DNA of 64,000 bases. It comes from Archangium violaceum (GTDB lineage: Bacteria; Myxococcota; Myxococcia; Myxococcales; Myxococcaceae). The notes below the pieces were generated by a model. It saw nothing but the letters and a program-made list of their open reading frames with translations, did no database searches and had not been told where the DNA came from. The first letter of the stretch is position 1. Each line of letters begins with the position of its first letter. Positions 1 through 64,000 of this stretch are shown one piece after another. The position numbers and the translations under genes are program-made. The stretch covers positions 3,622,501-3,686,500 of the forward strand of contig NZ_CP069338.1 of NCBI RefSeq assembly GCF_016859125.1, given 5' to 3'.

Positions 1-584
1 ACAGTCCGATGTCCCAGGTCGAGCAGGTGCTGCGTGGCGGCCATCGCGCCGCCGCGCTGGTCCACGGCGACCATCGGCACCGGGCTGTTGGCGCCGGCCT
101 CGACCGTGACCACGGGAACGCCGGGTGGCAGGTGCCGCAGTGCCTCCACCGCCGTCTTTTGTGGCGCGATGACCACGACACCATCCACGCCCTGGTTGCG
201 CAGGCGCAGCACCGCGTCGAGCACCGAGGCCCGGTTCAGCGACCGCAGGCTGGTGATGCTGATCGCGTAACCCGCCTCGTGCGCGGCCTCCTCGATGCCA
301 ATCAGGGTCGACGCGGGCCCGTAGAGCGCGGTGTCGAAGCTGACGACCCCGATGACCATCGTCCGCCCCGTGACCAGCGCCTGCGCCACCGTGTTCGGCC
401 GGTAGTTGAGCTGCCGGATGGCGTCGAGCACGCGCTGGCGGGTGTCGCCTTTCACATGCGGGCTGTCATGCAGCACGCGGGAAACTGTTTGATGGGAGAC
501 ACGAGCCAGCTTGGCGACGTCCGCCATCACGGGCGGGCGGCTCTTGCGATCTGGGGTTCTGCGTCCCGTCTGGGGTCCACTCAT
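1..584 (-). CDS. LacI-family transcriptional regulator (C-terminus beyond window)
   Basis: About 194 residues are visible from an ATG at 584; the rest lies left of the window. The N-terminus has a LacI helix-turn-helix (VMADVAKLARVSHQTVSRVL, about residues 19-38) and the hinge motif YRPNTVAQAL, followed by the start of a periplasmic-binding-protein-like sugar sensor domain (TMVIGVVSFDTALYG). It is divergent from araB, and palindromes with a central CG of the kind LacI proteins bind lie between the two genes and again before the arabinofuranosidase gene. By position it is the likely repressor of the arabinose locus, analogous in role, not homology, to E. coli AraC. The ligand is inferred, not shown. 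Confidence 0.93.
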   Translation of the reverse strand, partial: MSGPQTGRRTPDRKSRPPVMADVAKLARVSHQTVSRVLHDSPHVKGDTRQRVLDAIRQLNYRPNTVAQALVTGRTMVIGVVSFDTALYGPASTLIGIEEAAHEAGYAISITSLRSLNRASVLDAVLRLRNQGVDGVVVIAPQKTAVEALRHLPPGVPVVTVEAGANSPVPMVAVDQRGGAMAATQHLLDLGHRT

Positions 585-710
585 TTTGACAGCCTATCCT
601 CATTGCCCTCCGCTCATGGATGCAGACATGATGCCTGTCCAGGTGGGCCGGGATGTTTGTGCGACGCGTCATGCGTTGCGCATCGCATCATGCGATACAA
701 ACGTCACGAA

Positions 711-724
711 TGTAAGCGCTTCGC
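711..724. promoter_or_regulatory. Imperfect LacI-type operator
   Basis: TGTAAGCGCTTCGC: the left half-site TGTAAGCG is intact and the central GCGC matches the perfect operator 27 bp downstream; the right half is degenerate. It may be an auxiliary site for the adjacent LacI regulator. Confidence 0.5.
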
Positions 725-753
725 TTGACGCCCCGCATGTGAGCGCTCACAAT
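725..753 (+). promoter_or_regulatory. Candidate araB promoter
   Basis: TTGACG (725-730), a 17-bp spacer and CACAAT (748-753) give a sigma-70-like promoter. The perfect operator at 738-751 covers the spacer and most of the -10, so repressor binding would block polymerase. The assignment is by pattern only. Confidence 0.45.
738..751. promoter_or_regulatory. Perfect LacI-family operator
   Basis: TGTGAGCGCTCACA is an exact 14-bp palindrome, identical to the core of the symmetric 'ideal' lac operator. It lies about 75 bp before the araB start and between the lacI-type gene and araB, which supports control of the arabinose operon, and possibly autoregulation, by that regulator. Confidence 0.8.
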
Positions 754-824
754 TCGCCGCCATTCCCGGGTTCGCTCGAGCCCGCTGCTCCCCCTCAATT
801 CGGTTCACCTGGAGGTCCCTCCCC

Positions 825-2504
825 ATGAAGCGCGAGGCGTTTGTCATCGGGATTGATTTTGGAACGGACTCCGTCCGGGCGGTGGTCGTTGACGCGTCGG
901 ACGGGGAGGTGGTGAGCGTGTCGGTCCAACACTATCCCCGCTGGGCGAAGGGGCTCTACTGCGAGCCGAGCGAGAACCGGTTCCGCCAACACCCCCTCGA
1001 CTATCTGGAGACGATGCAGGCTTCCATCACGGAAGCGCTTGCTCGGGCGGGGAAGGACGTCGCGTCCAGGGTTCGTGGCATCGCGGCGGACACGACCGGT
1101 TCGACGCCTGTCCTCACCGACCGCCGCGGCGTGCCTCTCTCCCTCACGTCTGGGTTCCGGGAGGACCCGGATGCCATGTTCATCTTGTGGAAGGACCACA
1201 CCTCGGTGGCCCAGGCGGAGCGCATCAACCAGACGGCGCGGACCTGGGGCGGCGCCGACTTCACGAAGTACGAGGGCGGCATCTACTCCAGCGAGTGGTT
1301 CTGGGCGAAGGCCCTCCGGGTCGTCGAGACCAATCCCTCCGTGGCCCAGGCCGCGGTCAGTGTCCTGGAGCTCTGTGATTGGGTTCCCGCCGTCCTGACG
1401 GGGTGTGATGATCTTGGAAAGATCAAACGCAGCCGCTGCGCCGCGGGGCACAAGGCGATGTGGCACGCCGAGTTCGGCGGGTACCCCGAGGACGCGTTCC
1501 TCGCCCGGCTCCATCCGCGCCTGGTGGAGCTCAAGGCCTCTCTCGGGCGGGAGACCTTCACCTCGGACATCCCCTTCGGCACCCTCTGCGCGGAGTGGGC
1601 GACGAAGCTCGGTCTGCCGCATGACACCGTCGTCGCCGTGGGCGCCTTCGATGCGCACATGGGCGCCGTGGGCGGAAACATCAAACCGCGCCAGTTGTTG
1701 AAGATCCTGGGGACGAGCTGCCTGGACATGGTCGTGGTGCCCAGGACGCAGGAGCCGGAGAAGCTGGTCCCGGGCATCTGCGGCCAGGTCGATGGCTCCA
1801 TCATCCCGGGAATGCTCGGCTACGAGGCGGGGCAGTCCGCCTTCGGTGACGTCTATGCCTGGTTCAAGAAGCTCCTCGGCTGGCCTCTCGAGGCGATCCT
1901 CCCCGCCCTCTCCGGAGGGGACACGGCGACGAAACAGCCCCTCGCCGACGCGCTCCTGGAGCGTGTCATTCCGGAGCTCGAGCGGGCCGCGAAGGACCTC
2001 CCGTTGGAAGACAATTCCCTCCTGGCCCTGGACTGGATGAACGGGCGGAGGACGCCTGACGCGAACCAGCGCCTCAAGGGCGCCATCACGGGCATCAACC
2101 TGGGGACGGACGCTCCGCGGCTCTACCGTGCCCTGGTCGAGGCCACGGCCTTCGGCTCGCGCGCCATCGCCGAGCGCTTCAGGTCGGCGGACATCCGGCT
2201 GGACAGTGTCATCGCCATGGGCGGCGTGGCCAGGAAGAGCCCCTTCATCATGCAGACCCTGGCCGACGTGATGAACATGGACATCGCGGTCTCGGCGGGC
2301 GATCAAGCCGTGGCGGTGGGGGCGGCGATGTTCGCGGCGACCGCCGCCGGCCTCCATCCCAGGGTCGAGGCCGCGCAGGAGGCCATGTCGCCCGGCGTCG
2401 AGCGGACCTACCGGCCCGACCCGCCGCGCGCCAGGCACTACGCGTCACGTTATCAGGACTACCTCGCGCTCGGCGGCTTCGTGGAGCGGCAGCTGACGCG
2501 GTAG
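825..2504 (+). CDS. araB: Ribulokinase
   Basis: 559-residue FGGY-family carbohydrate kinase, the usual length for AraB. It phosphorylates L-ribulose with ATP to L-ribulose 5-phosphate in the cytoplasm. The N-terminal phosphate-binding motif GIDFGTDSVRA (about residues 9-19) and the ribulokinase-type segments AVGAFDAHMGAVGG and GGVARKSPFIMQ are present. The ATG is preceded at 811-815 by GGAGG. It is the first gene of the operon araB-araA-transporter-araD, and the operator/promoter lies just upstream. Confidence 0.95.
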   Translation: MKREAFVIGIDFGTDSVRAVVVDASDGEVVSVSVQHYPRWAKGLYCEPSENRFRQHPLDYLETMQASITEALARAGKDVASRVRGIAADTTGSTPVLTDRRGVPLSLTSGFREDPDAMFILWKDHTSVAQAERINQTARTWGGADFTKYEGGIYSSEWFWAKALRVVETNPSVAQAAVSVLELCDWVPAVLTGCDDLGKIKRSRCAAGHKAMWHAEFGGYPEDAFLARLHPRLVELKASLGRETFTSDIPFGTLCAEWATKLGLPHDTVVAVGAFDAHMGAVGGNIKPRQLLKILGTSCLDMVVVPRTQEPEKLVPGICGQVDGSIIPGMLGYEAGQSAFGDVYAWFKKLLGWPLEAILPALSGGDTATKQPLADALLERVIPELERAAKDLPLEDNSLLALDWMNGRRTPDANQRLKGAITGINLGTDAPRLYRALVEATAFGSRAIAERFRSADIRLDSVIAMGGVARKSPFIMQTLADVMNMDIAVSAGDQAVAVGAAMFAATAAGLHPRVEAAQEAMSPGVERTYRPDPPRARHYASRYQDYLALGGFVERQLTR

Positions 2505-2551
2505 GCCACCATGTCCGGGCCTGGGCCAGGACGAGAAACAGGAGCAGGGTC

Positions 2552-4054
2552 ATGATCGAGTTGAAGAAGCAGGAAGTCTGGTTCCTCACCGGAAGCCAGC
2601 ATCTCTATGGTGATGCGGCGCTGGCGACGGTCGCCGCTGATTCACGGAAGATCGCCGAGTTCCTCGACGCCTCCGGGAAGCTTCCCGTCCGCGTGGTCTG
2701 GAAGCCCACGCTCACGGATCCCGAGGCGATCCTCAACGTCTGTCTGGAGGCGAACAATTCGCCGGACTGTGTCGGTGTCATCACCTGGATGCACACCTTC
2801 TCTCCGTCGAAGATGTGGATCGCCGGGCTCTCGCGCCTCCAGAAGCCTCTCGCCCACCTCCATACCCAGACGGAGCGTGAGCTCCCCTGGGACAAGATCG
2901 ACATGGAGTTCATGAACCTGAACCAGTCCGCCCACGGTGACCGCGAGTTCGGGTTCATCGGCGCCCGCTTGCGGCTGGAGCGGAAGATCGTCGTTGGCTA
3001 CTGGAAGGACGAGGACGTCCTGGCGAAGCTCGACGGTTGGGCGAGGGCGGCCTGCGGCCTCGCCGAGTCGCGGCGCATGAAGATCGTCCGCTTCGGCGGC
3101 ATGAACATGCGGGAGGTGGCCGTCACCGGTGGTGACCGCGTCGAGGCTCAAATCCAGTTCGGCTGGTCCGTGAATGGCTTCGCCGTGGGTGACCTGGTCG
3201 GACGCATCGCCGACGTGAGCGATTCCGAGGTGGATGCGCTGATTTCGGAGTACGAGGACACGTACTCGCTCGTTCCGGCCCTCAGGAAGGGGGGCGAGCG
3301 GCGCATGGGGCTCCGCGATGCCGCGCGGCAGGAGATTGGAATGCGCGGCTTCCTCGAGGAGGGCGGCTTCAGCGCCTTCACCACCACGTTCGAGGACCTG
3401 CATGGGCTCAAGCAGCTGCCCGGCCTCGCCTGCCAGCGGCTCATGGCGCAAGGCTACGGCTTCGGGGCGGAGGGAGATTGGAAGACGGCCGCCCTCATCC
3501 GCATCATGAAGGTGATGAGCGCGGGGCGCCCCGGTGGTGTATCCTTCATGGAGGATTACACGTACCACCTGGCCAAGGGGAACGAGCTCGTCCTCGGCGC
3601 GCACATGCTCGAGGTCTGCCCGTCCATCGCGGAGGGCAAGCCCTCGCTCGAGGTCCATCCCCTCGACATCGGCGGCAAGGCCGATCCCTGCCGCCTCGTC
3701 TTCGCGGCCGGGGCCGGTCCCGCGGTCAACGCGACCCTCGTCGACATGGGCGGCCGCATGCGGATGATCGTGAACGAGCTCGACGTCGTGAAGCCCGAGA
3801 ACCCGATGCCGAATCTCCCCGTGGCGCACGCCGTCTGGCGCCCCCTGCCCGACTTCAAGCGGAGCTGCGAGGCGTGGATCCTCGCGGGTGGCGCCCACCA
3901 CGCCGGCTTCAGCCGCGCCATCACCGTCTCCCAGCTCCAGGACTTCGCGGGGATGGTGGGCATCGAGTTCATCCACATCGGGCGTGGGACGGAGCTCTCC
4001 ACCCTCAAGAACGAGCTTCGTTGGAATGATCTCGCGTACCGGCTGTCCCGGTAG
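2552..4054 (+). CDS. araA: L-arabinose isomerase
   Basis: 500 residues, the normal size. It converts L-arabinose to L-ribulose, a Mn2+-dependent reaction. Characteristic segments include VGVITWMHTFSPSKMWI, FMEDYTYHLAKGNELVLGAH (which carries the conserved Glu and His), MLEVCPSIAEGKPSLEVHPL and GGAHHAGFS near the C-terminus, which carries the second metal-binding His region. It starts 47 bp after araB with AGGAG before the ATG, so the two genes are likely co-transcribed. Confidence 0.97.
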   Translation: MIELKKQEVWFLTGSQHLYGDAALATVAADSRKIAEFLDASGKLPVRVVWKPTLTDPEAILNVCLEANNSPDCVGVITWMHTFSPSKMWIAGLSRLQKPLAHLHTQTERELPWDKIDMEFMNLNQSAHGDREFGFIGARLRLERKIVVGYWKDEDVLAKLDGWARAACGLAESRRMKIVRFGGMNMREVAVTGGDRVEAQIQFGWSVNGFAVGDLVGRIADVSDSEVDALISEYEDTYSLVPALRKGGERRMGLRDAARQEIGMRGFLEEGGFSAFTTTFEDLHGLKQLPGLACQRLMAQGYGFGAEGDWKTAALIRIMKVMSAGRPGGVSFMEDYTYHLAKGNELVLGAHMLEVCPSIAEGKPSLEVHPLDIGGKADPCRLVFAAGAGPAVNATLVDMGGRMRMIVNELDVVKPENPMPNLPVAHAVWRPLPDFKRSCEAWILAGGAHHAGFSRAITVSQLQDFAGMVGIEFIHIGRGTELSTLKNELRWNDLAYRLSR

Positions 4055-4148
4055 GTGAGAGCGATGTGGGCCGTGTCATGGCGGGACTGTCGCTCGTCAT
4101 GGCACGGCCGTTGTCACACCCCAGACAACACGAAGTGAGAGGCGACCC

Positions 4149-5120
4149 ATGAAGAGAGCCCTGTTCAACGTAGCGTCCGCAGTCCTTCTCATCCTTGCGT
4201 TTGGCCCGGGACTTGCCCTGGCCAAGGACAAGATAGTGCTTGGCTTCTCCCAGGTGGGTGCGGAGAGCGAGTGGCGCACGGCCAACACCCAGTCGATCAA
4301 GGATGCCGCCGCGCAGGCGGGTATCACCCTGAAGTTCTCCGACGCACAACAGAAGCAGGAGAATCAAATCAAGGCGATCCGCTCCTTCATCGCCCAGCGG
4401 GTGGATGTGATTGCCTTCTCGCCGGTGGTCGAGACGGGCTGGGAGCCTGTCCTCCGGGAGGCCAAGCGCGCCAGGATTCCCGTCATCCTGACCGACCGCG
4501 CCGTCTCCGCGAAGGACGAGTCGCTCTGGGTCACCTTCCTGGGCTCGGACTTCGTGGAGGAGGGCCGCCGCGCCGCGAAGTGGCTGGTCGACTACGCGCC
4601 GGTCAAGGAGCTGGCCGCCAAGGGTGAGGTCAACATCGTCGAGCTCCAGGGCACCGTCGGCTCCGCTCCCGCCATCGACCGCAAGAAGGGCTTCGAGGAG
4701 GTCCTGAAGGGCCATCCGAAGTTCAAGATCATCCGCTCGCAGACCGGCGACTTCACCCGTGCGAAGGGCAAGGAGGTCATGGAGGCGTTCCTCAAGGCCG
4801 AGGGCAAGAAGATCAACGTCCTCTACGCGCACAACGACGACATGGCCATTGGCGCCATCCAGGCCATCGAGGAGGCGGGCCTGCGGCCCGGCAAGGACAT
4901 CGTCATCGTGTCCATCGACGCGGTGAAGGGCGCCTTCGAGGCGATGATGGCCGGCAAGCTGAACTGCACGGTGGAGTGCAGCCCGCTGCTGGGGCCGCAG
5001 CTGATGAGCCTCGTGAAGGACGTGGTGGCCGGCAAGTCGGTGCCCCGGCGCATCGTCACGGAGGAGGGCGTGTTCCCGCAGGAGGTCGCCGCCAAGGAGT
5101 TCCCGAACCGGAAGTACTGA
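4149..5120 (+). CDS. ytfQ: Sugar ABC transporter substrate-binding protein, YtfQ type
   Basis: 323 residues with a Sec signal peptide ending near residue 25 (...GPGLALAKDK). It closely follows E. coli YtfQ, the periplasmic galactofuranose-binding protein: VGFSQVGxESxWR-like start, QQKQENQIKAIRSF, SPVVETGWEPVLREAKRA, VELQGTVG, IDRKKGF, IRSQTGDFTRAKGKEVMEAF and YAHNDDMAIGAIQAI. Because the operon encodes arabinose catabolism, the natural ligand here is more likely L-arabinofuranose or arabinose; that is inference. GAGAGG precedes the ATG, and 94 bp separate it from araA. Confidence 0.93.
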   Translation: MKRALFNVASAVLLILAFGPGLALAKDKIVLGFSQVGAESEWRTANTQSIKDAAAQAGITLKFSDAQQKQENQIKAIRSFIAQRVDVIAFSPVVETGWEPVLREAKRARIPVILTDRAVSAKDESLWVTFLGSDFVEEGRRAAKWLVDYAPVKELAAKGEVNIVELQGTVGSAPAIDRKKGFEEVLKGHPKFKIIRSQTGDFTRAKGKEVMEAFLKAEGKKINVLYAHNDDMAIGAIQAIEEAGLRPGKDIVIVSIDAVKGAFEAMMAGKLNCTVECSPLLGPQLMSLVKDVVAGKSVPRRIVTEEGVFPQEVAAKEFPNRKY

Positions 5121-5153
5121 AACCCAGGCCTTGTGCGTGGAGGAGAGGGGTCC

Positions 5154-6689
5154 ATGACTGAAGCCGTTCCGGTGCTCGAAGTGAAGGGAATCTCGAAGCG
5201 CTTCTCCGGTGTCCAGGCTCTCCGGGGGGTCGACTTCCGCCTCCTGCCGGGCGAGGTCCACGCGGTGATGGGCCAGAATGGCGCGGGCAAGTCGACGTTG
5301 ATCAAGATCCTCACGGGCGTCCATCGCCCGGACGCGGGACGCATCCTCCTCCAGGGGGGCGAAATCAAGCCCAGGAGCCCGAGCGAGGCCCGGAAGCTTG
5401 GGATCAGCACGGTCTACCAGGAGGTGAACCTCTGCCCGAACCTGTCGGTCGCCGAGAACATCTGCCTCGGGCATGACCCCTCCGAGGCCTTCGCCATCCG
5501 GTGGAAGCAGATGAACCGGAAGGCGGAGGCCCTCCTGGCGGACCTCAACATCCACATCGACGTCACCGCTCCGCTCTCCGCCTATTCGATCGCGGTGCAG
5601 CAGGTGTGCGCCATCGCCCGCGCGCTGAGCACGCAGGCGAAGATCCTCATCCTCGACGAGCCGACCTCGAGCCTCGCCGAGGATGAGGTGAAGATGCTCC
5701 TGTCGGTCATGAGGAAGCTCAAGGCCCAGGGGATGGCCATCCTCTTCGTCACCCACTTCCTGGATCAGATCTTCGAGATCTCCGACCGCATCACGATCCT
5801 CAGGAACGGCGAGCTCGTCGGCGAATACCCCGTCACCGAGTTGTCGCGCATCGAGCTGGTGACCCGGATGGTCGGCCGCGAGGTCGCCGAGGCAGGTCCG
5901 AGCAGGGCCAAGAGCGTCCGCCTCCCGTCGGCGGAGGTGGCCCAGGGCGAGGAGGCCGAGGCGCCCTTCCTCAGCGCGGAGGGACTTGGACGAAGGGGCT
6001 CGGTCCAGGACGTGGGCCTGGAGGTGAAGCGGGGCAAGGCCCTGGGCATGGGAGGTCTCCTGGGCTCGGGGCGGACGGAGATCGCCCGGCTGCTCTTCGG
6101 CATCGACCGGGCCGAGGAGGGCTCCATCAAGATCGAGGGGAAGTCGGCGCAGCTCTCCTCGCCCCTGAAGGCCATCCAGCACGGCATCGGCTTCTGCCCG
6201 GAGGACCGTAAGCACGAGGGCATCGTGGGCGAGCTGTCGATCCGCGAGAACATGGTGCTCGCCCTGCAGGCGAAGCGGGGCATCTTCCGTACGCTCTCCC
6301 GGAAGCAGCAGGACGAGCTCGCGGAAACCTATATCAAGGCCCTCGGCATCAAGACCCCCGATGCGGAGAAGCCCATTTCCCAGCTCTCGGGCGGAAACCA
6401 GCAGAAGGTGCTCCTGGCGCGCTGGCTGGCCACCGACCCGCGAATGCTCATCCTCGACGAGCCGACCCGCGGCATCGACGTGGCGGCGAAGCTCGAGATC
6501 ATGGAGAAGGTCATGGAGCTGTGTGACAAGGGGATGGCCATCCTCTTCATCTCCTCGGAAATCGAAGAGGTCCTCTGCTACTCGGACCGCATCGCGGTCA
6601 TGCGCGACCGCCGCAAGGTGGGCGAAATCGAGGCGGGCGAGGCGGACGAGAGCACGGTGTTCAAGATCATCGCGGGAGGTCAGGCATGA
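5154..6689 (+). CDS. ytfR: Sugar ABC transporter ATP-binding protein, YtfR type
   Basis: 511 residues with two fused ABC ATPase domains, as in the RbsA/AraG/YtfR class. The first has Walker A GQNGAGKST and Walker B ILILDEPTSSL. The second has the usual degenerate Walker A (GGLLGSGRTE), signature LSGGNQQKVLLARWL and Walker B MLILDEPTRGID. A GTG at 5133 could extend the frame, but the ATG at 5154 has GGAGGAGAGG just upstream and is preferred. The end overlaps the first permease gene by 4 bp. Confidence 0.95.
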   Translation: MTEAVPVLEVKGISKRFSGVQALRGVDFRLLPGEVHAVMGQNGAGKSTLIKILTGVHRPDAGRILLQGGEIKPRSPSEARKLGISTVYQEVNLCPNLSVAENICLGHDPSEAFAIRWKQMNRKAEALLADLNIHIDVTAPLSAYSIAVQQVCAIARALSTQAKILILDEPTSSLAEDEVKMLLSVMRKLKAQGMAILFVTHFLDQIFEISDRITILRNGELVGEYPVTELSRIELVTRMVGREVAEAGPSRAKSVRLPSAEVAQGEEAEAPFLSAEGLGRRGSVQDVGLEVKRGKALGMGGLLGSGRTEIARLLFGIDRAEEGSIKIEGKSAQLSSPLKAIQHGIGFCPEDRKHEGIVGELSIRENMVLALQAKRGIFRTLSRKQQDELAETYIKALGIKTPDAEKPISQLSGGNQQKVLLARWLATDPRMLILDEPTRGIDVAAKLEIMEKVMELCDKGMAILFISSEIEEVLCYSDRIAVMRDRRKVGEIEAGEADESTVFKIIAGGQA

Positions 6690-7738
6690 GCGTCTCGACG
6701 TCCGAGCTCGTGCGGGGTCTGGCCAAGAAGCGGGTCTTCTGGCCGCTGGTCACCCTGGCCCTGCTCCTGCTGTTCAACCTGGCCTTCAATCCGCACTTCT
6801 TCTCCATCACCATCCGGGAGGGGCACCTCTACGGAAGTTTGATCGACATCCTCAACCGTGCCGCCCCCCTGATGATCGTCGCCATGGGGCTGACGTTGGT
6901 GATCGCCACACACGGCATCGATATTTCCGTGGGGGCGGTGGTGGCCATCGCTGGGGCGGTGGCGGCGACGATGATTGGCGGCCAGCTGGACCTGAGCGGC
7001 GGAGCGCAGGACGCGACCCGGTATCCCCTGGTGCTCGTCATCATCGTCACACTGGCCGTGGCGATGCTCTTCGGGATGTGGAACGGCATGCTGATCTCCT
7101 TCTTCGGCATGCAGCCCATCATCGCCACGTTGATCCTCCTCGTGATGGGGCGCGGCGTGGCCCAGCTCATCACCGAGGGCCAGATCATCACCATCTACTA
7201 CACCCCCTATTTCTTCATCGGGAATGGCTTCCTCGCGGGGCTCCCGTTCTCGCTCTTCATCGTGGCCGCCGTGTTGGCGCTGCTCCTGCTGCTCACCCGG
7301 AAGACCGCGCTGGGCCTCTTCATCGAGGCGGTCGGCCTCAACCCCGTCGCCGCCCGCTTCGCGGGAGTCCGCGCGCGCGCCATCACCTTCTGGGCCTATG
7401 CCTTCAGTGGCCTGTGCGCGGGGATCGCGGGGTTGATCGTCAGCTCGAACGTCAAGAGCGCGGACGGCAACAACGCGGGACTGCTCTTCGAACTGGACGC
7501 CATCCTCGCGGTGGTCCTGGGTGGAACCGCGCTCAACGGCGGCCGTTTCACGCTGGTGGGCAGTGTGTTGGGCGCCCTCATCATCCAGACGCTCACCACG
7601 ACCATCTACTCCGTCGGCGTGCCGCCCGAGGTGACGCTCGTCGTGAAGGCGGTCGTCGTCTTCCTCGTCAGCATCCTGCAGTCCGACAAGGTGCGCAATC
7701 GCATCGCCACGCTGGGCAAGCTTCGGGAGGCACTGTGA
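6686..7738 (+). CDS. ytfT: Sugar ABC transporter permease, YtfT type
   Basis: 350 residues, strongly hydrophobic, with about ten membrane segments and the BPD_transp_2 (RbsC/YtfT) signatures GLTLVIATHGIDISVGAVVA and AVVLGGTALNGG. It forms half of the transmembrane channel of the furanose importer. The ATG overlaps the ytfR stop (ATGA) and its own stop overlaps the next ATG by one base, so translation is coupled along the operon. Confidence 0.94.
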   Translation: MSVSTSELVRGLAKKRVFWPLVTLALLLLFNLAFNPHFFSITIREGHLYGSLIDILNRAAPLMIVAMGLTLVIATHGIDISVGAVVAIAGAVAATMIGGQLDLSGGAQDATRYPLVLVIIVTLAVAMLFGMWNGMLISFFGMQPIIATLILLVMGRGVAQLITEGQIITIYYTPYFFIGNGFLAGLPFSLFIVAAVLALLLLLTRKTALGLFIEAVGLNPVAARFAGVRARAITFWAYAFSGLCAGIAGLIVSSNVKSADGNNAGLLFELDAILAVVLGGTALNGGRFTLVGSVLGALIIQTLTTTIYSVGVPPEVTLVVKAVVVFLVSILQSDKVRNRIATLGKLREAL

Positions 7739-8850
7739 TGGACAATGGCAACACCGCTGCTTCCGCCGCGGCACTCCCCGCCCTGACGCCGGCGCATTCG
7801 AGGCCCCGCCTGGATCCGCGTTACCTGCCGCTCGTGGTCACCCTGGGGCTCTTCGTGGCGATGTTCGGGGCGGGCTCGGTCGCGTTCGAGGGCTTCTTCT
7901 CGCTCCAGGTCTTCCTCAACCTCTTCGTCGACAACGCCTTCCTGTTGATCGCCGCGATCGGGATGACCTTCGTCATCATCTCCGGAGGCATCGATCTCTC
8001 GGTGGGCTCGGTGATCGCGCTGACGACCATGGTCCTGGCGACCCTGGTCGAGAACCGGGGCTGGAGCCCCGCGCTGGTCATTCCGTTGGTCCTGCTGATG
8101 GGGGCGGCCATCGGCCTGGTCCACGGGGTCGTCATCCAATACTTCGAAGTCCAGCCCTTCATCGTCACGCTGGCGGGCATGTTCCTCGCGCGAGGGCTTT
8201 GCTACCTCATCAGCATCGACTCGATTTCCATCACGAATCCGTTCTTCAGCGATATCTCCGCGGTTCAAATCCCGCTGCCATTCGATACCTCCATCTCCGT
8301 CAACGTCGTCATGGCGCTGGGGATGTTGGTGGTGGCGATCTACCTCGCTCACTACACGCGCTTCGGGAGGACCCTCTATGCGATTGGCGGGAGCGAACAG
8401 TCCGCCCTGCTGATGGGCCTTCCGGTGGCGAGGACGAAGATCCTCACCTACACGTTCAGCGGCTTCTGCTCCGCCCTGGCGGGAATCGCCTTCACCTTCT
8501 ACATGCTGTCCGGGTACGGGCTGCACGCGCAGGGAATGGAGATGGACGCCATCGCGGCGGCGGTGGTCGGTGGAACCCTGCTCACCGGGGGCTCGGGCTA
8601 TGTCGTGGGCACCCTGGTCGGCGTGCTGATCTACGGCACCATCCAGACCCTCATCATGTTCGAGGGCAGTCTCAGCTCCTGGTGGACGAAGATCGTCATT
8701 GGTCTGTTGTTGCTCGTCTTCTGTCTGTTGCAGAAGGCGCTGGCGCGTGGTCCCCGGAGCAAGGGGCCCATCCCCGCGACCCGGGAGGTCAACGGGCAGC
8801 AGCTCCCCGCGTCCGCGTCCACCGAGCGGACGGCCCATGCCGGCGGGTAG
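7738..8850 (+). CDS. yjfF: Sugar ABC transporter permease, YjfF type
   Basis: 370 residues from the ATG that overlaps the ytfT stop (TGATG). It is the second BPD_transp_2 permease, with GMTFVIISGGIDLSVGSVIAL, EVQPFIVTLAGMFLARG and AAVVGGTLLTGGSGY, and it pairs with YtfT. The first about 25 residues are an Ala/Pro-rich cytoplasmic tail. A much longer open frame runs upstream in phase from 6361, but that part is only the shadow of ytfR and ytfT. Confidence 0.93.
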   Translation: MDNGNTAASAAALPALTPAHSRPRLDPRYLPLVVTLGLFVAMFGAGSVAFEGFFSLQVFLNLFVDNAFLLIAAIGMTFVIISGGIDLSVGSVIALTTMVLATLVENRGWSPALVIPLVLLMGAAIGLVHGVVIQYFEVQPFIVTLAGMFLARGLCYLISIDSISITNPFFSDISAVQIPLPFDTSISVNVVMALGMLVVAIYLAHYTRFGRTLYAIGGSEQSALLMGLPVARTKILTYTFSGFCSALAGIAFTFYMLSGYGLHAQGMEMDAIAAAVVGGTLLTGGSGYVVGTLVGVLIYGTIQTLIMFEGSLSSWWTKIVIGLLLLVFCLLQKALARGPRSKGPIPATREVNGQQLPASASTERTAHAGG

Positions 8851-8895
8851 GCCGCGAACACTCTCGAGCACAGCTCTGAACCGCAGCGAGGTCTC

Positions 8896-9594
8896 ATGGA
8901 ATCGAAATACCGTGAATTGAAGGAACGAGCCTGGGCCGCGAACATGGAGATCCCCCGGCGCGGGCTCGCCATCTACACCTTCGGAAATGTCTCCGCCCTG
9001 GATGCCGGGGCGGGCGTCTTCGCCATCAAGCCGAGCGGGGTCGCCTACGAGAAGCTCCAGGTGGACGACATGGTGGTGGTCGATCTCGAGGGGAGGATCG
9101 TCGAGGGCACGCTCCGCCCCTCCTCCGACACGAGGACCCATGTCGTCCTGTACCGGAACCTGAAGGGCCTCGGGGGCATCGTCCACACCCACTCGACCTA
9201 CGCCACGGGCTGGGCCCAGGCCTGCATGCCCATTCCCATCTACGGGACGACCCACGCGGACCACCTGGCCGAAGACGTCCCCTGCACGGCGCTCATGTCC
9301 GACGAGGCGGTGGGACGCGACTACGAGACGGAGACCGGGAACCAGATTCTGGAGTGTTTCCGGAACCGCAATCCGTTGCATACCCCCATGGTCCTGGTGG
9401 CCGGGCACGCGCCCTTCGCCTGGGGTGAGACCGCCGAGAAGGCGGTCTACAACGCCGCCGTCCTGGAGGAGCTCGCGAAGATGGCGTTCATCACCCGCGG
9501 CCTCTCTCCCGACGCGGCCCGCCTCTCCGACCGCCTCATCCGCAAGCACTTCGAGAGGAAGCACGGCCAGAACGCGTACTACGGCCAGAAATAG
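8896..9594 (+). CDS. araD: L-ribulose-5-phosphate 4-epimerase
   Basis: 232 residues, class II aldolase/epimerase family. It converts L-ribulose 5-phosphate to D-xylulose 5-phosphate, feeding the pentose phosphate pathway. The zinc-binding histidines are seen in IVHTHSTYATGWAQA and VAGHAPFAWG; the substrate loop SGNVSA is represented by FGNVSALD and the phosphate site by KPSGVAYEKL. It is the last gene of the catabolic operon, 45 bp after yjfF, and is followed by a T-tailed hairpin. Confidence 0.95.
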   Translation: MESKYRELKERAWAANMEIPRRGLAIYTFGNVSALDAGAGVFAIKPSGVAYEKLQVDDMVVVDLEGRIVEGTLRPSSDTRTHVVLYRNLKGLGGIVHTHSTYATGWAQACMPIPIYGTTHADHLAEDVPCTALMSDEAVGRDYETETGNQILECFRNRNPLHTPMVLVAGHAPFAWGETAEKAVYNAAVLEELAKMAFITRGLSPDAARLSDRLIRKHFERKHGQNAYYGQK

Positions 9595-9600
9595 TCTCTC

Positions 9601-9633
9601 AGCCGGCTCCTGGCCGCTGGCTTCTTCTTTTTT
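9601..9633 (+). terminator. Rho-independent terminator after araD
   Basis: AGCCGGC (9601-9607), an 8-nt loop, and GCTGGCT (9616-9622) pair with one G-U. The run TTCTTCTTTTTT follows at once. It sits 6 bp after the araD stop and separates the catabolic operon from the secreted glycosidase genes. Confidence 0.75.
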
Positions 9634-9642
9634 GCTTCCGAA

Positions 9643-9656
9643 TGTGAACGTTAACA
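9643..9656. promoter_or_regulatory. Second LacI-type operator, before the arabinofuranosidase gene
   Basis: TGTGAACGTTAACA is palindromic except for one base pair and shares the TGTnAnCGnTnACA layout of the araB operator. It lies directly after the araD terminator and 27 bp before the GH127 gene, suggesting that the same regulator controls the extracellular enzymes. Confidence 0.6.
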
Positions 9657-9683
9657 TCCCTTCTGTCCCGAGAGAGGGGCCCG

Positions 9684-12545
9684 ATGAAATCCGATACCTC
9701 CTGGCGTTCGACGTGGCGGATTGATCGCCGTAGCGTGCTTCGTTACACGGCCTGGGCAGGGGTGGCCGCGGGCCTTGGCGCATTCAGGAGCAGGGCGGCG
9801 GGTGCCGTGCCGGCGCTGTCCCAGGGCATGTCGATGCCGCCGACCACCGAGAGGCTGCTTCCCTTTCCCCTGGCGAACGTCGCGCTGGCGGATGGGGTCT
9901 TCTCACGCAAGCGCGACCTGATGCTCGACTACGGGCGGGGATACGACGTCAACCGCCTGCTCTCGGTGTTTCGTGCGAATGCCGGGCTGGATCCCGGGCG
10001 GGCGGTGGCTCCCGGGGGGTGGGAAGGGCTCGATGGCGAAGCGAATGGCAACCTGCGCGGCCACTATGGAGGCCACTTCCTCTCGATGCTCGCCCAGGCC
10101 TACGCGAGTACCGGCGAGGCGGTCTTCAATGACAAGCTCACCGCGATGGTGGCGGGTCTTCACGCGTGCCGGGAGGCATTGGCACGGACGAACCCCTGGG
10201 TCCTCAGCGTGCCCGGTCGGTTTGGCGGGGCCATCGAGAATGTTCGCGGTTCCTATCAGTACGTCACGCTACCGCCCGCGGCGGTCGGGACAGCGGACCA
10301 ACTGACCCTGTCGATGTGGGTCCGCCCCACTCGCTCCGACGCATGGGCGAGGCTCTTCGATGCCGGCAACGACACGACGAGGTACTTCTACCTGGCCCAG
10401 CGCAACGGCAGTGGCGTTCCGCGCTTCGCCATCACCACCAGCGGGGCCGGCGGCGAGCAGGCAGTCAATGGGAGCGCGCCACTGCCGCTCGACACCTGGA
10501 GCCACATCGCCGTCACCTTGGATGGACACGCGGCGCATCTGTACGTCAACGGTGTCCTGGTGGGCTCCAACAGCGCGGTGAGCCTCACCCCCGCGGCGCT
10601 GGGAACCCTGCGGGACTACTGGATCGGCAGGTCGCACTACGGCGCCGACCCGCTCTACGTCGGAGGTATCGACGAGCTCAACCTCTACAGCCGGGCGCTC
10701 TCGGCCGAAGAGGTGGCCGAGCTGCAGTGGGCTCCAGCGGCCTCGGGTCCCGTCGGTCGCGGCGACCTGGCGTCGTACGACTTCGATGACACCGACACGG
10801 CGACGATCGCGGACTCCTCCGGGGCAGGCCGCCACGCGGGCCTACGGCGTACCTGGGGCGCCCCCAGTCATCCCGGTTTCCTCGCGGCGTATCCGGAGAC
10901 GCAGTTCATCACCCTCGAGTCCATGACGGCCAGCAACTACCAGGTCGTGTGGGCGCCCTATTACACCGCGCACAAGATACTCAAAGGTCTGGTCGACGCA
11001 CATCTCAACAGCGATGACGCCGGCACCCGGGCGAAGGCATTGGAGCTCGCGTCTGGCCTCTGCGATTGGATGCACTCCCGGCTGAGCCGCCTGAGCCAGG
11101 CGGTTCGCCAGCGCATGTGGAGCCTCTTCTCGAGTGGCGAGTTCGGAGGCATCGTCGAGGCCATCGTCGACACCTACTCCCTCACCGGGAAGCGGGAGCA
11201 CCTGGAACTGGCCGGCTTCTTCCAGCTGAGCTCACTCATCGACGCCTGCGCGAGCAACACCGACATCCTGAACGGGCTGCATGCGAACCAGCACATCCCG
11301 ATCTTCAACGGCCTCGTCCGGCTCTACGACGAGACAGGAGAGGAGCGCTACCTCACGGCGGCCCGGAATTTCTGGCCGATGGTGGCCGAGCACAGGACCT
11401 ACAGCATCGGTGGGACCAGCGATGGCGAGTTCTGGAAGGCCCGGGACGCGATCGCCAGCACCCTCACCTCGGTCAATGCCGAGACCTGCTGTGCCCACAA
11501 CATGCTGAAGCTCTCGCGCCTGCTCTTCTTTCACGAGCAGGATCCGCGCTACATGGAGTTCTACGAGCGCACCTTGTTCAACCAGATCCTGGGGTCGAAA
11601 CAGGACAAGGCCGACTCGGAGTACCCCCTGGTCACCTACTTCATCGGCCTGGCCGCGGGGTCACAACGAGACTTCACTCCCAAGTCCGGCACCACCTGCT
11701 GCGAGGGCACCGGCATGGAGAGTGCCACGAAGTATCAGGACTCGGTCTACTTCCGGACCGCGGGCGACGATGCCCTCTATGTCAATCTCTTCAGCCCCTC
11801 GGTGCTGCGCTGGGACACGAAGGGCATCACCGTGACCCAGACGACGGGCTTCCCGGTCGAGCAGGGGACCACACTGACCATCGTTGGCTCTGGTGGGTTC
11901 TCGCTCCGGCTCCGCAGGCCCGCCTGGGCGACCACGGGCTACAGGGTGCGTGTCAACGGCACGGTCGTCGACACGTCCGCGACCCGCCCCGGCTCGTATC
12001 ACTCGATCGACAGGGTCTGGTCCGACGGGGACACCGTGACGGTCGACATGCCGTTCAGCTTCCGGGTCGAGGCCACTCCTGACGACCCGGACCTGCGGGC
12101 GGTCTTCTACGGCCCCATCCATCTGGTGGCCCGGGCTGCGTCCACGACGACGCTGTCCTTTTCGTTGGACCGGCTCACCCGGCTGTCTGGGGATCTCGTG
12201 GATGCATTCGCGCCGGTGGCCGGAAAGGCACTCCACTTCACCGTGGGCGATACGGAATTCGTGCCGTTCCTGGAGGGAACGACCGATCCGTTCCACTCAT
12301 ACGTCAAGAACGTCACACCGACCGTCGTGTTCGCCGGCCTCGACAGCGGTGTCGGCAACGTGCGGGGGGCGGATGGGCTGCGGCTGCTGGATGCGGTCTG
12401 GCGAAACGCGCCGTTTGCCTCGAAGGGAGACTGGGTCGAGCACGTCAGACAGACCTCGGCGGCATGGCTCGCCGGCGGCTTCATCAGCAATGCGGACCAC
12501 CAGAAACTCCTGACGACGGCGGGCAGGGCGCGGGTGTTGCCATGA
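9684..12545 (+). CDS. Secreted GH127/GH146-type beta-L-arabinofuranosidase with inserted LamG domain
   Basis: 953 residues. A twin-arginine-like signal (DRRSVLRYTAWAGVAAGLG, about 14-32) predicts export. The catalytic (alpha/alpha)6 fold starts at about residue 55, is interrupted by a LamG/concanavalin-like domain (about 170-395), and resumes at FLAAYPE...VWAPYYTAHKILKGL. The metal/nucleophile motifs of the family are present: E600-T-C602 and C672-C673 (TTCCEGTGMES), matching the Glu/Cys zinc site and catalytic Cys known from HypBA1; E582 is a candidate acid/base. It should release L-arabinose from arabinofuranosides. The LacI-type operator upstream ties it to the arabinose operon. Confidence 0.88.
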   Translation: MKSDTSWRSTWRIDRRSVLRYTAWAGVAAGLGAFRSRAAGAVPALSQGMSMPPTTERLLPFPLANVALADGVFSRKRDLMLDYGRGYDVNRLLSVFRANAGLDPGRAVAPGGWEGLDGEANGNLRGHYGGHFLSMLAQAYASTGEAVFNDKLTAMVAGLHACREALARTNPWVLSVPGRFGGAIENVRGSYQYVTLPPAAVGTADQLTLSMWVRPTRSDAWARLFDAGNDTTRYFYLAQRNGSGVPRFAITTSGAGGEQAVNGSAPLPLDTWSHIAVTLDGHAAHLYVNGVLVGSNSAVSLTPAALGTLRDYWIGRSHYGADPLYVGGIDELNLYSRALSAEEVAELQWAPAASGPVGRGDLASYDFDDTDTATIADSSGAGRHAGLRRTWGAPSHPGFLAAYPETQFITLESMTASNYQVVWAPYYTAHKILKGLVDAHLNSDDAGTRAKALELASGLCDWMHSRLSRLSQAVRQRMWSLFSSGEFGGIVEAIVDTYSLTGKREHLELAGFFQLSSLIDACASNTDILNGLHANQHIPIFNGLVRLYDETGEERYLTAARNFWPMVAEHRTYSIGGTSDGEFWKARDAIASTLTSVNAETCCAHNMLKLSRLLFFHEQDPRYMEFYERTLFNQILGSKQDKADSEYPLVTYFIGLAAGSQRDFTPKSGTTCCEGTGMESATKYQDSVYFRTAGDDALYVNLFSPSVLRWDTKGITVTQTTGFPVEQGTTLTIVGSGGFSLRLRRPAWATTGYRVRVNGTVVDTSATRPGSYHSIDRVWSDGDTVTVDMPFSFRVEATPDDPDLRAVFYGPIHLVARAASTTTLSFSLDRLTRLSGDLVDAFAPVAGKALHFTVGDTEFVPFLEGTTDPFHSYVKNVTPTVVFAGLDSGVGNVRGADGLRLLDAVWRNAPFASKGDWVEHVRQTSAAWLAGGFISNADHQKLLTTAGRARVLP

Positions 12546-12619
12546 CGCTGGGGGCTGCCAGGGCGGCCGGAACCCTGTCCGGCGGGTCGAAGCGGCCGGC
12601 ATTCAAGAAAGGTGGCGTC

Positions 12620-15526
12620 ATGATACGGAACGAGGCTCGCTCCACCCTTGCGTCGGTGACATCGGTTCTGCTCGGCACAATGCTGTTCGGTTGCAAGGCA
12701 GAGCCTCCCGCGGCGGAACCGGACCCGAGACTCGTCGTCCACTACGCCCTCAACGAGACCTCCGGCACCGTCGCAACCGACAGCTCCGGCAATGGCCGCG
12801 ACGGCACCGTCAGTGGAGGGGCCGCCTGGCAGGGCAGCGAGGGGTTGGCGCTCGACGGTGTCGACGACTTCGTCCAGCTCCCGAATGACGTTCTCGGCGG
12901 ATTGACCTCCATCACCGTGAGCACGGAGGTCCTCATCAAGCCGGCTCAGACCACGCCGTACCTCATCTGGGGGCTCGGGAACCCGGTCACGGGCTCCCAG
13001 GGAACCGGCTACCTGTCGACCACGGGCAATGACTACCGCACGGCGATCACCGGCTCGAACCAGGTGGGAGAGCAGGACGCGAACAGCCATGTCGCTCTCG
13101 CTCGCGGCGTGTGGAAGACGTTGACCTATACGCTGTCCGGTGGTGTCGCGACGCTCTACCTCGATGGAGAGCAGGTCGCCCAGCGCACCGGGGTCTCCGT
13201 CACGCCCGCGAGCATCGGCGGCGGTACGACGACGGCCAACTACATCGGGCGCTCGGTGTACGCGAGCGATGCGTACCTCCTCGGCAACGTCCGCGACTTT
13301 CGCATCTACGACGCGGCGCTGAGCGCGGCCGATGTGGCGGGACTCGTCGCGAGCGAGCAGACACGGGTCGACCGGGATGCCGCCGCGCTCACGCTCGGAG
13401 ACCTCTCGGCCGTCGAGAGCAGCCTGATCCTTCCCCTGTCCGGGCCGAATGGCGCGGCGATCACCTGGACGTCGAGTGACCCGGATGTGCTCAGTGCCTC
13501 GGGTGACGTCACGCGGCCGGACGTCGGCGAAGGAAACGCGACCATCACCCTGTCCGCCACCCTCACGCGGGGAGCCGCGAGCACTCGCAGGGACTTCACC
13601 GTCACGGTGCTCGCGCTTCCGGGTGACCAGGGCCTCGTCGACGCCGCCGCCGCGGCGCTCCGGGTGGTCAACGTCGACGACGTGCGCGGCAATCTCACGT
13701 TGCCCACGACACAGGATGGAATTCCGGTGTCCTGGCGGAGCTCCGACCCTTCGATCGTGTCGGCCACCGGTGAGGTCCACCGGCAGACGGCTGACACCCA
13801 GGTGCGCCTCACGGCCACGCTCGTCCACAACGGGGCGAGGGCCCAGCGCGTGTTCACCGCGACCGTACGGGCCGCCGTCAAGCTGGCTCCCTTCGAGGGG
13901 TATGCCTTCGCGTACTTCACGGGCAGCTCGCTCGCGGGGGAGAACATCTTCTTCGCGGCGAGCCAGGGCAATGACGCTCTACGGTGGACGGAGCTCCATG
14001 GCGGGCTTCCGGTCTTCACCTCGAGCTTCGGCACGAAGGGCCTCCGAGACCCGTTCATCGTGCGCTCACCCGAGGGAGACACGTTCTACCTGATCGCCAC
14101 GGACCTCTCGATCGGGAGCGGCACGTCGTGGGATGCGGCCCAGCGCACGGGGAGCAAGTACATCGAGGTCTGGGAGTCTCACGACCTCGTCACCTGGTCG
14201 GAGCAACGCCACGTCAAGGTGTCTCCCGATACGGCAGGCAACACCTGGGCGCCGGAGGCGTACTACGACGAGAGCATCGGCGCCTACGTGGTGTTCTGGG
14301 CATCGAAGCTCTACGACCCGAGCGATACGAATCACACGGGAACGTCCTACAACCGGATGTTGTACGCCACGACCCGGGACTTCGTGACCTTCAGCGAGCC
14401 TCGCCTGTGGCAGGACCCCGGTATGTCCGTCATCGATTCGACCGTCCTCAAGGAGGGAGAGACGTACTACCGGTTCACGAAGGACGAGGGGCGCTCGACG
14501 GGCTGCAGTGACATCATCCAGGAGAAGTCGACCGACCTCCGCGCCTTCTCGCCGTCGGCGGCCTGGACGACCATCGCCAGTTGCATCGGGCGCGGCGCGG
14601 GGACTGGCGCCGTGGAAGGTCCGACCGCTTTCAAGGCGAACCCTGGAGACGTGAACGGAGCGGCCTACTACCTCTTCGTCGACGAGTACTCGGGCCGCGG
14701 CTACATCCCGCTCGCGACGAGTGACATCTCGCAGCCGGCGTGGGTGGTCCCCGACGACTACGACCTGCCGGCGAGCCCTCGCCATGGCACCGTCATCCCG
14801 GTCACTCGCGCGGAGTTGGAGGCGCTGACCGCTGGCGTCCCGGAGCCCGCGCCGGTCAACGCGGCTGGAGAGATCCTGCGCTACAACTTCGAGGACGGCG
14901 CGGGCAGCGTGCTTCACGATGTCTCGGGCAATGGCCAGGATGGCACGATCGTCGGTGGCGCAACGTGGCAGGCGAGTGGCGCCCTCCGGTTCGACGGCGT
15001 CGACGATTACGTGAAGATGCCGCGGAACCTTCTCGCGGGCGTCACGGATGTGACGGTGGAAGCCGAGGTCTACCTGGATGCCTCACAATCGGGCGCGTAC
15101 TTCGTGTATGGCCTCGGCAACACGGACGCCGCTGGTGCTGGCAAGGGCTACCTCTTCGCAACCGGCAACTCCGTCTACCGGGCGAGCATCACGACCGGCA
15201 ACTACCAGACCGAGCAGACCGCGGCGAGCAGCGCCCCGCTGCCGCGCGAGCAGTGGGTGCACCTCGTGTACACGCTCGAGGGCTCGACGGCGACCCTCTA
15301 CCTGAATGGCCAGGTGGTCGCGGTCAAGACCGGTGTGACGATAGAGCCCGGCGACATCGGCGGCGGCATGACGGTGTCCAACTACCTGGGCAGGTCGTTG
15401 TACAACGCCGACAAGTACTTCGTCGGCCAGTACCGTGAATTCGCGCTCTATAACCGGGCGCTGAGCGCGTCCGAGGTGCTGGTGCTGTCCGGTAACAAGA
15501 CGGCCGTCGCGAATGCCAGCCGATAG
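12620..15526 (+). CDS. LamG-GH43-LamG lipoprotein, probable arabinanase/arabinofuranosidase or xylosidase
   Basis: 968 residues from the ATG at 12620, chosen because it gives a lipoprotein signal (LLGTMLFGC; Cys about residue 26); the open frame extends upstream without one. Domain order: LamG (about 39-242), two atrophied bacterial Ig-like repeats (about 250-420), a GH43 five-bladed propeller (about 425-735) and a second LamG (about 751-960) similar to the first. Likely GH43 carboxylates are D477 (LRDPF), D606 (VIDSTVL) and E666 (VEGP); WAPE is also present. It follows the GH127 gene by 74 bp and probably supplies arabinose from arabinan or arabinoxylan at the cell surface. Confidence 0.85.
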   Translation: MIRNEARSTLASVTSVLLGTMLFGCKAEPPAAEPDPRLVVHYALNETSGTVATDSSGNGRDGTVSGGAAWQGSEGLALDGVDDFVQLPNDVLGGLTSITVSTEVLIKPAQTTPYLIWGLGNPVTGSQGTGYLSTTGNDYRTAITGSNQVGEQDANSHVALARGVWKTLTYTLSGGVATLYLDGEQVAQRTGVSVTPASIGGGTTTANYIGRSVYASDAYLLGNVRDFRIYDAALSAADVAGLVASEQTRVDRDAAALTLGDLSAVESSLILPLSGPNGAAITWTSSDPDVLSASGDVTRPDVGEGNATITLSATLTRGAASTRRDFTVTVLALPGDQGLVDAAAAALRVVNVDDVRGNLTLPTTQDGIPVSWRSSDPSIVSATGEVHRQTADTQVRLTATLVHNGARAQRVFTATVRAAVKLAPFEGYAFAYFTGSSLAGENIFFAASQGNDALRWTELHGGLPVFTSSFGTKGLRDPFIVRSPEGDTFYLIATDLSIGSGTSWDAAQRTGSKYIEVWESHDLVTWSEQRHVKVSPDTAGNTWAPEAYYDESIGAYVVFWASKLYDPSDTNHTGTSYNRMLYATTRDFVTFSEPRLWQDPGMSVIDSTVLKEGETYYRFTKDEGRSTGCSDIIQEKSTDLRAFSPSAAWTTIASCIGRGAGTGAVEGPTAFKANPGDVNGAAYYLFVDEYSGRGYIPLATSDISQPAWVVPDDYDLPASPRHGTVIPVTRAELEALTAGVPEPAPVNAAGEILRYNFEDGAGSVLHDVSGNGQDGTIVGGATWQASGALRFDGVDDYVKMPRNLLAGVTDVTVEAEVYLDASQSGAYFVYGLGNTDAAGAGKGYLFATGNSVYRASITTGNYQTEQTAASSAPLPREQWVHLVYTLEGSTATLYLNGQVVAVKTGVTIEPGDIGGGMTVSNYLGRSLYNADKYFVGQYREFALYNRALSASEVLVLSGNKTAVANASR

Positions 15527-15528
15527 AC

Positions 15529-15648
15529 GACACCCGCTCGGAGAACTACCGCGTCGGCTACGCGGCGGCCACGAGCATCCACGGTCCCTGGACGTACCCG
15601 GTGTCGCCAACGCTCGAGAGCGCCGAGCCCGAGACGGACATGGGCCCA
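15529..15648 (+). pseudogene. GH43 C-terminal fragment (fossil)
   Basis: In the frame starting at 15529 the DNA reads DTRSENYRVGYAAATSIHGPWTYP and continues to about 15648. This is the typical GH43 segment in which crystal-family proteins have YRVGYA(T)(A)xSxxGPWT. It has no start and abuts the stop of the preceding lipoprotein gene, so it is a remnant of another GH43 gene or of a rearranged end. Confidence 0.55.
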
Positions 15649-15662
15649 TGCGCCGAAGACTT

Positions 15663-15684
15663 CCCCTCTCCCGGGGGGAGAGGG
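15663..15684. repeat. Dispersed palindromic repeat, copy 1
   Basis: CCCCTCTCCC followed directly by GGGGGGAGAGGG. The same CCCTCTCCC...GGGAGAGGG palindrome recurs at 45048-45081 and 63594-63630, always between genes. This copy lies between two convergent genes and could act as a terminator hairpin. Confidence 0.7.
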
Positions 15685-15710
15685 TGCATCCGTCATTTCC
15701 CTGAGGAGGA

Positions 15711-18200
15711 TTAGTTGTACACGTTGAACTCGCGCATGGACCACCAGGACGAGTTCGTGCCGGTCTGCACCACCTTGATGTAGCGGGCGGAGCGCGCCGT
15801 GAAGCTCACGGTGATGACCGGTCCGGTGCCCGTTCCGGTGGCGATCGCCGTGCCCCAGTTCGTTCCGTCGTTCGACACGAACACCTGATAGCCACGGGCA
15901 TAGTCCCCGTCGCTGCCGGTGGAATCCATGGTGATCTTGTTGAAGGTCTTCGTGGCCTTCATGTCGATGGTGAGCGACTGGCCATTGGCCATCGGCGTTC
16001 CCGTGGTCCAACGCGTGGACATGCTGCCGTCCAGCAGGTTCGACGCGGGCTCGCTGCTCGACGGCGACGAGCTGGCCGTCCAGCCGGTCCGCGACAGCGC
16101 CGCTCCCGTGTTGCCGCTCGGCGTGGTGACGCTGACGGTGCTGCTGGCCGCCGAGGCGTTGCCGGCCGCGTCCCTCGCCCTCACCGTGTAGCTGTAGGGC
16201 GTCGAGGGCGACAGACCCGAGTCGGTGTACGAGGTCGTCGACGTGGAGCCGATGATGATGCCGAAGCGGTAGATGTCATAGGCGGTGACGCCCACGTTGT
16301 CCGTCGAGGCGGTCCAGCTCAGGGTGACCTGGCTGCTCGTCGCCGACGCGACCGTCAGGTTGGCCGGCACGGTCGGCGCCTGGGTATCGCCCGTGGAAGG
16401 CGTCCCCGTCCCCGCGTACTCGGTGACGGTCTGCCGCATGGCCTCGGCGGGAGAGTTCGCGTAGACCCGGCCACCGAGCCCGTTGATGACGTGGGTGATT
16501 TCACTGCCGGCGGTGCCGTTGAGCCAGATGGTCGTCATGTGGTGGAACTTGATGCCCTGCACATTGGGCGCCTCGATCGCGTTCTCCGACTTCACGGCCG
16601 CGTCCCGGAAGTACGAATACACGCCCAGGCCCCACGCCTCGTGGCTCGTCACCGTGTCGGCGACCTTGTATGAGGCGAAGCCGTTCACCGTGCCATTCTT
16701 GCTCATCCATGACGCCTGGTTGGGGACGTCATAGGGAATCTCGGACTGGTAGAAGTACACCCGGCCGCCATTGCCGTTCCACAGCGTCTGGTACTCGTTG
16801 TGGTGCTCGTTGAAGAGGCCGTAGATGGTGACGTTGTTGCCATTGACGACGAGGCCGTTCTTGGTCGGGTTGGTCGTCCACGCGGCTCCCTCTCCGTGGT
16901 CCGCGCGCCACAGCCAGAGCTGATCGCCGATGACGTTGTGGCTGTTGATCTTGATGCCCACGTCATTCCGGCCGGCGAAGGCGCCACCGGTCCGGACGGT
17001 GAGGTCGTAGAGGAAGGTGGGGTTGGCCGAGTGGTCCCTCGAGCTGCCCGTGGGACCGACCTCCAGGATGGAAGGCGAGTTGACCGTACCGGCCTCGAGG
17101 AGCAGACCGCCGAGCTTCACGCCGTCCACGTCGGCGACCGAGATGGTCGGCTGTCCGCTGGTCGGAATCAGCGTGGGGAGGCCGATGCCCAGGACGATGG
17201 TGTTGGCATTGTTGACGCGCAGCGTGTCGTTCAGCCGGTAGATGCCGGGGGTGAACAAGAGGTGCTTGCCCTGGCTCAGCGCGTTGTTGAGGCTGGCCGC
17301 GCTGTCCGTCTCCGGCCGCGCGACGTAGAACTGATCAATGGAGATGGACTGACCCGGGGTGGGGCCATTGGCCCAGCTCACGCCCTGGGTATTGGTCTGC
17401 AGGGCCGGGACGAACACGTTGTACTGGCCGGCGCTGTTGACATAGAGGTAGGGCTTCTCCCGGATGATGGGCGTCTTCTCGATGACCGTATAGGGCGGCT
17501 CCGGGAACTGTCCCGTCGGCGCGTTGTTGACACCCACGAAGACCATGTTCCAGACGGCGTTGCCCCAGCTGGCCCACTTGCTGTTGCGCGAGAGCCATTG
17601 CTGCTGCGACGCGGGAACGACCTGACCGTCCACGACGGAGTCGGCGAGGAATCCGCCGCTGGCCCAGCCGGCGTTCCAGTTCGAGTCGAAGTCGAACAGG
17701 TGCAACTCACCCTTGATGTGCAGACGCCGCAGGGGGGCCGCCTGGGAGACGGCGATCCGTGTCTGGCCATTCGACGGGGTGACCGCGAAGTTCTCGAGCG
17801 CCCGCCAGAAGTTGCAGGTGGCGTTGGCGTTCGGCATCCAGGCGGCATTGACGTTCACGCCGCCGTTGATGTTCACGTCGTCGGGGTTCTGCCCCAGACC
17901 GGCGACGTGGGTATAGAAGCCCACCTTGAAGTCGACGGCATACGAGCCCGGCTTGAAGAGCAGGGCATAGCGCTCCTCGCCGAACTGATTGGCCTCCTGC
18001 TGGGCGAAGATGGAGTTGGCGAGCGCGTTGATGTCGGAGGCCGCCATGGTCGGATCGAAGACATAGACCCGGGGACCGAAGAGGGTGGTGTTCGCCTGCG
18101 AAATGGGTGTTGCCGCGAGGGATACACCCGGAATCAGTGAGCCGATACCGCCTGCCACGGTGGCAATCACGGACATCGTCGATGCGACTCTTCTGAGCAT
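15711..18200 (-). CDS. Secreted beta-helix protein with Fn3 and F5/8C (CBM32-like) domains
   Basis: 829 residues from the ATG at 18200 (GGAAGGAC upstream); an earlier in-frame ATG at 18257 would bury the signal peptide (cleavage near GVSLA-ATP). The N-terminal about 600 residues resemble a pectate-lyase/GH55-like right-handed beta-helix (FTPGIYRLNDTLRV, GIKINSHNVIGDQLWLWRADHGEG). A fibronectin type III domain (about 603-697) and a C-terminal discoidin/F5-8C sugar-binding domain (about 697-829) follow. Its substrate cannot be read from the sequence. It is convergent to the arabinosidase genes and likely another polysaccharide-degrading or -binding exoprotein. Confidence 0.8.
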   Translation of the reverse strand: MLRRVASTMSVIATVAGGIGSLIPGVSLAATPISQANTTLFGPRVYVFDPTMAASDINALANSIFAQQEANQFGEERYALLFKPGSYAVDFKVGFYTHVAGLGQNPDDVNINGGVNVNAAWMPNANATCNFWRALENFAVTPSNGQTRIAVSQAAPLRRLHIKGELHLFDFDSNWNAGWASGGFLADSVVDGQVVPASQQQWLSRNSKWASWGNAVWNMVFVGVNNAPTGQFPEPPYTVIEKTPIIREKPYLYVNSAGQYNVFVPALQTNTQGVSWANGPTPGQSISIDQFYVARPETDSAASLNNALSQGKHLLFTPGIYRLNDTLRVNNANTIVLGIGLPTLIPTSGQPTISVADVDGVKLGGLLLEAGTVNSPSILEVGPTGSSRDHSANPTFLYDLTVRTGGAFAGRNDVGIKINSHNVIGDQLWLWRADHGEGAAWTTNPTKNGLVVNGNNVTIYGLFNEHHNEYQTLWNGNGGRVYFYQSEIPYDVPNQASWMSKNGTVNGFASYKVADTVTSHEAWGLGVYSYFRDAAVKSENAIEAPNVQGIKFHHMTTIWLNGTAGSEITHVINGLGGRVYANSPAEAMRQTVTEYAGTGTPSTGDTQAPTVPANLTVASATSSQVTLSWTASTDNVGVTAYDIYRFGIIIGSTSTTSYTDSGLSPSTPYSYTVRARDAAGNASAASSTVSVTTPSGNTGAALSRTGWTASSSPSSSEPASNLLDGSMSTRWTTGTPMANGQSLTIDMKATKTFNKITMDSTGSDGDYARGYQVFVSNDGTNWGTAIATGTGTGPVITVSFTARSARYIKVVQTGTNSSWWSMREFNVYN

Positions 18201-18601
18201 TGCATGTCCTTCCAGGGGGGAGCGCTCGAATACGAGAAGAAATAGTAAATCGAGCAAAAAAATGTCTTATACCAATATCCAGCCCTGGGAAACGCGAAAA
18301 GCTTGACGCGATGCGACAGACCCGGCGTGTTGGGGAACGTGCACTGGGAGTAGAGGGGGGCGATGCGATGCGTCATGACGGCCCAGGTGGGGACGGGGAC
18401 ACGCTTCCCTGGTGCCCGAAGTTCCCATGGGACATGCGCGGACACGCGTCTTCCGACGTGCCACGTCATGAATGCCTCATGAGGAAGGAGCCGCCCCTGG
18501 AGGGGCGAATCGGCGGGGCCGCGGGAAGGCGCTTCGTCCGCGGGACGACGTCTTCCAGTACACACAGGAGTCCCGAGGCCTCCCTCGGGTCGCCCGGTCT
18601 T
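18201..18601. other. Intergenic stretch with AT-rich leader
   Basis: About 400 bp with no convincing gene. 18225-18300 is unusually AT-rich for this genome and contains, on the minus strand, an extended TGGTATAAG element that may be the -10 of the beta-helix gene; no good -35 is seen. The palindromic CCGCGG pair near 18520-18545 may form a hairpin downstream of the Rpn-family gene. Confidence 0.4.
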
Positions 18602-19609
18602 CTACTGTGCCAGGTCGTCCAGCACGTCGGACAGGGTGGCGGCGTTCAGGGCGCGGTCGAACCAGCGATCGAGGGTCGCCAGATCCGTGCAGGTGAGAAT
18701 GCGCTGCCGGGCCGCTTCATCGACGTGCAGACCCCTCGCGGTGAGGATCCGCAGGACGTACTCGGCACGCCCCAGGGTCTGTCCCTCCTCCCGGCCCTGT
18801 TGGCGTCCGCGCTCGATGAGTTCCTCGCCATAGCTCCGCATCAGTTCCTCCGTTCGTTGCTCATCCAGTACCGAATGTAACATCCGCCCGGTCGCTTCAT
18901 GGACGGCCGCGTCCCCGACCCACAGCAGGTAACGGATGAGCACCACCAGGTGCTCGGCCCCTTCATGCGTTGCCTGCACCTGCGCGAAGAGCGCCACCCA
19001 GTCCGGCAGCCTCCGGGCCAGTTCGTCGGTGCGTCCGTAACGCAACACCAGCCAGGCCAGCCGGGCCAGCGGTGGTCCTGGGCGCGCTCTCAACGCCTCC
19101 TCCCGCTCCACCGTCAGGTCATCCAGCAGGTACTCGAAGCGCGGCACTAGCGCTCGCCACCTCGCCCGATGTTCCTCCTCCCCTTCCGGCAACTCGAAGA
19201 GATCCTCCACTCGGCGCGGCGCGGTCCAGGCTCCATCCGGTCCGTGGTACATGACGAGTGGGATGATGAGGGGAAGCTGCGCGCTTTCCGGGTGCTCCTG
19301 GCGCCAGTGCTCCACCTGGCGCATCACGTAGCGCAGCATGCGCAGCGCCATCCACCTGTCCACCGAGGACTGATGCTCCAGCAGTACATACAGCAGCAGC
19401 GGGTGGCCCGTGCGCAGTCGAGCCGTGAAGAGCAGGTCGCTCTCTGTCTCCCTCAGCTCCGGGTCCACCACGCTGCCGGGCTCTCGCCGGAGGGACGCCC
19501 AATCCACCTCGGAGACGACATGAGAGGGCAGCACGGCGCGCAGCTCGGCGGCGGCCCGCTCGGGGTGGCCGAAGGTGTAGCGGGCGAAGAGGTCATGCGG
19601 TCCAGACAT
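18602..19609 (-). CDS. Rpn/YhgA-family putative recombination-promoting nuclease
   Basis: 335 residues from the ATG at 19609 (MSGPHDLFARYTFGHPERAA); the open frame extends to 20164 but the family begins with this motif. The PD-(D/E)XK-type core is visible in ETESDLLFTARL...LLLYVLLEHQSSVD, followed by MALRMLRYVMRQVEHW and VMYHGPDGAW, all typical of Rpn/transposase_31 proteins. The C-terminus carries RGRQQGREEG and a DUF4351-like tail (AARQRILTCTDLATLDRWFDRALNAATLSDVL). E. coli Rpn proteins are DNA endonucleases that stimulate RecA-independent recombination; the role here is unknown. Confidence 0.82.
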   Translation of the reverse strand: MSGPHDLFARYTFGHPERAAAELRAVLPSHVVSEVDWASLRREPGSVVDPELRETESDLLFTARLRTGHPLLLYVLLEHQSSVDRWMALRMLRYVMRQVEHWRQEHPESAQLPLIIPLVMYHGPDGAWTAPRRVEDLFELPEGEEEHRARWRALVPRFEYLLDDLTVEREEALRARPGPPLARLAWLVLRYGRTDELARRLPDWVALFAQVQATHEGAEHLVVLIRYLLWVGDAAVHEATGRMLHSVLDEQRTEELMRSYGEELIERGRQQGREEGQTLGRAEYVLRILTARGLHVDEAARQRILTCTDLATLDRWFDRALNAATLSDVLDDLAQ

Positions 19610-19741
19610 GGCGAGCCCCACTCCAAGCATGCGGCGGGCCAAGGGAGTCGGACACCTTCCCCGTAAGTGACGGATTCGCCACTCGACGGCCCCCTGCTCG
19701 GGAGTATTTGACGCGGGGAAACCCTCATCACGAGGAATGAC

Positions 19742-20125
19742 ATGGGTATCATGCGCTGCGAGGACCATGGCCTGCGCGGAATCGAGCACGTCTGCGAGCA
19801 TCTTCGCCATGCGGTCGACGTGGGGTCCGAGCTCCCAGCCTTCGCGAAGTACCCGCTCTTGATGGACGGTCCCTCCCCCGAGGTCTGGCTGGTCCTCTAC
19901 TTCTGCCACGAATGTGTTGCGCGAAGGGGGCTCCCAGTTCCGGAGCGGGAGCTCAGCGAAACCGAGCAGACGCGCGAGTATCACGGCATCCTCGACGACC
20001 TCGAGGTTGTCTGTGAGCGATGCTTCAAGCGCAGGGCCTTCCCCTCGGAGGGAACCGGGCCGTCGCCCATTCTCTGCTCTCCTTTCCATGCTCCAGGGGC
20101 TTCGAAGGTCACGTCCCGGTGGTAA
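19742..20125 (+). CDS. Unknown protein with paired cysteines
   Basis: 127 residues, not recognised. Cys pairs occur at CEDHGLRGIEHVCEHL (near the start), FCHECVARRGLP and VVCERCFKRR, suggesting a structural zinc site. The start could be the ATG at 19742 or 19751. It is followed at once by another unknown gene in the same direction, so the two may form a small unit. Codon use fits the genome. No function is proposed. Confidence 0.55.
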   Translation: MGIMRCEDHGLRGIEHVCEHLRHAVDVGSELPAFAKYPLLMDGPSPEVWLVLYFCHECVARRGLPVPERELSETEQTREYHGILDDLEVVCERCFKRRAFPSEGTGPSPILCSPFHAPGASKVTSRW

Positions 20126-20150
20126 CCTTCCGGCCCATGTGAGGTGGCCA

Positions 20151-20972
20151 GTGCTCGAGTTCAAGGCGGATTGCGAGGTGGATGGGGGTCTGGTCGTTGC
20201 TGATCGGGAGACGCTGAATGCGTTGTCAGACGAAGACCTGTTCTCGATGATGGTCGCCCTCGACGAACAGGGGACGTCGGAGTTGGCGTTCGACTACCCC
20301 GGGGTTTCCTGGCAGCACGTCTATGACAGGGAAACGCTCCGCTTGAGGGAACTGTGCACGGCGGGCGGGCTTTGGTTTGCCAATATGGGCCCCGGACGTT
20401 TTTGGGGTGGGGTGGAGGTGGAGCAGGTGGGTAGCACGTCCATGCCGGATGGTCTGGCTTCGGGTGGGGGAAGTCTTCGCCTACCATCAGGCGATGTCGT
20501 TGTTGTCGAGGCGGGATATTTGTGTGCACGTAGGGCCTACGCCGTGGAGGAACCCATGGCCGAGGTTTCCGTGCGGGCAGGCCTCTACGGCGTTCGCTTC
20601 CTTCGCCTGCCTCGCCCCGAGGGGCACCAGGGGATTCGCGGCGAATGGGGGGCGAGCGGAAGACCGGCTGTTGTTGTGAGCCTTTGGCCGCGCATGGATG
20701 CAACCCCTGACCTGGCGATGGGAGCGCAGGGAAACCTTCTCAAGAAGGACGCTTCCTGGCTTTCTTCCTGGTCACGCGCTGACGACCTGGTCTGGGCCGC
20801 GCTCAAACGCGTGGAAGGCCATCGGGCGATCTTCACGATCTCGTTTCCCTCTGGACACGGGTATGCGGAAGCTCCCATGGGGGCCAGGCATCTATCGGCT
20901 GGAGATGAAGTTCTCTTGCGGCTCATCGAGAAGAGCGGAGGCCGGTGGAGTGCTGAGATCGCTGGACCATGA
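20151..20972 (+). CDS. Hypothetical protein
   Basis: 273 residues from the GTG at 20151 with GAGGTGG just upstream; the frame is open from 19914, but that part overlaps the preceding gene. No domain is recognised. It has a soluble, mixed alpha/beta composition (VLEFKADCEVDGGLVVADRETLNALSDEDLFSMM...) and no signal peptide. It begins 25 bp after the Cys-pair protein. Confidence 0.55.
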   Translation: MLEFKADCEVDGGLVVADRETLNALSDEDLFSMMVALDEQGTSELAFDYPGVSWQHVYDRETLRLRELCTAGGLWFANMGPGRFWGGVEVEQVGSTSMPDGLASGGGSLRLPSGDVVVVEAGYLCARRAYAVEEPMAEVSVRAGLYGVRFLRLPRPEGHQGIRGEWGASGRPAVVVSLWPRMDATPDLAMGAQGNLLKKDASWLSSWSRADDLVWAALKRVEGHRAIFTISFPSGHGYAEAPMGARHLSAGDEVLLRLIEKSGGRWSAEIAGP

Positions 20973-21183
20973 ACTGCCGCCCGCAGGCCCTCTTCTCCGG
21001 CATCGAGGCTGACGACATCGACGCCGACAGTACGAGCCCACGCTTGGGGCAGTGTCGGTGAGGGCCCGCGGGACTTCGGGCGTTCCACGAGGTCCGCACC
21101 TACTCCGCGTCCAGGGGGTCGTCATACTCCCTGGAGTCCCACGAGAAGTAGGTTGCGCGAGTTGCCACGGGAGGGCGGGCGCG

Positions 21184-22185
21184 TCACCCGTGCTCGCTGT
21201 CGAGGTGCTTCATCTGCTCCGGTGAGTAGCGCTCGCCGGAGATCTTCACGAGCGCATCGAGCGCCGTGAGATCGTCCTTCGACAGCGGCCGGTCCAGGGC
21301 GCCGAGCGAGTCCTCGAGCTGCATGAGGGTCTTCGCACCGACCACGGGGACGAACGCCGGCTGGCGTGCGAGCACCCACGCGACCGCGAGCTGCCCAGGC
21401 GTCATGCCGCGCTCCTGGGCGAAGCGGTGAAGGGCGGCCACGGTCTCCTCGTTCTTCTCCCGGTTCGTGCCGCTGAAGCGGGGGAGGTGGGCGCGGAAGT
21501 CCCTGGGTCCCCGCGGCTTGCTGCCGGTGAGCAGGCCTCGCGAGAAGACGCCGTAGAGTGTCGCGCTGATGCCGAGCTCCTCGAGCACGGGGAAGATCTC
21601 CGCCTCGGGGCCGCGGCTCGCGAGTGAGTATTCGATCTGCAGATCGACGATGGGGTGGACGCGGTGGGCGCGGCGGATGGTCTCGACGCCGACTTCGGAC
21701 AGCCCGATGTGGCGCACGTAGCCCGCCTTCACCAGATCCGCGATCGCGCCGATGGTGTCCTCGATGGGGACGGACGGGTCCAACCGGGCGGGGCGGTAGA
21801 TGTCGATGACGTCCACCCCCAGCCGGGTCAGGCTGTAGGCGATGAAGTTCTTCACGGCGACCGGGCGCGTGTCATTCCCGCCAAAGCTCCCATCCGGTCC
21901 TCGGAGCGCGCCGAACTTCACGGAGAGCTGCACCTGGTTCCTCCGGCCCGCGATGGCACGCCCCACGAGGAGCTCGTTGTGGCCCATTCCGTAGAAGTCA
22001 CCCGTGTCGATCAACGTGACGCCGCGATCGATCGCGGCCTGGATGGTCCGGATGCTCTCGGCGTCATCGGTCGCGCCGTACATGCCCGACATTCCCATGC
22101 AGCCAAGCCCCAGCGGGAATACCTCGGGTCCCGTGGCGCCCAGCTTCACCGTCCGCTGCGTCTTCTTCGCTTCGTGCGTGCTCAT
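21184..22185 (-). CDS. Aldo/keto reductase
   Basis: 333 residues from the ATG at 22185 with AAGGAGAG upstream. NAD(P)H-dependent oxidoreductase of the AKR (beta/alpha)8 family: GLGCMGMSGMYG, IDTGDFYGMGHNELLVGRAI (Asp and Tyr of the catalytic set) and VKFG (Lys). The usual catalytic His region reads YRPARLDPSVPIEDTIG, so the His is replaced, as in one AKR subfamily. C-terminal VVGAKTLMQLEDSLGAL is the cofactor-binding segment. It is divergent from a LysR regulator 73 bp away, which probably controls it. Confidence 0.92.
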   Translation of the reverse strand: MSTHEAKKTQRTVKLGATGPEVFPLGLGCMGMSGMYGATDDAESIRTIQAAIDRGVTLIDTGDFYGMGHNELLVGRAIAGRRNQVQLSVKFGALRGPDGSFGGNDTRPVAVKNFIAYSLTRLGVDVIDIYRPARLDPSVPIEDTIGAIADLVKAGYVRHIGLSEVGVETIRRAHRVHPIVDLQIEYSLASRGPEAEIFPVLEELGISATLYGVFSRGLLTGSKPRGPRDFRAHLPRFSGTNREKNEETVAALHRFAQERGMTPGQLAVAWVLARQPAFVPVVGAKTLMQLEDSLGALDRPLSKDDLTALDALVKISGERYSPEQMKHLDSEHG

Positions 22186-22231
22186 CGTTCGTCTCTCCTT
22201 CTGCGCAAAGACTATGGATCGACACGCTGAA

Positions 22232-22247
22232 ATCCAATGAATAGGAT
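22232..22247. promoter_or_regulatory. Inverted repeat in the aldo/keto reductase-LysR intergenic region
   Basis: ATCCAATGAATAGGAT has 4-bp arms (ATCC/GGAT) around an AT-rich centre, and it overlaps the space between divergent starts. It is a candidate LysR-box. Confidence 0.4.
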
Positions 22248-22258
22248 GTATCCGAATC

Positions 22259-23191
22259 ATGCACGGCGTCTATGAAAAGGATCTCGACCTCAACCTGCTC
22301 CGTGTCTTCGTCGTCGTGGCGGAAGCGGGCAGCGTCACGGAGGCGGCGAGTCGTCTCTATCTCACGCAGCCCGCGGTGAGCGCGGCGCTGAGGCGTCTCA
22401 CGTCGGCGGTGGGGGCGCCCCTGTTCGTCCGAGCGGGGCGCGGGCTGGCGCTCACGGCGCGCGGGCAGCGTCTGTTCGCTTCGGCCCGGCCGCACCTCCA
22501 GGCACTCGTCGAGGCGGCTGTCTCTCCAGGGACTTTCGACCCGAAGACGAGCGAGCGGACGGTGCGGCTCGGATTGTCGGACGTGAACGAGACGTGGCTC
22601 CTCCCGCCGCTCCTCCGGGTGCTCGCCGAGGAGGCTCCGCGCATGAGGCTCATCGTGATTCCGGTGCAGTTCCGCACCATCGCCGAGGCGCTGGGTTCCT
22701 CGGCGGTGGACCTCGCGGTGACGGTGGCGGACGAGTTGCCGGCCGATACGCGGCGCCTCTCGCTCTACACGGGAGGCTTCGTGTGTCTCTACGACCCCCG
22801 GCACGCCCGGCTGGGGAAGCGCCTGACGATGGAGCGCTACCTCGAGCACGAGCACGTCATCGTCTCGTACAACGCGGACCTGCGAGGCATCGTCGAGGAC
22901 ATGCTGGGCATCCAACGGCGCGTCCGGGTGTCGGTGCCGACGTTCCACAGCATCGGTGCCCTGGTGGAGGGCAGTGCCCTGCTCGCCACGATTCCCATCG
23001 TGGTCGCTCGGGAGCTCACGTCGCTGCGTCCGAACCTCCGCACAGCGCCCCTGCCGGTGCCGTTGGGCCTGGGGAGCGCGCCGATGGAGCTTCTCTGGCG
23101 GAATACGGTCGAGGACGACGAGGCCATCCGCTTCATCCGCGGCCTGGTGGTCCGCGTGGCGAAGGAGAAGACGGTGCACCTGGCTGATTGA
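22259..23191 (+). CDS. LysR-family transcriptional regulator
   Basis: 310 residues. N-terminal winged HTH (LDLNLLRVFVVVAEAGSVTEAASRLYLTQPAVSAALRRL, about residues 8-46), then a substrate-binding domain (TVRLGLSDVNETWLLPPLL...). It is divergent from the aldo/keto reductase and is followed, 7 bp after its stop, by an alpha/beta hydrolase gene that may be co-transcribed. The effector is not predictable. Confidence 0.92.
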   Translation: MHGVYEKDLDLNLLRVFVVVAEAGSVTEAASRLYLTQPAVSAALRRLTSAVGAPLFVRAGRGLALTARGQRLFASARPHLQALVEAAVSPGTFDPKTSERTVRLGLSDVNETWLLPPLLRVLAEEAPRMRLIVIPVQFRTIAEALGSSAVDLAVTVADELPADTRRLSLYTGGFVCLYDPRHARLGKRLTMERYLEHEHVIVSYNADLRGIVEDMLGIQRRVRVSVPTFHSIGALVEGSALLATIPIVVARELTSLRPNLRTAPLPVPLGLGSAPMELLWRNTVEDDEAIRFIRGLVVRVAKEKTVHLAD

Positions 23192-23198
23192 GCATGGC

Positions 23199-23816
23199 AT
23201 GGTCGTCAGCCCCATGAGCCCTCACATCCTGTTCCTTCCTGGCGCTGGAGGTGCCGCGTCCTTCTGGCATCCGCTCGGCGCGCTGCTGCCGGCGAGCTGG
23301 CGCAAGACCTATCTGAGCTGGCCGGGCCTCGGCCTCGAGCCGCATGACCCGTCGGTGCGAAGCCTCGACGATGCGGTCGCCCATGCCTCCCGCGGGTTGG
23401 AAGGCCCGAGCGTGGTCGTGGCGCAGTCGATGGGCGGCGTCGTCGCCGTGCGGCTGGCGCTCACCCATCCGGAGCGCATCAGCCATCTGGTCCTGACGGC
23501 CACCTCCGGCGGCATCGATGTCGCGAGCCTCGGCGCCAGCGATTGGCGCGGTCCCTATCGCGCGGAGTACCCGAAGGCGGCGGACTGGCTCCTGAACGAC
23601 CGGACGGACCTCTCGGCGGAGCTCCACCGGATCTCCATCCCGACGTTGCTGCTCTGGGGCGATGCGGATCCCCTCAGTCCCGTGGCGGTCGGCTGTCGTC
23701 TCGAGCAACTGCTGCCCAGGGCCCGGCTGCGGGTGCTCGCGGGTGGGGACCACATGTTCGCCCGAGAGCGCGCGGACGAGATTGTGACGTGGGTCACGGA
23801 GCATCTCCGCGCGTGA
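23199..23816 (+). CDS. Alpha/beta hydrolase
   Basis: 205 residues from the ATG at 23199 (an alternative ATG at 23214 fits the family equally well). Small serine hydrolase: LPGAGGAASFWHPLGALLP, nucleophile elbow AQSMGGVVA (S77), LLLWGDADPLSP (Asp) and GGDHMF (His) complete the triad. No signal peptide. It sits immediately behind the LysR gene. Esterase or lipase-like function cannot be narrowed further. Confidence 0.85.
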   Translation: MVVSPMSPHILFLPGAGGAASFWHPLGALLPASWRKTYLSWPGLGLEPHDPSVRSLDDAVAHASRGLEGPSVVVAQSMGGVVAVRLALTHPERISHLVLTATSGGIDVASLGASDWRGPYRAEYPKAADWLLNDRTDLSAELHRISIPTLLLWGDADPLSPVAVGCRLEQLLPRARLRVLAGGDHMFARERADEIVTWVTEHLRA

Positions 23817-23906
23817 CCGAGCCGGGCCCGGAGGCAACGACGCCGACACCCACCGGGAGGCGCCTCCAGGGACCCTCGAATCACGATTCATCCCTTGTGC
23901 ACGTCA

Positions 23907-24030
23907 GTCTTCGACGGCATCCGGGCCCATGTCGTCGCCGATCGCTCGCAGTTCTTCAAGGACCTCAGCGTGCCCTTCTTTGGTGCCAACCGGCCGGGCG
24001 CCAAGGTCTCGCAGGGCATGCGGGACGCGT
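23907..24030 (+). pseudogene. Chloroperoxidase-like alpha/beta hydrolase fragment
   Basis: [20 protein letters not shown] followed by [17 protein letters not shown] matches the cap region of non-heme chloroperoxidases/alpha-beta hydrolases ([36 protein letters not shown]). No start, nucleophile or C-terminus is present on either side, so it is a relic. The flanking 23817-23906 and 24031-24103 hold nothing recognisable. Confidence 0.65.
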
Positions 24031-24103
24031 TACCCCGCCAACGCCCACGCCCGGTTCAACCGGGCGCGGACGACCCCGCGGCTGATGTGGGCCCCTGCTC
24101 GCC

Positions 24104-25432
24104 TCAGGTCCGAGCTGTTGGCACCAGGCGAATACCCTGAGGAATGAGGAAGGAAGCCGCCGCGAAGGGAGAGACCTTCGCGCCTGCCGCGAGCGTGAGG
24201 CGGTAACGGCGGGTCACCGTCGCGATGACGAGCACCAGCGCCAGTTTCGCGAGCGAGGCGCCCATGCAGAGGCGCGGGCCACCCCCGAAGGGGAAGTACG
24301 CGAACTTGGGGAGCCGCTCGAGCGAGCCATCGAGCCAGCGCTCCGGGCGGAACGCTTCAGGGTCCACGAACCACCGCGGGTCCCGGTGGGTCACCCAGGG
24401 GCTCAGCGCCAGGCTGACGCCCGCGGCAATCCGATAGCCGCCCAGCTCTCCTTCCTGGAGGGAATCCCGGGCCGTCATCCATACAGGGGGGTAGAGCCGC
24501 AGTGACTCCTTGATGACCGCCGCCGTGTAGACCAGGCGGTCCGAATCCTCGACCGTGGCGCGCCGGCCGCCCAGCGTCTGCTCCACCTCGGCTGCCACAC
24601 GCGCATCCACCTCCGGGTGCAGCGCCATCAGGTAGAGCGTCCACGCCAGCGCGATGGCCGTCGGCTGGTGTGCGGCGAGGAGCATGATGGCCACTTCGTC
24701 GCGGGGGTACCACGGGGGGGCCAGGCATCCATCCTCCCCATCGCGAGCCTGGTGCACCAGCTCGAGGAGGTTGGACGAGCCGCGGCTCCGCTCCCGGAGT
24801 CGCTCGATGAGCCCGTAGACCGCCCGGTCGAACTGCCAGACCGACCACCTGAACCGGAGGTTCTGCGGCGTGGGGAGCCAGCGCGGTATCCGGATCGGGA
24901 GCGGCCGGAAACTCCACGCCAGGAAGGAAGTGACCCGCCGGACCTCGTTGGCGCTGAGGTCCGAACCCAGGAGGAACCGCCCGACCACCTGGGCCGCGAG
25001 GGGCGCGACGTCGCCCTCGAGCGCGCGCACCTTCCCAGGGCGCCAGGAAGCGATCATCTCCTCGGCGGCTTCGACGATCGGCTCCGCGCGGGTGTCGACG
25101 CGATCACGCTTGAACAAAGACTGGAGGAGCCTGCGCTTGTAGAGCCAATCCTTCCCGTCCGTGTGCATCAGCGCATAGTGATACGAGCCGGTCTTGGCCC
25201 AGGTTGGCTTCTGCCCGGTCTCCTTCGCGAAGCTCCGCTGGCTGTTGACGAAGACGTGCTCGATGTCGCGGGGATGGCAGAGGAGATAGTTGTCCTGGCC
25301 CAACCGAACGACATCCCCGAACTCCCGGGCGCACCGGGTCACGAACCTGAGCGGGTCGGCGTGGAAGTCCGCGACATTGGCGATGCCCCATGCACCCTCG
25401 GGGCCGGGAGGCTCTCCATGAAGCGTAGTCAT
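24104..25432 (-). CDS. Cytochrome P450
   Basis: 442 residues. Heme-thiolate motif [20 protein letters not shown] (C389), ExxR as KESLRLYP, and the PERF-type FRPERWL. The I-helix oxygen-binding motif, normally (A/G)Gx(D/E)T, reads [10 protein letters not shown]: the acid is Gln and a Pro intervenes, which is unusual. The N-terminus ([23 protein letters not shown]) is soluble and without a membrane anchor. It is preceded on the same strand by a 32-codon gene and a hairpin. No redox partner gene is adjacent. The substrate is unknown. Confidence 0.93.
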
Positions 25433-25475
25433 GCGAAAATTCCCCTCTCACCGACAGCCGGCGCTCACGCGATGA

Positions 25476-25513
25476 GAATCGGCCAGAAGCATGAGCTCGC
25501 CGCTGGCCGATTC
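25476..25513 (-). terminator. Hairpin between the 32-codon gene and the P450 gene
   Basis: GAATCGGCCAG (25476-25486) and CTGGCCGATTC (25503-25513) are perfect 11-bp complementary arms around a 16-nt loop. There is no T-tract, so it is more likely an attenuator or mRNA-stabilising stem than a full terminator. It would let the upstream short gene be made in excess over the P450. Confidence 0.6.
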
Positions 25514-25536
25514 GAGTCATGACTTCTGCCGCTGAT

Positions 25537-25635
25537 TCAGTACCCGCCGCCAGGCGTGATGGCCTGGTACTGGCGCGTCAGCTTCTTCGGATTGGACAAG
25601 CCCAGCGCCACCGCGATGTAGAAGAAAGCCTTCAT
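25537..25635 (-). CDS. 32-residue peptide gene upstream of the P450
   Basis: ATG at 25635 with AAGGAGG at 25642-25648 (7-nt spacing), one of the best ribosome binding sites in the window, and a candidate promoter at 25682-25712. The peptide starts MKAFFYIAVALGLSNPKK, with a hydrophobic stretch at residues 4-13, then a basic middle (KKLTRQYQ) and ends ITPGGGY. Aromatic residues are F4, F5, Y6, Y23 and the C-terminal Y32. No family is recognised. It could be a precursor or signalling peptide, or a leader peptide for the P450. It is too short to be found by usual gene callers. Confidence 0.6.
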   Translation of the reverse strand: MKAFFYIAVALGLSNPKKLTRQYQAITPGGGY

Positions 25636-25681
25636 GATCGATCCTCCTTGTTTGGGCTTTGAAGTTGTTCAGCCCGCCAGG

Positions 25682-25712
25682 ATGATAGCGCCAGGTCTGT
25701 CATGTCTGTCAA
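25682..25712 (-). promoter_or_regulatory. Candidate promoter of the 32-codon gene
   Basis: On the minus strand, TTGACA (25707-25712, perfect -35), a 19-bp spacer and TATCAT (25682-25687, 5/6 match to the -10). The spacer is 1-2 bp longer than ideal. The -35 falls in a 9-bp tandem repeat (TCTGTCATG then TCTGTCAAT, 25696-25713), which may be a regulator site. A transcript would have a leader of about 40 nt. Confidence 0.5.
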
Positions 25713-25864
25713 TGCCTCATTGGCTTGCGCCACGAAGACAACGAGCAAGCAAAGACAAGCCAACCGAGAGGAGGCATGAGGTCTCTCCAGATATTCGCGT
25801 CCAGACAGTGCGCCTATCGATGCAGAGCCCATGCCGTGCCAGGCACTCCCTCGTGCCGCATGAT

Positions 25865-25918
25865 TGGCACGTCAAAAGACAAGGGCTGACGCGTCAGCGG
25901 TGCTGGCTGACACGTCAG
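25865..25918. promoter_or_regulatory. Array of three TGRCRCGTCA palindromic sites
   Basis: TGGCACGTCA (25865-25874), TGACGCGTCA (25887-25896, perfect; 12 bp with flanking C/G) and TGACACGTCA (25908-25917) have centres 22 and 21 bp apart, two helical turns, so all three lie on one DNA face. This is the pattern of a cooperative operator. The nearest promoter is that of the 32-codon/P450 unit, about 150 bp away. Confidence 0.55.
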
Positions 25919-26039
25919 AGCCGCTGGCCGCGTGGGCCGAACGGCTGTTCCTGTCTGGCCACGAACGAAAAATTGCCTGCCTGATGGAGGGCATTCCGTG
26001 CCGGGTGTGGAGGCATGCGCCGGGTGTGACAGCACCCAT

Positions 26040-26132
26040 CGGGGGCGCGCCATTGTGGAGCACCTGGGGCTGCCTACGCGGCCTGCGAAGCGGGCCCTGG
26101 GGCAGGGGTCACCCCAGCAGGCGTGGTGTTGA
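26040..26132 (+). pseudogene. Possible transposase C-terminal remnant (IS91-like)
   Basis: The frame ending at 26132 reads GRAIVEHLGLPTRPAKRALG and then QGSPQQAWC-stop. It resembles the tail of IS91-type transposases (AILxHLGLPTxPxxxAPA). A weak ACAGC precedes it. Nothing else of a transposase is found nearby, so it would be a very short fossil. Confidence 0.4.
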
Positions 26133-26167
26133 GCCTGGCGCGGCCACGACCCACAACTCCCTGTTCA

Positions 26168-27190
26168 CTAGGGCCAGAAGCCCTGCCAGGTCGTGTAGAA
26201 CGAGTCGCTATCGATGACGCAGGTGTGGGGGGACTCGACGCAGCGGACGTCCGTGCTCGAGGTCGTCTTCCCGTAGGAGCCCGCGTTCAACCGGGTGGCG
26301 CCCCAATGCGTGGTCGACGCCGTCAGGAAGCTGTCCTTCGTATGGACCAGACCCCGGTAGTTCCCTCCACCCGCGGGCGTCGCCAGTCCGCTCGAGGAGA
26401 GCGTGTAGCTGGGGACCGTCTGCACGGGGGTGCGGTCCGTCGGGCCCGCCAGCATGACGACCGTGTCCACCAGGTGATCCTTGCCGATGACTGCCGCATG
26501 CCCCGCGCCCTGGGAGTGCCCCGCGACGATGAGCTTGTTCCAGACGATGCCACAGGGAATGGCCGTGTTCTTGGTTCCCGTACAGTTGGAGGGCGTGAGG
26601 TAGGCGCCCCATCCCCCGGCCGGATCCTGGCTGTCCCGCATGAACACGAGCAGCCGGATGAGGCGGGCCTCGATGCCGTCGTAGTAGCCCATATCCGTCA
26701 CGGCGGAGCCCGGCTGCACGACGCCCGTGATGAAGGTGCGGCGCGTGGGCAGGTGGCAATCCACGTTCGTGCCGCACACCTCCCGGATGTTCGGAGAGTT
26801 CCGGTGGGTAATCCCAACCACGCGATAGCCCTTGTTCACGGCGCTCGCGAAGAAGCTGGTCTGCGCGGTGGTGTACTCGTTGATGTGATAGAAATTACCG
26901 GCGCTCGAGCCCGCTCCGTGGAGCATCACGACCAGGTTGCTCTTGGTGGGGGTGTTGGGGCGCAGCGCGTAGTGGGGACGGTTCCAGGACGTCGTCCTTC
27001 CACCGAAGTTGGTGTCCGTGGGGAGCATCGCCCAGCACTTCGCGTCGGCGGGCGCCTGGCACGCGGAGAGCGCTTCCTGTTCCCGGGTGGAGAGTTCGTC
27101 TCCGGAGAACGGCACCTCATCCTCGAGAGGCCCACACGCCGCGAGGGCCAGGAGTGCACACAGTGGCAGGCTCTTCTTCAGTGGGTTCAT
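26168..27190 (-). CDS. Secreted alpha/beta hydrolase lipoprotein
   Basis: 340 residues from the ATG at 27190, which gives a lipoprotein signal (LPLCALLALAAC; Cys about residue 19). Hydrolase core: NLVVMLHGAGSSAGNF (oxyanion region) and nucleophile elbow VAGHSQGAGHA (S226). Six or more further Cys suggest disulfides, as expected outside the cytoplasm. It resembles chlorophyllase/PHB-depolymerase-like esterases, but the substrate is unknown. No operon partner is seen. Confidence 0.82.
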   Translation of the reverse strand: MNPLKKSLPLCALLALAACGPLEDEVPFSGDELSTREQEALSACQAPADAKCWAMLPTDTNFGGRTTSWNRPHYALRPNTPTKSNLVVMLHGAGSSAGNFYHINEYTTAQTSFFASAVNKGYRVVGITHRNSPNIREVCGTNVDCHLPTRRTFITGVVQPGSAVTDMGYYDGIEARLIRLLVFMRDSQDPAGGWGAYLTPSNCTGTKNTAIPCGIVWNKLIVAGHSQGAGHAAVIGKDHLVDTVVMLAGPTDRTPVQTVPSYTLSSSGLATPAGGGNYRGLVHTKDSFLTASTTHWGATRLNAGSYGKTTSSTDVRCVESPHTCVIDSDSFYTTWQGFWP

Positions 27191-27524
27191 TATTCCGTCC
27201 GTGCTGTGGTGGTAGCCGAGCTTGCTCCTGAATTCCCGGACATCCAAGCGTTCTCTGAAATGATTTTGCCTCCTTCGGCGGCGTAGGACCCCGGGATGAT
27301 GCTTTCTCGAGAGATGATATTTCTCTTGGGGCACCAGCCCTTCGCTCGAGGTGTCCCCTGCGCTGCGGTGGTCTTCCGGGAGCGAGCCCCCTCGGTCCTT
27401 GCCCGGGTCCTGAGCCCACGAGGTGGGGGTGGCGAAAGGGCACTCCGTGGGGTACGAATTCCCCCCTCGTTGAAGTGACGGCCTGACCACTCGTGCCGCG
27501 GTCGAGCGCCGGAAGGGGGGCACC
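27191..27524. other. Divergent intergenic region
   Basis: 334 bp between the hydrolase lipoprotein and the LysM gene. It holds a moderately AT-rich island (27255-27330) with the palindrome TCTCGAGA. No gene or clear promoter can be assigned. Confidence 0.4.
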
Positions 27525-28190
27525 GTGCCGAGACAGCACATCGTGCAGCAGGGGGAGTGTCTCGTGAGTATCGCGCGCCAGTACGGCCTCGCGAACTGGC
27601 GCACCCTCTACGAGCACCCGGACAACGAGACGCTGCGCCGCAATCGGCCCAACCCCAACGTGCTCTTCCCTGGCGACGTAGTCGTCGTTCCGGACCCAAA
27701 GCCGAAGACGGTCAATCGCGTCACCGGCCGTACGCATACCTTTCAGGTGACGCTGCCGCGCAAGGAGCTCCGCCTGACGTTGCGCGACGTGCGCGACAAG
27801 CCCTTCGAAAACGCTCATGTGGAACTGGAGGTGGACGGCCGCTCCTGGCCTCCACCCGAGGGCCAGGAGGCCTGGACCACGGACGGCGAAGGCTTGCTCA
27901 AGGTGCCTGTGCCGGTGGGTGCGCGGTCGGTCGTGCTCGCGACAGGCGGTTTCAAGGTGGGACTGAGGCTGTCCCACCTCAACCCCCTGCGGGACATACC
28001 GGAGGGGAACCTCAGCGGTGTACAGGCCCGGTTGCGGAACCTCGGTTATGACGGAGGCACGGGTGAGGGGCGCATGGGGCCGTCCACACGCGCGGCGCTG
28101 GCGCTCTTCCAGGCCGACCAGGGTCTCGAGGTGACTGGCAAACCCGACGATGTGACGCTCCGCAAGCTCGAGGAGCTGCACACCAGTTGA
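27525..28190 (+). CDS. LysM and peptidoglycan-binding domain protein
   Basis: 221 residues from a GTG with GGAAGGGGGG upstream. An N-terminal LysM (HIVQQGECLVSIARQYGL...LFPGDVVVVPD, about 5-57) is followed by a beta-rich middle domain (FQVTLPRKELRLTLRDVRDKPFENAHVELEVDG, a transthyretin-like module) and a C-terminal PG_binding_1 repeat (VQARLRNLGYDGG...TRAALALFQ, about 165-205). No signal peptide. This architecture is frequent beside VgrG or phage-tail-like cargo genes, but no secretion genes are in the window. It is the first gene of a five-gene unit running to 35750. Confidence 0.85.
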   Translation: MPRQHIVQQGECLVSIARQYGLANWRTLYEHPDNETLRRNRPNPNVLFPGDVVVVPDPKPKTVNRVTGRTHTFQVTLPRKELRLTLRDVRDKPFENAHVELEVDGRSWPPPEGQEAWTTDGEGLLKVPVPVGARSVVLATGGFKVGLRLSHLNPLRDIPEGNLSGVQARLRNLGYDGGTGEGRMGPSTRAALALFQADQGLEVTGKPDDVTLRKLEELHTS

Positions 28191-28216
28191 TTCAACGCAG
28201 TGAGAGGGGGAGTGCA

Positions 28217-28708
28217 GTGGATGATGTACGTGACGTGATGGTGGGGGCGCCCGGAGACACGGCCGGCAATGTGCTCGTGCTGGGTGGGATGGATGTGGTC
28301 GTCCCGCTCGAGATGGACCTCGATGACGACCCGCTCCAGGACGACGAGGTGTGGTTGCGCCGGGCCGACGGCAGTGTGGTCCAGGTGCTCTACTCGAATG
28401 ATCCGGACGTGGAGCGCAACGAAGAACAGCGGCTGTTCTTCTTCGGATTCCGCGACGTCCCCTTTGGCGTCTATACGGTGTCGGTGAAGGTGGGGGATCA
28501 ACTCTACGATGCCATTCGCGGTCTCGTGGTGTGTCGGGAGGGTGTGCTGCTCGGTGGGAAGAAGCTGGCCTCGTCCTGGACGGCACGCCAACCGCCCTCC
28601 GTGCCCCCCGCGCCTTCGGAGTCCTCGCCAACCCAACCCTCGGAGGAGCCTGCGCTTGCGCTGCTGCCGCAAGATGGCGGGGTCTATCTCGACCAGGAGG
28701 ACCTGTGA
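28217..28708 (+). CDS. Hypothetical protein of the peptidoglycan-directed cluster
   Basis: 163 residues from the GTG at 28217 (GAGAGGGGGAG upstream); an in-frame TTG at 28187 overlaps the preceding stop and is less likely. Acidic, beta-rich N-terminal two thirds (VLVLGGMDVVVPLEMDLDDDP...GVYTVSVKVGD), then a Pro/Ser-rich tail. No family recognised. Its stop overlaps the GTG of the peptidase gene (GTGA), so the two are translationally coupled; it may be a chaperone, adaptor or secreted partner. Confidence 0.7.
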   Translation: MDDVRDVMVGAPGDTAGNVLVLGGMDVVVPLEMDLDDDPLQDDEVWLRRADGSVVQVLYSNDPDVERNEEQRLFFFGFRDVPFGVYTVSVKVGDQLYDAIRGLVVCREGVLLGGKKLASSWTARQPPSVPPAPSESSPTQPSEEPALALLPQDGGVYLDQEDL

Positions 28709-30801
28709 GCCAGTCGAGTTGCTGGTCCGAGGCGTTCACGCCCAAGCGCTTCTACCTGGGTATGAAGTACGCGGTACGCGCCCTGTCTGGTGGTGAGCCA
28801 CTCACCGGGCTCTTCATGGCCTTTCGCGTGCTGCCACCGGCCGGGAGTGGCTCACCCACGGACAAGGTGGTGGAGTTGGCGTACGCGGCCCCCGACGAGT
28901 GGGCGGAGGAGCGCTCTGCCCGCGAACGCGCGGAGAAGGAGTTCAGCCTCGCGTTCGTGGACCCCGACGGCTTCCTGCAGCCTGTCACCAACGTCAACCC
29001 CTGGTACGAAATCCACGCAGCGTTGCAGGCGAAGGCCGAGGCACAAGCCCGCCACGAGAAGCAATGGAACGCCAAGAAGCAGAACCGGGGCGTGCCGCCG
29101 CCTCCCCTCCCTCCGGTCAACCGCAATCCCGACAGCGTCAAGCTGTCGTTGGGCACCCGGATGCAGGCGTGTCTCATCCGTCATCCCAGCGCCCACCTCG
29201 CGCGGGCCCTGTGCGATTGGCTCAGCGGTGGTGAGGACCCGCACGAGTACGGCTTCGCTCAGTGGGGAGAACCGGAGACGCTGCTGCGTACTCTCGAGAC
29301 GAAGCAGGACACCGCCGTCGATGCCCTGAACCTCGACGGGCTGACCAGCGAGCCCGCCGACTACTTCCCACCCGGCCCCAAGCGCTATGGCGGTTGGACG
29401 CTCTACGTCGACATGCCGCACGCCTCCCTTCCCTCGGTACAGGAGGCGGTGGGTCGTCTGAAGGACGACCTCGGTCGGCTGCGCTACCCGGTGGGCGGAA
29501 ACTCGCCCTACGGAGGCTGGAAGTCGAAAGGCGGTGCCAGGATCGCATCAGCCAATCGCGGTACTTTCGACCTGGTCTGTGCCTCCGCCGTCACGGCTTT
29601 CCAGTACGACGCGTCCGGCCCATGGGCCTTCAAGCTCGCGGACAAGGCGCTCGCCTATGCCTTCGCGCTCGAACCCTCGCGCAGCGGCGATCGCAAGAAG
29701 CCCAAGAACAGCTGGGCATACCTCATTGGTTCCACGGTCAAGCGCGCCCCAGTGCTGGACGAACGGGGATACGAGCAAGGGGTGGTGGACGTGGCTACGT
29801 CGACGGCCATCCGAACGTGGCTGGAGGAGGGCCTGCGCAAGCCCGGCGTGGTGCTTATCGAACTTCCCGCAACGGATGAAAAGGCTAGCGGCGCACGCTG
29901 GGTTGACTGGGCCCGGCCCGAACTCGCGTTCGCCTTTGAGCTGTGGCGCGAGTTCTCGCAGTCCTTGGGTTGCGAGTACGGCCTGTCCTTCACCCACGTG
30001 TTCCGCAACGCCGAGGCAGCCGGTGGAGTAGGCCGTGCCGAGTGCTCCATCCACAAGACTGGCAATGCCGTCGACCTTGCTGTCAAGGGCACACTCGTCG
30101 GTGGCAACGACAACGTGGTCGACTTCTCGCTGCCGGCGGCCCACTTCCCCATCCGCTTCGAGGCGAGTTGGAACTGGGATGCCCGCTCTGCCATCGGTAG
30201 GCTCGAACGCGAGCTCGACGGGGCTAGAAAGAAACTCGAGACTGCGAGGACTGGCGCGAGCAAGGCCCTGCGCTCGCGGATCACCAACACCCGGCAGGAC
30301 ATCGCGGATGCGTCCGCGAAGCAAGTGGAGGGAGCCGGGCGCAAGGTGAAGGTCCCTCGTTTCAAGGACGACCTCCGGCCAAGGCGAACCCAGGTCTGGC
30401 TGGACGCAGCCGGCCTCCAGTCGCACCTGGAGATGTGCGAGACCCGGCTTGCCCACCTCGAGCGAATCTCCACCACGTTGGAAAAAGGGGCACTGGGAGC
30501 AGCGGTACCAGGGGAGCCGGAGCTACCCGAGGTGGTCAAAGTCCGGGCGGCGGAGGCTCGGCTGAAAGTAGCGAAAGAGCAGTTTGACCGCGCTCAGCAG
30601 ACGGACACTCCGGTCCGCAGTGCCTACCGCATCAGCTGGCGGCTTTACGGTCACTCCATCTTCAACCCGTTCCGCTATCTGGCTGACCCGGCACAGCTTG
30701 CCCAGGAGGTGGAGAATCGACTCGGCGCTCCACCCGTGGAACTGCGGGCAGACCCAACCATCTTGTGGAAGATCGAGGAGAGATTCCGGGATCTTCTGTA
30801 G
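28705..30801 (+). pseudogene. M15 (VanY-like) peptidase, N-terminal half, split by an IS
   Basis: GTG start overlapping the previous stop. 695 native residues are followed by three IS-encoded codons and a stop. A PG-binding-like segment (LYVDMPHASLPSVQEAVGRL ... AVTAFQ, about 235-295) precedes the M15 zinc motif SxHxxGxAxD, seen as S448-I-H450-K-T-G453-N-A455-V-D457. A coiled coil (about 495-550) and a helical region follow. The C-terminal zinc motif is on the other side of the element (32475-34110). Removing the IS and one target repeat joins the halves in frame as 1239 residues. The half product lacks one zinc ligand and should be inactive. It would have cleaved peptidoglycan stem peptides. 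Confidence 0.88.
30781..30788. repeat. Target-site duplication, left copy
   Basis: AGATTCCG, repeated exactly at 32467-32474. An 8-bp duplication is typical of ISL3-family insertions. Confidence 0.85.
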
Positions 30802-30812
30802 CTGAGGTGGGC
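30789..30812. repeat. Left terminal inverted repeat of the IS
   Basis: 24 bp, 17 of which match the complement of the right end (32443-32466), including the outer TCTTC and inner GTGGGC blocks. Confidence 0.8.
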
Positions 30813-30869
30813 GCGACAGGATGGACGGAGGGTCTCCGGTGAGAGACAGGAGAGGGGCAGTGCGGAGAG

Positions 30870-32185
30870 GTGGCTGTCACTCTCGCAAGAGCCCTGGTCG
30901 CGGAGTTGCAGTGCGTGCCGCCCCTGCGAGTGCTGGCGGGGAGGCGGGGAGTGGCGGGGCCGAGTGTGGGGGAGGTGATGGGGCGCGTGCTGCGCATCCA
31001 GGGGATGAGCGTGCGCGGGGTGCAGATGCGGCCCGGGGGACTGGTGGTGCAGGTGCGCCCCCGCCAGCGCAAGCCGCGCTGTGGAGTGTGCGGCCGGCCC
31101 GCCCCAGGCTACGACACGAAACCTGGACGACTGTGGCGGCACCTGGCGCTGGGAGAAACCATCTTCTGGCTGCGGTACGCCCCGCGCCGGGTGCGCTGCC
31201 GGGAGCATGGAGTGAGGGTGGAGCGGGTGCCCTGGGCGGCGCACGGCTCGAGCTTCACGCACGCCTTCGAGGAGCTGGTGGCCTGGCAGGCGCAACGTCT
31301 GGACAAGTCGTCCATCTGCCGGTTGCTGGGCATCAACTGGCGCACGGTGGGCACCATCATCGAGCGACTGGTGGAGGAGCGCCTGTCGCCTGGGCGCCTG
31401 GAGGGGCTGCAAGTCATTGGGGTGGACGAGCTGGGCTGGCGCGCCGGGCACCAGTACGTGAGTCTGGTGGTGGACCACCTGCGCTCGCGAGTCGTCTGGG
31501 TGGCGGAGGGAAGAGCGAAGAGACGCTCAACGGCTTCTTCGACGAGCTGGGAGAGGAGAGGACGAAGGAGTTGACGCACGCGACGATGGACCTGTCGGCG
31601 GCCTTCAGCAAGGCGGTGGGCAACCGGGCCCCACACGTGCGCAAGGTGTTCGACCGCTTCCACGTGCAGAAGCTGGCGAACGAAGCGCTGGACACGGTGC
31701 GCCGGCAGCAGGTGCGGGAGCAGGCGGGGAGCCAGGAGGGCAAGGCGCTCAAGCACAGCCGCTGGGCGCTGCTGAAGAATCCGTGGAACCTGACGGTGCG
31801 CCAGGGAGAGAAGCTCAGCGAGTTGAAGAAGACGAACCAGACGCTCTACCGGGCCTATCTGCTCAAGGAGAGCCTGGCACGGGGCATGGACTACGTGCAG
31901 CCCAAGCGGGCCTCGGAGCACCTGGACAAGTGGTGTCAGTGGGCCAGCCACTCCAGGCTCGCCCCCTTCGCGAAGCTGGCGAAGACAGTCCAGCGGCACA
32001 AGGACGGCATTCTCGCCTATGTCGAGACGGGGCTGAGCAACGGAGTGGTGGAGGGAATCAACAACAAGATTCGAGCCCTCATCCGTCGCGCCTATGGCTT
32101 CCGCAATCCCAAGGCATTCAGGGCGATGATACTGCTGTGCTGCGGAGGCATGGAGTTCACTCCGCCCCTGCCAGTAGCGGCGTAG
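30870..32185 (+). pseudogene. ISL3-family transposase, frameshifted
   Basis: The N-terminal part (GTG at 30870) has the ISL3 zinc-finger/HTH region (CGVCGRPAPGYDTK...VRCREHG) and the first catalytic Asp (GVDELGWRAGHQY). Near 31508-31516 the reading frame changes by -1 (VVWVAEG, then KSEETLNGFF). The remainder has ATMDLSAAFSKAV (second Asp) and the Glu region GLSNGVVEGINNKIRALIRRAYGFRN to the stop at 32185. ISL3 transposases are normally one frame, so this is either an inactivating shift, a sequencing error or, less likely, programmed frameshifting. Confidence 0.88.
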
Positions 32186-32442
32186 CCCCTCGCAGTAGAA
32201 GCAGGCAGCTGGGGACCGAGCTCCGGAGCGCCGACAGATTCGACTGCAACCCGGCCAGCAGGGCAGCGGAGCCAGGCGCCCTGTCATGCACAGCCGCGGC
32301 TTTCTGGCACCCCAGGTCGTGCCCCTGTCTCATTCATGCCTCGAACTCTCGCGGGGACTTGCGTCCCATGGCCATCGCGCGGCTCCGCACACCCTTGAAC
32401 CCCAAGTCCTCCCCGTGCGCACGGCCTCGGTTCCTCGACCCT

Positions 32443-32466
32443 GCCCACTCGACGTACCGAAGACCC
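32443..32466. repeat. Right terminal inverted repeat of the IS
   Basis: Complement of the left end with 17 of 24 matches. About 260 bp of non-coding IS sequence lies between it and the transposase stop. Confidence 0.8.
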
Positions 32467-32474
32467 AGATTCCG
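32467..32474. repeat. Target-site duplication, right copy
   Basis: AGATTCCG, identical to 30781-30788. It belongs to codons for RFR in both gene halves. Confidence 0.85.
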
Positions 32475-34110
32475 TCAGGTGCTGCGTAGCTACGTACCGG
32501 AGCCTTCTCCTGAGCTTGAAGCCCGTATCTCTGGCGAAGCATTTCTCGGGCCATCAGAGAACTACAGCCTACCGCCCGACAAGAGCTCCGTGGCCGATGA
32601 ACTGTGGGGTGGCCCCATGTTGCCGGAGTGCGTGGAGCCGGTGCCCGATACCGAGGAACTCGCGCGACGGGAGACCGCCTCATGGGAAGAGTTGGTCGAG
32701 GTAGCTATCGTCTCGCGACCCGAACTCAAGCGCTGCCGCGAGGTGGCCGAGGCGCTCGTCGATATGGGGGGTGAAGGCGTCCTGCGCGCTCTCTTCCGGT
32801 TGAACGTGACGCAATTCGTCTACAACCCGTTCGAGGCGGATGGCGGACATGATGGGGCCAAGGTGGAAGCCTCGGCGGACATCAAGAACGGCGTGCTCGA
32901 CTATTTTGACCAGACGGAGGTGCTCAAGCGCGCGGGCGTCCCTGATAAGGCGTGCTCATTCCTCAACCTGACAGCGCTCGGCTTCATGTGCGGGTTGCTG
33001 CGCATCGGGGCCAACCGTGGCGGCTGGCGCGATCCTCGCACCGACCCGGGGGCCAAGGTCAAAACGCCCTTCCAGAAAATTCGCGTGGATGGGCATCTTG
33101 GTCCACTTGCAGGCATCATCGAGCGCATGGGCTCGGAAGGGACTGACGGTGACGACGATTTCTTCTTCGTTACGTCCAAAAAGGGGCGAGTCGCGCATTG
33201 GGTACATTCAGTCGACAGGTCCTTTCTCCTCATGTGGGCGCGTACGCTCAAAAAAGCGAGCGAGGTTAAAGTCAGACAAAAGAGGACTCGGGAGCCAGCG
33301 GCCATCTATCCAGAGCCTGCGGGAATGTTCATCAGTGCGAGGATGGTATGTAGCCTCTCAATGCGTGAAGACGAGCAGGAGCAGGTGCGTACACTGCTCA
33401 ATACATTTTCAAGCAAGCGCTTCAAGCTCGTTCGCGTAGGGCGCAGCGTGGAAGGCATCGATGTGAGTGATGTAATAGAGGGGCAGACGGTGCTTGCTCA
33501 GTTCGAGACGGCTCTTGCCAAATTCATCTCGACTATTGATGCCCGCGAGGAAGAGGCACAGAAGGAGAAGGAAGCACGCAAGGCCGGCAAGAAGGCCGAG
33601 CGTCGGGTGAAACCGTTCAAGTCCGCTCCCCGGTTGCGGGATGATTGGACGTTCGTGCTCCAGCCCTACTTCGACCTGGACAGCCCACCTCCCGGCGCCG
33701 AGACCGTACTCACGCCGGAACTGCTCGAGGACAACGAGGCGAAGGTCGGTGCGCTCACATTCAACCCTGGGGATTTGCTTGAGATCCCGACGCCGGGCAT
33801 CGGCCGAGCTCTCGAGTGGTGGCACTATGAGACTGAGCACGCCAACCGGACGCCCTGGGGCCAGTTGCTTACCGAGATTGGCTACGGATACCCGGTCCTC
33901 TCGGCCCCAGCCCTCCCCCTGCGTGATATCCTCCCCCGCCGTTATCTCAGCCGAGGCATGGACTTCGCTGAGGGCGACGAGTTGGGCAAAATAAAGGGCG
34001 GTGGCGTCATCGGATTCATGCTTGAAAACGAGAGCACCAAGGCTGAACTACCCGAGCGTGCAAAGTCCGCCGCCCGCCCCCCACCGCTGGCTGGTGGGGC
34101 CGGCAACTGA
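32475..34110 (+). pseudogene. M15 (VanY-like) peptidase, C-terminal half, split by an IS
   Basis: Continues the frame of the N-terminal half: ...KIEERFR joins QVLRSYVPEPSPELEARISG. Near the end, ALEWWHYETEHANRTPWGQ holds the EWWHxE motif of M15B/VanY peptidases (third zinc ligand H1145 in the joined protein). The 690 residues between the two zinc motifs are a very large insertion relative to ordinary VanY proteins. 33150-33550 is more AT-rich than its surroundings. No start codon with a ribosome binding site is left on this half, so it is probably not translated as such. Confidence 0.87.
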
Positions 34111-34158
34111 CACCACCGCCGGGCCATGCCGGCGAGCCGAACGCAAGAGAGGTCCACA

Positions 34159-35078
34159 ATGTCGAGCTGGTCTCGTACGCCGTCTCTACCTGGGGTGTTG
34201 CTCCTCGTAGCGATCGGGGCTTGCCGGGGAGCGGATGCCTCATCGAAAACGCCATCCACCCCTACTGCACCGACGCCTGCGGTCACTCAGACCGCTCCTT
34301 CCGGTGCGTGTGTGGGCGCAGCGCCAGCCCCACAGGCACAGACTGCGCCTCCAGCGCCCGCGAAGCCCGCTGACATCGGCGCCTGGGGCGCGGGAGTTCG
34401 CGACCTGGTCGCTGACCCATATGATCCTCCGTCAAGCTACTTCGCGGTGAAAGCCCGGATCGAGTCCGTGCCCTGTGAGCAGGTGCTACAACTCGGGCCC
34501 GAGGGCTTCCTTATCCGCTACACCCCCCCTATCGGGGGCGGCCTTATCTGCTCGACGTGCAGCGAGACATTGCTGCCTACTACAAGAAATGCCGGGTCGA
34601 AGGGTACCGCTCTCTGCTTGCCAGGCTACCGCGCCAGGAACGTCGTTGGGTGGATGCTGTCCGCCCCCGGATGCAAGCCTTCATCAGTACCCTCTACAAC
34701 TTGCGCGAGCAGTGTAGCCCGCGAAAAGACCTCGTTTACGACCAGCGGGAGACGCTCGCGCTGCTGCGGTTGGAAGATCTCCTCGCCCGTTTCGTCGAAC
34801 AGGTGACCGCTCCCGAGGGAGACCAGGGGCCGCGTTGTGACACGCAGGACTTCGCGCCCGTACGTGCGGAGGCTACCGCGCTCATCGCGCGCCCCTGCCC
34901 TCCTCCAGCCGATGCGGATGAGGAGGATCGTCTCCTGCACGAGCGTTCGCTGGACCTCGCAGCACCAGGGTTCAACGTCTCAACTGATGACCTGAAACCC
35001 TACTGCGAGCATTTCCCTCGAGCTGCGATGCAGCCACTGCTCGTCTTCGCGCATGAGCTGCTGCTCCAGGAGAAATAG
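34159..35078 (+). pseudogene. Lipoprotein of the peptidase cluster, frameshifted
   Basis: ATG at 34159 (GAGAGGTCC upstream) with lipoprotein signal LPGVLLLVAIGAC (Cys about residue 19), then a Thr/Pro/Ala-rich linker. The frame breaks at a run of seven C (34523-34529). With eight C the protein would read YTPPYRGRPYLLDVQRDIAA and continue to the stop at 35078, giving about 306 residues. As it stands the product ends in an unrelated frame at 34806. It lies 49 bp after the M15 peptidase gene and would be periplasm-facing, so it is a candidate immunity protein; that is inference. The break may be a sequencing error. Confidence 0.65.
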
Positions 35079-35129
35079 GGGAGCGAAGGAGCCGAATCCG
35101 GCGTAGAGTTCGCAACGAGGGGGGCTCTC

Positions 35130-35750
35130 ATGGCGCACATCTTTCACTCGCGTTGGCGAGTACCTGGGCGATTTTCCGACTACGTCATCCTTCGTGGCTC
35201 GAGCGCCAGGGGAGAACGTATCGGCCAACAGGTACCGGGGGTTTTCGTCACCTCCCTGCTGGAGGGATGGCTGACGTCGGGCCCCTCACGGACCCTGCAC
35301 GAAATCTACGAGTCCCTCGGAGGAACGCTCCCTCTGGGTCTCACCGTGCAGGAGCGCACCCGGTACGATCAGCGGATCAAGGAGCGCCTCCAGGACGCCT
35401 TCCTGTTTGGCGAACTGGTGGCTTTCGAAATCAAGCACCCCCTGCCGCAGGCCTGGCCGGTCGCGCGAGTGAGGCCCCAGCCCAGGTTCGCGGAGCTTGA
35501 GCCCGAGCCCGAGCCCGAGCCCGAGCGGACCTTCATCCTCATCCGGCTGGTGGACGATGAAGGCAATCCCGTGCCGGGCGCGCGCTACCGTGTCGAGTTG
35601 CCGGATGGCGCTGTCCGGGAGGGACGGCTGAACTCGAGCGGCGAGGCCCGCGAGAACTACGTCGTCCCCGGGGAATGCAAGGTGACCTTCCCCGAGCTCG
35701 AGGACAGCGCCTGGCAGCCGGGCAGTCCGTCCGAGAAGGCGACTGCCTGA
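35130..35750 (+). CDS. Hypothetical protein with Glu-Pro linker
   Basis: 206 residues, ATG with GAGGGGGG upstream. The N-terminal helical domain (about 1-115) is joined by an EPEPEPEPE linker (about 127-136) to a C-terminal carboxypeptidase-regulatory-like beta domain (RTFILIRLVDDEGNPVPGARYRVELPDG...). Similar C-terminal domains occur in proteins delivered by contractile injection systems. It is the last gene of the cluster and meets the kinase gene tail-to-tail. Confidence 0.68.
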   Translation: MAHIFHSRWRVPGRFSDYVILRGSSARGERIGQQVPGVFVTSLLEGWLTSGPSRTLHEIYESLGGTLPLGLTVQERTRYDQRIKERLQDAFLFGELVAFEIKHPLPQAWPVARVRPQPRFAELEPEPEPEPERTFILIRLVDDEGNPVPGARYRVELPDGAVREGRLNSSGEARENYVVPGECKVTFPELEDSAWQPGSPSEKATA

Positions 35751-35757
35751 ACGGGCA

Positions 35758-38715
35758 TCAGGCTGGCCCCGTGTCGAGCGGCAACTCGAGGGTGAAGGTG
35801 GCTCCGCCGCCGGGCGTAGGGGTGACCGTGATGTGCCCGGAGTGCTCCTCCACCACCTGCCGGGCGATCCACAACCCCAGGCCGAACCCGCCGTAATGGC
35901 GTGAGGAGACCGCGCGCTCGAAGCGCTCGAAGATGCGGGAGCGGTCTAGCGGAGCGATGCCGATGCCATGGTCGGCCACCGTCACCCTGGCTGTGCCCCC
36001 CTGCGTTCCGAGGCTCACCTCCACGGGCCTGCCCATTCCAAACTTCACGGCGTTGGATAGCAGGTTCTGGATGACCTGGCGGATGCGCGGGCGGTCACAT
36101 GTCACGATGACGGCGGCCTCCCCCTGGAAGGAGAGGGTGCTGCCGGCACGCGAGGCCTCGTCCCGCACGGCCTCGACCGCCTCGGTCACGAGCTCCCTCA
36201 AATCCACTTCGCACAAGTGCAGGTGGAGCTGGCCGGTGTTGATCCTCGACACATCCAGGAGCGTCTCGACCAGCGAGGCCAATCCCTGAACGGTCTGGGC
36301 GGCCGTTTCGAGTCGCGCCCCGACGCGCGCCCGGCTCTCCTCGCTCAGGCCGCGCCCCACGAGCTCCATTTGGAGGCGGAAGCGGGTCAGGGGCGTCTTC
36401 AGCTCGTGGCTGGCCACGGAGAGGAATTCGTCCCGGGCGTGAACGGCTTCCCGGAGGCCGGCCTCGAGCGCCTCGCGGCGGAAGAGCTCCCGGCGCATTC
36501 TCGAGAGCTCGAGGTTGGAGCGCACCCGCGCGATCAGCTCCCGGGCGGAGAATGGCTTCACGAGGTAGTCATCCGCTCCCGCGTCGAGTCCGCCCACGGC
36601 GGCTTCGGGACCGGCCTGGGCGGACAGCAGGAGGATGGGGATGGTGCGGAGGCCCGGGTCTTCGCGGAGCCGTTGGACCAGCCCCAGCCCGTCCAGGCCC
36701 GGCATCATCACGTCGGTGACGATGACGTCCGGACGCTGGCTGTTCGCGGCCTCGAGCGCGGTGAGCCCATCCACCGCCCTCTGGACCTGGAAGAAGGGAG
36801 CGAGGACACGCTGCAGGTAGTCGCGCATGTCCGCGTTGTCGTCGACGATGAGCACCCGGCCGGAGGGGTTCTCCACCCTGGAGGAGGGCCGAGGCTCCTC
36901 CTCCGTGCCTTCGGGTAGCCACCGGAGCGCCTCCTGAACGTAGGGCCCGGCGCCTGTCGCGGTGGACTCCTGCTTCGGCCCCACCTGGAGCTTCTCCTTC
37001 GGGAGATGTGCCGAGCCACGCGGGATGGACACCGTGAAGCGGGTGCCTCGGCCCACCTGACTCTCGACCGCGATCGTCCCACCGTGGAGCTTGACCAACT
37101 CCTGCACGAGCGCCAGCCCGATGCCGCTCCCTTCGAAGGAGCGGGAACGCGCTCCTCGCACACGGTGGAACCGCTCGAAGAGGTGGGGCAGCTCGTCCGC
37201 TGGAATACCCGCCCCCGTGTCTTCCACCTCGAGCACGGCGTGCCGCTCCGTCGCACGCAGCCTCACGGTGATGCTTCCCTCGAAGGTGAACTTGAAGGCA
37301 TTGGACACCAGGTTGAGGACGATCATTTCCCACATGTCCCGGTCGACGTAGAGCGGCTCGGGCAGGGGCGGGCAGTCCACGACGAGCCTCAGCCCGGCCT
37401 GCTCCGTGGCGGACCGGAAACTGCTGACCAGTTCCGCCGTCAGGGTGTCGAGCGCGGTGGGCTCGTAATGCACATCGGCGCGTCCCGCCTCGATGCGCGA
37501 GAAGTCGAGGAGGCTGTTCACGAGCCGCAGCAGGCGCTCGCTGTTGCGAATGACGACCTCGAGGGCCTCGCCTCGAAGCACCTTCTCCGGAGAGGCTCGC
37601 GCGTCCTCGAGCGGCCCGAGCATCAGCGTCAGAGGGGTACGGAACTCATGTGACACATTGCTGAAGAAGGCCGTCTTGGCCCGATCCAGCTCCATCAAGG
37701 ACTCGGCGCGCCGGCGCTCCTCCTCGTAGGAGCGGGCACTCGCCACCGCGACGGCGATCTGCCCCGCGGCGAGCTCGAAGAAAGTCCGATAGCGCTCGTC
37801 GAGGGGCCGGCGTGGACTCAAGCCAGCGACCAAAAAGCCATGGGGGTGCTCCTCCCTCGTGCGAACGATGGGCAGCACGAGCGCGGTCCGCGTGGGCTCG
37901 GGCCAGGCTCCTCCCGGCAGCTCGCCGAGCCGTGGCGGCAACTCCGCGACGATCTCCACGGCGCCACCGCGCGCGACCTTCGCCAGGGGCCAGAGTGCGT
38001 TCTCGTCACTCAACGAGATGACTTCGGGGCTCAGGGCCTGGCCCTCGAGGATGCCCGAGGTGCTCATGAGCCGCGCGTGTGTCCGCTCCTTCGCCGTCAG
38101 ATAGAGCGCCGAGAAGGTGATGTCCGCGGTGTTGTGGCTCAGCGAGCGAGCGATCGCGGCACATGCCTCCCCCACGGTCTTCGCCCCCAGCGCGGCTTCT
38201 CCCAGCTCTCGCAAGGTCCGCAGCCGGCGCTCGGCGATGACGTATTCCGTGGTCTCGTTTCCCGAGCAGAAGATTCCGCTGACCTTCCCTCCGTAGTCAC
38301 TCAGGGGCGCGAACGAGAAGGTAAAGTAGGTCTCCTCCAGGAACCCCCTGCGATGGATATGGAGCGGCATGTCTTCCGACCACGAGGCCACTCCCGTGGC
38401 GACCACCTCCAGGAGCAGCGGTTCCAGACTGCTCCAGACCTCCGGCCAGACCTCGCCGAAGGGTCTGCCCATGGCCCAGGGGTGCTTCATTCCAAGAATG
38501 GAGGTGTACCCATGGTTGTAGATCAGCACGAACGCTGGCCCCCATAAGACGAGGGTCGGGAAGCGTTGGCTGAGGCAGATGCTGACAGCGGTGCGAAGGA
38601 GGCGCGGCCATTGGCTCACGGGACCGAGCGGCGTCCGCGCCCAGTCCATGTTCCGGAGGAGCGCACCCCTCTCTCCACTCCGGGCGAAGAGCTCGTCGGA
38701 AGGCTCGTTGTTCAT
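35758..38715 (-). CDS. Hybrid sensor histidine kinase with internal receiver and second kinase core
   Basis: 985 residues, no membrane segments. Order: PAS-like domain (about 25-160), GAF (about 170-330), HisKA with NVSHEFRTPLT (H356), HATPase (DTGAGIP, GSGIGLALV), a receiver (VLIVDDNADMRDY...TDVMMPGLDG, phospho-Asp D668), then a second HisKA (SVASHELKTPLT, H770) and a second HATPase (DHGIGIAPLDR, GFGLGLWIARQ). Two complete kinase cores around one receiver suggest an internal phosphorelay. The signal is unknown. It stands alone, with no response regulator alongside. Confidence 0.92.
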   Translation of the reverse strand: MNNEPSDELFARSGERGALLRNMDWARTPLGPVSQWPRLLRTAVSICLSQRFPTLVLWGPAFVLIYNHGYTSILGMKHPWAMGRPFGEVWPEVWSSLEPLLLEVVATGVASWSEDMPLHIHRRGFLEETYFTFSFAPLSDYGGKVSGIFCSGNETTEYVIAERRLRTLRELGEAALGAKTVGEACAAIARSLSHNTADITFSALYLTAKERTHARLMSTSGILEGQALSPEVISLSDENALWPLAKVARGGAVEIVAELPPRLGELPGGAWPEPTRTALVLPIVRTREEHPHGFLVAGLSPRRPLDERYRTFFELAAGQIAVAVASARSYEEERRRAESLMELDRAKTAFFSNVSHEFRTPLTLMLGPLEDARASPEKVLRGEALEVVIRNSERLLRLVNSLLDFSRIEAGRADVHYEPTALDTLTAELVSSFRSATEQAGLRLVVDCPPLPEPLYVDRDMWEMIVLNLVSNAFKFTFEGSITVRLRATERHAVLEVEDTGAGIPADELPHLFERFHRVRGARSRSFEGSGIGLALVQELVKLHGGTIAVESQVGRGTRFTVSIPRGSAHLPKEKLQVGPKQESTATGAGPYVQEALRWLPEGTEEEPRPSSRVENPSGRVLIVDDNADMRDYLQRVLAPFFQVQRAVDGLTALEAANSQRPDVIVTDVMMPGLDGLGLVQRLREDPGLRTIPILLLSAQAGPEAAVGGLDAGADDYLVKPFSARELIARVRSNLELSRMRRELFRREALEAGLREAVHARDEFLSVASHELKTPLTRFRLQMELVGRGLSEESRARVGARLETAAQTVQGLASLVETLLDVSRINTGQLHLHLCEVDLRELVTEAVEAVRDEASRAGSTLSFQGEAAVIVTCDRPRIRQVIQNLLSNAVKFGMGRPVEVSLGTQGGTARVTVADHGIGIAPLDRSRIFERFERAVSSRHYGGFGLGLWIARQVVEEHSGHITVTPTPGGGATFTLELPLDTGPA

Positions 38716-39112
38716 GCAGGGAGCCCTCCCCAGGCCCGGTGAGCCTGGAGGCTACGGCACCTCCCGCTCTTCTGCTCGGCCAGGGGGGAGAAGGACAGAT
38801 GGACGTCCACCGTGCCCTTCACGCCGGCCATGAGGACGTTGTCGAGCTCGAGCTCCCGCGGGCTGCATGCCGAAGCGCCCACCTGACACCTCCCTCCAGC
38901 ATCAAGGATGGGACTCGGCCCGGTGTCCGCCATCCGGAGTTTGGGGAGGTCCCCTGCCAGCCCTGGTGGCCGGGGCTTTCGAGAGGGGCACCCGCGGGCC
39001 TCGTCCATCACGACCGGCGGATGCTTCGCTGGCTTGCTGGCCTGCCATGCCTGAAGCCATAGAACACGCCCTTGTTGATGCAGATGGATTCGCCGGGTGA
39101 CAGGCGGGGCTG
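38716..39112. other. Intergenic stretch without a supported gene
   Basis: About 400 bp upstream of the hybrid kinase. Short frames exist on both strands (for example 38712-39011 minus) but lack family features and ribosome binding sites. Confidence 0.5.
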
Positions 39113-39418
39113 ATGGCGCCCTCGGCGCAGGCCGCCGAAGGTGTCGACCCCTGTGAGTGCGGTCCCATGGACGTGGTCTTCGTCGTCGACACCACGGGCA
39201 GCATGGGGTCGTCCCTCAATGCCTTCCAGAGTGCCTTCCCCTCGATCATCAATCAGATCGCCACCTCGTCGAATGGCGACTACCAGCCTGGCCTCGTCAC
39301 CTTCACCGACATGGTGACCGTGGCCGATGACCTGGGGGATATGGGCGCGTCCAACGGTGGCGGATGCGATCTCCAACCCGTAGCCCGGGCCATCCGTCGA
39401 AAGCAGCGGAGGCGATGA
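39113..39418 (+). pseudogene. Truncated von Willebrand factor A domain protein
   Basis: The frame reads LMAPSAQAAEGVDPCECGP, like the end of a signal peptide, then MDVVFVVDTTGSMGSSLNAF with the MIDAS motif DxTGS and the first strands of a vWA domain, and stops after about 100 residues. The upstream signal-peptide start and the rest of the vWA fold are missing, so it is a remnant. Confidence 0.65.
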
Positions 39419-39450
39419 GCCGGGGGGAGCCCGTCCCATCGCCTCCGTGA

Positions 39451-39480
39451 GCCCGGCCGGATCAACGCGATCGGCCGGGC
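39451..39480 (-). terminator. Hairpin downstream of the GH3 gene
   Basis: GCCCGGCC (39451-39458) and GGCCGGGC (39473-39480), with GATC inner arms also able to pair. It lies 12 bp past the GH3 stop. No T-tract. Confidence 0.55.
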
Positions 39481-39492
39481 CTTCGCTCGTGA

Positions 39493-42400
39493 CTAGTCGA
39501 GCTGCTTCTTGATGCGGATGTTGCGCAGCTGGAAGTGGATGTTGCCGCCCTGGTCACCCCAGGCGGGCAGCATCTCCAGGACGGAGCTGACCCGGGCCGT
39601 GTTCCAGCTCGACTGGTAGCTGGGGCTGGAGAACGGAATCTTCACCATCGTCCAGGTCCCGGGCGTGGGACGGCCGATGAGGGTCTTCAGGTCGCCGGTG
39701 GCGCAGGAGTCCGCCTTGCGGTCGCAGACGATCTTCACCCAGAAGTCCTGGGTGGTCTCGCCGTAGTCGAGGATGTTCAGCTCGAACTCCACGCCACCGG
39801 TGGCGGCGATCGCGGAGACGTCCATCAGGTTCGGCTCCTTGAGCCCGAAGGCGAAGCCGCCGTTGCCGCCACCCTCCTTGAGGCCGCTCATCGAGACGTC
39901 GATGACCTTCTCACCGCCGACGTCGAACGCGGGGTCCACCGTCACGGTGCCCGTCGTGCCGGCCGTCCACCCATTGGGGGTGGCGAAGAACGAGGTGTCG
40001 GAGATGCCGTTGACGTAGGCGTCCTTGTCCTCGGTGATGGCGATGGGCGCCGGGGGCGGCTCGCCGCCCGTGCAGGACACGTTGCCGGCCTTGTTGGGCT
40101 CCCAGCGGATGTTGGCGAGCGTCAGATCCAACGTGCCCGAGGTGTAGAGCAGGAAGGGCGAGTTCACGTTGGTGAAGTCCAGGCCCGTGTCCGCCATGCA
40201 CTGCAGCGGAACGGCGAGCTCGGTCCAGCCCTTGCCCTCGAGCTGCGTGAGGGTCTGGGTGAAGTTGATCTCCCCGAGGCACGGGTACACGCAGTGCATG
40301 GAGAGGTTGACCGGGGCGGTCGGCGCGGCGTTCACCTTCACGGAGAAGACCAGCGCGCCATTGGAGTTGAGGTAGGCCGAGAGGTCACGGCCCACGTTGC
40401 CATTCTGGTTCTGCGTGTAGAGCTGCCCCGTGCCGCTCCAGACGACGTTCATGGCCGCCCACTGGAGGCCGCCCGCGTCATCCACCGGGGTGGCCTTGAT
40501 CTCATTGGCGGCCAGGCTGGTGGTGGCGCTGGTGTTCTGCTGCACGTCGATGCCGCCCCAGTTGGACGGCGCGCCCATGCGCATCACCCAGTTGTCCTGG
40601 TTGCCACGCTCGAAGAGGACCAGCGGCTCGGTGGTGGTGCCGCCGCCGCCCGGCGTCGTACCGCAGCCGTGGGTCTGGGTCGTCTCCTCGAGAGCGCCCA
40701 GCTCCTGGGGCTGCGCATAGGTCAGGCCATGGCCGTAGGGGAAGAGGGGCGCGTAGCCCTCATCGCCCTTGTTGATCGACACCTGGCAGGGGCTCTTGGG
40801 CCACGAGTAGGACAGCTTGCCGTGGAAGTCGTAGTTGACCGAGCCATCCTCCTTGCGGAAGAGCACGTCGGTGATGCCATCACCCTCGGTGCCGGGCAGC
40901 CAGGCCGCGACGAACGCATCCGACGCGTTGAGCTCCTTGTTGGCGTAGAGCGGGCGGCCGGAGAAGAGCACCGTCACGATCTTCTTCACGCCCTTGGCCT
41001 TGAGGGCGTTGATGAGCGTGAGGTCCTCCGGGCGCAGCCGGGCGAGCTCCAGGGTCTTGTTCTTGCCAATGTCTCCCTGACCCTCGGCGTAGGGCGTCTC
41101 GCCAATCACCACCACGGCGACGTCATAGGACGAATCCGCCAGGGCGCCGTCCGCGCTGGTGTCGAGCGTGGCGGTGGGGACGATCTTCTGGACGGCCTTC
41201 CAGACGGTGGTGCCGCCGCCGATGTCCGCGTTCGTGATGTCGGTGCCCTGCCAGGTGATGGTCCAGCCGCCGGACTGGTTGGCGAGGTTGTCGGCGCTCT
41301 TGCCGGCCACGAGCACCCTGGCCGTGCGGGCCAGGGGCAGGGTGGAGCCGTTGTTCTTGAGGAGCACGAGCGACTTGCGGACGGCCTCGCGGGCGACGGC
41401 CCGGTTCTCCTCGGTGCCAATCTCGTGCGAGGCATTGCGCGCGGAGGGCTTGGGCTTCTCGAAGAGGCCCATGCGGAACTTCACGCGGAGGATGCGGCGG
41501 ACGGCGTCGTCGAGGCGCGCCTGGGGAATCTCACCGCTCTGGACCGACTTGATGGTGTTCTCGATGAACGGCTTCCAGTCCTGGCGGTAGGGCACCATCA
41601 CCATGTCGACGCCGGCGTTGATGGCCTGCGGGCAGTCGCCGTTGGTGCAGTCCCGGGGCGAGTCACTGTTCTCCCGGGTGATCTGCCCGATGCCGTTCCA
41701 GTCGGAGATGACGAAGCCGTCGAAGCCCATCTTGGTCTTCAACACGTCCGTCAGCAGGTACTTGTTGCCGTGCATCTTGTGGGCCTTGGCGCCCTCTCCC
41801 TGGGCCGCGTCCTGCCAGCTGCTGAAGGACGCCATGACCGTCTGGGCACCGGCCGCGAGCGCCGTGAAATAGCCGCGGCCGTGGATGTTGCGCAGGTCCT
41901 TCTCGGTGACCTGGGTGATGCCCTGGTCCTTGCCTTCCTTGGTTCCGCCGTCACCCAGGTAGTGCTTGGCCGAGGCGATGACCTTCTCGTTCGCCTTCGC
42001 GTCCTTGGCGAGCTGGCCCTGGAGGCCCTCGACGATCTTCCCGCCGAAGGCCTCGACGATGGCCGGATCCTCCGAGTAGCCCTCGTAGGTGCGGCCCCAG
42101 CGGTCATCCCGGACGACGGCGAGCGTGGGCCCGAAGGCCCAGTCCAGACCCGTGCGGGCCACTTCGCGCGCCGTCACCTCGCCAATGCGCTTCACCAGCT
42201 CCGGGTCGTTCGCGGCACCCAGACCGATGTTGTGCGGGAAGATGGTGGCGCCCTTCACGTTGTTGTGCCCGTGCACCGCGTCCACGCCCCAGATGATGGG
42301 AATCTGGTGGGGGTTGGCCGGGTCCATGGAGGCCTCCCAGAGCTGGTCCGCGAGCGCGTTCCACTCCTCCACGGTGGAGCCCTTGTTGCCGTTGGGCCAG

Positions 42401-42732
42401 GAGCCGCCGCCGTTGAGCACGGAGCCGAGGTGGTACTGCTTCACCTCCGCGGGCGTGACGTGGGCGATCTCCACCTGGGTGATCTGCCCGACCTTCTCCT
42501 CGAGGGACATGGTGGAGAGCAGGGCCTCGACCCTGGCCTCGATGGCCTCGTCCCGGGGGATGGCGCTCTGGATGCGCGGCCAGTCATCGGGCTGCTCGGT
42601 GGGAGGCTGCTCCGTGGGGGGCTGTTCGGTGGGGGGAGGCGTGGGCTCCGGGTCGGGCTTGCAGGATGTCAGCGTCAACAGCAGAAGGGCCGCGCAGGAT
42701 GCGCTCTTCCGCCGGGAGAACAACCGTTCCAT
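39493..42732 (-). CDS. GH3 beta-glucosidase/exo-glucanase lipoprotein
   Basis: 1079 residues from the second ATG (42732), which has AGGAG at proper spacing; the lipoprotein signal ends in LLLTLTSC. A (TEQPP)n linker follows (about 25-45). The GH3 N-domain has WGVDAVHGHNN, GATIFPHNIGLGA and the nucleophile in GFDGFVISDWNGI (D344); the GH3 C-domain spans about 400-690. An ExoP-type galactose-binding domain (about 720-885) and a further beta-sandwich (about 890-1079) finish the protein, as in marine ExoP glucan hydrolases. It likely trims glucose from beta-1,3/1,4-glucans at the cell surface. Confidence 0.92.
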   Translation of the reverse strand: MERLFSRRKSASCAALLLLTLTSCKPDPEPTPPPTEQPPTEQPPTEQPDDWPRIQSAIPRDEAIEARVEALLSTMSLEEKVGQITQVEIAHVTPAEVKQYHLGSVLNGGGSWPNGNKGSTVEEWNALADQLWEASMDPANPHQIPIIWGVDAVHGHNNVKGATIFPHNIGLGAANDPELVKRIGEVTAREVARTGLDWAFGPTLAVVRDDRWGRTYEGYSEDPAIVEAFGGKIVEGLQGQLAKDAKANEKVIASAKHYLGDGGTKEGKDQGITQVTEKDLRNIHGRGYFTALAAGAQTVMASFSSWQDAAQGEGAKAHKMHGNKYLLTDVLKTKMGFDGFVISDWNGIGQITRENSDSPRDCTNGDCPQAINAGVDMVMVPYRQDWKPFIENTIKSVQSGEIPQARLDDAVRRILRVKFRMGLFEKPKPSARNASHEIGTEENRAVAREAVRKSLVLLKNNGSTLPLARTARVLVAGKSADNLANQSGGWTITWQGTDITNADIGGGTTVWKAVQKIVPTATLDTSADGALADSSYDVAVVVIGETPYAEGQGDIGKNKTLELARLRPEDLTLINALKAKGVKKIVTVLFSGRPLYANKELNASDAFVAAWLPGTEGDGITDVLFRKEDGSVNYDFHGKLSYSWPKSPCQVSINKGDEGYAPLFPYGHGLTYAQPQELGALEETTQTHGCGTTPGGGGTTTEPLVLFERGNQDNWVMRMGAPSNWGGIDVQQNTSATTSLAANEIKATPVDDAGGLQWAAMNVVWSGTGQLYTQNQNGNVGRDLSAYLNSNGALVFSVKVNAAPTAPVNLSMHCVYPCLGEINFTQTLTQLEGKGWTELAVPLQCMADTGLDFTNVNSPFLLYTSGTLDLTLANIRWEPNKAGNVSCTGGEPPPAPIAITEDKDAYVNGISDTSFFATPNGWTAGTTGTVTVDPAFDVGGEKVIDVSMSGLKEGGGNGGFAFGLKEPNLMDVSAIAATGGVEFELNILDYGETTQDFWVKIVCDRKADSCATGDLKTLIGRPTPGTWTMVKIPFSSPSYQSSWNTARVSSVLEMLPAWGDQGGNIHFQLRNIRIKKQLD

Positions 42733-43007
42733 GTCCATCTCCTGGTATCTGAGGTGCGCTGACTCCGTGGACGGAAGAGGGGGTATTTCCCCGGTCCACG
42801 ACGAGCGGAGTGAGCTCGGATGATTGGGGCTGGGGTTCACGCCCCGGCGTCAACGCGCGGCGAACGTAGAAGTAAAAACAATGTCACGCAAGACGACGGC
42901 ACGGGAACCCGGCACGGGTGGCACTTGTGTTCACCATGCTTCAGTCCGATGCGTGGAGAGGGAGCGGTGCACCGCGTCATCTCTACGCGGTGTGTCATCG
43001 CGTCGGA

Positions 43008-45029
43008 TCATCTCCCCCTGCCGGGGTGCGGACGCGCCTGTTTGACGGACAGCTTCGGCGGCTCGCCGGGCTCGCCGTCGAACTTGAACTCGACATCCAT
43101 GGCGTACCAGCCGGTGTGGCCCGCCAGGGGCCCGTAGGCGGGCGAGAAGCGCTCGTGGATGAGGGTGAGGGCCTTGCCGAGCTCGAAGACCTGGGCGGAC
43201 GTCAGCACCGTGTGGCCGGCCTCCACCAGGTTGGAGTGGGACAGGTACGTGAGGGGGAGGCCGGGTTGGTGGAACTCGTAGATGAACTGGTCGCTCGTGA
43301 TTCCCGGCGGTGGGTGCACCACCTCGGCGTCTCCGCCAGTCTGGACGTTCACATAGAACCCGGGCTGCAGGCCGGAGGGGTCGAAGGGGTTCGCCGTGAG
43401 CGCCACGCCATTGGCTTCCTCGTCCGGGAAGTTGTGGTGCACGAGCAGCGCCATCACGACGGACTCGTGGGGGATGCCGTTGTATTCGCGCTCCTCGAAC
43501 GTGCGGAACAACCAGACGCTGGCCCAGGTCTTCCGGATGGCCTCGAGGACGTCCTCCCAGTCGCTGGGGTCTCCCGTGTGTGACTCGTAGCAGCCCGCGC
43601 ACGGAAAGCCCTCCAGGTCCTCGCTGTTCGTGCTGGTGCGGAACCGCATGGTCAGCCCCGGGTAGTCCGCCGCCAGCTTCGCCTTCAGCAGTGCCTGGAG
43701 CCCGGCGTTCACCGGTGCCTTCTTCATGTCGGCGCGGAGCTCCTTCAGGCGCGCGTCGCGAATCTCGGGCTTCTCCTTGAAGGAGGGCTCGGCGAGCAGC
43801 GCATCCACCCGGGCGAAGAACCCGTTCTCCTCCATGAATTGCACGTAATAGAAGGCGGGGATCGCGAAGGCCTTTCGCACGGGGAGCCCCTCCGTCCTGG
43901 CCAGGACGGAGTAGTGCGCGGCCTTGCCTCCGAACGCGGGGACCGCGGCCTTGATGGCCTCGCGCAGCGGACCCTGGCCCTCGACCACGACGTCCTGGAT
44001 GTCGCGCAGATCCCTCACCGACAGGTCCGCCGCGGGGAGCACCACGGGCACCGGCTTGTGCGCTTCCCAGTACGCATCGGCCTCGGCGCTCGTCACCTCC
44101 TCGATGCTCCAGCTGAACGCGCCGACGGTGAGCCGGACCCATCTGCCCTCGAGCGCTCGGAGCTGGGGGTGGCTCATGGCCTGGCGCAGCCCCATGTTGG
44201 GCGTCTGGCGGTTCTGCGACAGCACGTTCACGTGCGACAGCGGCGTCTGGAACTCCTCGGTGATGATGCCGACGACGGTCGAGATGTCATTGGGCAGGCG
44301 ATCCAACACGACGATGTCCCGGTACGCGAGATAGGTCGTCTTCAGCTCATCCGCCTTGACGAAGCGCAGCCGCCCGACCGAGGTGGCGAGGTTGAGCGGC
44401 TGATAGTCGGTGGCCGCGTAGAGCGCGTCCGTCGTCATGACCCGGATGGCGGGCGGCAGGTTCTTCGCCTCGGCTTCGAGCGCTTGCGAGGTGGGGTGGA
44501 AGATCAGCTCGGAGCCGAAGTAGCCGGCGTCGCGAACGGCCTCGTGGAGCCGGGTCAGCATCTCCGCGGAGGCGGTGTCGTAGGGGGCGAGCTCCAGTGC
44601 CCAGACGCCGGGCCCTTCGTAATACGTGACGGTGCCGAGGAGGAAGCGGCGGTCCGGCGCGTAGTATTCGGTCTGGTTGAAGTCCGCCAGCGAGCCGACC
44701 AGCGGCAGCCCGTGGCCGGAGAGGTGCGAGGAGACGAACGCGTAATGGATGGGGTACTTCCGGCTGTTCTGGAAGTAGAGTGCGTCACCGTCGAACCCAT
44801 CCAACACGACCTTCACCGAGCGGGCACCCGGGATGCGCGTGTCGAGCGGCTCCGACGCGAGGGCATGGAAGTCCCCCTGACATCCGATGTGCTTCAGGAA
44901 CTCGGGGGCCGAGGCCTCCTCCACCAGCTCACAGGCCGCTTCCGGCACCTGCTCCTCGGGGGCTGACGGTCTCGACGAGCACGAGAGGACGAGCGAGGTG
45001 ATCACCCAGATGAACGAGTGCGAGCGCAT
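43008..45029 (-). CDS. Lipoprotein with phosphohistidine and PEP/pyruvate-dikinase ATP-binding domains (glucan water dikinase-like order)
   Basis: 673 residues from the ATG at 45029 (GGAGATCTCC upstream), lipoprotein signal FIWVITSLVLSC. A unique N-terminal region is followed by a swivelling phosphohistidine-like segment GIITEEFQTPLSHVNVLSQN (H266), and then by a PPDK_N ATP-grasp domain (FGGKAAHYSVL, MRFRTSTNSEDLEGF, CAGCYESHTG) to the end. In PEP synthase the ATP domain comes first; here the His domain comes first, as in alpha-glucan water dikinases. Export of such an ATP-dependent enzyme is odd. It lies upstream of GH3 on the same strand (275-bp gap). Confidence 0.75.
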   Translation of the reverse strand: MRSHSFIWVITSLVLSCSSRPSAPEEQVPEAACELVEEASAPEFLKHIGCQGDFHALASEPLDTRIPGARSVKVVLDGFDGDALYFQNSRKYPIHYAFVSSHLSGHGLPLVGSLADFNQTEYYAPDRRFLLGTVTYYEGPGVWALELAPYDTASAEMLTRLHEAVRDAGYFGSELIFHPTSQALEAEAKNLPPAIRVMTTDALYAATDYQPLNLATSVGRLRFVKADELKTTYLAYRDIVVLDRLPNDISTVVGIITEEFQTPLSHVNVLSQNRQTPNMGLRQAMSHPQLRALEGRWVRLTVGAFSWSIEEVTSAEADAYWEAHKPVPVVLPAADLSVRDLRDIQDVVVEGQGPLREAIKAAVPAFGGKAAHYSVLARTEGLPVRKAFAIPAFYYVQFMEENGFFARVDALLAEPSFKEKPEIRDARLKELRADMKKAPVNAGLQALLKAKLAADYPGLTMRFRTSTNSEDLEGFPCAGCYESHTGDPSDWEDVLEAIRKTWASVWLFRTFEEREYNGIPHESVVMALLVHHNFPDEEANGVALTANPFDPSGLQPGFYVNVQTGGDAEVVHPPPGITSDQFIYEFHQPGLPLTYLSHSNLVEAGHTVLTSAQVFELGKALTLIHERFSPAYGPLAGHTGWYAMDVEFKFDGEPGEPPKLSVKQARPHPGRGR

Positions 45030-45047
45030 GGAGATCTCCGTGTATGT

Positions 45048-45081
45048 CCCCTCTCCCTCTGGGAGAGGGCGAGGGTGAGGG
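45048..45081. repeat. Dispersed palindromic repeat, copy 2
   Basis: CCCCTCTCCCTCTGGGAGAG followed by GGCGAGGGTGAGGG. It is in the leader between the dikinase-like gene and the gene upstream of it. The copy at 63594 has the same layout, including the GGGTGAGGG tail. Confidence 0.75.
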
Positions 45082-45115
45082 TATTCCCGCCTGTGTTGCT
45101 GACTGTGAATGAGGA

Positions 45116-45964
45116 CTAGGGAGTCAGCGCGAAGCAATAGATGGCGCCGTAACCACCGGCGCCGCCCACGGTGTTCGTCCCGCTCCCGGAACCGTTCTCG
45201 ACGAGGCTGACGCCAGGGGCACAGCCCGGAACCTGATGATCCGAGAGCCAGTGAGCGCCCCTGGAGGAGCCAGCCCGGCGAGGCCAGGAGTGGCCGCAGT
45301 AGGGCCTCCCCGTGGAGCCGAGGGCGCTCGTCCAGTCGTTGCACGTGCCGCCCATGCCGCCGCCCTGGAAGCGCCCCTGCTTGTCCGAGCCCGTCAGGAT
45401 GTCGTGGTTGTCGACGCCCTGGTGGTTGGGCTCACCCCGCTCGTTGGGCAGATCGTTCTTGATCCGCGAGTGACTCCGCGGACGCGCTTCGTTCAGGAGC
45501 CCCGCCTTGTCCTGGGCCACGAGCCGGCCATTGCGGTCGTACCAGGGCCCCTCGCCAATGCGATCGATGGCGTGGACGGGGCCGCCGTCGGGGCCGCCTG
45601 TCGACGCACTCAGGAATGCGCGCCAGACCTTCTGTCCCGCGCCGGGCATGGCCTTCTCGGCGATGGTACGGCAGATCTTGTCCGCCCCTTCCAGACCCGT
45701 CGCCTCGCCGAAGCGGAGATCGCCACCAAAGCCCTTCTGGCTGCCCGAGAGCTCGCGCATGGCCTCGAGGCTGGTCACGAAGAAGCTGAACCGCGGCGGC
45801 TCCCCTGGCTTCGGCGGCGTACCTCCCGTGTCTTCGTCTCCTCCGGTTCCCTCCTCGCCGGGGTTCGTATCCCATCCCGAATCCGCGCCGTTCGGAAGGC
45901 AGGCCATGCCGTGGAGCCCGAGGGTGAACAGGGCCACGGCGGAAAGGATGTATGTGTTTCGCAT
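45116..45964 (-). CDS. Secreted protein, endostatin/lectin-like fold suspected
   Basis: 282 residues with a signal ending LGLHGMAC (lipoprotein-like, Cys about residue 22) and a Gly/Thr/Glu-rich linker. The body has FFVTSLEAMRELSGSQKGFGGDLRFGEATGLEGADKICRT, WRAFLSAS and GTCNDWTSA..., a pattern seen in DUF1554/collagenase NC10-endostatin-like myxobacterial exoproteins. Function unknown. 43 bp separate it from the preceding lipoprotein gene, so they are likely one operon. Confidence 0.75.
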   Translation of the reverse strand: MRNTYILSAVALFTLGLHGMACLPNGADSGWDTNPGEEGTGGDEDTGGTPPKPGEPPRFSFFVTSLEAMRELSGSQKGFGGDLRFGEATGLEGADKICRTIAEKAMPGAGQKVWRAFLSASTGGPDGGPVHAIDRIGEGPWYDRNGRLVAQDKAGLLNEARPRSHSRIKNDLPNERGEPNHQGVDNHDILTGSDKQGRFQGGGMGGTCNDWTSALGSTGRPYCGHSWPRRAGSSRGAHWLSDHQVPGCAPGVSLVENGSGSGTNTVGGAGGYGAIYCFALTP

Positions 45965-46007
45965 GGTGGAAGACTCCTTGCCTTCTGCGCCTTCTGCGCC
46001 GTCTGCT

Positions 46008-46970
46008 TCATTGGCAGGTCAGGTCCGGCCGGCAGGTCTTGCCCTCCGGACAGTCCTGGTCGTCGCCGCACGACACGAGTCCGGGGATGCGGATCTCCCG
46101 GTCCACCTGGGACAGGACGAGCAGGTCCACACACCCGGCGCTGGTGGCCGCCGAGTCCGCGGAGCGCCGACTGATCGTGAGCTTGGGAAAGCCGGCGACT
46201 CCCACGTCGAGCAACCGTGAGATGAGTCCCGAGGGGAGGGTGAAGCTCCCGGTGTCCGCGACTCCGTCACATTCGAGCGAGGCGGCGATGCCACCGTGAT
46301 GCGCGAGATCCACGAGGATGTGGATGCGAGCCGCCCCGGGAGACGAGGAGGGTGTCCACGACACCGTGACCGGCCTGCCGCGCTCGAGGGTGATGGGCCC
46401 CTCGGGGACGGAGAGGGCGCCGACTCCCTGGCCGCGCAGCGTGAAGGCCTCCACCTCCGCGCCACCGGCCACGAGTTGGATGCGGGCACCTTCGTCGAAG
46501 CCCGGGTGGGGCAGCGACGCCGAGCCGCTGGAATAGAACCTCCCGGAGTTCGGCGTCAGGGAGAGCTCCGCCTTCAATCCCTGGAGACTCACGGAGCCCA
46601 CGTTCCGGGCGGTTGGGTAGGGGATGCAGACGCCACCTTCGCCACACGTCCGTGATGCGCCGCAGGCCGGCTCACAGAAGAGCGTGCGGCCACGCAGGAG
46701 GCGGCATCCGCCTTCCTCGGCCTCCACCCGTCTCACATGGGCCGGAACGACACCGCTGAACACGCGCCCCTGGACCGCCGTGTAGTCCGCTCCGAGCTCG
46801 ACGGTGAATTGCCCGGCCCGCTGACTCGCGTCGCAGGGAGCGTAGCGGAGCTCGGAGGTATTCGTGTCCTCGTGCGGGTTCTCGTTCGAAGGCGCTGGAG
46901 ACGTGGAGCCGCAGCCAACTCCCCACACCGAGAACAGGAGCAGGTACCCGGCGTAATCACGTGTCTTCAA
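46008..46970 (-). CDS. Cysteine-rich lipoprotein, function unknown
   Basis: 320 residues. No ATG is in frame near the signal sequence; a TTG at 46970 with GGGGGG upstream gives LKTRDYAGYLLLFSVWGVGC, a good lipoprotein signal. Cys-rich EGF-like segments occur at CEPACGASRTCGEGGVCIPY and, at the C-terminus, CGDDQDCPEGKTCRPDLTC. The middle is beta-rich. It is probably displayed on the outer membrane and is the first gene of the unit that includes 45116-45964. Confidence 0.75.
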   Translation of the reverse strand: MKTRDYAGYLLLFSVWGVGCGSTSPAPSNENPHEDTNTSELRYAPCDASQRAGQFTVELGADYTAVQGRVFSGVVPAHVRRVEAEEGGCRLLRGRTLFCEPACGASRTCGEGGVCIPYPTARNVGSVSLQGLKAELSLTPNSGRFYSSGSASLPHPGFDEGARIQLVAGGAEVEAFTLRGQGVGALSVPEGPITLERGRPVTVSWTPSSSPGAARIHILVDLAHHGGIAASLECDGVADTGSFTLPSGLISRLLDVGVAGFPKLTISRRSADSAATSAGCVDLLVLSQVDREIRIPGLVSCGDDQDCPEGKTCRPDLTCQ

Positions 46971-47444
46971 TGCATTCCCCCCAGACCATTCGGCGCGAAC
47001 GATTCGACCGGGGCCGGCCCGGAGGGAGTCAGCCCGCGCCGGTTTCGTGCACTTCCCCATGCTCGCGGGGACACTCGTTGACGGAGCGACACGCCACCTG
47101 CTCCGCCGTGCTGCTCCCCGAGGCCGATGACCTGTGGGCCACCGGACGGTGCTCGTCGCCGGGCCCCGCGCTCGCCCGGCATGTCTGCGTGGGCCCACGC
47201 AGTCTTGGTGAGCTCCTGATTTTATTCTCCGAGCCCGTTCTTCCCGTGGGCCGGTGTCCGTGCAGCGACCGGCCTGCCGAGGCGCGCGTGGACACCCTTT
47301 GCCGCCCGGCGATGACGGCCCAGTTTGCCCTGGACCCGCAACGCCTTCGGGCATCGCGGGTTACACGTGACACCGAGATGCATCTGCAACGGGAAACGTC
47401 ACCGTCACGTGACACGTACGCGCAACCACGAGGAGACACACGTC
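46971..47444. other. Divergent intergenic region
   Basis: 474 bp between a leftward lipoprotein gene and the rightward BON-domain gene. No gene is supported. The right part holds two CACGTG palindromes; the rest shows nothing clear. Confidence 0.5.
47364..47413 (+). promoter_or_regulatory. Paired CACGTG(A)CAC sites before the BON gene
   Basis: TTACACGTGACACC (CACGTG 47364-47369) and GTCACGTGACACGT (CACGTG 47406-47411, within the perfect 10-bp palindrome at 47404-47413). Centres are exactly 42 bp apart, four helical turns. The second is 31 bp before the start codon. Confidence 0.45.
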
Positions 47445-48182
47445 ATGGCGAACAGGGACTACGAGACGCGTCGATACCTGGGAGATGACCGGGAGCGCTG
47501 GGCAGGCCGGGATCGGGACTTCGACGAAGGCTTCCGGGGCAGTGACATGGGGCCGCGGCAGGAGCGCGGTCCGTGGCAGGGCGGCCAGGGGTACTCGGGC
47601 AGCGGCCGCGGGTTCGAGGATTACGGCCAGGACCGCGGCTACAACCTCCAGGGCAATTACAATCAGGGCAATTACAATCAGGGCAGCTACAACCCTCCGG
47701 GCTACTACAACTCCCCGAGCAACTACGGAGGCGGGTACTCCGAGCGCGACCTCGGGTACGACCGGGGCTACGGGAGCTACGGGGTGCGCGACAGGAACGA
47801 GGGCCTCTACGGCCGCCGCGACCACAACGAGCGCGGCCCGATCGAGCGGCTCGGCGACCGGTTCCGCGAGGGACTGCGCAAGCTGGGCAAGGCGCCCAAG
47901 GCGTACACGCGCTCGGATGACCGCATCCGCGAGGACGTCTACGACCGGCTCATGCACGGGTGGGTGAACGCCGAGCACGTGGAGGTGCAGGTGAAGAACG
48001 GAGAAGTCACGCTGACCGGCCTGGTCGAGGAGCGCCGCGACAAGCGCATCATCGAGGACATCATCGAGGATGTCCTCGGCGTGAAGGACGTGCACAACCA
48101 ACTCAAGGTGGGCACCGCCGAGCAGTTCAACACCAACACCGGGGGCTCCTCCACCTCGGTGACGAAGGTCGTCCGCTCGTAG
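47445..48182 (+). CDS. BON-domain protein with Gly/Tyr/Asn-rich N-terminus
   Basis: 245 residues from the ATG at 47445 (GAGGAG upstream). The N-terminal about 145 residues are low-complexity, rich in Arg, Asp, Gly, Tyr and Asn, with NYNQG repeats; no signal peptide is seen. A linker (FREGLRKLGKAPKAYTRSDD) leads to one BON domain (about 155-225: IREDVYDRLMHGWVNAEHVE, NGEVTLTGLVEERRDKR). BON domains bind phospholipids or related surfaces in stress proteins such as OsmY. The disordered head is unlike OsmY. Confidence 0.82.
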   Translation: MANRDYETRRYLGDDRERWAGRDRDFDEGFRGSDMGPRQERGPWQGGQGYSGSGRGFEDYGQDRGYNLQGNYNQGNYNQGSYNPPGYYNSPSNYGGGYSERDLGYDRGYGSYGVRDRNEGLYGRRDHNERGPIERLGDRFREGLRKLGKAPKAYTRSDDRIREDVYDRLMHGWVNAEHVEVQVKNGEVTLTGLVEERRDKRIIEDIIEDVLGVKDVHNQLKVGTAEQFNTNTGGSSTSVTKVVRS

Positions 48183-48202
48183 CGCGAGCCGCATGGCGGG
48201 CT

Positions 48203-48220
48203 CCCCGCGATGGCGCGGGG
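48203..48220. terminator. Bidirectional hairpin between convergent genes
   Basis: CCCCGCG (48203-48209), loop ATGG, CGCGGGG (48214-48220), midway between the BON gene stop and the aldo/keto reductase stop. Confidence 0.6.
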
Positions 48221-48247
48221 GGCCGCCGTGTTCCCGCCGGGGACGCC

Positions 48248-49213
48248 TCACTCCTGCATCATCAACGCCTGCAGCTCCGGGGGCTCCCCGCCGAGCCACT
48301 TCGGGTTGGCCGCGGTCCCGTCGTAGATGGACGAGGTCTTGAAGGGCTCGTATCTGCCCCGCATGGCGGCCTCGCGCGTCCTGGCCAGCAGCGCCTGCAG
48401 CTCCGCCTCCGAGAGGGGCTTGAAGGTGCGTGCCGCCTCGAAGGCCTGGTCGAGGATGGCCAGGCTGTCCACGCCCGTGATGACCACCGAGGTGGGCAGG
48501 TGGAGCGCGTAGTGCAGACACTCGATGGCCGTCACCGTCTTCGACTGGAGGATGGAGCCGTTGGCGAGCGTCTTCATCGCGAGCACGCCAATGCCGTCCT
48601 TGACGAGCTCGGGCAGGACGAGCTTGGAGAAGCTGCGGAAGTGCGCGTCCATCAGGTTCAGGGGCATCTGCACCGCGTCGAACGTGAAGCCGTTCTCCCG
48701 AGCCACCTCCAGCATGTACAGGTGGATGCGTGGATCCTTGTGCCCGGTGAAGCCGATGTAACGCAGCTTGCCTGCCTTCCGGGCTTCCAGCAGCGCGGCG
48801 TGCGCGCCGTCCTCGGCGAAGATGCGGTCGGGGTCCTCGTAGCGGAGGATTTCATGGTGCTGCACGAGGTCGATGCAGTCCGTCTGCAACCGCTCCAGCG
48901 AGTGCTCCAGTTGCCGGGTGGCTTCCTTCTTCGTGCGGCCGTCGAGCTTCGTCATCAGGAAGACCTTCTGCCGGTAGCCATCCCGGAGCGCCTTGCCCAT
49001 GCGCAGTTCGCTGAGGCCCTCGTTGTAGTCCCAGCAGTTGTCCATGAAGTTGATGCCGCGATCGATGGCGTCCCGCACGATGCGGATGGCCAGCTTCTCG
49101 TCCACCTTGGGCAGTCCGATGTGCCAGCCCCCGATGCCGATGGCCGACACCTTCTCCCCGGTGCGCCCCAGCGTCCGGTACGGCATCTCTCCGCGCTTCT
49201 CCGCGTCCTCCAT
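48248..49213 (-). CDS. Aldo/keto reductase
   Basis: 321 residues from the ATG at 49213 (GGGAGAC upstream). AKR fold: MPYRTLGRTGEKVSAIGIGG, FMDNCWDYNEGLSELRMGKAL (catalytic Asp/Tyr), LMTKLDGRTK (Lys) and VQHHEI (His). All four catalytic residues appear present, unlike the reductase at 21184. Stand-alone gene; substrate unknown. Confidence 0.9.
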   Translation of the reverse strand: MEDAEKRGEMPYRTLGRTGEKVSAIGIGGWHIGLPKVDEKLAIRIVRDAIDRGINFMDNCWDYNEGLSELRMGKALRDGYRQKVFLMTKLDGRTKKEATRQLEHSLERLQTDCIDLVQHHEILRYEDPDRIFAEDGAHAALLEARKAGKLRYIGFTGHKDPRIHLYMLEVARENGFTFDAVQMPLNLMDAHFRSFSKLVLPELVKDGIGVLAMKTLANGSILQSKTVTAIECLHYALHLPTSVVITGVDSLAILDQAFEAARTFKPLSEAELQALLARTREAAMRGRYEPFKTSSIYDGTAANPKWLGGEPPELQALMMQE

Positions 49214-49435
49214 GGTTGTCTCCCGCAGGTCCACCCTGACACGCTGGGGACGCGGGACTTGTCTGGGAAGCGGTCCCTTCCGGATGGCTGGCTGCTCGCC
49301 TGCATGGCGCGCATGTCCTTGAACACCTTCCCCGGATGGTGCCAAGTTCCGCGTCGTCACGGGCGAGGGGGGGAATATGAGCGGGCCGGACGACCCTCGA
49401 CATCAGCCCCGGTGACACGAGGAGCGAGGGACGTC

Positions 49436-50491
49436 ATGAAGAAGGCCTGGTGCCTGATCGCGGTGTTGGCGTTGGCGGCGTGCGAGAACGAGCCGGGAGG
49501 TGGCGCGTCGGATGGTGGCGTGCAGGTTCCGGATTCTGGAACCCCGGATGCCGGAGGGCCCGACGCGGGCCCCGGGGATGGGGGACAGCAGGAGGGAGAG
49601 GCCGGCCACTGGCGCGCCCTGTCCGTGCCGGGAGTGGGGACGCTGAACGCCGTGTGGGGAAGTGGGCCGAGGGATGTGTGGGCGGTGGGGGAGTCCGGCT
49701 TCATCGTCCATTGGGACGGCGAGCAGTGGGCCCAGGAGACACGCGTACCCGCCGACTTCACCTTCACGCTCAATGATGTCTGGGGCAGCAGCGCACAGGA
49801 CGTGTGGGCGGTGGGAGCGGCGGGCGTCATCCTCCACTTCGATGGGAAGGCCTGGCAGTACGTCGGGTTTCCGGAGGAGCCGTTCTGTACGCTGGACATA
49901 TGCCGGGGCAGCCTGCTCGCGCTGTGGGGCTCGAGCGCCACCGACGTGTGGGCGGTGGGCAGGTCCGACGAGGCCGAGGGCGTGGTGTCGCACTGGGATG
50001 GGACGCGGTGGAACCATGCGGTGCACGCGGAGGTGGGCCGGTTCGAGAGCGTCTGGGGAAGTAGCGCGACGGATGTGTGGGCCGGCACCCTTACCCGGCT
50101 GCTGCACTGGAATGGGGAGACATGGAGGGAGCGCGCCACCGGCACGTCGACGTTCTCCGTTCCCCTGCGCCTGTGGGGCGTTGCCGCCAATGATGTGTGG
50201 GGGGTGAACCTCGCCGGAGAGATTTCCCACTGGGATGGAGTCCGGTGGGAAGAGGTGGCTCTCGAGGGGGAGGACGTGGGGCCCCTGCGCGCCATCTCGG
50301 GGACGGGGGCCGGACAGATGTGGGCCGTCGGGGGAAGCGGTTCCTCGCGCACCCTGCTGCACTGGGAGGAAGGGATGTGGAAGCAGGTGAGCCTGGCGGC
50401 AGGACCCACGCTGGTGGATCTCTGGGTCCTGCCGGATGGAGAGGCCTGGGCGGTGGGATTGCAGGGCAGCCTGCTGCACCGCGTTCCGTGA
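49436..50491 (+). CDS. Lipoprotein with DVWAVG propeller repeats
   Basis: 351 residues from the ATG at 49436 (GAGGAGCGAGG upstream). Lipoprotein signal MKKAWCLIAVLALAAC; then a Gly/Asp/Pro-rich linker. Six to seven repeats follow of the form VWGSSxxDVWAVGxxGxIxHWDGxxW (about 60-351), which should fold as a beta-propeller. Such repeats are common in myxobacterial surface lipoproteins. No enzymatic motif. Confidence 0.85.
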   Translation: MKKAWCLIAVLALAACENEPGGGASDGGVQVPDSGTPDAGGPDAGPGDGGQQEGEAGHWRALSVPGVGTLNAVWGSGPRDVWAVGESGFIVHWDGEQWAQETRVPADFTFTLNDVWGSSAQDVWAVGAAGVILHFDGKAWQYVGFPEEPFCTLDICRGSLLALWGSSATDVWAVGRSDEAEGVVSHWDGTRWNHAVHAEVGRFESVWGSSATDVWAGTLTRLLHWNGETWRERATGTSTFSVPLRLWGVAANDVWGVNLAGEISHWDGVRWEEVALEGEDVGPLRAISGTGAGQMWAVGGSGSSRTLLHWEEGMWKQVSLAAGPTLVDLWVLPDGEAWAVGLQGSLLHRVP

Positions 50492-50500
50492 GCTCCCGGC

Positions 50501-51007
50501 TCAGCTACGGCCGAGGAAGTCCGCCTTGCCGATGTCCAGGCCGTTGTGCCGCAGGATGGCGTAGGCGGTGGTGATGTGGAAGTAGAAGTTGGGCAGCACG
50601 ATGTTGAGCAGGTAGGGCTGCCCCTGGACCTGCATCTCCTGGGCGCGCATCTTGAGGGTGACGGTGCGCTCCTCGCTGCCGTCGATCTGCGCCGCGCTCA
50701 CGCTCTTCAGGAAGTCGATCGTCTTGGTGATGCGCGCCTGCAGCTCGGTGAGGCTGGTTTCGGTGTCGGGATGGCTGGGGATGTCGATCCCCGCCAGGCG
50801 GGCGGCACAGCCCTTCGCGGAATCACAGGCGATCTGCACCTGGGCGGAGAGGGGAAGCATGTCGGGCGCCAGCCGGGCGTTGACGAGGACGCTCGGATCG
50901 AACTTCTTCGTCTCGGCATACGTGGCGGCCTTGCCGAGGATCGCCGACAGATTGCCCAGCATGCGGATGAAGACGGGGACCGACGCCTGGTACATGGACA
51001 GGGACAT
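50501..51007 (-). CDS. DUF1993 family protein
   Basis: 168 residues from the ATG at 51007 (MSLSMYQASVPVFIRMLGNL). It matches the DUF1993 pattern: short helical protein, LAPDMLPLSAQVQIACDSAKGCAARLAG, NFYFHITTAYAILRHNGLDIGKADFLG at the C-terminus. The family is related to the DinB/four-helix bundle group; function unknown. It converges with the propeller lipoprotein gene, 9 bp apart. Confidence 0.88.
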   Translation of the reverse strand: MSLSMYQASVPVFIRMLGNLSAILGKAATYAETKKFDPSVLVNARLAPDMLPLSAQVQIACDSAKGCAARLAGIDIPSHPDTETSLTELQARITKTIDFLKSVSAAQIDGSEERTVTLKMRAQEMQVQGQPYLLNIVLPNFYFHITTAYAILRHNGLDIGKADFLGRS

Positions 51008-51160
51008 GGTGTTCGCTCCGAGGGGTTGGGAAACGGGCACGCGTGACGTGCCGCCCGCTAGGTAGTGACCGGGACCGGGGCCGTCAACGAAATCGGGGCG
51101 GACCGGGAGCGAGACCCGGGGGGCGTTGACGCGAGGTGGAGGTGGGGATCTCCTGGACGC

Positions 51161-52477
51161 ATGTCCGAATCCACTCCTCCCGCGCCCGCCCCCGGCGCTC
51201 CCGCCTGCCCCGTGGATGTCTCCGAGCGGGTGGCCCTGTTGGACGTGCTGCGCGGCTTCGCGCTGTGTGGCGTCTTCGTGTCCAACAGCTTCTCCTGGTT
51301 CAGTGGCCGCGTCCTCATGCCGCGCGAGCAGGTCCTGGCGCTGGCGGCGCCTCCGCTCGAGACCGTCGTCACCTCCCTCTACAACTTCTTCGTGAACCAG
51401 AAGTTCGTCACCCTCTTCTCCTTCCTCTTCGGGTTGGGCTTCTCCATCCAGCTCGCGCGCGCCGAGGCCCGGGGGGCCTCCATCGTCCCGGTGTACTCGC
51501 GGCGGCTGCTGGTGCTGCTGGGCATCGGCGTGACGCACATCTTCGCGCTCTGGGTGGGTGACGTCCTCTCCACCTACGCGGTGGTGGGCTTCGCGCTGCT
51601 TCTCTTCCGCCAGCGCTCGGACCGGACGGTGCTGGTGTGGGTGGCGGTGCTGATGGTGGCGGTGCCGCTGTTGATCCCCGCCCTCCAGCGTTTCGGCCCC
51701 ATCCTGCTCCAAGGCGCGGAGGCGGCGGCCGAGGCGGCGAAGGCCAGTGAGGCCCATGACAACCAGCTGCGGGCGCGATTCCTGGCGGGGCTCTCCAGTG
51801 ATTCCTTCTGGACGACCCAGGCGGCGAACGCGCGCTACTACGTGGACGCGTTCTTCCGGTCCAGCCGGTTGCTCTGGATGAGCGTCATCCTGGGCCGCTT
51901 CCTGCTGGGCCTGCTCGCGGGGCGGCACCTGTTGCTGCAGGACGTGGAGCGCAACCGCCCCGTGCACCGGCGGCTGCTCGTCTGGGGGCTGGTGCTGGGC
52001 GTGCTGGGCAATGGCACGGGGCTCGTGGTGCATCGCCTGCGCATCGCGGGGCTGGTGGATCCCGCGAAGGACTCCTGGATGTTCGTCCTGTCCGCCGTCT
52101 CGGAACTGGGCTACCTGGGCCTGGCCGCGGTGTACGTGGCCGCCTTCGCCCTGCTCTTCCAGCGCGAGCGGTGGCGGCGCGTGATGCAGGTGCTGGCCCC
52201 GGTGGGCCGCATGGCGCTCACCAACTACCTGCTGGAGACGGTGGTGAGCCTCTGCATCTACGACGGCTGGGGGCTGGGCTTCGTGGGCCGGATGCCGCCC
52301 TCGCACAGCGTGGCGGCTTCCCTGGCCGTCTTCGCGCTGCAGATACCCTTCAGCCACTGGTGGCTGTCACGCTTCCGCTTCGGCCCGGCCGAGTGGTTGT
52401 GGCGCTCGCTCACCTACGGCCGCGCGCAGCCCATGCGGCTGGCGCCCCGGAGCGCCGAGGCACCGGCGGCGAGCTGA
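51161..52477 (+). CDS. DUF418 family membrane protein
   Basis: 438 residues from the ATG at 51161. A Pro/Ala-rich start is followed by SERVALLDVLRGFALCGVFVSN, the usual DUF418 opening, and about ten hydrophobic segments. The C-terminal DUF418 block is VGRMALTNYLLETVVSLCIYDGWGLG...FSHWWLSRFRFGPAEWLWRSLTYGR. These inner-membrane proteins (YeiB-like) are suspected transporters; no substrate is known. Confidence 0.9.
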   Translation: MSESTPPAPAPGAPACPVDVSERVALLDVLRGFALCGVFVSNSFSWFSGRVLMPREQVLALAAPPLETVVTSLYNFFVNQKFVTLFSFLFGLGFSIQLARAEARGASIVPVYSRRLLVLLGIGVTHIFALWVGDVLSTYAVVGFALLLFRQRSDRTVLVWVAVLMVAVPLLIPALQRFGPILLQGAEAAAEAAKASEAHDNQLRARFLAGLSSDSFWTTQAANARYYVDAFFRSSRLLWMSVILGRFLLGLLAGRHLLLQDVERNRPVHRRLLVWGLVLGVLGNGTGLVVHRLRIAGLVDPAKDSWMFVLSAVSELGYLGLAAVYVAAFALLFQRERWRRVMQVLAPVGRMALTNYLLETVVSLCIYDGWGLGFVGRMPPSHSVAASLAVFALQIPFSHWWLSRFRFGPAEWLWRSLTYGRAQPMRLAPRSAEAPAAS

Positions 52478-52556
52478 CGTCCGGAGCGCTCAAGGCCCCG
52501 GGCTCCGCGTGAGACGGGGGGCCCGGAGCTCCCTCGCGCCCCGGCCCGACGGGCGT

Positions 52557-53456
52557 TCAGGGATTCGGGGCGCCCGGTGGGTAGGTGTCCGGGTCGTTGG
52601 GGTCGATGCCGGAGTTCATCAAATCCTTCATGAACTGGCTGTGGGCCTCGCACAGGGGAGTGCCGGTCGACGAGCGGACGATGAGGGTCTTCCAGGCCAG
52701 CAGCGCGCCATCCGGCATCTTCTGGGTCTGGAGGATGAAGTCGCTCATCCGCTCCTGCGCCACGACCGTGTCGGCCGTGTTGCGCGTGTCGCGCTGGCCG
52801 CGCGTGTTGTAGAGCGGCTGGGTGCCAATGATGTCGTCGTTGAGCGAGTCCTCGAAGTAGAGCTGGGACGTCACGGACTCGGTGCCGGCGATCTTGATCG
52901 TGAAGTGGATGTGGATGGCCCGGCCCGAGTACCAGCCAGGGAAGCAGGTATCGAAGTCCACCCGGCCGTCGGCATCCGTCGTCTGCACACCGCGGAACCA
53001 CCGCGCGGCGCGGGCCTCCTGGTTGTCGGGATTGCAGAACGGGTGCTGGTCGTCGCCCGAGTAGACCCCCACCGGCCCGGCATGCCAGATGTCGACGGTC
53101 GCGCCCGGGACGGGCTTGCAGGACTCATCCAGCACGCGGAGCGCGAGGCGCACGGGCAGCCCATCATGGCCCTCGCTGATGTCCTTGCGGACCAGCGTGT
53201 TCCCATAGCAGGGACCCAGGATCTGCTCGCACGTCAGCTTGCACGCCGTGCCCGAATCGGAGGCGAACGGGTTGGGATAGGCGCTGGCGCCGGTCATCGC
53301 GGCGGTGCCCCCGGTCGCCCAGCCCGTTCCTCCAGGCCCCGGGTCCTTGTCACCGCAGGCGAGGAGGAGCTGACTGACTGGCACCGCCGCCAATGTCAGG
53401 CCGAGTCCGCCGAGAACCTCCCGGCGCGTCATGTTGTTCTTCGTCGTCGTGCTCAT
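52557..53456 (-). CDS. Intradiol ring-cleavage dioxygenase-like protein, exported
   Basis: 299 residues. Signal with twin-arginine motif (MTRREVLGGLGLTLAAVP) and a lipobox-like LLLAC. Catechol/protocatechuate 3,4-dioxygenase fold with the Fe(III) ligands Y132, Y176 (PGWYSGRAIHIH), H182 and H184. The domain has NTLVRKDISEGHDGLPVRLAL, ATVDIWHAGPVG and GVQTTDADGRVDFDT. Exported relatives are widespread in myxobacteria; the aromatic substrate is unknown. It is divergent from a LysR gene 37 bp away. Confidence 0.9.
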   Translation of the reverse strand: MSTTTKNNMTRREVLGGLGLTLAAVPVSQLLLACGDKDPGPGGTGWATGGTAAMTGASAYPNPFASDSGTACKLTCEQILGPCYGNTLVRKDISEGHDGLPVRLALRVLDESCKPVPGATVDIWHAGPVGVYSGDDQHPFCNPDNQEARAARWFRGVQTTDADGRVDFDTCFPGWYSGRAIHIHFTIKIAGTESVTSQLYFEDSLNDDIIGTQPLYNTRGQRDTRNTADTVVAQERMSDFILQTQKMPDGALLAWKTLIVRSSTGTPLCEAHSQFMKDLMNSGIDPNDPDTYPPGAPNP

Positions 53457-53493
53457 GAGGGGTCTCCTGCTCAGTCAGGTACCCTGTGCCCGA

Positions 53494-54429
53494 ATGGGCA
53501 ACAAGACATCGAAAACGAAACCCGAGGTTGCCATTTCAGCAACGACGCCAGACGACCTGTGGGACCTGCGTGCCTTCTGTCTGGTCGTGGACCACGGCTC
53601 GATCACCGCCGCGGCGAAGCAGCTGGGTGAGACCAAGGGCTCCGTGAGCCGAAGGCTCTCCCGCTTGGAGTCGGCCCTGGGTGTTCCCCTCGTTCGTCGC
53701 AGCCCCCGGCTCGTGCGGCCCACGGAGGAGGGGGTCCTGTACCGGCAGCGTGTTGGACGTGCGCTCGAGCTGATCGAGGACGCAACGGATGCGCTCAAGG
53801 AAGCACAGGGACACCCGCGCGGGCGGCTCCGTGTCACCGCTCCGCCGGACTTCGCCCATACGGTGCTCGCTCCGGTGCTCGCGCGGTTCTGTGAGGCCCA
53901 CCGGGACATCTCGCTGGAACTGCTCCTGACCGACCGGGAGCTCGATTTCGATGCGAACCAGCTGGACATCGCTCTTCGCGTGGCCTCGTCCCTTCGAGAC
54001 TCCTCGCTGGTCGCGCTTCGGCTGCTCGATGCGCAGATGGGCTTCGTCGCCTCACCGGCGTACCTCGAGCGAGAAGGCCGTCCGCGCCGCCTGGCGGAGC
54101 TCCCGGCGCATCGCGTCCTGACGATGCGTCGCGAGAGCGGGCCGAGCGCCGTTCGCCTCACGCCGAGTGTCGTGGTGCAGGATGGCGCGTTCCTCCGCTC
54201 CCTGGCGTTGGAGGGGGTGGGGATCGCCATCCTGCCCCTGGCCCTGGTCGAAGCGGATCTCTCGCAAGGGCGGCTGGTGCGGCTGTTGTCCGATCAGGGC
54301 AGTCCGATCAGGATCTCCTTGTACCTGCTGCATCCGGCCACTCCGTTGCTCCCCGCCAGGGTCCGCGCGTTCCGCGACTTCATGGCCCACGCGCTCCAGA
54401 AGCAGGACCGTGGGCCATGGGGCTCCTAG
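53494..54429 (+). CDS. LysR-family transcriptional regulator
   Basis: 311 residues from the ATG at 53494; an upstream in-frame ATG overlaps the dioxygenase gene. HTH: LWDLRAFCLVVDHGSITAAA...KGSVSRRLSRLESALGVPL, then a CrgA-type effector domain (GRLRVTAPPDFAHTVLAPVL). Likely regulates the divergent dioxygenase. Its stop overlaps the stop of the convergent P450 gene. Confidence 0.92.
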   Translation: MGNKTSKTKPEVAISATTPDDLWDLRAFCLVVDHGSITAAAKQLGETKGSVSRRLSRLESALGVPLVRRSPRLVRPTEEGVLYRQRVGRALELIEDATDALKEAQGHPRGRLRVTAPPDFAHTVLAPVLARFCEAHRDISLELLLTDRELDFDANQLDIALRVASSLRDSSLVALRLLDAQMGFVASPAYLEREGRPRRLAELPAHRVLTMRRESGPSAVRLTPSVVVQDGAFLRSLALEGVGIAILPLALVEADLSQGRLVRLLSDQGSPIRISLYLLHPATPLLPARVRAFRDFMAHALQKQDRGPWGS

Positions 54430-55841
54430 AACAGGACGGGAATCCGGTTGAAGCCTCGCATGCTGGCGACGCTGCCCCACTTCATCTCCTCGGCGGGGAC
54501 GGCCAGCCGCAGCTTCGGGAAGCGCTGGAAGAGGAGCTCGAAGGCGATCTGTGCCTCGAGGCGGGCCAGCGGCGCCCCGATGCAGACGTGGATGCCCTTG
54601 CCGAAGGCGATGTTGCGGTGGGCGTCGGGCCGGGTGATGTCGAACACGTCCGGATTGGCGAAGCGCGCCGGGTCCCGATTGGCCGAGGCGAGACCCAACG
54701 ACAGGTTCTCGCCCTTGGGGATGTGCGTCCCTCCCAGCTCGAGGTCCGCCTGGGCGATGCGGGGCGTGCTGATGTAGTCGACCGGTCCCCAGTAGCGCAG
54801 CGTCTCCTCGACGAGCCCCTTGGCCAGGCCAGCGGGGTTCGCCATGAAGAGGGCGTGCTGCTCGGGGTGGGTGAGCAGCGCGACGACGCCGTTGCCAATC
54901 AGGTTGACGGTCGTCAGGTGCCCGGCGAAGAACAGGATGAACACCATCGACACCATCTCCTGGTGGCTGAGGGTGTCGCCGTCCTCCTGGACGTGGACCA
55001 TCTGGCTGATCATGTCCTCGGCCGGCTCACGCCGCTTCCGCTCGAACAGACCTTCCAGATACTGAGAGAACGCCCGCAGGCTGCCCCTCACCTTCTGATC
55101 CGCCATGGCCTCCTGTCGGTCGGTCTTCAGGAGCATCTCCGCCCATCCATGGACCTGCTCGCGATCCTCCATCGGGATGCCTAGCATGTCGCTGATGACC
55201 GTGACGGGCAGCGGATACGCGAAGGACTCGACGAAGTCCATCCGGCGCTCCGACACGGCCTCACCGCGCTCGGCCGCCTTGCGCTCGGCGGTGTCGAGCA
55301 GGTCATTGACGAGCTTCTGGATGCGCGGCCGGAGCATCTCCATGGCGCGAGCGGTGAAGTTGGGTTGGACCAGCTTGCGCAGCCGCGTGTGGTCGGGCGG
55401 GTCGAGCATCAGGATGCTGTACGCGACGGGCCGGAACTCCTCCGGCATGGACGACTCCACCCGCGCGCGCTGCTCCGGCGTCATCGCCGAGCGGAAGTCG
55501 GACGAGAGCCGGTCATCGAGCAGCGCGGCCACCGTCTCGTCGTACCGGGTCACGAAGAGCCTGTCGCGGCCAGGTACCTTGCCAGAGGCGCGAGCCTGTG
55601 AGCCCACCGGGTGAGCTCCGTCCGCGAGGCCGCGGCCGAAGGGGCAGCGCACCACGGGCGCCGTGTCCCGCAGCTCGGCATAGATGGCGTGGGCCCTGGC
55701 CATGAACTCGGGGCTCTCCCTGTCCAGGAGCACGGAGTCCACGGCCGGGGCCTCCCGGAGGGCCTTCATGGGGCAGCTGCCACCCGGCTCCGGTGCCGCC
55801 GTCACGGGTTCCTTCTGTGCTTCCACTCGGTTCGTCGTCAT
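54426..55841 (-). CDS. Cytochrome P450
   Basis: 471 residues from the ATG at 55841 (GGAGGACGC upstream). CYP107-like bacterial class: DPPDHTRLRKLVQPNFT, ExxR as EETLRYWGP, heme motif NIAFGKGIHVCIGAPLARLEA with C420. The I-helix reads LFFAGHLTTV, with Leu where Glu/Asp is usual before TT. It follows a MarR gene by 20 bp and is presumably in its operon. No ferredoxin gene is nearby; substrate unknown. Confidence 0.94.
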   Translation of the reverse strand: MTTNRVEAQKEPVTAAPEPGGSCPMKALREAPAVDSVLLDRESPEFMARAHAIYAELRDTAPVVRCPFGRGLADGAHPVGSQARASGKVPGRDRLFVTRYDETVAALLDDRLSSDFRSAMTPEQRARVESSMPEEFRPVAYSILMLDPPDHTRLRKLVQPNFTARAMEMLRPRIQKLVNDLLDTAERKAAERGEAVSERRMDFVESFAYPLPVTVISDMLGIPMEDREQVHGWAEMLLKTDRQEAMADQKVRGSLRAFSQYLEGLFERKRREPAEDMISQMVHVQEDGDTLSHQEMVSMVFILFFAGHLTTVNLIGNGVVALLTHPEQHALFMANPAGLAKGLVEETLRYWGPVDYISTPRIAQADLELGGTHIPKGENLSLGLASANRDPARFANPDVFDITRPDAHRNIAFGKGIHVCIGAPLARLEAQIAFELLFQRFPKLRLAVPAEEMKWGSVASMRGFNRIPVLF

Positions 55842-55861
55842 TGCGTCCTCCGTCCTTCGTG

Positions 55862-56455
55862 TCACTTCCCGCCGCTCTTCGCGGGGGGCTCACGTCGTTG
55901 CGCCGTCTTGGCGCGTTTGGCTCGCGGCACCGCGGGGCTCCGCTCGTCGGGGGGCGGGTCCCTCGTGTCTTCCTCGTCCTCGTCACACTCCAGGGACGTG
56001 GGCGTGCGGTTCTCCAGCGCGATCAGCGCTCGCTCCACGAGGTCCAGCGCACGGCCCAGCTCCTTCAGCTCCGTGGGGGAGGCGCTCGCGAATTGAGCGG
56101 CCAGGTCGTTGGCCAGCGCCTGTTGGACCCGCTGTCCCACCGTCAGTCCGGCCTCGGTCAGCACCATGCGGAGCCGCCGCCGGTCATCCGGATCTGCCTC
56201 GCGGCGCACGTAGCCGTGTCGCTCGAGGCGATCGAGCAGTCCGGTGATGACGGCCGGAGTGACCCGTAGCCGCCGCGCCAGATGCCTGGGCGAGGAGACT
56301 CCCTCGCGGATGGCGTAGAGCACGGTGAGCTGGCGCAGGCTCAGCTCTCCACCCAGCTGGTTCGCCTGCACGCTCGCCACGGCCCATCGATTGAGGCGGG
56401 GGATGAGCCGCAGCACTCGCAGCGCATGGTCGAAGGATGGGTTGCTCCTGGTCAT
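55862..56455 (-). CDS. MarR-family transcriptional regulator
   Basis: 197 residues. Winged HTH with LSLRQLTVLYAIREGVSSPRHLARRLRVTPAVITGLLDRLERHGYVRREADPDDRR, the classical MarR signature. The C-terminal about 45 residues are acidic then basic and unlike the family core. Palindromes upstream (56494-56534) suggest autoregulation, with the P450 gene in the same operon. Confidence 0.93.
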   Translation of the reverse strand: MTRSNPSFDHALRVLRLIPRLNRWAVASVQANQLGGELSLRQLTVLYAIREGVSSPRHLARRLRVTPAVITGLLDRLERHGYVRREADPDDRRRLRMVLTEAGLTVGQRVQQALANDLAAQFASASPTELKELGRALDLVERALIALENRTPTSLECDEDEEDTRDPPPDERSPAVPRAKRAKTAQRREPPAKSGGK

Positions 56456-56493
56456 CCGTCCCGTTCCTGACGCGCGGACCGCGTCGCCGGATT

Positions 56494-56534
56494 CGTTATC
56501 TTCAATAACGGTATGCCAGGTAAACGATATTGAA
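56494..56534. promoter_or_regulatory. Overlapping palindromes upstream of marR-P450
   Basis: CGTTAT (56494-56499), 5 nt, ATAACG (56505-56510) form a 17-bp MarR-size palindrome. TTCAATA (56501-56507) also pairs with TATTGAA (56528-56534), 20 bp on. The region is AT-rich in a GC-rich genome and lies 40-80 bp before the MarR start. Confidence 0.6.
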
Positions 56535-56629
56535 AAGCCATTCCAGTCCCCATCGCGCTTTCCACTCCAGGCGGTCGGGAGCTGAGCCCACGTGGGGCAG
56601 ACAGTGGGGCTTGTGCCTACCAGGTAGGC

Positions 56630-56782
56630 TCAGGAGAGGAAGAGCCGGATGCGGCGTGCCTCGGTGAGGCCGGACGTCACCCGGCCGACCAGCCAGCAAG
56701 TGGTGGCGGTGATGTCGATGCACGACATGTTGCTGGCCATGCCGGCCAACTCACACCGGCGCTCTGGAGTGCTCACGGCCAC
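56630..56782 (-). CDS. Possible 50-residue protein
   Basis: Minus-strand frame from a GTG to a TGA, with Met codons inside. The middle MASNMSCIDITATTCWLVGR is rich in Ser, Thr and Cys; the end is basic (EARRIRLFLS). No ribosome binding site is evident and no family is recognised. It may be a fragment or chance frame. Confidence 0.25.
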   Translation of the reverse strand: MAVSTPERRCELAGMASNMSCIDITATTCWLVGRVTSGLTEARRIRLFLS

Positions 56783-56936
56783 GACGGGTCGTCGGATTCC
56801 ACCTCAATGGCCCTTGGCCAATGGAGAGAGGAGAGAGGGCACGATGGCGGTGGGGGGCGAGGCCGTGTGAGCTCCCGCGCGTGAACGCGGGAGCTCCTTC
56901 ACCCCAGAGGCCGTGGTGCCCGGGGGGCGAGCCGTC

Positions 56937-58283
56937 TCAGTTACACGAGTACGAGTACGAGCTCGGCGTGCTCCAGGTGCCATCCGGGTTGATCTGGCGC
57001 ACGGTGTAGCCGCTGAACGGGTAGGACGAGCCCCAGCAGTCCCGGGCGCGGACATCGTTCCGGACGGCGGTGGACAGGTCCCAGTTGCCCCGGCGGCGCA
57101 GCTTCTCGTAGATGGCGACGCGGTCGATGGCCTCGATCCACGTCGAGTCGGCGGCGAGCGTGTCGCGGCGCTTCTCGAGGAACTTCTGCAGCCAGGCGCT
57201 CTCGGTGATGCCGTTATAGCCAATCACCGGCGCGACCTGTCCGGAGTTGCCGAGGGCGGTGTTGGCCGCGCGGATGAATTCCCTGGCGCCATACTCGCCG
57301 TGGTTGATGAACGCGTCGTACAGCGCGGCCTTCGTGAGCGCCGTGGTCAGCCCCCACTTCTTCGCGGTGGCGAGCATGGGCGAGTAGTACAGGCGGTCAT
57401 TCACCTGGTCCTGGCAGCTCTTGAAGTCCGCCCGGGTGGTGGTGTTGTTGTAGCTCGCGGCCCAATCCGCCGTCCAATTGCCGATGACGTCCAGCTCGGA
57501 CGTCGATGCCTGGGATTGGCCCGTCGAGAGGAAGCGGTTGTTGATGGTGATGAGCCCCGGCATGTACTTGGCCATCAGGTTGCCATTGCTGGCGCTGCGG
57601 AGATTCACGTAGCACTCGATGACCTGGATGGCGTCACCCGTGCCGGTGCAGAAGCCCGCGCGGCCATTCGTGTAGCCTCGGCCGTCGTGGATGTTCTCGG
57701 AGTAGGCGTAGTCGATGACGGGGGTGTCGTTCTCCCAGATGCTCGTGATGGCCTCGGCCACCTTCTTCTGGTTGGCCGTCATCCCGCCGTCGCTGCCTCC
57801 CGTCCCGCCGTCCGTGCCACCGTCATTGCCGCCCGTGCCGCAGCTGGGGTCGCTGATCTGCACGTTGGTCGCGGTGAACGACGAGTTGGACGTCGTGGAG
57901 TAGTAGAACGTGTACGAGGCGTTCACGCCCACCGTCAGGCTCGACGTCCTCGAGTACGTGCAGGTCGTGCCGCTCTGGGTGTGCGTCCAGCCCTCGTGGT
58001 CGTAGTCACAGACCACACCGCTGGGGACGTTGAAGGCGATCTTCGGGCTCGTCATGGCGCTCGTGCCCGTGTTCTTGAAGACGATCGTCCCCCAATAGTT
58101 CGGACCATCGTAGGTGTTCGTCGTAATCGTATACGAACAGGTGGCGAGCTCCTGCCGCATCGAGTCCGATTGGGTCTCGAATGCATTGTTTCCCGCCCCA
58201 CATGCGACGAGCGTGGCGGCCGTCCCAACGAGTGCCAGGTGCCGGTATCCCTTGCGCAGCGCTTCGTATCGACGATTGCTCAT
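56937..58283 (-). CDS. GH46 chitosanase with carbohydrate-binding domain
   Basis: 448 residues from the ATG at 58283. Lipoprotein-like signal (HLALVGTAATLVAC; Cys about 28). A beta-sandwich domain (about 48-148) resembling cellulose/chitin-binding modules is followed by a Gly/Asp linker (GGNDGGTDGGTGGSDGG) and the GH46 domain. Catalytic acid E184 (SIWENDTP) and base D200 (IHDGRGYTNGRAGF) fit the family signature. It hydrolyses chitosan. A 290-bp region upstream holds no gene. Confidence 0.93.
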   Translation of the reverse strand: MSNRRYEALRKGYRHLALVGTAATLVACGAGNNAFETQSDSMRQELATCSYTITTNTYDGPNYWGTIVFKNTGTSAMTSPKIAFNVPSGVVCDYDHEGWTHTQSGTTCTYSRTSSLTVGVNASYTFYYSTTSNSSFTATNVQISDPSCGTGGNDGGTDGGTGGSDGGMTANQKKVAEAITSIWENDTPVIDYAYSENIHDGRGYTNGRAGFCTGTGDAIQVIECYVNLRSASNGNLMAKYMPGLITINNRFLSTGQSQASTSELDVIGNWTADWAASYNNTTTRADFKSCQDQVNDRLYYSPMLATAKKWGLTTALTKAALYDAFINHGEYGAREFIRAANTALGNSGQVAPVIGYNGITESAWLQKFLEKRRDTLAADSTWIEAIDRVAIYEKLRRRGNWDLSTAVRNDVRARDCWGSSYPFSGYTVRQINPDGTWSTPSSYSYSCN

Positions 58284-58573
58284 ACAGGAATCCCTCTCGT
58301 TTCGCGGTGGCCATCCGCCGGTGCGGATGGGACGTCCCTCCAGACGCAGACATGGACGTTGCTGGCCGGATAGTCGAGTTTTACTGATTTTGCAATGATA
58401 CCAGTTCTCGGGGGGGGCTCCCTGGGAGGGCAATCAGCCATTCAGGCCGGAGGGCCCGGGCCTCCCGTGCTTGCGCAGACAGGCGGGCTCGGTGCGGCTG
58501 CCCTGCCTTGCCGGGAATCGTTCAGGGCCACACGTTCGAGAGGACGGAATGGGTTTCGGGAGGACGCTGAGCC

Positions 58574-58747
58574 ATGCCGGTTCTCTACCTGCTGATGGGA
58601 TTGGGGCTGCTGGGCCTGTGGGTGGTGGCCCTGGCGCAGGGAGGCGTGGTGGGCTGGTTCCTCTGGCTGACCTTCGGGGTGGCCATCGGCATGGTGGTGC
58701 TGGCCATCCTCGACTTCGCCTCCGCGTGGAGGCGGAGGGCGACGTGA
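58574..58747 (+). CDS. Small membrane protein with two transmembrane segments
   Basis: 57 residues, ATG at 58574 with GGGAGGA upstream. Nearly all hydrophobic: VLYLLMGLGLLGLWVVALA and VVGWFLWLTFGVAIGMVVLA, then DFASAWRRRAT on the cytoplasmic side. It precedes the holin-like gene by 35 bp and may be co-expressed. Confidence 0.65.
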   Translation: MPVLYLLMGLGLLGLWVVALAQGGVVGWFLWLTFGVAIGMVVLAILDFASAWRRRAT

Positions 58748-58782
58748 GCCGAGGCCGCGCGGCGGTCGAGAGGAGGTAGGCC

Positions 58783-59184
58783 GTGGAGAGCTGGAGGATG
58801 CCCGAGAAGGGTCTGTCGACGAACGAGCTCGTCCGCCGGGCCATGAGCGAGGCACGGTTGTTGGCGAAAGCGGAGCTGCTGCACGCGAAGGTGGAGCTCG
58901 CGCAGGAGGTCCGCGCGGCGCGCATCTCGGGCGTGTTCCTCGGGGGAGGGGCGGCCTTCGCGCTGGTGGCGCTGGCGATGCTCTTCGTGGCGGGAGCGGC
59001 GGCGCTGGCGCTTCCTCTGTGGGCGGGGGCGCTCATCGGCGCGGGGGGGGCCCTGGTGCTCGCGGCCCTCTTCGCGGCCATCGGCTGGACGAAGCTGCCC
59101 AAGGAGCCCCTGCGCCATACGAAGGAGCGCCTGTCGATGGACCTGGAGGAGATCCGCCAGCACATCGAGCTCGCGCGGCACTGA
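58783..59184 (+). CDS. Phage-holin-superfamily/DUF1469-type membrane protein
   Basis: 133 residues from a GTG with GAGGAGG upstream (an ATG lies five codons on). The amphipathic N-terminus (NELVRRAMSEARLLAKAELLHAKVELAQEV) and two membrane helices (about 50-95) are the pattern of Phage_holin_3_6/YqjE proteins. Such proteins are chromosomal stress or envelope proteins, not evidence of a prophage. Confidence 0.75.
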   Translation: MESWRMPEKGLSTNELVRRAMSEARLLAKAELLHAKVELAQEVRAARISGVFLGGGAAFALVALAMLFVAGAAALALPLWAGALIGAGGALVLAALFAAIGWTKLPKEPLRHTKERLSMDLEEIRQHIELARH

Positions 59185-59357
59185 ATTCCCGGGCGCGTGT
59201 GCATTTCCGCGTGGGCTGCACGCCGAGCGGCCTGCTTCACTCCGGGCGGGGAGGAGGGGGCCTCGGGCGACTGGCACCACCCCGAGCCGGGCCGCTAGGG
59301 TTCCGCGCGAGTCGGGACCATGAAGGCTCCCGCCGACATGCTCCGGAGATATCGACG

Positions 59358-60602
59358 ATGCGGTTGCGCACGACCCTGCTGCTGGGCCTGCTGACTGGCT
59401 GTGCCACCACGGCTTCTACCTCCAAGACGGAGGCCCCGGCTGAAGGCGCCCCCGCGGCCCAGCCGGCCAGCACGTCCGAGCCCAGGGCGGACCTGGAGGC
59501 TCTCTCCACGCGCGAGCTGGCGCCGCTCGCGAAGCAGCAGGTGTCCGCGCCGGATGGCTCCTTCACCGCCGAGGTGGAGGCCGAGGCCGCGCCCACCTTC
59601 CAGGAGCAGCAGGGCGTGCTCGTGCTCAGCGTGCCGCTCGGGACGCGCAGCCCCATGACGTGCTTCGTGTACTCGGAGCCGCTGGACGCGGGCGGCGCCA
59701 TCTACCGGTTGTTGCAGATGGCGGGGCAGCGCACGGACATCCAGCGCGCGCGCACCACGGACGTGCGGCTCATCGGGGACAGCCCGGCCGTGTTCGCGGA
59801 GGCGCTGTACCTGACGGACACGCCGCGGGGCAAGGCGGCGGGCCTGGCCAAGATGATGGTGTACACCCATGATCAGGTGCCGCTGGTGTGCACGCACGAC
59901 GAGATGGGCTACTCGGAGAGCTTCCAGCGGATTTCCAGTGGGCTGGCCGGGTCGCTCAAGAGCGCCGCCGAGAGGCCGCAGGCCCCGCGCTACTTCGAAT
60001 TCAGTGTCATTCGCGTGGAGGGCCACCCGGTGGGCTTCGAGAAGCGTGTCACGCGCGATGCGTCCGGCGGCGGGAGACTCACCGAGCTCGAGGTGAGCTT
60101 CCTCTTCCCTCGCTCGCAGAAGGAGATGACCGTGCAGGACACCGTCTCCACGGAGCTGTCCGACAAGGACGGCAGGCTGGTGGCGCGTGACCACGCCCGG
60201 GCCACCAACGGGGAGCTCGACATCCAGATGTCGCTGGAGCAGGTGAAGGGCCGCGAGTACCACTACGAGGGCAAGCACAATGGCAGGGACCTCAGTGGCA
60301 ACTTCACCGCTCCCGACGAGCTGCTCGGTGAGCTGGGCTCCTCGCGCGTGGTGCGGGAGCAGCTGCTCTCGGGCAAGAAGAAGGAGCTGACGCTTCAAGT
60401 CTACAGCCCCTCGGCCAGCCCGGCCGCGCCGATCCCCCAGGTGCTGCGCAAGGAGGCCGGTGCGCGCGAGCTGACGGCGGAGATTGGCGCCCTCAAGATG
60501 ACCCTCTCCGTGGACGCCCAGGGCATGGCGGAGAAGGTGACGATACCCATGGGCAGCATGCAGATGGTGCAGGAGCGGGTGAGTGTGAGCGGGACGCCGT
60601 GA
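59358..60602 (+). CDS. Lipoprotein, function unknown
   Basis: 414 residues from the ATG at 59358 (CGGAGAT upstream). Lipoprotein signal MRLRTTLLLGLLTGC, then an Ala/Pro/Ser linker. The remainder is a soluble beta-rich protein with repeated strands (YFEFSVIRVEGHPVGFEKRV, LTLQVYSPSASPAAP) and no recognised family. It ends 63 bp before the EamA gene. Confidence 0.78.
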   Translation: MRLRTTLLLGLLTGCATTASTSKTEAPAEGAPAAQPASTSEPRADLEALSTRELAPLAKQQVSAPDGSFTAEVEAEAAPTFQEQQGVLVLSVPLGTRSPMTCFVYSEPLDAGGAIYRLLQMAGQRTDIQRARTTDVRLIGDSPAVFAEALYLTDTPRGKAAGLAKMMVYTHDQVPLVCTHDEMGYSESFQRISSGLAGSLKSAAERPQAPRYFEFSVIRVEGHPVGFEKRVTRDASGGGRLTELEVSFLFPRSQKEMTVQDTVSTELSDKDGRLVARDHARATNGELDIQMSLEQVKGREYHYEGKHNGRDLSGNFTAPDELLGELGSSRVVREQLLSGKKKELTLQVYSPSASPAAPIPQVLRKEAGARELTAEIGALKMTLSVDAQGMAEKVTIPMGSMQMVQERVSVSGTP

Positions 60603-60665
60603 AACGCGGGCCCTGAACCCGAGGTGCGTGGCGATGGGGCGGCGCGCATGGTAGTGGCGCGCCCC

Positions 60666-61622
60666 ATGTCGTCCCTACCCGCGGCGTCTCGCGCCCGTCT
60701 GCTGCTCGCCTATACCGCCTGCTTCGTCCTGTGGGGCTCCACCTGGGCCGTGGTGAAGGTGGGGCTGCAGGATCTGCCCCCGCTGCGCTTCGCCGGCGCG
60801 CGCATGTTGCTGGCGGGGCTGGTGCTGCTGCCCTTCAGTGGCCTGCGCCGCTCGCGGCCGGATGCGCGCACCACGTGGATGCTGATGGGCGTGGGGGTGT
60901 TGCAGATCGCCCTGCCGTACGGGCTGCTCTTCATCGCGCAGCAGTGGATTCCGTCGAGCTGGTCCGCGCTGCTCTTCTCCACCTACGCGGTGTGGTTGCT
61001 GCTGGTGGGGCGCCTGCTGCTGCCGGATCAGCCGCTCACCCCGCTCAAGCTCGTCTCCGCGGGGTTGGGGCTCGCCGGCATCCTCGCGCTCCAGTACGAG
61101 CACCTGCGCGGGCTCAGCCTCTCCGGGCTGGTGGTGGCCGGGTGCGTGCTCTCGCTGCTGGCCACCTTCTCCATCTCCGTGGCCAATGTGCTCGTGCGGC
61201 GCTCGCTGGCGCACGTGCCCACGAGCCTCTCCGTATGCGTGCAGACGCTGAGCAGCTCCGTGCTGCTGCTGGCCGCCTCCCTCGCCTTCGAGTCCCACCT
61301 GCCCGGCCACTGGACGCCTCGCGCCGTGCTGGCCATCGTCTACCTGGCGGTGGGCGCCACGGCCCTCACGTACCAGCTCCTCTTCTGGCTGCTGTCGCGC
61401 GTGCCGCTCGCCGTCATCGGCGCCATGCCGCTGCTGGACACGCTCGTGGCCGTGCTGCTGGGCGTGGTGATGCTCGGCGAGCACGTGGATGCCTCCCTGC
61501 TGTTGGGCGGCGCGCTCATCCTCTCCGGCGCGGCCCTGGCCAACCTCTCGCCCTCCCCGCCCAATCCGCCCGAGGACCCTTCTCCCCGCGCCCCAGGCGC
61601 CCGCTCCGCCCCGACGGCCTGA
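60666..61622 (+). CDS. EamA-family (drug/metabolite) transporter
   Basis: 318 residues from the ATG at 60666; starts at 60648 (ATG) or 60624 (GTG) are possible, none with a strong ribosome binding site. Ten hydrophobic segments in two EamA repeats: CFVLWGSTWAVVKVGLQDLP, LRFAGARMLLAGLVLLPF, and VPLAVIGAMPLLDTLVAVLLGVVMLGEHV at the end of repeat 2. Inner-membrane exporter of unknown substrate. Confidence 0.9.
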   Translation: MSSLPAASRARLLLAYTACFVLWGSTWAVVKVGLQDLPPLRFAGARMLLAGLVLLPFSGLRRSRPDARTTWMLMGVGVLQIALPYGLLFIAQQWIPSSWSALLFSTYAVWLLLVGRLLLPDQPLTPLKLVSAGLGLAGILALQYEHLRGLSLSGLVVAGCVLSLLATFSISVANVLVRRSLAHVPTSLSVCVQTLSSSVLLLAASLAFESHLPGHWTPRAVLAIVYLAVGATALTYQLLFWLLSRVPLAVIGAMPLLDTLVAVLLGVVMLGEHVDASLLLGGALILSGAALANLSPSPPNPPEDPSPRAPGARSAPTA

Positions 61623-61901
61623 GACTCCGAGCAGAGCTGTTGACCATTCAACTGAAATGTCACGAGATGGTCACGATTGTGTGACGGCGTGCGTGGGATG
61701 TGCGGGCGCCCCCCTGCTCGGTCGTCCGCCCTGTGGCCGAGCGGGAGGGGATTGGGTCTCAGGGTCTGGGTCTCCTCACACGGAGAGCCGTTTTACCTGG
61801 GGCCCCTGTTGTGTCAGGATTTCCTGGAATATTCGCGCAGGAGCCGATTTCCCCGGTGCACGGGCGGGTCGAGCGATACCCGCATGGGGAGGGCGCACGG
61901 G

Positions 61902-62531
61902 ATGAGCGGGATCAGCGGAGAGTGGCACACGGTGATGTCGTCGGAGGGAGAGCGGGAGCTGGAGCTCAGGCTGTCGCTGGCCGGGCCCGAGGACACCATG
62001 CGGGGTGTGTTCTTCCGCAGCACCCAGGAGGCCGTCCTGGCGATGAAGGGCGTGGCGGCGATGGCGGTCTGCCTGGAGGAGTGCGGTGGGGCGCGCGCCT
62101 TCGTGGACTTCTTCGCCTACCCGACGAAGGACTTCCTGCGGGTGCTGAGGCGGGCGGCGTGGCTGCTGGGCGGGTCGGCCGGAGGCTTCGACGGGGCGAT
62201 GCGGATGTTGGGGAACCTGGTGACGTCGGCGTTCCTGGGGAGCCTGTTGGGCAACACCATCCATGTGCTCTTCACGGGCACGCCGCGGCGGGTGCTGGAG
62301 AACCTGCCCATGGCCTACAAGCTGATGATGCCGACGGGCGGTGGGCTCTCGGTGGTGTGGTTGGGGCACACGCGCTGCCGCATCATCTTCGAGCGGGACT
62401 TCCTGCCGCGCTCGTATGTGGAGGGCTCGCTGGAAGCGCACCTGAAGAAGGCGGGGGCGCGCTCGCTGTGCATCACCGGGAGGCTGACGGGCTCGCTGTC
62501 CAGCGAGTACGACGTGTCCTGGGAGCCGTGA
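61902..62531 (+). CDS. DUF2378 (TIGR02265) family protein
   Basis: 209 residues from the ATG at 61902 with GGGGAGGG upstream. Segments DTMRGVFFRSTQEAV, ARAFVDFFAYPTKDFLRVLRRAAWLLGG and HVLFTGTPRRVLENLPMAYKLMMPTG fit this Myxococcales-specific paralogous family of unknown function. It is the best taxonomic marker in the window. 61623-61901 upstream is non-coding. Confidence 0.9.
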   Translation: MSGISGEWHTVMSSEGERELELRLSLAGPEDTMRGVFFRSTQEAVLAMKGVAAMAVCLEECGGARAFVDFFAYPTKDFLRVLRRAAWLLGGSAGGFDGAMRMLGNLVTSAFLGSLLGNTIHVLFTGTPRRVLENLPMAYKLMMPTGGGLSVVWLGHTRCRIIFERDFLPRSYVEGSLEAHLKKAGARSLCITGRLTGSLSSEYDVSWEP

Positions 62532-62538
62532 AGCGCGC

Positions 62539-63573
62539 TCAGGGCGCGCGGGGCGGGGCGAGCACGTCCGGGCCCACGGAGGAGACGCGGGACAGGCCGG
62601 CGAGCGCGAGCGTGTGGGCGGTGTCCTCGCGCAGCGCCTCGAGCACCTGACGCACGCCGCCGGCGCCACCGGTGGCCAGTCCCCACAACACGGGCCTGCC
62701 GAGGAGCACGGCGCGGGCCCCGAGGGCCAGGGCGCGCAGCACGTCGCGTCCGGAGCGCACGCCGCCATCGACGAGCACGGGAGCGCGGCCGGCGGTGGCG
62801 GAGACGACCTCGGGGAGTGCGTCGGCGGTGGCGAGGGCGCCGTCGAGCTGCCGCCCGCCGTGGTTGGAGACGATGAGGCCGGAGGCGCCGTGGTGGAGGC
62901 ACTCGAGAGCGTCATCGGCGCGCAGCACACCCTTGACGAGCACGGGCAGGCCGGAGTCCTCGCGCAGGCGGGAGATGTCGGCGAAGGTGACGTCGGGGGC
63001 CTGCTCGGCGAGCGCGCGGTGGGCGAGGCCCTCGAGGTTGGCGAGGAAGTCCTCGTCGGCGAGGGGGAGGGAGGAGTCACCGCGGTTGCGGCGCTTGCGG
63101 CCGACGTAGGGGGTGTCGGCGGTGAGGACGAGGGCGCGGGCTCCGGCGGCGGCGGCGCGTTGAACGAGGGAGCGGGTGAGGCCGCGGTCCCGGAAGACGT
63201 AGACCTGGAACCACCAGGGCCCGGCGAGGGAGGCGACGTCCTCGATGCGGCGCGAGGAGCGCGAGGAGAGGACGAGGAGGGAGCCTGCCTCACGGGTGCC
63301 CTGGGCGGTGGCGAGCTCGGCGTCGGGGTGGGCGAGCGAGTGGAAGGCGGTGGGGGCGACGAGGACGGGGGAGGAGAGCATCGAGCCCAGGAGCTCGGTG
63401 GAGGTGTCGACGGAGGACACGTCGCGCAGGACGCGAGGACGGAGGCGGAGGCGGGCCCAGGCGGCGGAGTTGTCGGCGAGGGTGGCCTCATCGCCGGAGC
63501 CGCCGGCGAAGTAGTCGAACACGACCTGTGGGAGCCGCTCGCGGGCCTGGGCCTCCAGCGCTTCGTAGAGCAT
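62539..63573 (-). CDS. FMN-dependent alpha-hydroxy-acid oxidizing protein
   Basis: 344 residues, (beta/alpha)8 FMN enzyme of the glycolate oxidase/lactate dehydrogenase (LldD) family. Motifs: VFDYFAGGSGDEATLADN, VAPTAFHSLAHPDAE, WFQVYVFRDR, VLTADTP, the catalytic His in SNHGGRQLDG (H238) and the phosphate site VDGGVRSGRDVLRALALGARAV. It oxidises a 2-hydroxy acid. Convergent with DUF2378, 7 bp apart. Confidence 0.93.
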   Translation of the reverse strand: MLYEALEAQARERLPQVVFDYFAGGSGDEATLADNSAAWARLRLRPRVLRDVSSVDTSTELLGSMLSSPVLVAPTAFHSLAHPDAELATAQGTREAGSLLVLSSRSSRRIEDVASLAGPWWFQVYVFRDRGLTRSLVQRAAAAGARALVLTADTPYVGRKRRNRGDSSLPLADEDFLANLEGLAHRALAEQAPDVTFADISRLREDSGLPVLVKGVLRADDALECLHHGASGLIVSNHGGRQLDGALATADALPEVVSATAGRAPVLVDGGVRSGRDVLRALALGARAVLLGRPVLWGLATGGAGGVRQVLEALREDTAHTLALAGLSRVSSVGPDVLAPPRAP

Positions 63574-63593
63574 GGCCCGGGAGCTTACCTACA

Positions 63594-63630
63594 CCCCCTC
63601 TCCCCCTGGGAGAGGGCCGGGGTGAGGGGA
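63594..63630. repeat. Dispersed palindromic repeat, copy 3
   Basis: CCCCTCTCCCCCTGGGAGAG followed by GGCCGGGGTGAGGGGA. Between two minus-strand genes; same motif as at 15663 and 45048. Confidence 0.75.
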
Positions 63631-63651
63631 TGGGGGGCCCGACAGCGTCCC

Positions 63652-64000
63652 TCAGAACGCATAGCGCACGCGGCAGTACGGCATGCGCCGGGCGAGCAGC
63701 TGCTTGAACTCCTCGACGAGCCTGCCCTTGAAGCCCGTGCGGTAGCGCACGTTGGCGCCGCCGCCCTGGGACACCTTGGCCTCCTGGAGGTCCGGCCGCC
63801 ACAGCAGCTCCTCGGCCTTGGGGTGCCAGCGCAGGTTCACCTCGTGCAGGCGCTCGTTGTGGGTGAGGAAGATGACCTCGGCGGCGAGCTGCTCCTTCGC
63901 CTTGTCGCCGATGCCGTCATCCACCTGCTGGAAGAGCGCGTCGTACTCGGCCTGCCAGCCGTCGGTGACGACCACGGGCGAGAAGTTGAGGTGCACCTCG
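63652..64000 (-). CDS. Spore photoproduct lyase family protein, C-terminal part
   Basis: About 115 residues visible; the frame runs on past the right edge. HLNFSPVVVTDGWQAEYDAL, EVIFLTHNERLHEVNL and a C-terminus with KAEELLWRPDLQEAKVSQGG...VRYRTGFKG match the end of SplB-like radical SAM proteins. The cluster-binding part is outside the window, so the assignment rests on the C-terminus only. The family repairs spore-specific thymine dimers in Bacillus; the role of myxobacterial members is not established. Confidence 0.6.
   Translation of the reverse strand, partial: EVHLNFSPVVVTDGWQAEYDALFQQVDDGIGDKAKEQLAAEVIFLTHNERLHEVNLRWHPKAEELLWRPDLQEAKVSQGGGANVRYRTGFKGRLVEEFKQLLARRMPYCRVRYAF

Follow-up and report, generated by a model that had tools for sequence, protein, structure and literature searches.

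The window analysed here, i.e. the whole stretch of 64,000 nucleotides from Archangium violaceum, contains on its minus strand a 32-codon gene directly ahead of a gene for a cytochrome P450, and the two most likely constitute a precursor and its modifying P450, a RiPP operon of the cittilin type that would form a separate branch, its core being new and its enzyme altered. An earlier sequence-only reading of the window had proposed a peptide precursor modified by the P450, and this proposal is now supported by both the conserved pairing of the peptide with the P450 and the P450 tree. The operons of P450-linked RiPPs are very small, and the types of ring they yield are wanted as scaffolds; precursors of this kind are easily overlooked, a frame of 32 codons being visible only by comparison. 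Here a naturally occurring pair departs from the cittilin plan in both the core of the substrate and the catalytic I-helix, and it is suited to asking whether the P450s of this clade can form large rings or dispense with the usual proton relay.

The precursor gene and its conservation

The precursor gene (MKAFFYIAVALGLSNPKKLTRQYQAITPGGGY) spans positions 25537..25635 of the minus strand, stop codon included. Its ATG at 25635 and its end at 25537, as well as the Shine-Dalgarno sequence AAGGAGG (25643..25649, minus strand) located seven bases ahead of the ATG, were found on re-reading exactly where the sequence-only reading had placed them. The encoded peptide has a hydrophobic N-terminal half, followed by the leader motif KKLT (residues 17-20; 25576..25587, minus strand), which replaces the DKLS of cittilin-type precursors, and by the putative core YQAITPGGGY (residues 23-32; 25540..25569, minus strand), the predicted start of which was set by an alignment matching Tyr23 to the first tyrosine of the YIYY end of cittilin-type precursors. 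The only aromatic residues of the core are Tyr23 and the last residue, Tyr32, so that none of the three genomes discussed below has an aromatic residue two or three positions past Tyr23. Concerning the aromatic residues proposed earlier for cross-linking, Y23 and the terminal tyrosine do belong to the core, but F4, F5 and Y6 are residues of the leader; F4, moreover, is a leucine in one of the homologues (G034).

The full-length peptide occurs in 3 of the 96 genomes of the family, the own genome counted, and these cover two genera; it is 100% identical in G002 (same genus) and 91% identical in G034 (another genus). In all three genomes it directly precedes the same P450, the identity of the latter to the P450 of the window being 92% (G002) and 77% (G034). 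The own genome has one full-length copy of the peptide and one weak partial match (E 1.76), and the matches at E <=1 in 22 other family genomes are weak and partial (E at least 0.18), nearly all of them inside long frames. Between the window and G002 the 32 codons differ by five synonymous changes and no amino-acid change, an outcome with p ~0.0008 if sites change at random (23.3 synonymous and 72.7 other sites). The comparison with G034 gives six synonymous differences and three amino-acid changes (F4L, I7V and Q22P), all three preceding the core, which is identical at all ten residues in the three genomes. Both checks suggested by the sequence-only reading, i.e. for conserved copies next to P450 genes and for the kind of codon substitutions, thus came out in favour of the gene, the substitutions pointing to purifying selection. 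Judged from sequence, the 32-codon frame is a real gene.

With regard to the flanks, frames of at least 70 aa were compared between the window and the 18-kb stretches around the G002 and G034 copies, as well as between these two mutually, and no shared gene was found except the P450 (and frames overlapping the pair). Since the compared flanks share no other gene, the peptide, the P450 and the palindromes upstream go together, and the unit kept together consists of palindromes, precursor and P450. The upstream stretch 25821-25994 is also similar between the window and G002 (71%). Two pattern scans of a collection of 84,980 genomes, based on the P450 and then on the peptide alignment, returned 79 and 88 pattern matches and no further relative; each scan used two short patterns and may leave out records near the window, hence absence is not implied. 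A plasmid search with the P450 delivered 66 records, all below 60% identity, the best among those listed having 41%. It should be added that a DNA pattern for the HQPT I-helix was rejected as too loose, matching in 128 of 195 genomes and giving many matches for the reversed control.

The P450 and the relation to cittilins and other known systems

The P450 (442 aa; 24104..25432, minus strand) starts 104 bases past the stop codon of the peptide and presents the marks of the superfamily, i.e. the Pfam domain p450 (PF00067, 4e-60), the ExxR motif and the haem-Cys motif. When 34 P450s are placed in a maximum-likelihood tree, the window-type enzymes, three in number, and ten cittilin-type ones form one clade (support 100/99), within which each of the two groups is well supported (100/100 and 100/99, respectively). 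This position weakens the objection, raised in the sequence-only reading, that the N-terminus is unlike the known class of RiPP P450s. The ten cittilin-type P450s are the next best by score in the 96 genomes and are 44-47% identical to the window-type ones; their identity as CitB rests on precursor length and core, the comparison containing no deposited CitA or CitB sequence. A peptide with KL[ST] is present at most 700 bases upstream in 13 of 13 clade members and in none of the 21 P450s outside, the one outside hit of the pattern (L063) being the end of a long frame and scored as none. The branch leading to the three window-type P450s is long (1.01), which would allow a change of function.

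In the I-helix, residues 253-258 read AAHQPT in all three window-type P450s vs [AS]GHETT in 30 of the 31 others of the same alignment. Gln256 and Pro257 stand at the acid-alcohol positions, the acid being replaced by Gln and the alcohol by Pro, so that the residues by which P450s usually activate oxygen are missing. The haem loop and the ExxR motif are intact in the three enzymes, and by these signs the enzymes do not appear dead. A structure model built from 32 of the 34 P450s (mean pLDDT 77.8, pTM 0.84) places AAHQPT in one helix formed by residues 242-271; a first model from five sequences (mean pLDDT 31.7) was useless, and the closest solved structures, general P450s with CYP184A1 in the first place, added nothing on function. 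For the biarylitide enzyme P450Blt, the accessible part of the source describes I-helix positions 231, 234 and 238 as key to specificity (PMC10929621). The one remaining P450 of the 31, the cittilin-type L033 from G005, has SGHGTT with Gly at the acid position, and its upstream peptide keeps the YIYY end. A second P450-like frame of the window (54426-55865, minus strand) is a weak match, ~26% identical to the window-type P450s.

Each of the ten cittilin-type P450s follows a 27-codon frame that has its own Shine-Dalgarno-like site and lies 194-250 bases ahead of the point where the P450 match begins; the sequences, of which MKKALYSLAVLMRFARADKLSAPYIYY is an example, have a YIYY-type end, and these ends match YIYY, which we take to be the cittilin core. 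For cittilin itself, a 27-residue precursor and a P450 making a bridged tetrapeptide are described in the available text of PMC8708641. In global alignment the window peptide and the cittilin-type precursors have in common MK, AV, KL and the first core tyrosine; the mean score against five such precursors was reached by 3 of 3000 shuffles of the window peptide and by none of 3000 of the G034 peptide. Of 1167 frames of 24-45 aa scored from the three loci, the three peptides take the top three places. By contrast, the window peptide was missed by a local profile for which only the cittilin-type precursors were used; the frames holding the G002 and G034 peptides were the best of their own loci, but with E of no better than 1.1 and 0.15, respectively. 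The homology of the peptide to cittilin-type precursors therefore leans on the global alignment, the position and the P450 clade; it is supported mainly by these and by the leader motif.

A joint profile of both kinds of peptide, run over 195 genomes of the phylum, gave 14 matches over 26 or all of the 27 positions, 11 of the cittilin kind and three of the window kind, both being found by construction; no third kind was seen in these genomes, and six further matches were partial (E 0.012-0.044). One of the 11, in G065, lies outside the ten reference P450s: its locus (L093) has a full-length cittilin-type precursor followed by a P450 that matches over residues 8-73 only, on a stretch long enough for the rest, so this P450 is probably a broken copy.

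The likeness to the cittilins (CitA and CitB of Myxococcus xanthus) thus comprises a short precursor directly ahead of a P450 of the same clade on the same strand, a similar leader with KL[ST], the first core tyrosine in the same place, a hairpin between the genes (as judged from two cittilin-type spacers that were folded) and the same bacterial family. The differences concern the core (YQAITPGGGY vs YIYY, i.e. an aromatic tetrapeptide core is lacking here), the precursor length (32 vs 27 residues), the 44-47% identity of the enzymes already mentioned and the I-helix (AAHQPT vs SGHETT, with SGHGTT in one of ten). In myxobacterial cittilins a methyltransferase accompanies precursor and P450, as far as the accessible part of PMC8708641 goes; among the 14 neighbour frames scanned in the three loci no methyltransferase domain was detected, five of the 14 having no Pfam match at all.

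Biarylitides and myxarylin, with the pentapeptide BytA and the P450 BytO, are likewise minimal precursor-P450 operons; unlike the 32-residue peptide described here, however, their precursor has five residues with aromatics at positions 3 and 5 and a core such as Tyr-x-His. The earlier objection that no protease is adjacent to the pair is weakened by the biarylitides characterised so far, which have no dedicated protease in the cluster, although several biarylitide-like clusters adjoin a prolyl oligopeptidase gene (PMC12951456). The atropopeptides of the tryptorubin type resemble the present system in the two-gene cluster and in a Lys-Leu-containing leader motif at residues 17-20, which is KSLK in the available text of PMC11450843 vs KKLT in the window peptide. 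Atropopeptide cores have Trp at position 2, and the window peptide has no Trp. The core YQAITPGGGY is not named in the literature surveyed by title and abstract, and three fragments of the peptide are absent from the searchable papers, the coverage of subscription journals being incomplete.

The putative reaction and its alternatives

The pair may be viewed as a minimal two-gene RiPP operon in which the own promoter and the strong ribosome site would drive synthesis of the 32-residue peptide. Residues 1-22 would serve as a leader, with the hydrophobic N-terminal part and the KKLT anchor recognised by the P450 encoded downstream, and the enzyme would oxidise the core, residues 23-32. The leading candidate for the reaction is an oxidative link from Tyr23 to the C-terminal Tyr32 closing a ring of ten residues: Tyr23 would be the start because it occupies the place of the first cittilin tyrosine, and Tyr32 the end because the core has no further aromatic residue. 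This assignment is a tentative one and rather less likely than not. The known rings of biarylitides and cittilins comprise three or four residues vs the ten proposed here. The leader would then be cut off by a host peptidase encoded elsewhere. The residue before the core tyrosine is Pro in G034 and in the cittilin-type precursors, and Gln in the window and G002; in myxarylin the leader removal is ascribed to a prolyl oligopeptidase. With Gln rather than Pro ahead of the core tyrosine, another cut site or another peptidase would be needed in the window. The two genes, their conserved pairing, the clade of the P450 and the altered I-helix are observations; the role of the peptide as P450 substrate, the bond made and the processing are all three what we infer.

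A wider proposal, one with a reasonable chance of being correct albeit not the better half, is that this branch of the cittilin P450s has lost both the acid-alcohol pair (Glu-Thr changed to Gln-Pro) and, on the substrate side, the aromatic partner close to the first tyrosine, and that it now oxidises YQAITPGGGY in another way, either the formation of the ten-residue macrocycle or an oxidation of the C-terminal tyrosine aided by its own carboxylate and possibly driven by peroxide. If true, this RiPP group would in either case gain a reaction of a new kind.

The latter oxidation leads to the main competitor of the large ring, namely that the P450 oxidises one residue without any cross-link, for example by hydroxylation or by removal of the C-terminal carboxyl of Tyr32, with the peptide carboxylate replacing the missing acid in the way known for the fatty acid of CYP152 peroxygenases. 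To our knowledge, no member of the clade oxidises a single residue in this way, and both core tyrosines are invariant, as a Tyr-Tyr link would demand; the core, on the other hand, offers no close aromatic pair. The Gln-Pro found at the acid-alcohol position of all three P450s resembles the Arg-Pro of CYP152 (OleT, P450 BS-beta), which, according to the part of PMC5377825 at hand, likewise lack the acid and have Pro in place of the alcohol; their Arg245-Pro246 and fatty-acid substrates nevertheless differ from the situation here, only the Pro agreeing with Gln256-Pro257. In calculations on an engineered fusion of OleT with a reductase, the second proton comes from the carboxylic acid of the substrate, in the portion accessible (PMC10988616). 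Taken together, a single-residue oxidation seems somewhat unlikely. A small ring joining Tyr23 to the nearby non-aromatic Ala25, Ile26 or Thr27, a variation on the cittilin ring of three to four residues, has to be reckoned with since P450s of related groups link aromatic to aliphatic side chains, as stated in the available text of PMC13192836, and P450BytO accepts peptides with a non-aromatic residue at positions 3 or 5 (PMC12951456). It would leave the invariant far end GGGY unexplained, even if three sequences are few, and is considered unlikely.

The remaining two explanations deny the peptide its role as a substrate. The hydrophobic N-terminal half could belong to a small membrane or signal protein, acting alone or as a subunit of the P450, but the cittilin-type precursors of the sister clade have a similar N-terminal half and KL[ST], and the 27-residue precursor of cittilin is reported, in the accessible part of PMC8708641, as modified by its P450, which makes such a protein very unlikely. 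Slightly less probable still is a translated regulatory leader controlling the P450 through the hairpin by attenuation: the hairpin does lie between the frames and has a compensatory change in G002, yet the amino acids are conserved to the last residue even in G034, where the 19-base spacer holds no such hairpin, and the peptide has no run of one regulatory amino acid.

The hairpin, the promoter-like pair and the palindromes

The perfect 11-bp stem between the two genes (25476..25513, minus strand), noticed already in the sequence-only reading, was recovered with its arms at 25476-25486 and 25503-25513. G002 retains the stem through a compensatory change from T-A to C-G, and G034 lacks it. The whole spacer folds mildly better than its shuffles (z -1.53 and -1.95; 17 of 200 and 8 of 200 shuffles being equal or better), and stems were likewise obtained for both cittilin-type spacers that were folded. 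Because it lies between the two genes and is missing from one copy, the hairpin more likely sets the ratio of precursor to enzyme than acts as the attenuator suggested earlier; a partial stop or an mRNA-stabilising element keeping the precursor above the enzyme would fit.

The promoter-like pair TTGACA-19-TATCAT (25682..25712, minus strand) was also read again in the letters, with TTGACA at 25707-25712, TATCAT at 25682-25687 and 19 bases between them. G034 has the counterpart TTGACA-19-TAGGAT, and in G002, where ~135 bases are absent, the pair is missing. A consensus scan restricted to a spacing of 16-18 found no promoter-like site in 25300-26000.

Further upstream there are two operator-like palindromes (TGACNNGTCA; 25887..25917, no strand, with the copies at 25887-25896 and 25908-25917), 21 bp apart and the only two in the 64-kb window. 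Upstream of the peptide, G002 has three copies at 20 bp and G034 two copies at 20 bp. To find two palindromes somewhere in the window is common enough by chance (31 of 100 shuffles); the three of G002 and the two of G034 in 18 kb are unusual, being reached by 1 of 200 and 3 of 200 shuffles, respectively, and so is the phasing. Terminator-like calls (25918-25886 and 25898-25885) make a terminator possible for the window, but two to three phased copies in three loci fit a protein-binding site better, and the palindromes are accordingly termed a putative site of this kind. The exact strings occurred, in the partly accessible literature, only in three papers dealing, by title and abstract, with plants or a human gene. 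The paired form is present in six of the seven genomes examined (the window genome G000, G002, G003, G005, G006 and G034, none in G004), with 3-11 matches each, overlapping pairs counted apart, and with none for the reversed pattern. Sixteen further paired sites were fetched, comprising the complete remainder from G000, G002, G006 and G034 as well as two from G003 and none from G005, and several of them lie near frames with secretion or lipoprotein signals, the N-termini having been judged by eye.

As for the surroundings of the pair, a tRNA scan of positions 20000-30000 of the window found none. In the G034 locus (L029), Pfam assigns a frame after the P450 on the opposite strand (11790-13232, minus) to the TsiV-type (type VI immunity) proteins. 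The window also has, at 30821-32185 on the plus strand, transposase-like sequence spread over two reading frames that overlap (30870-31574 and the terminal part of 30821-32185), which by eye looks like one broken insertion-sequence gene.
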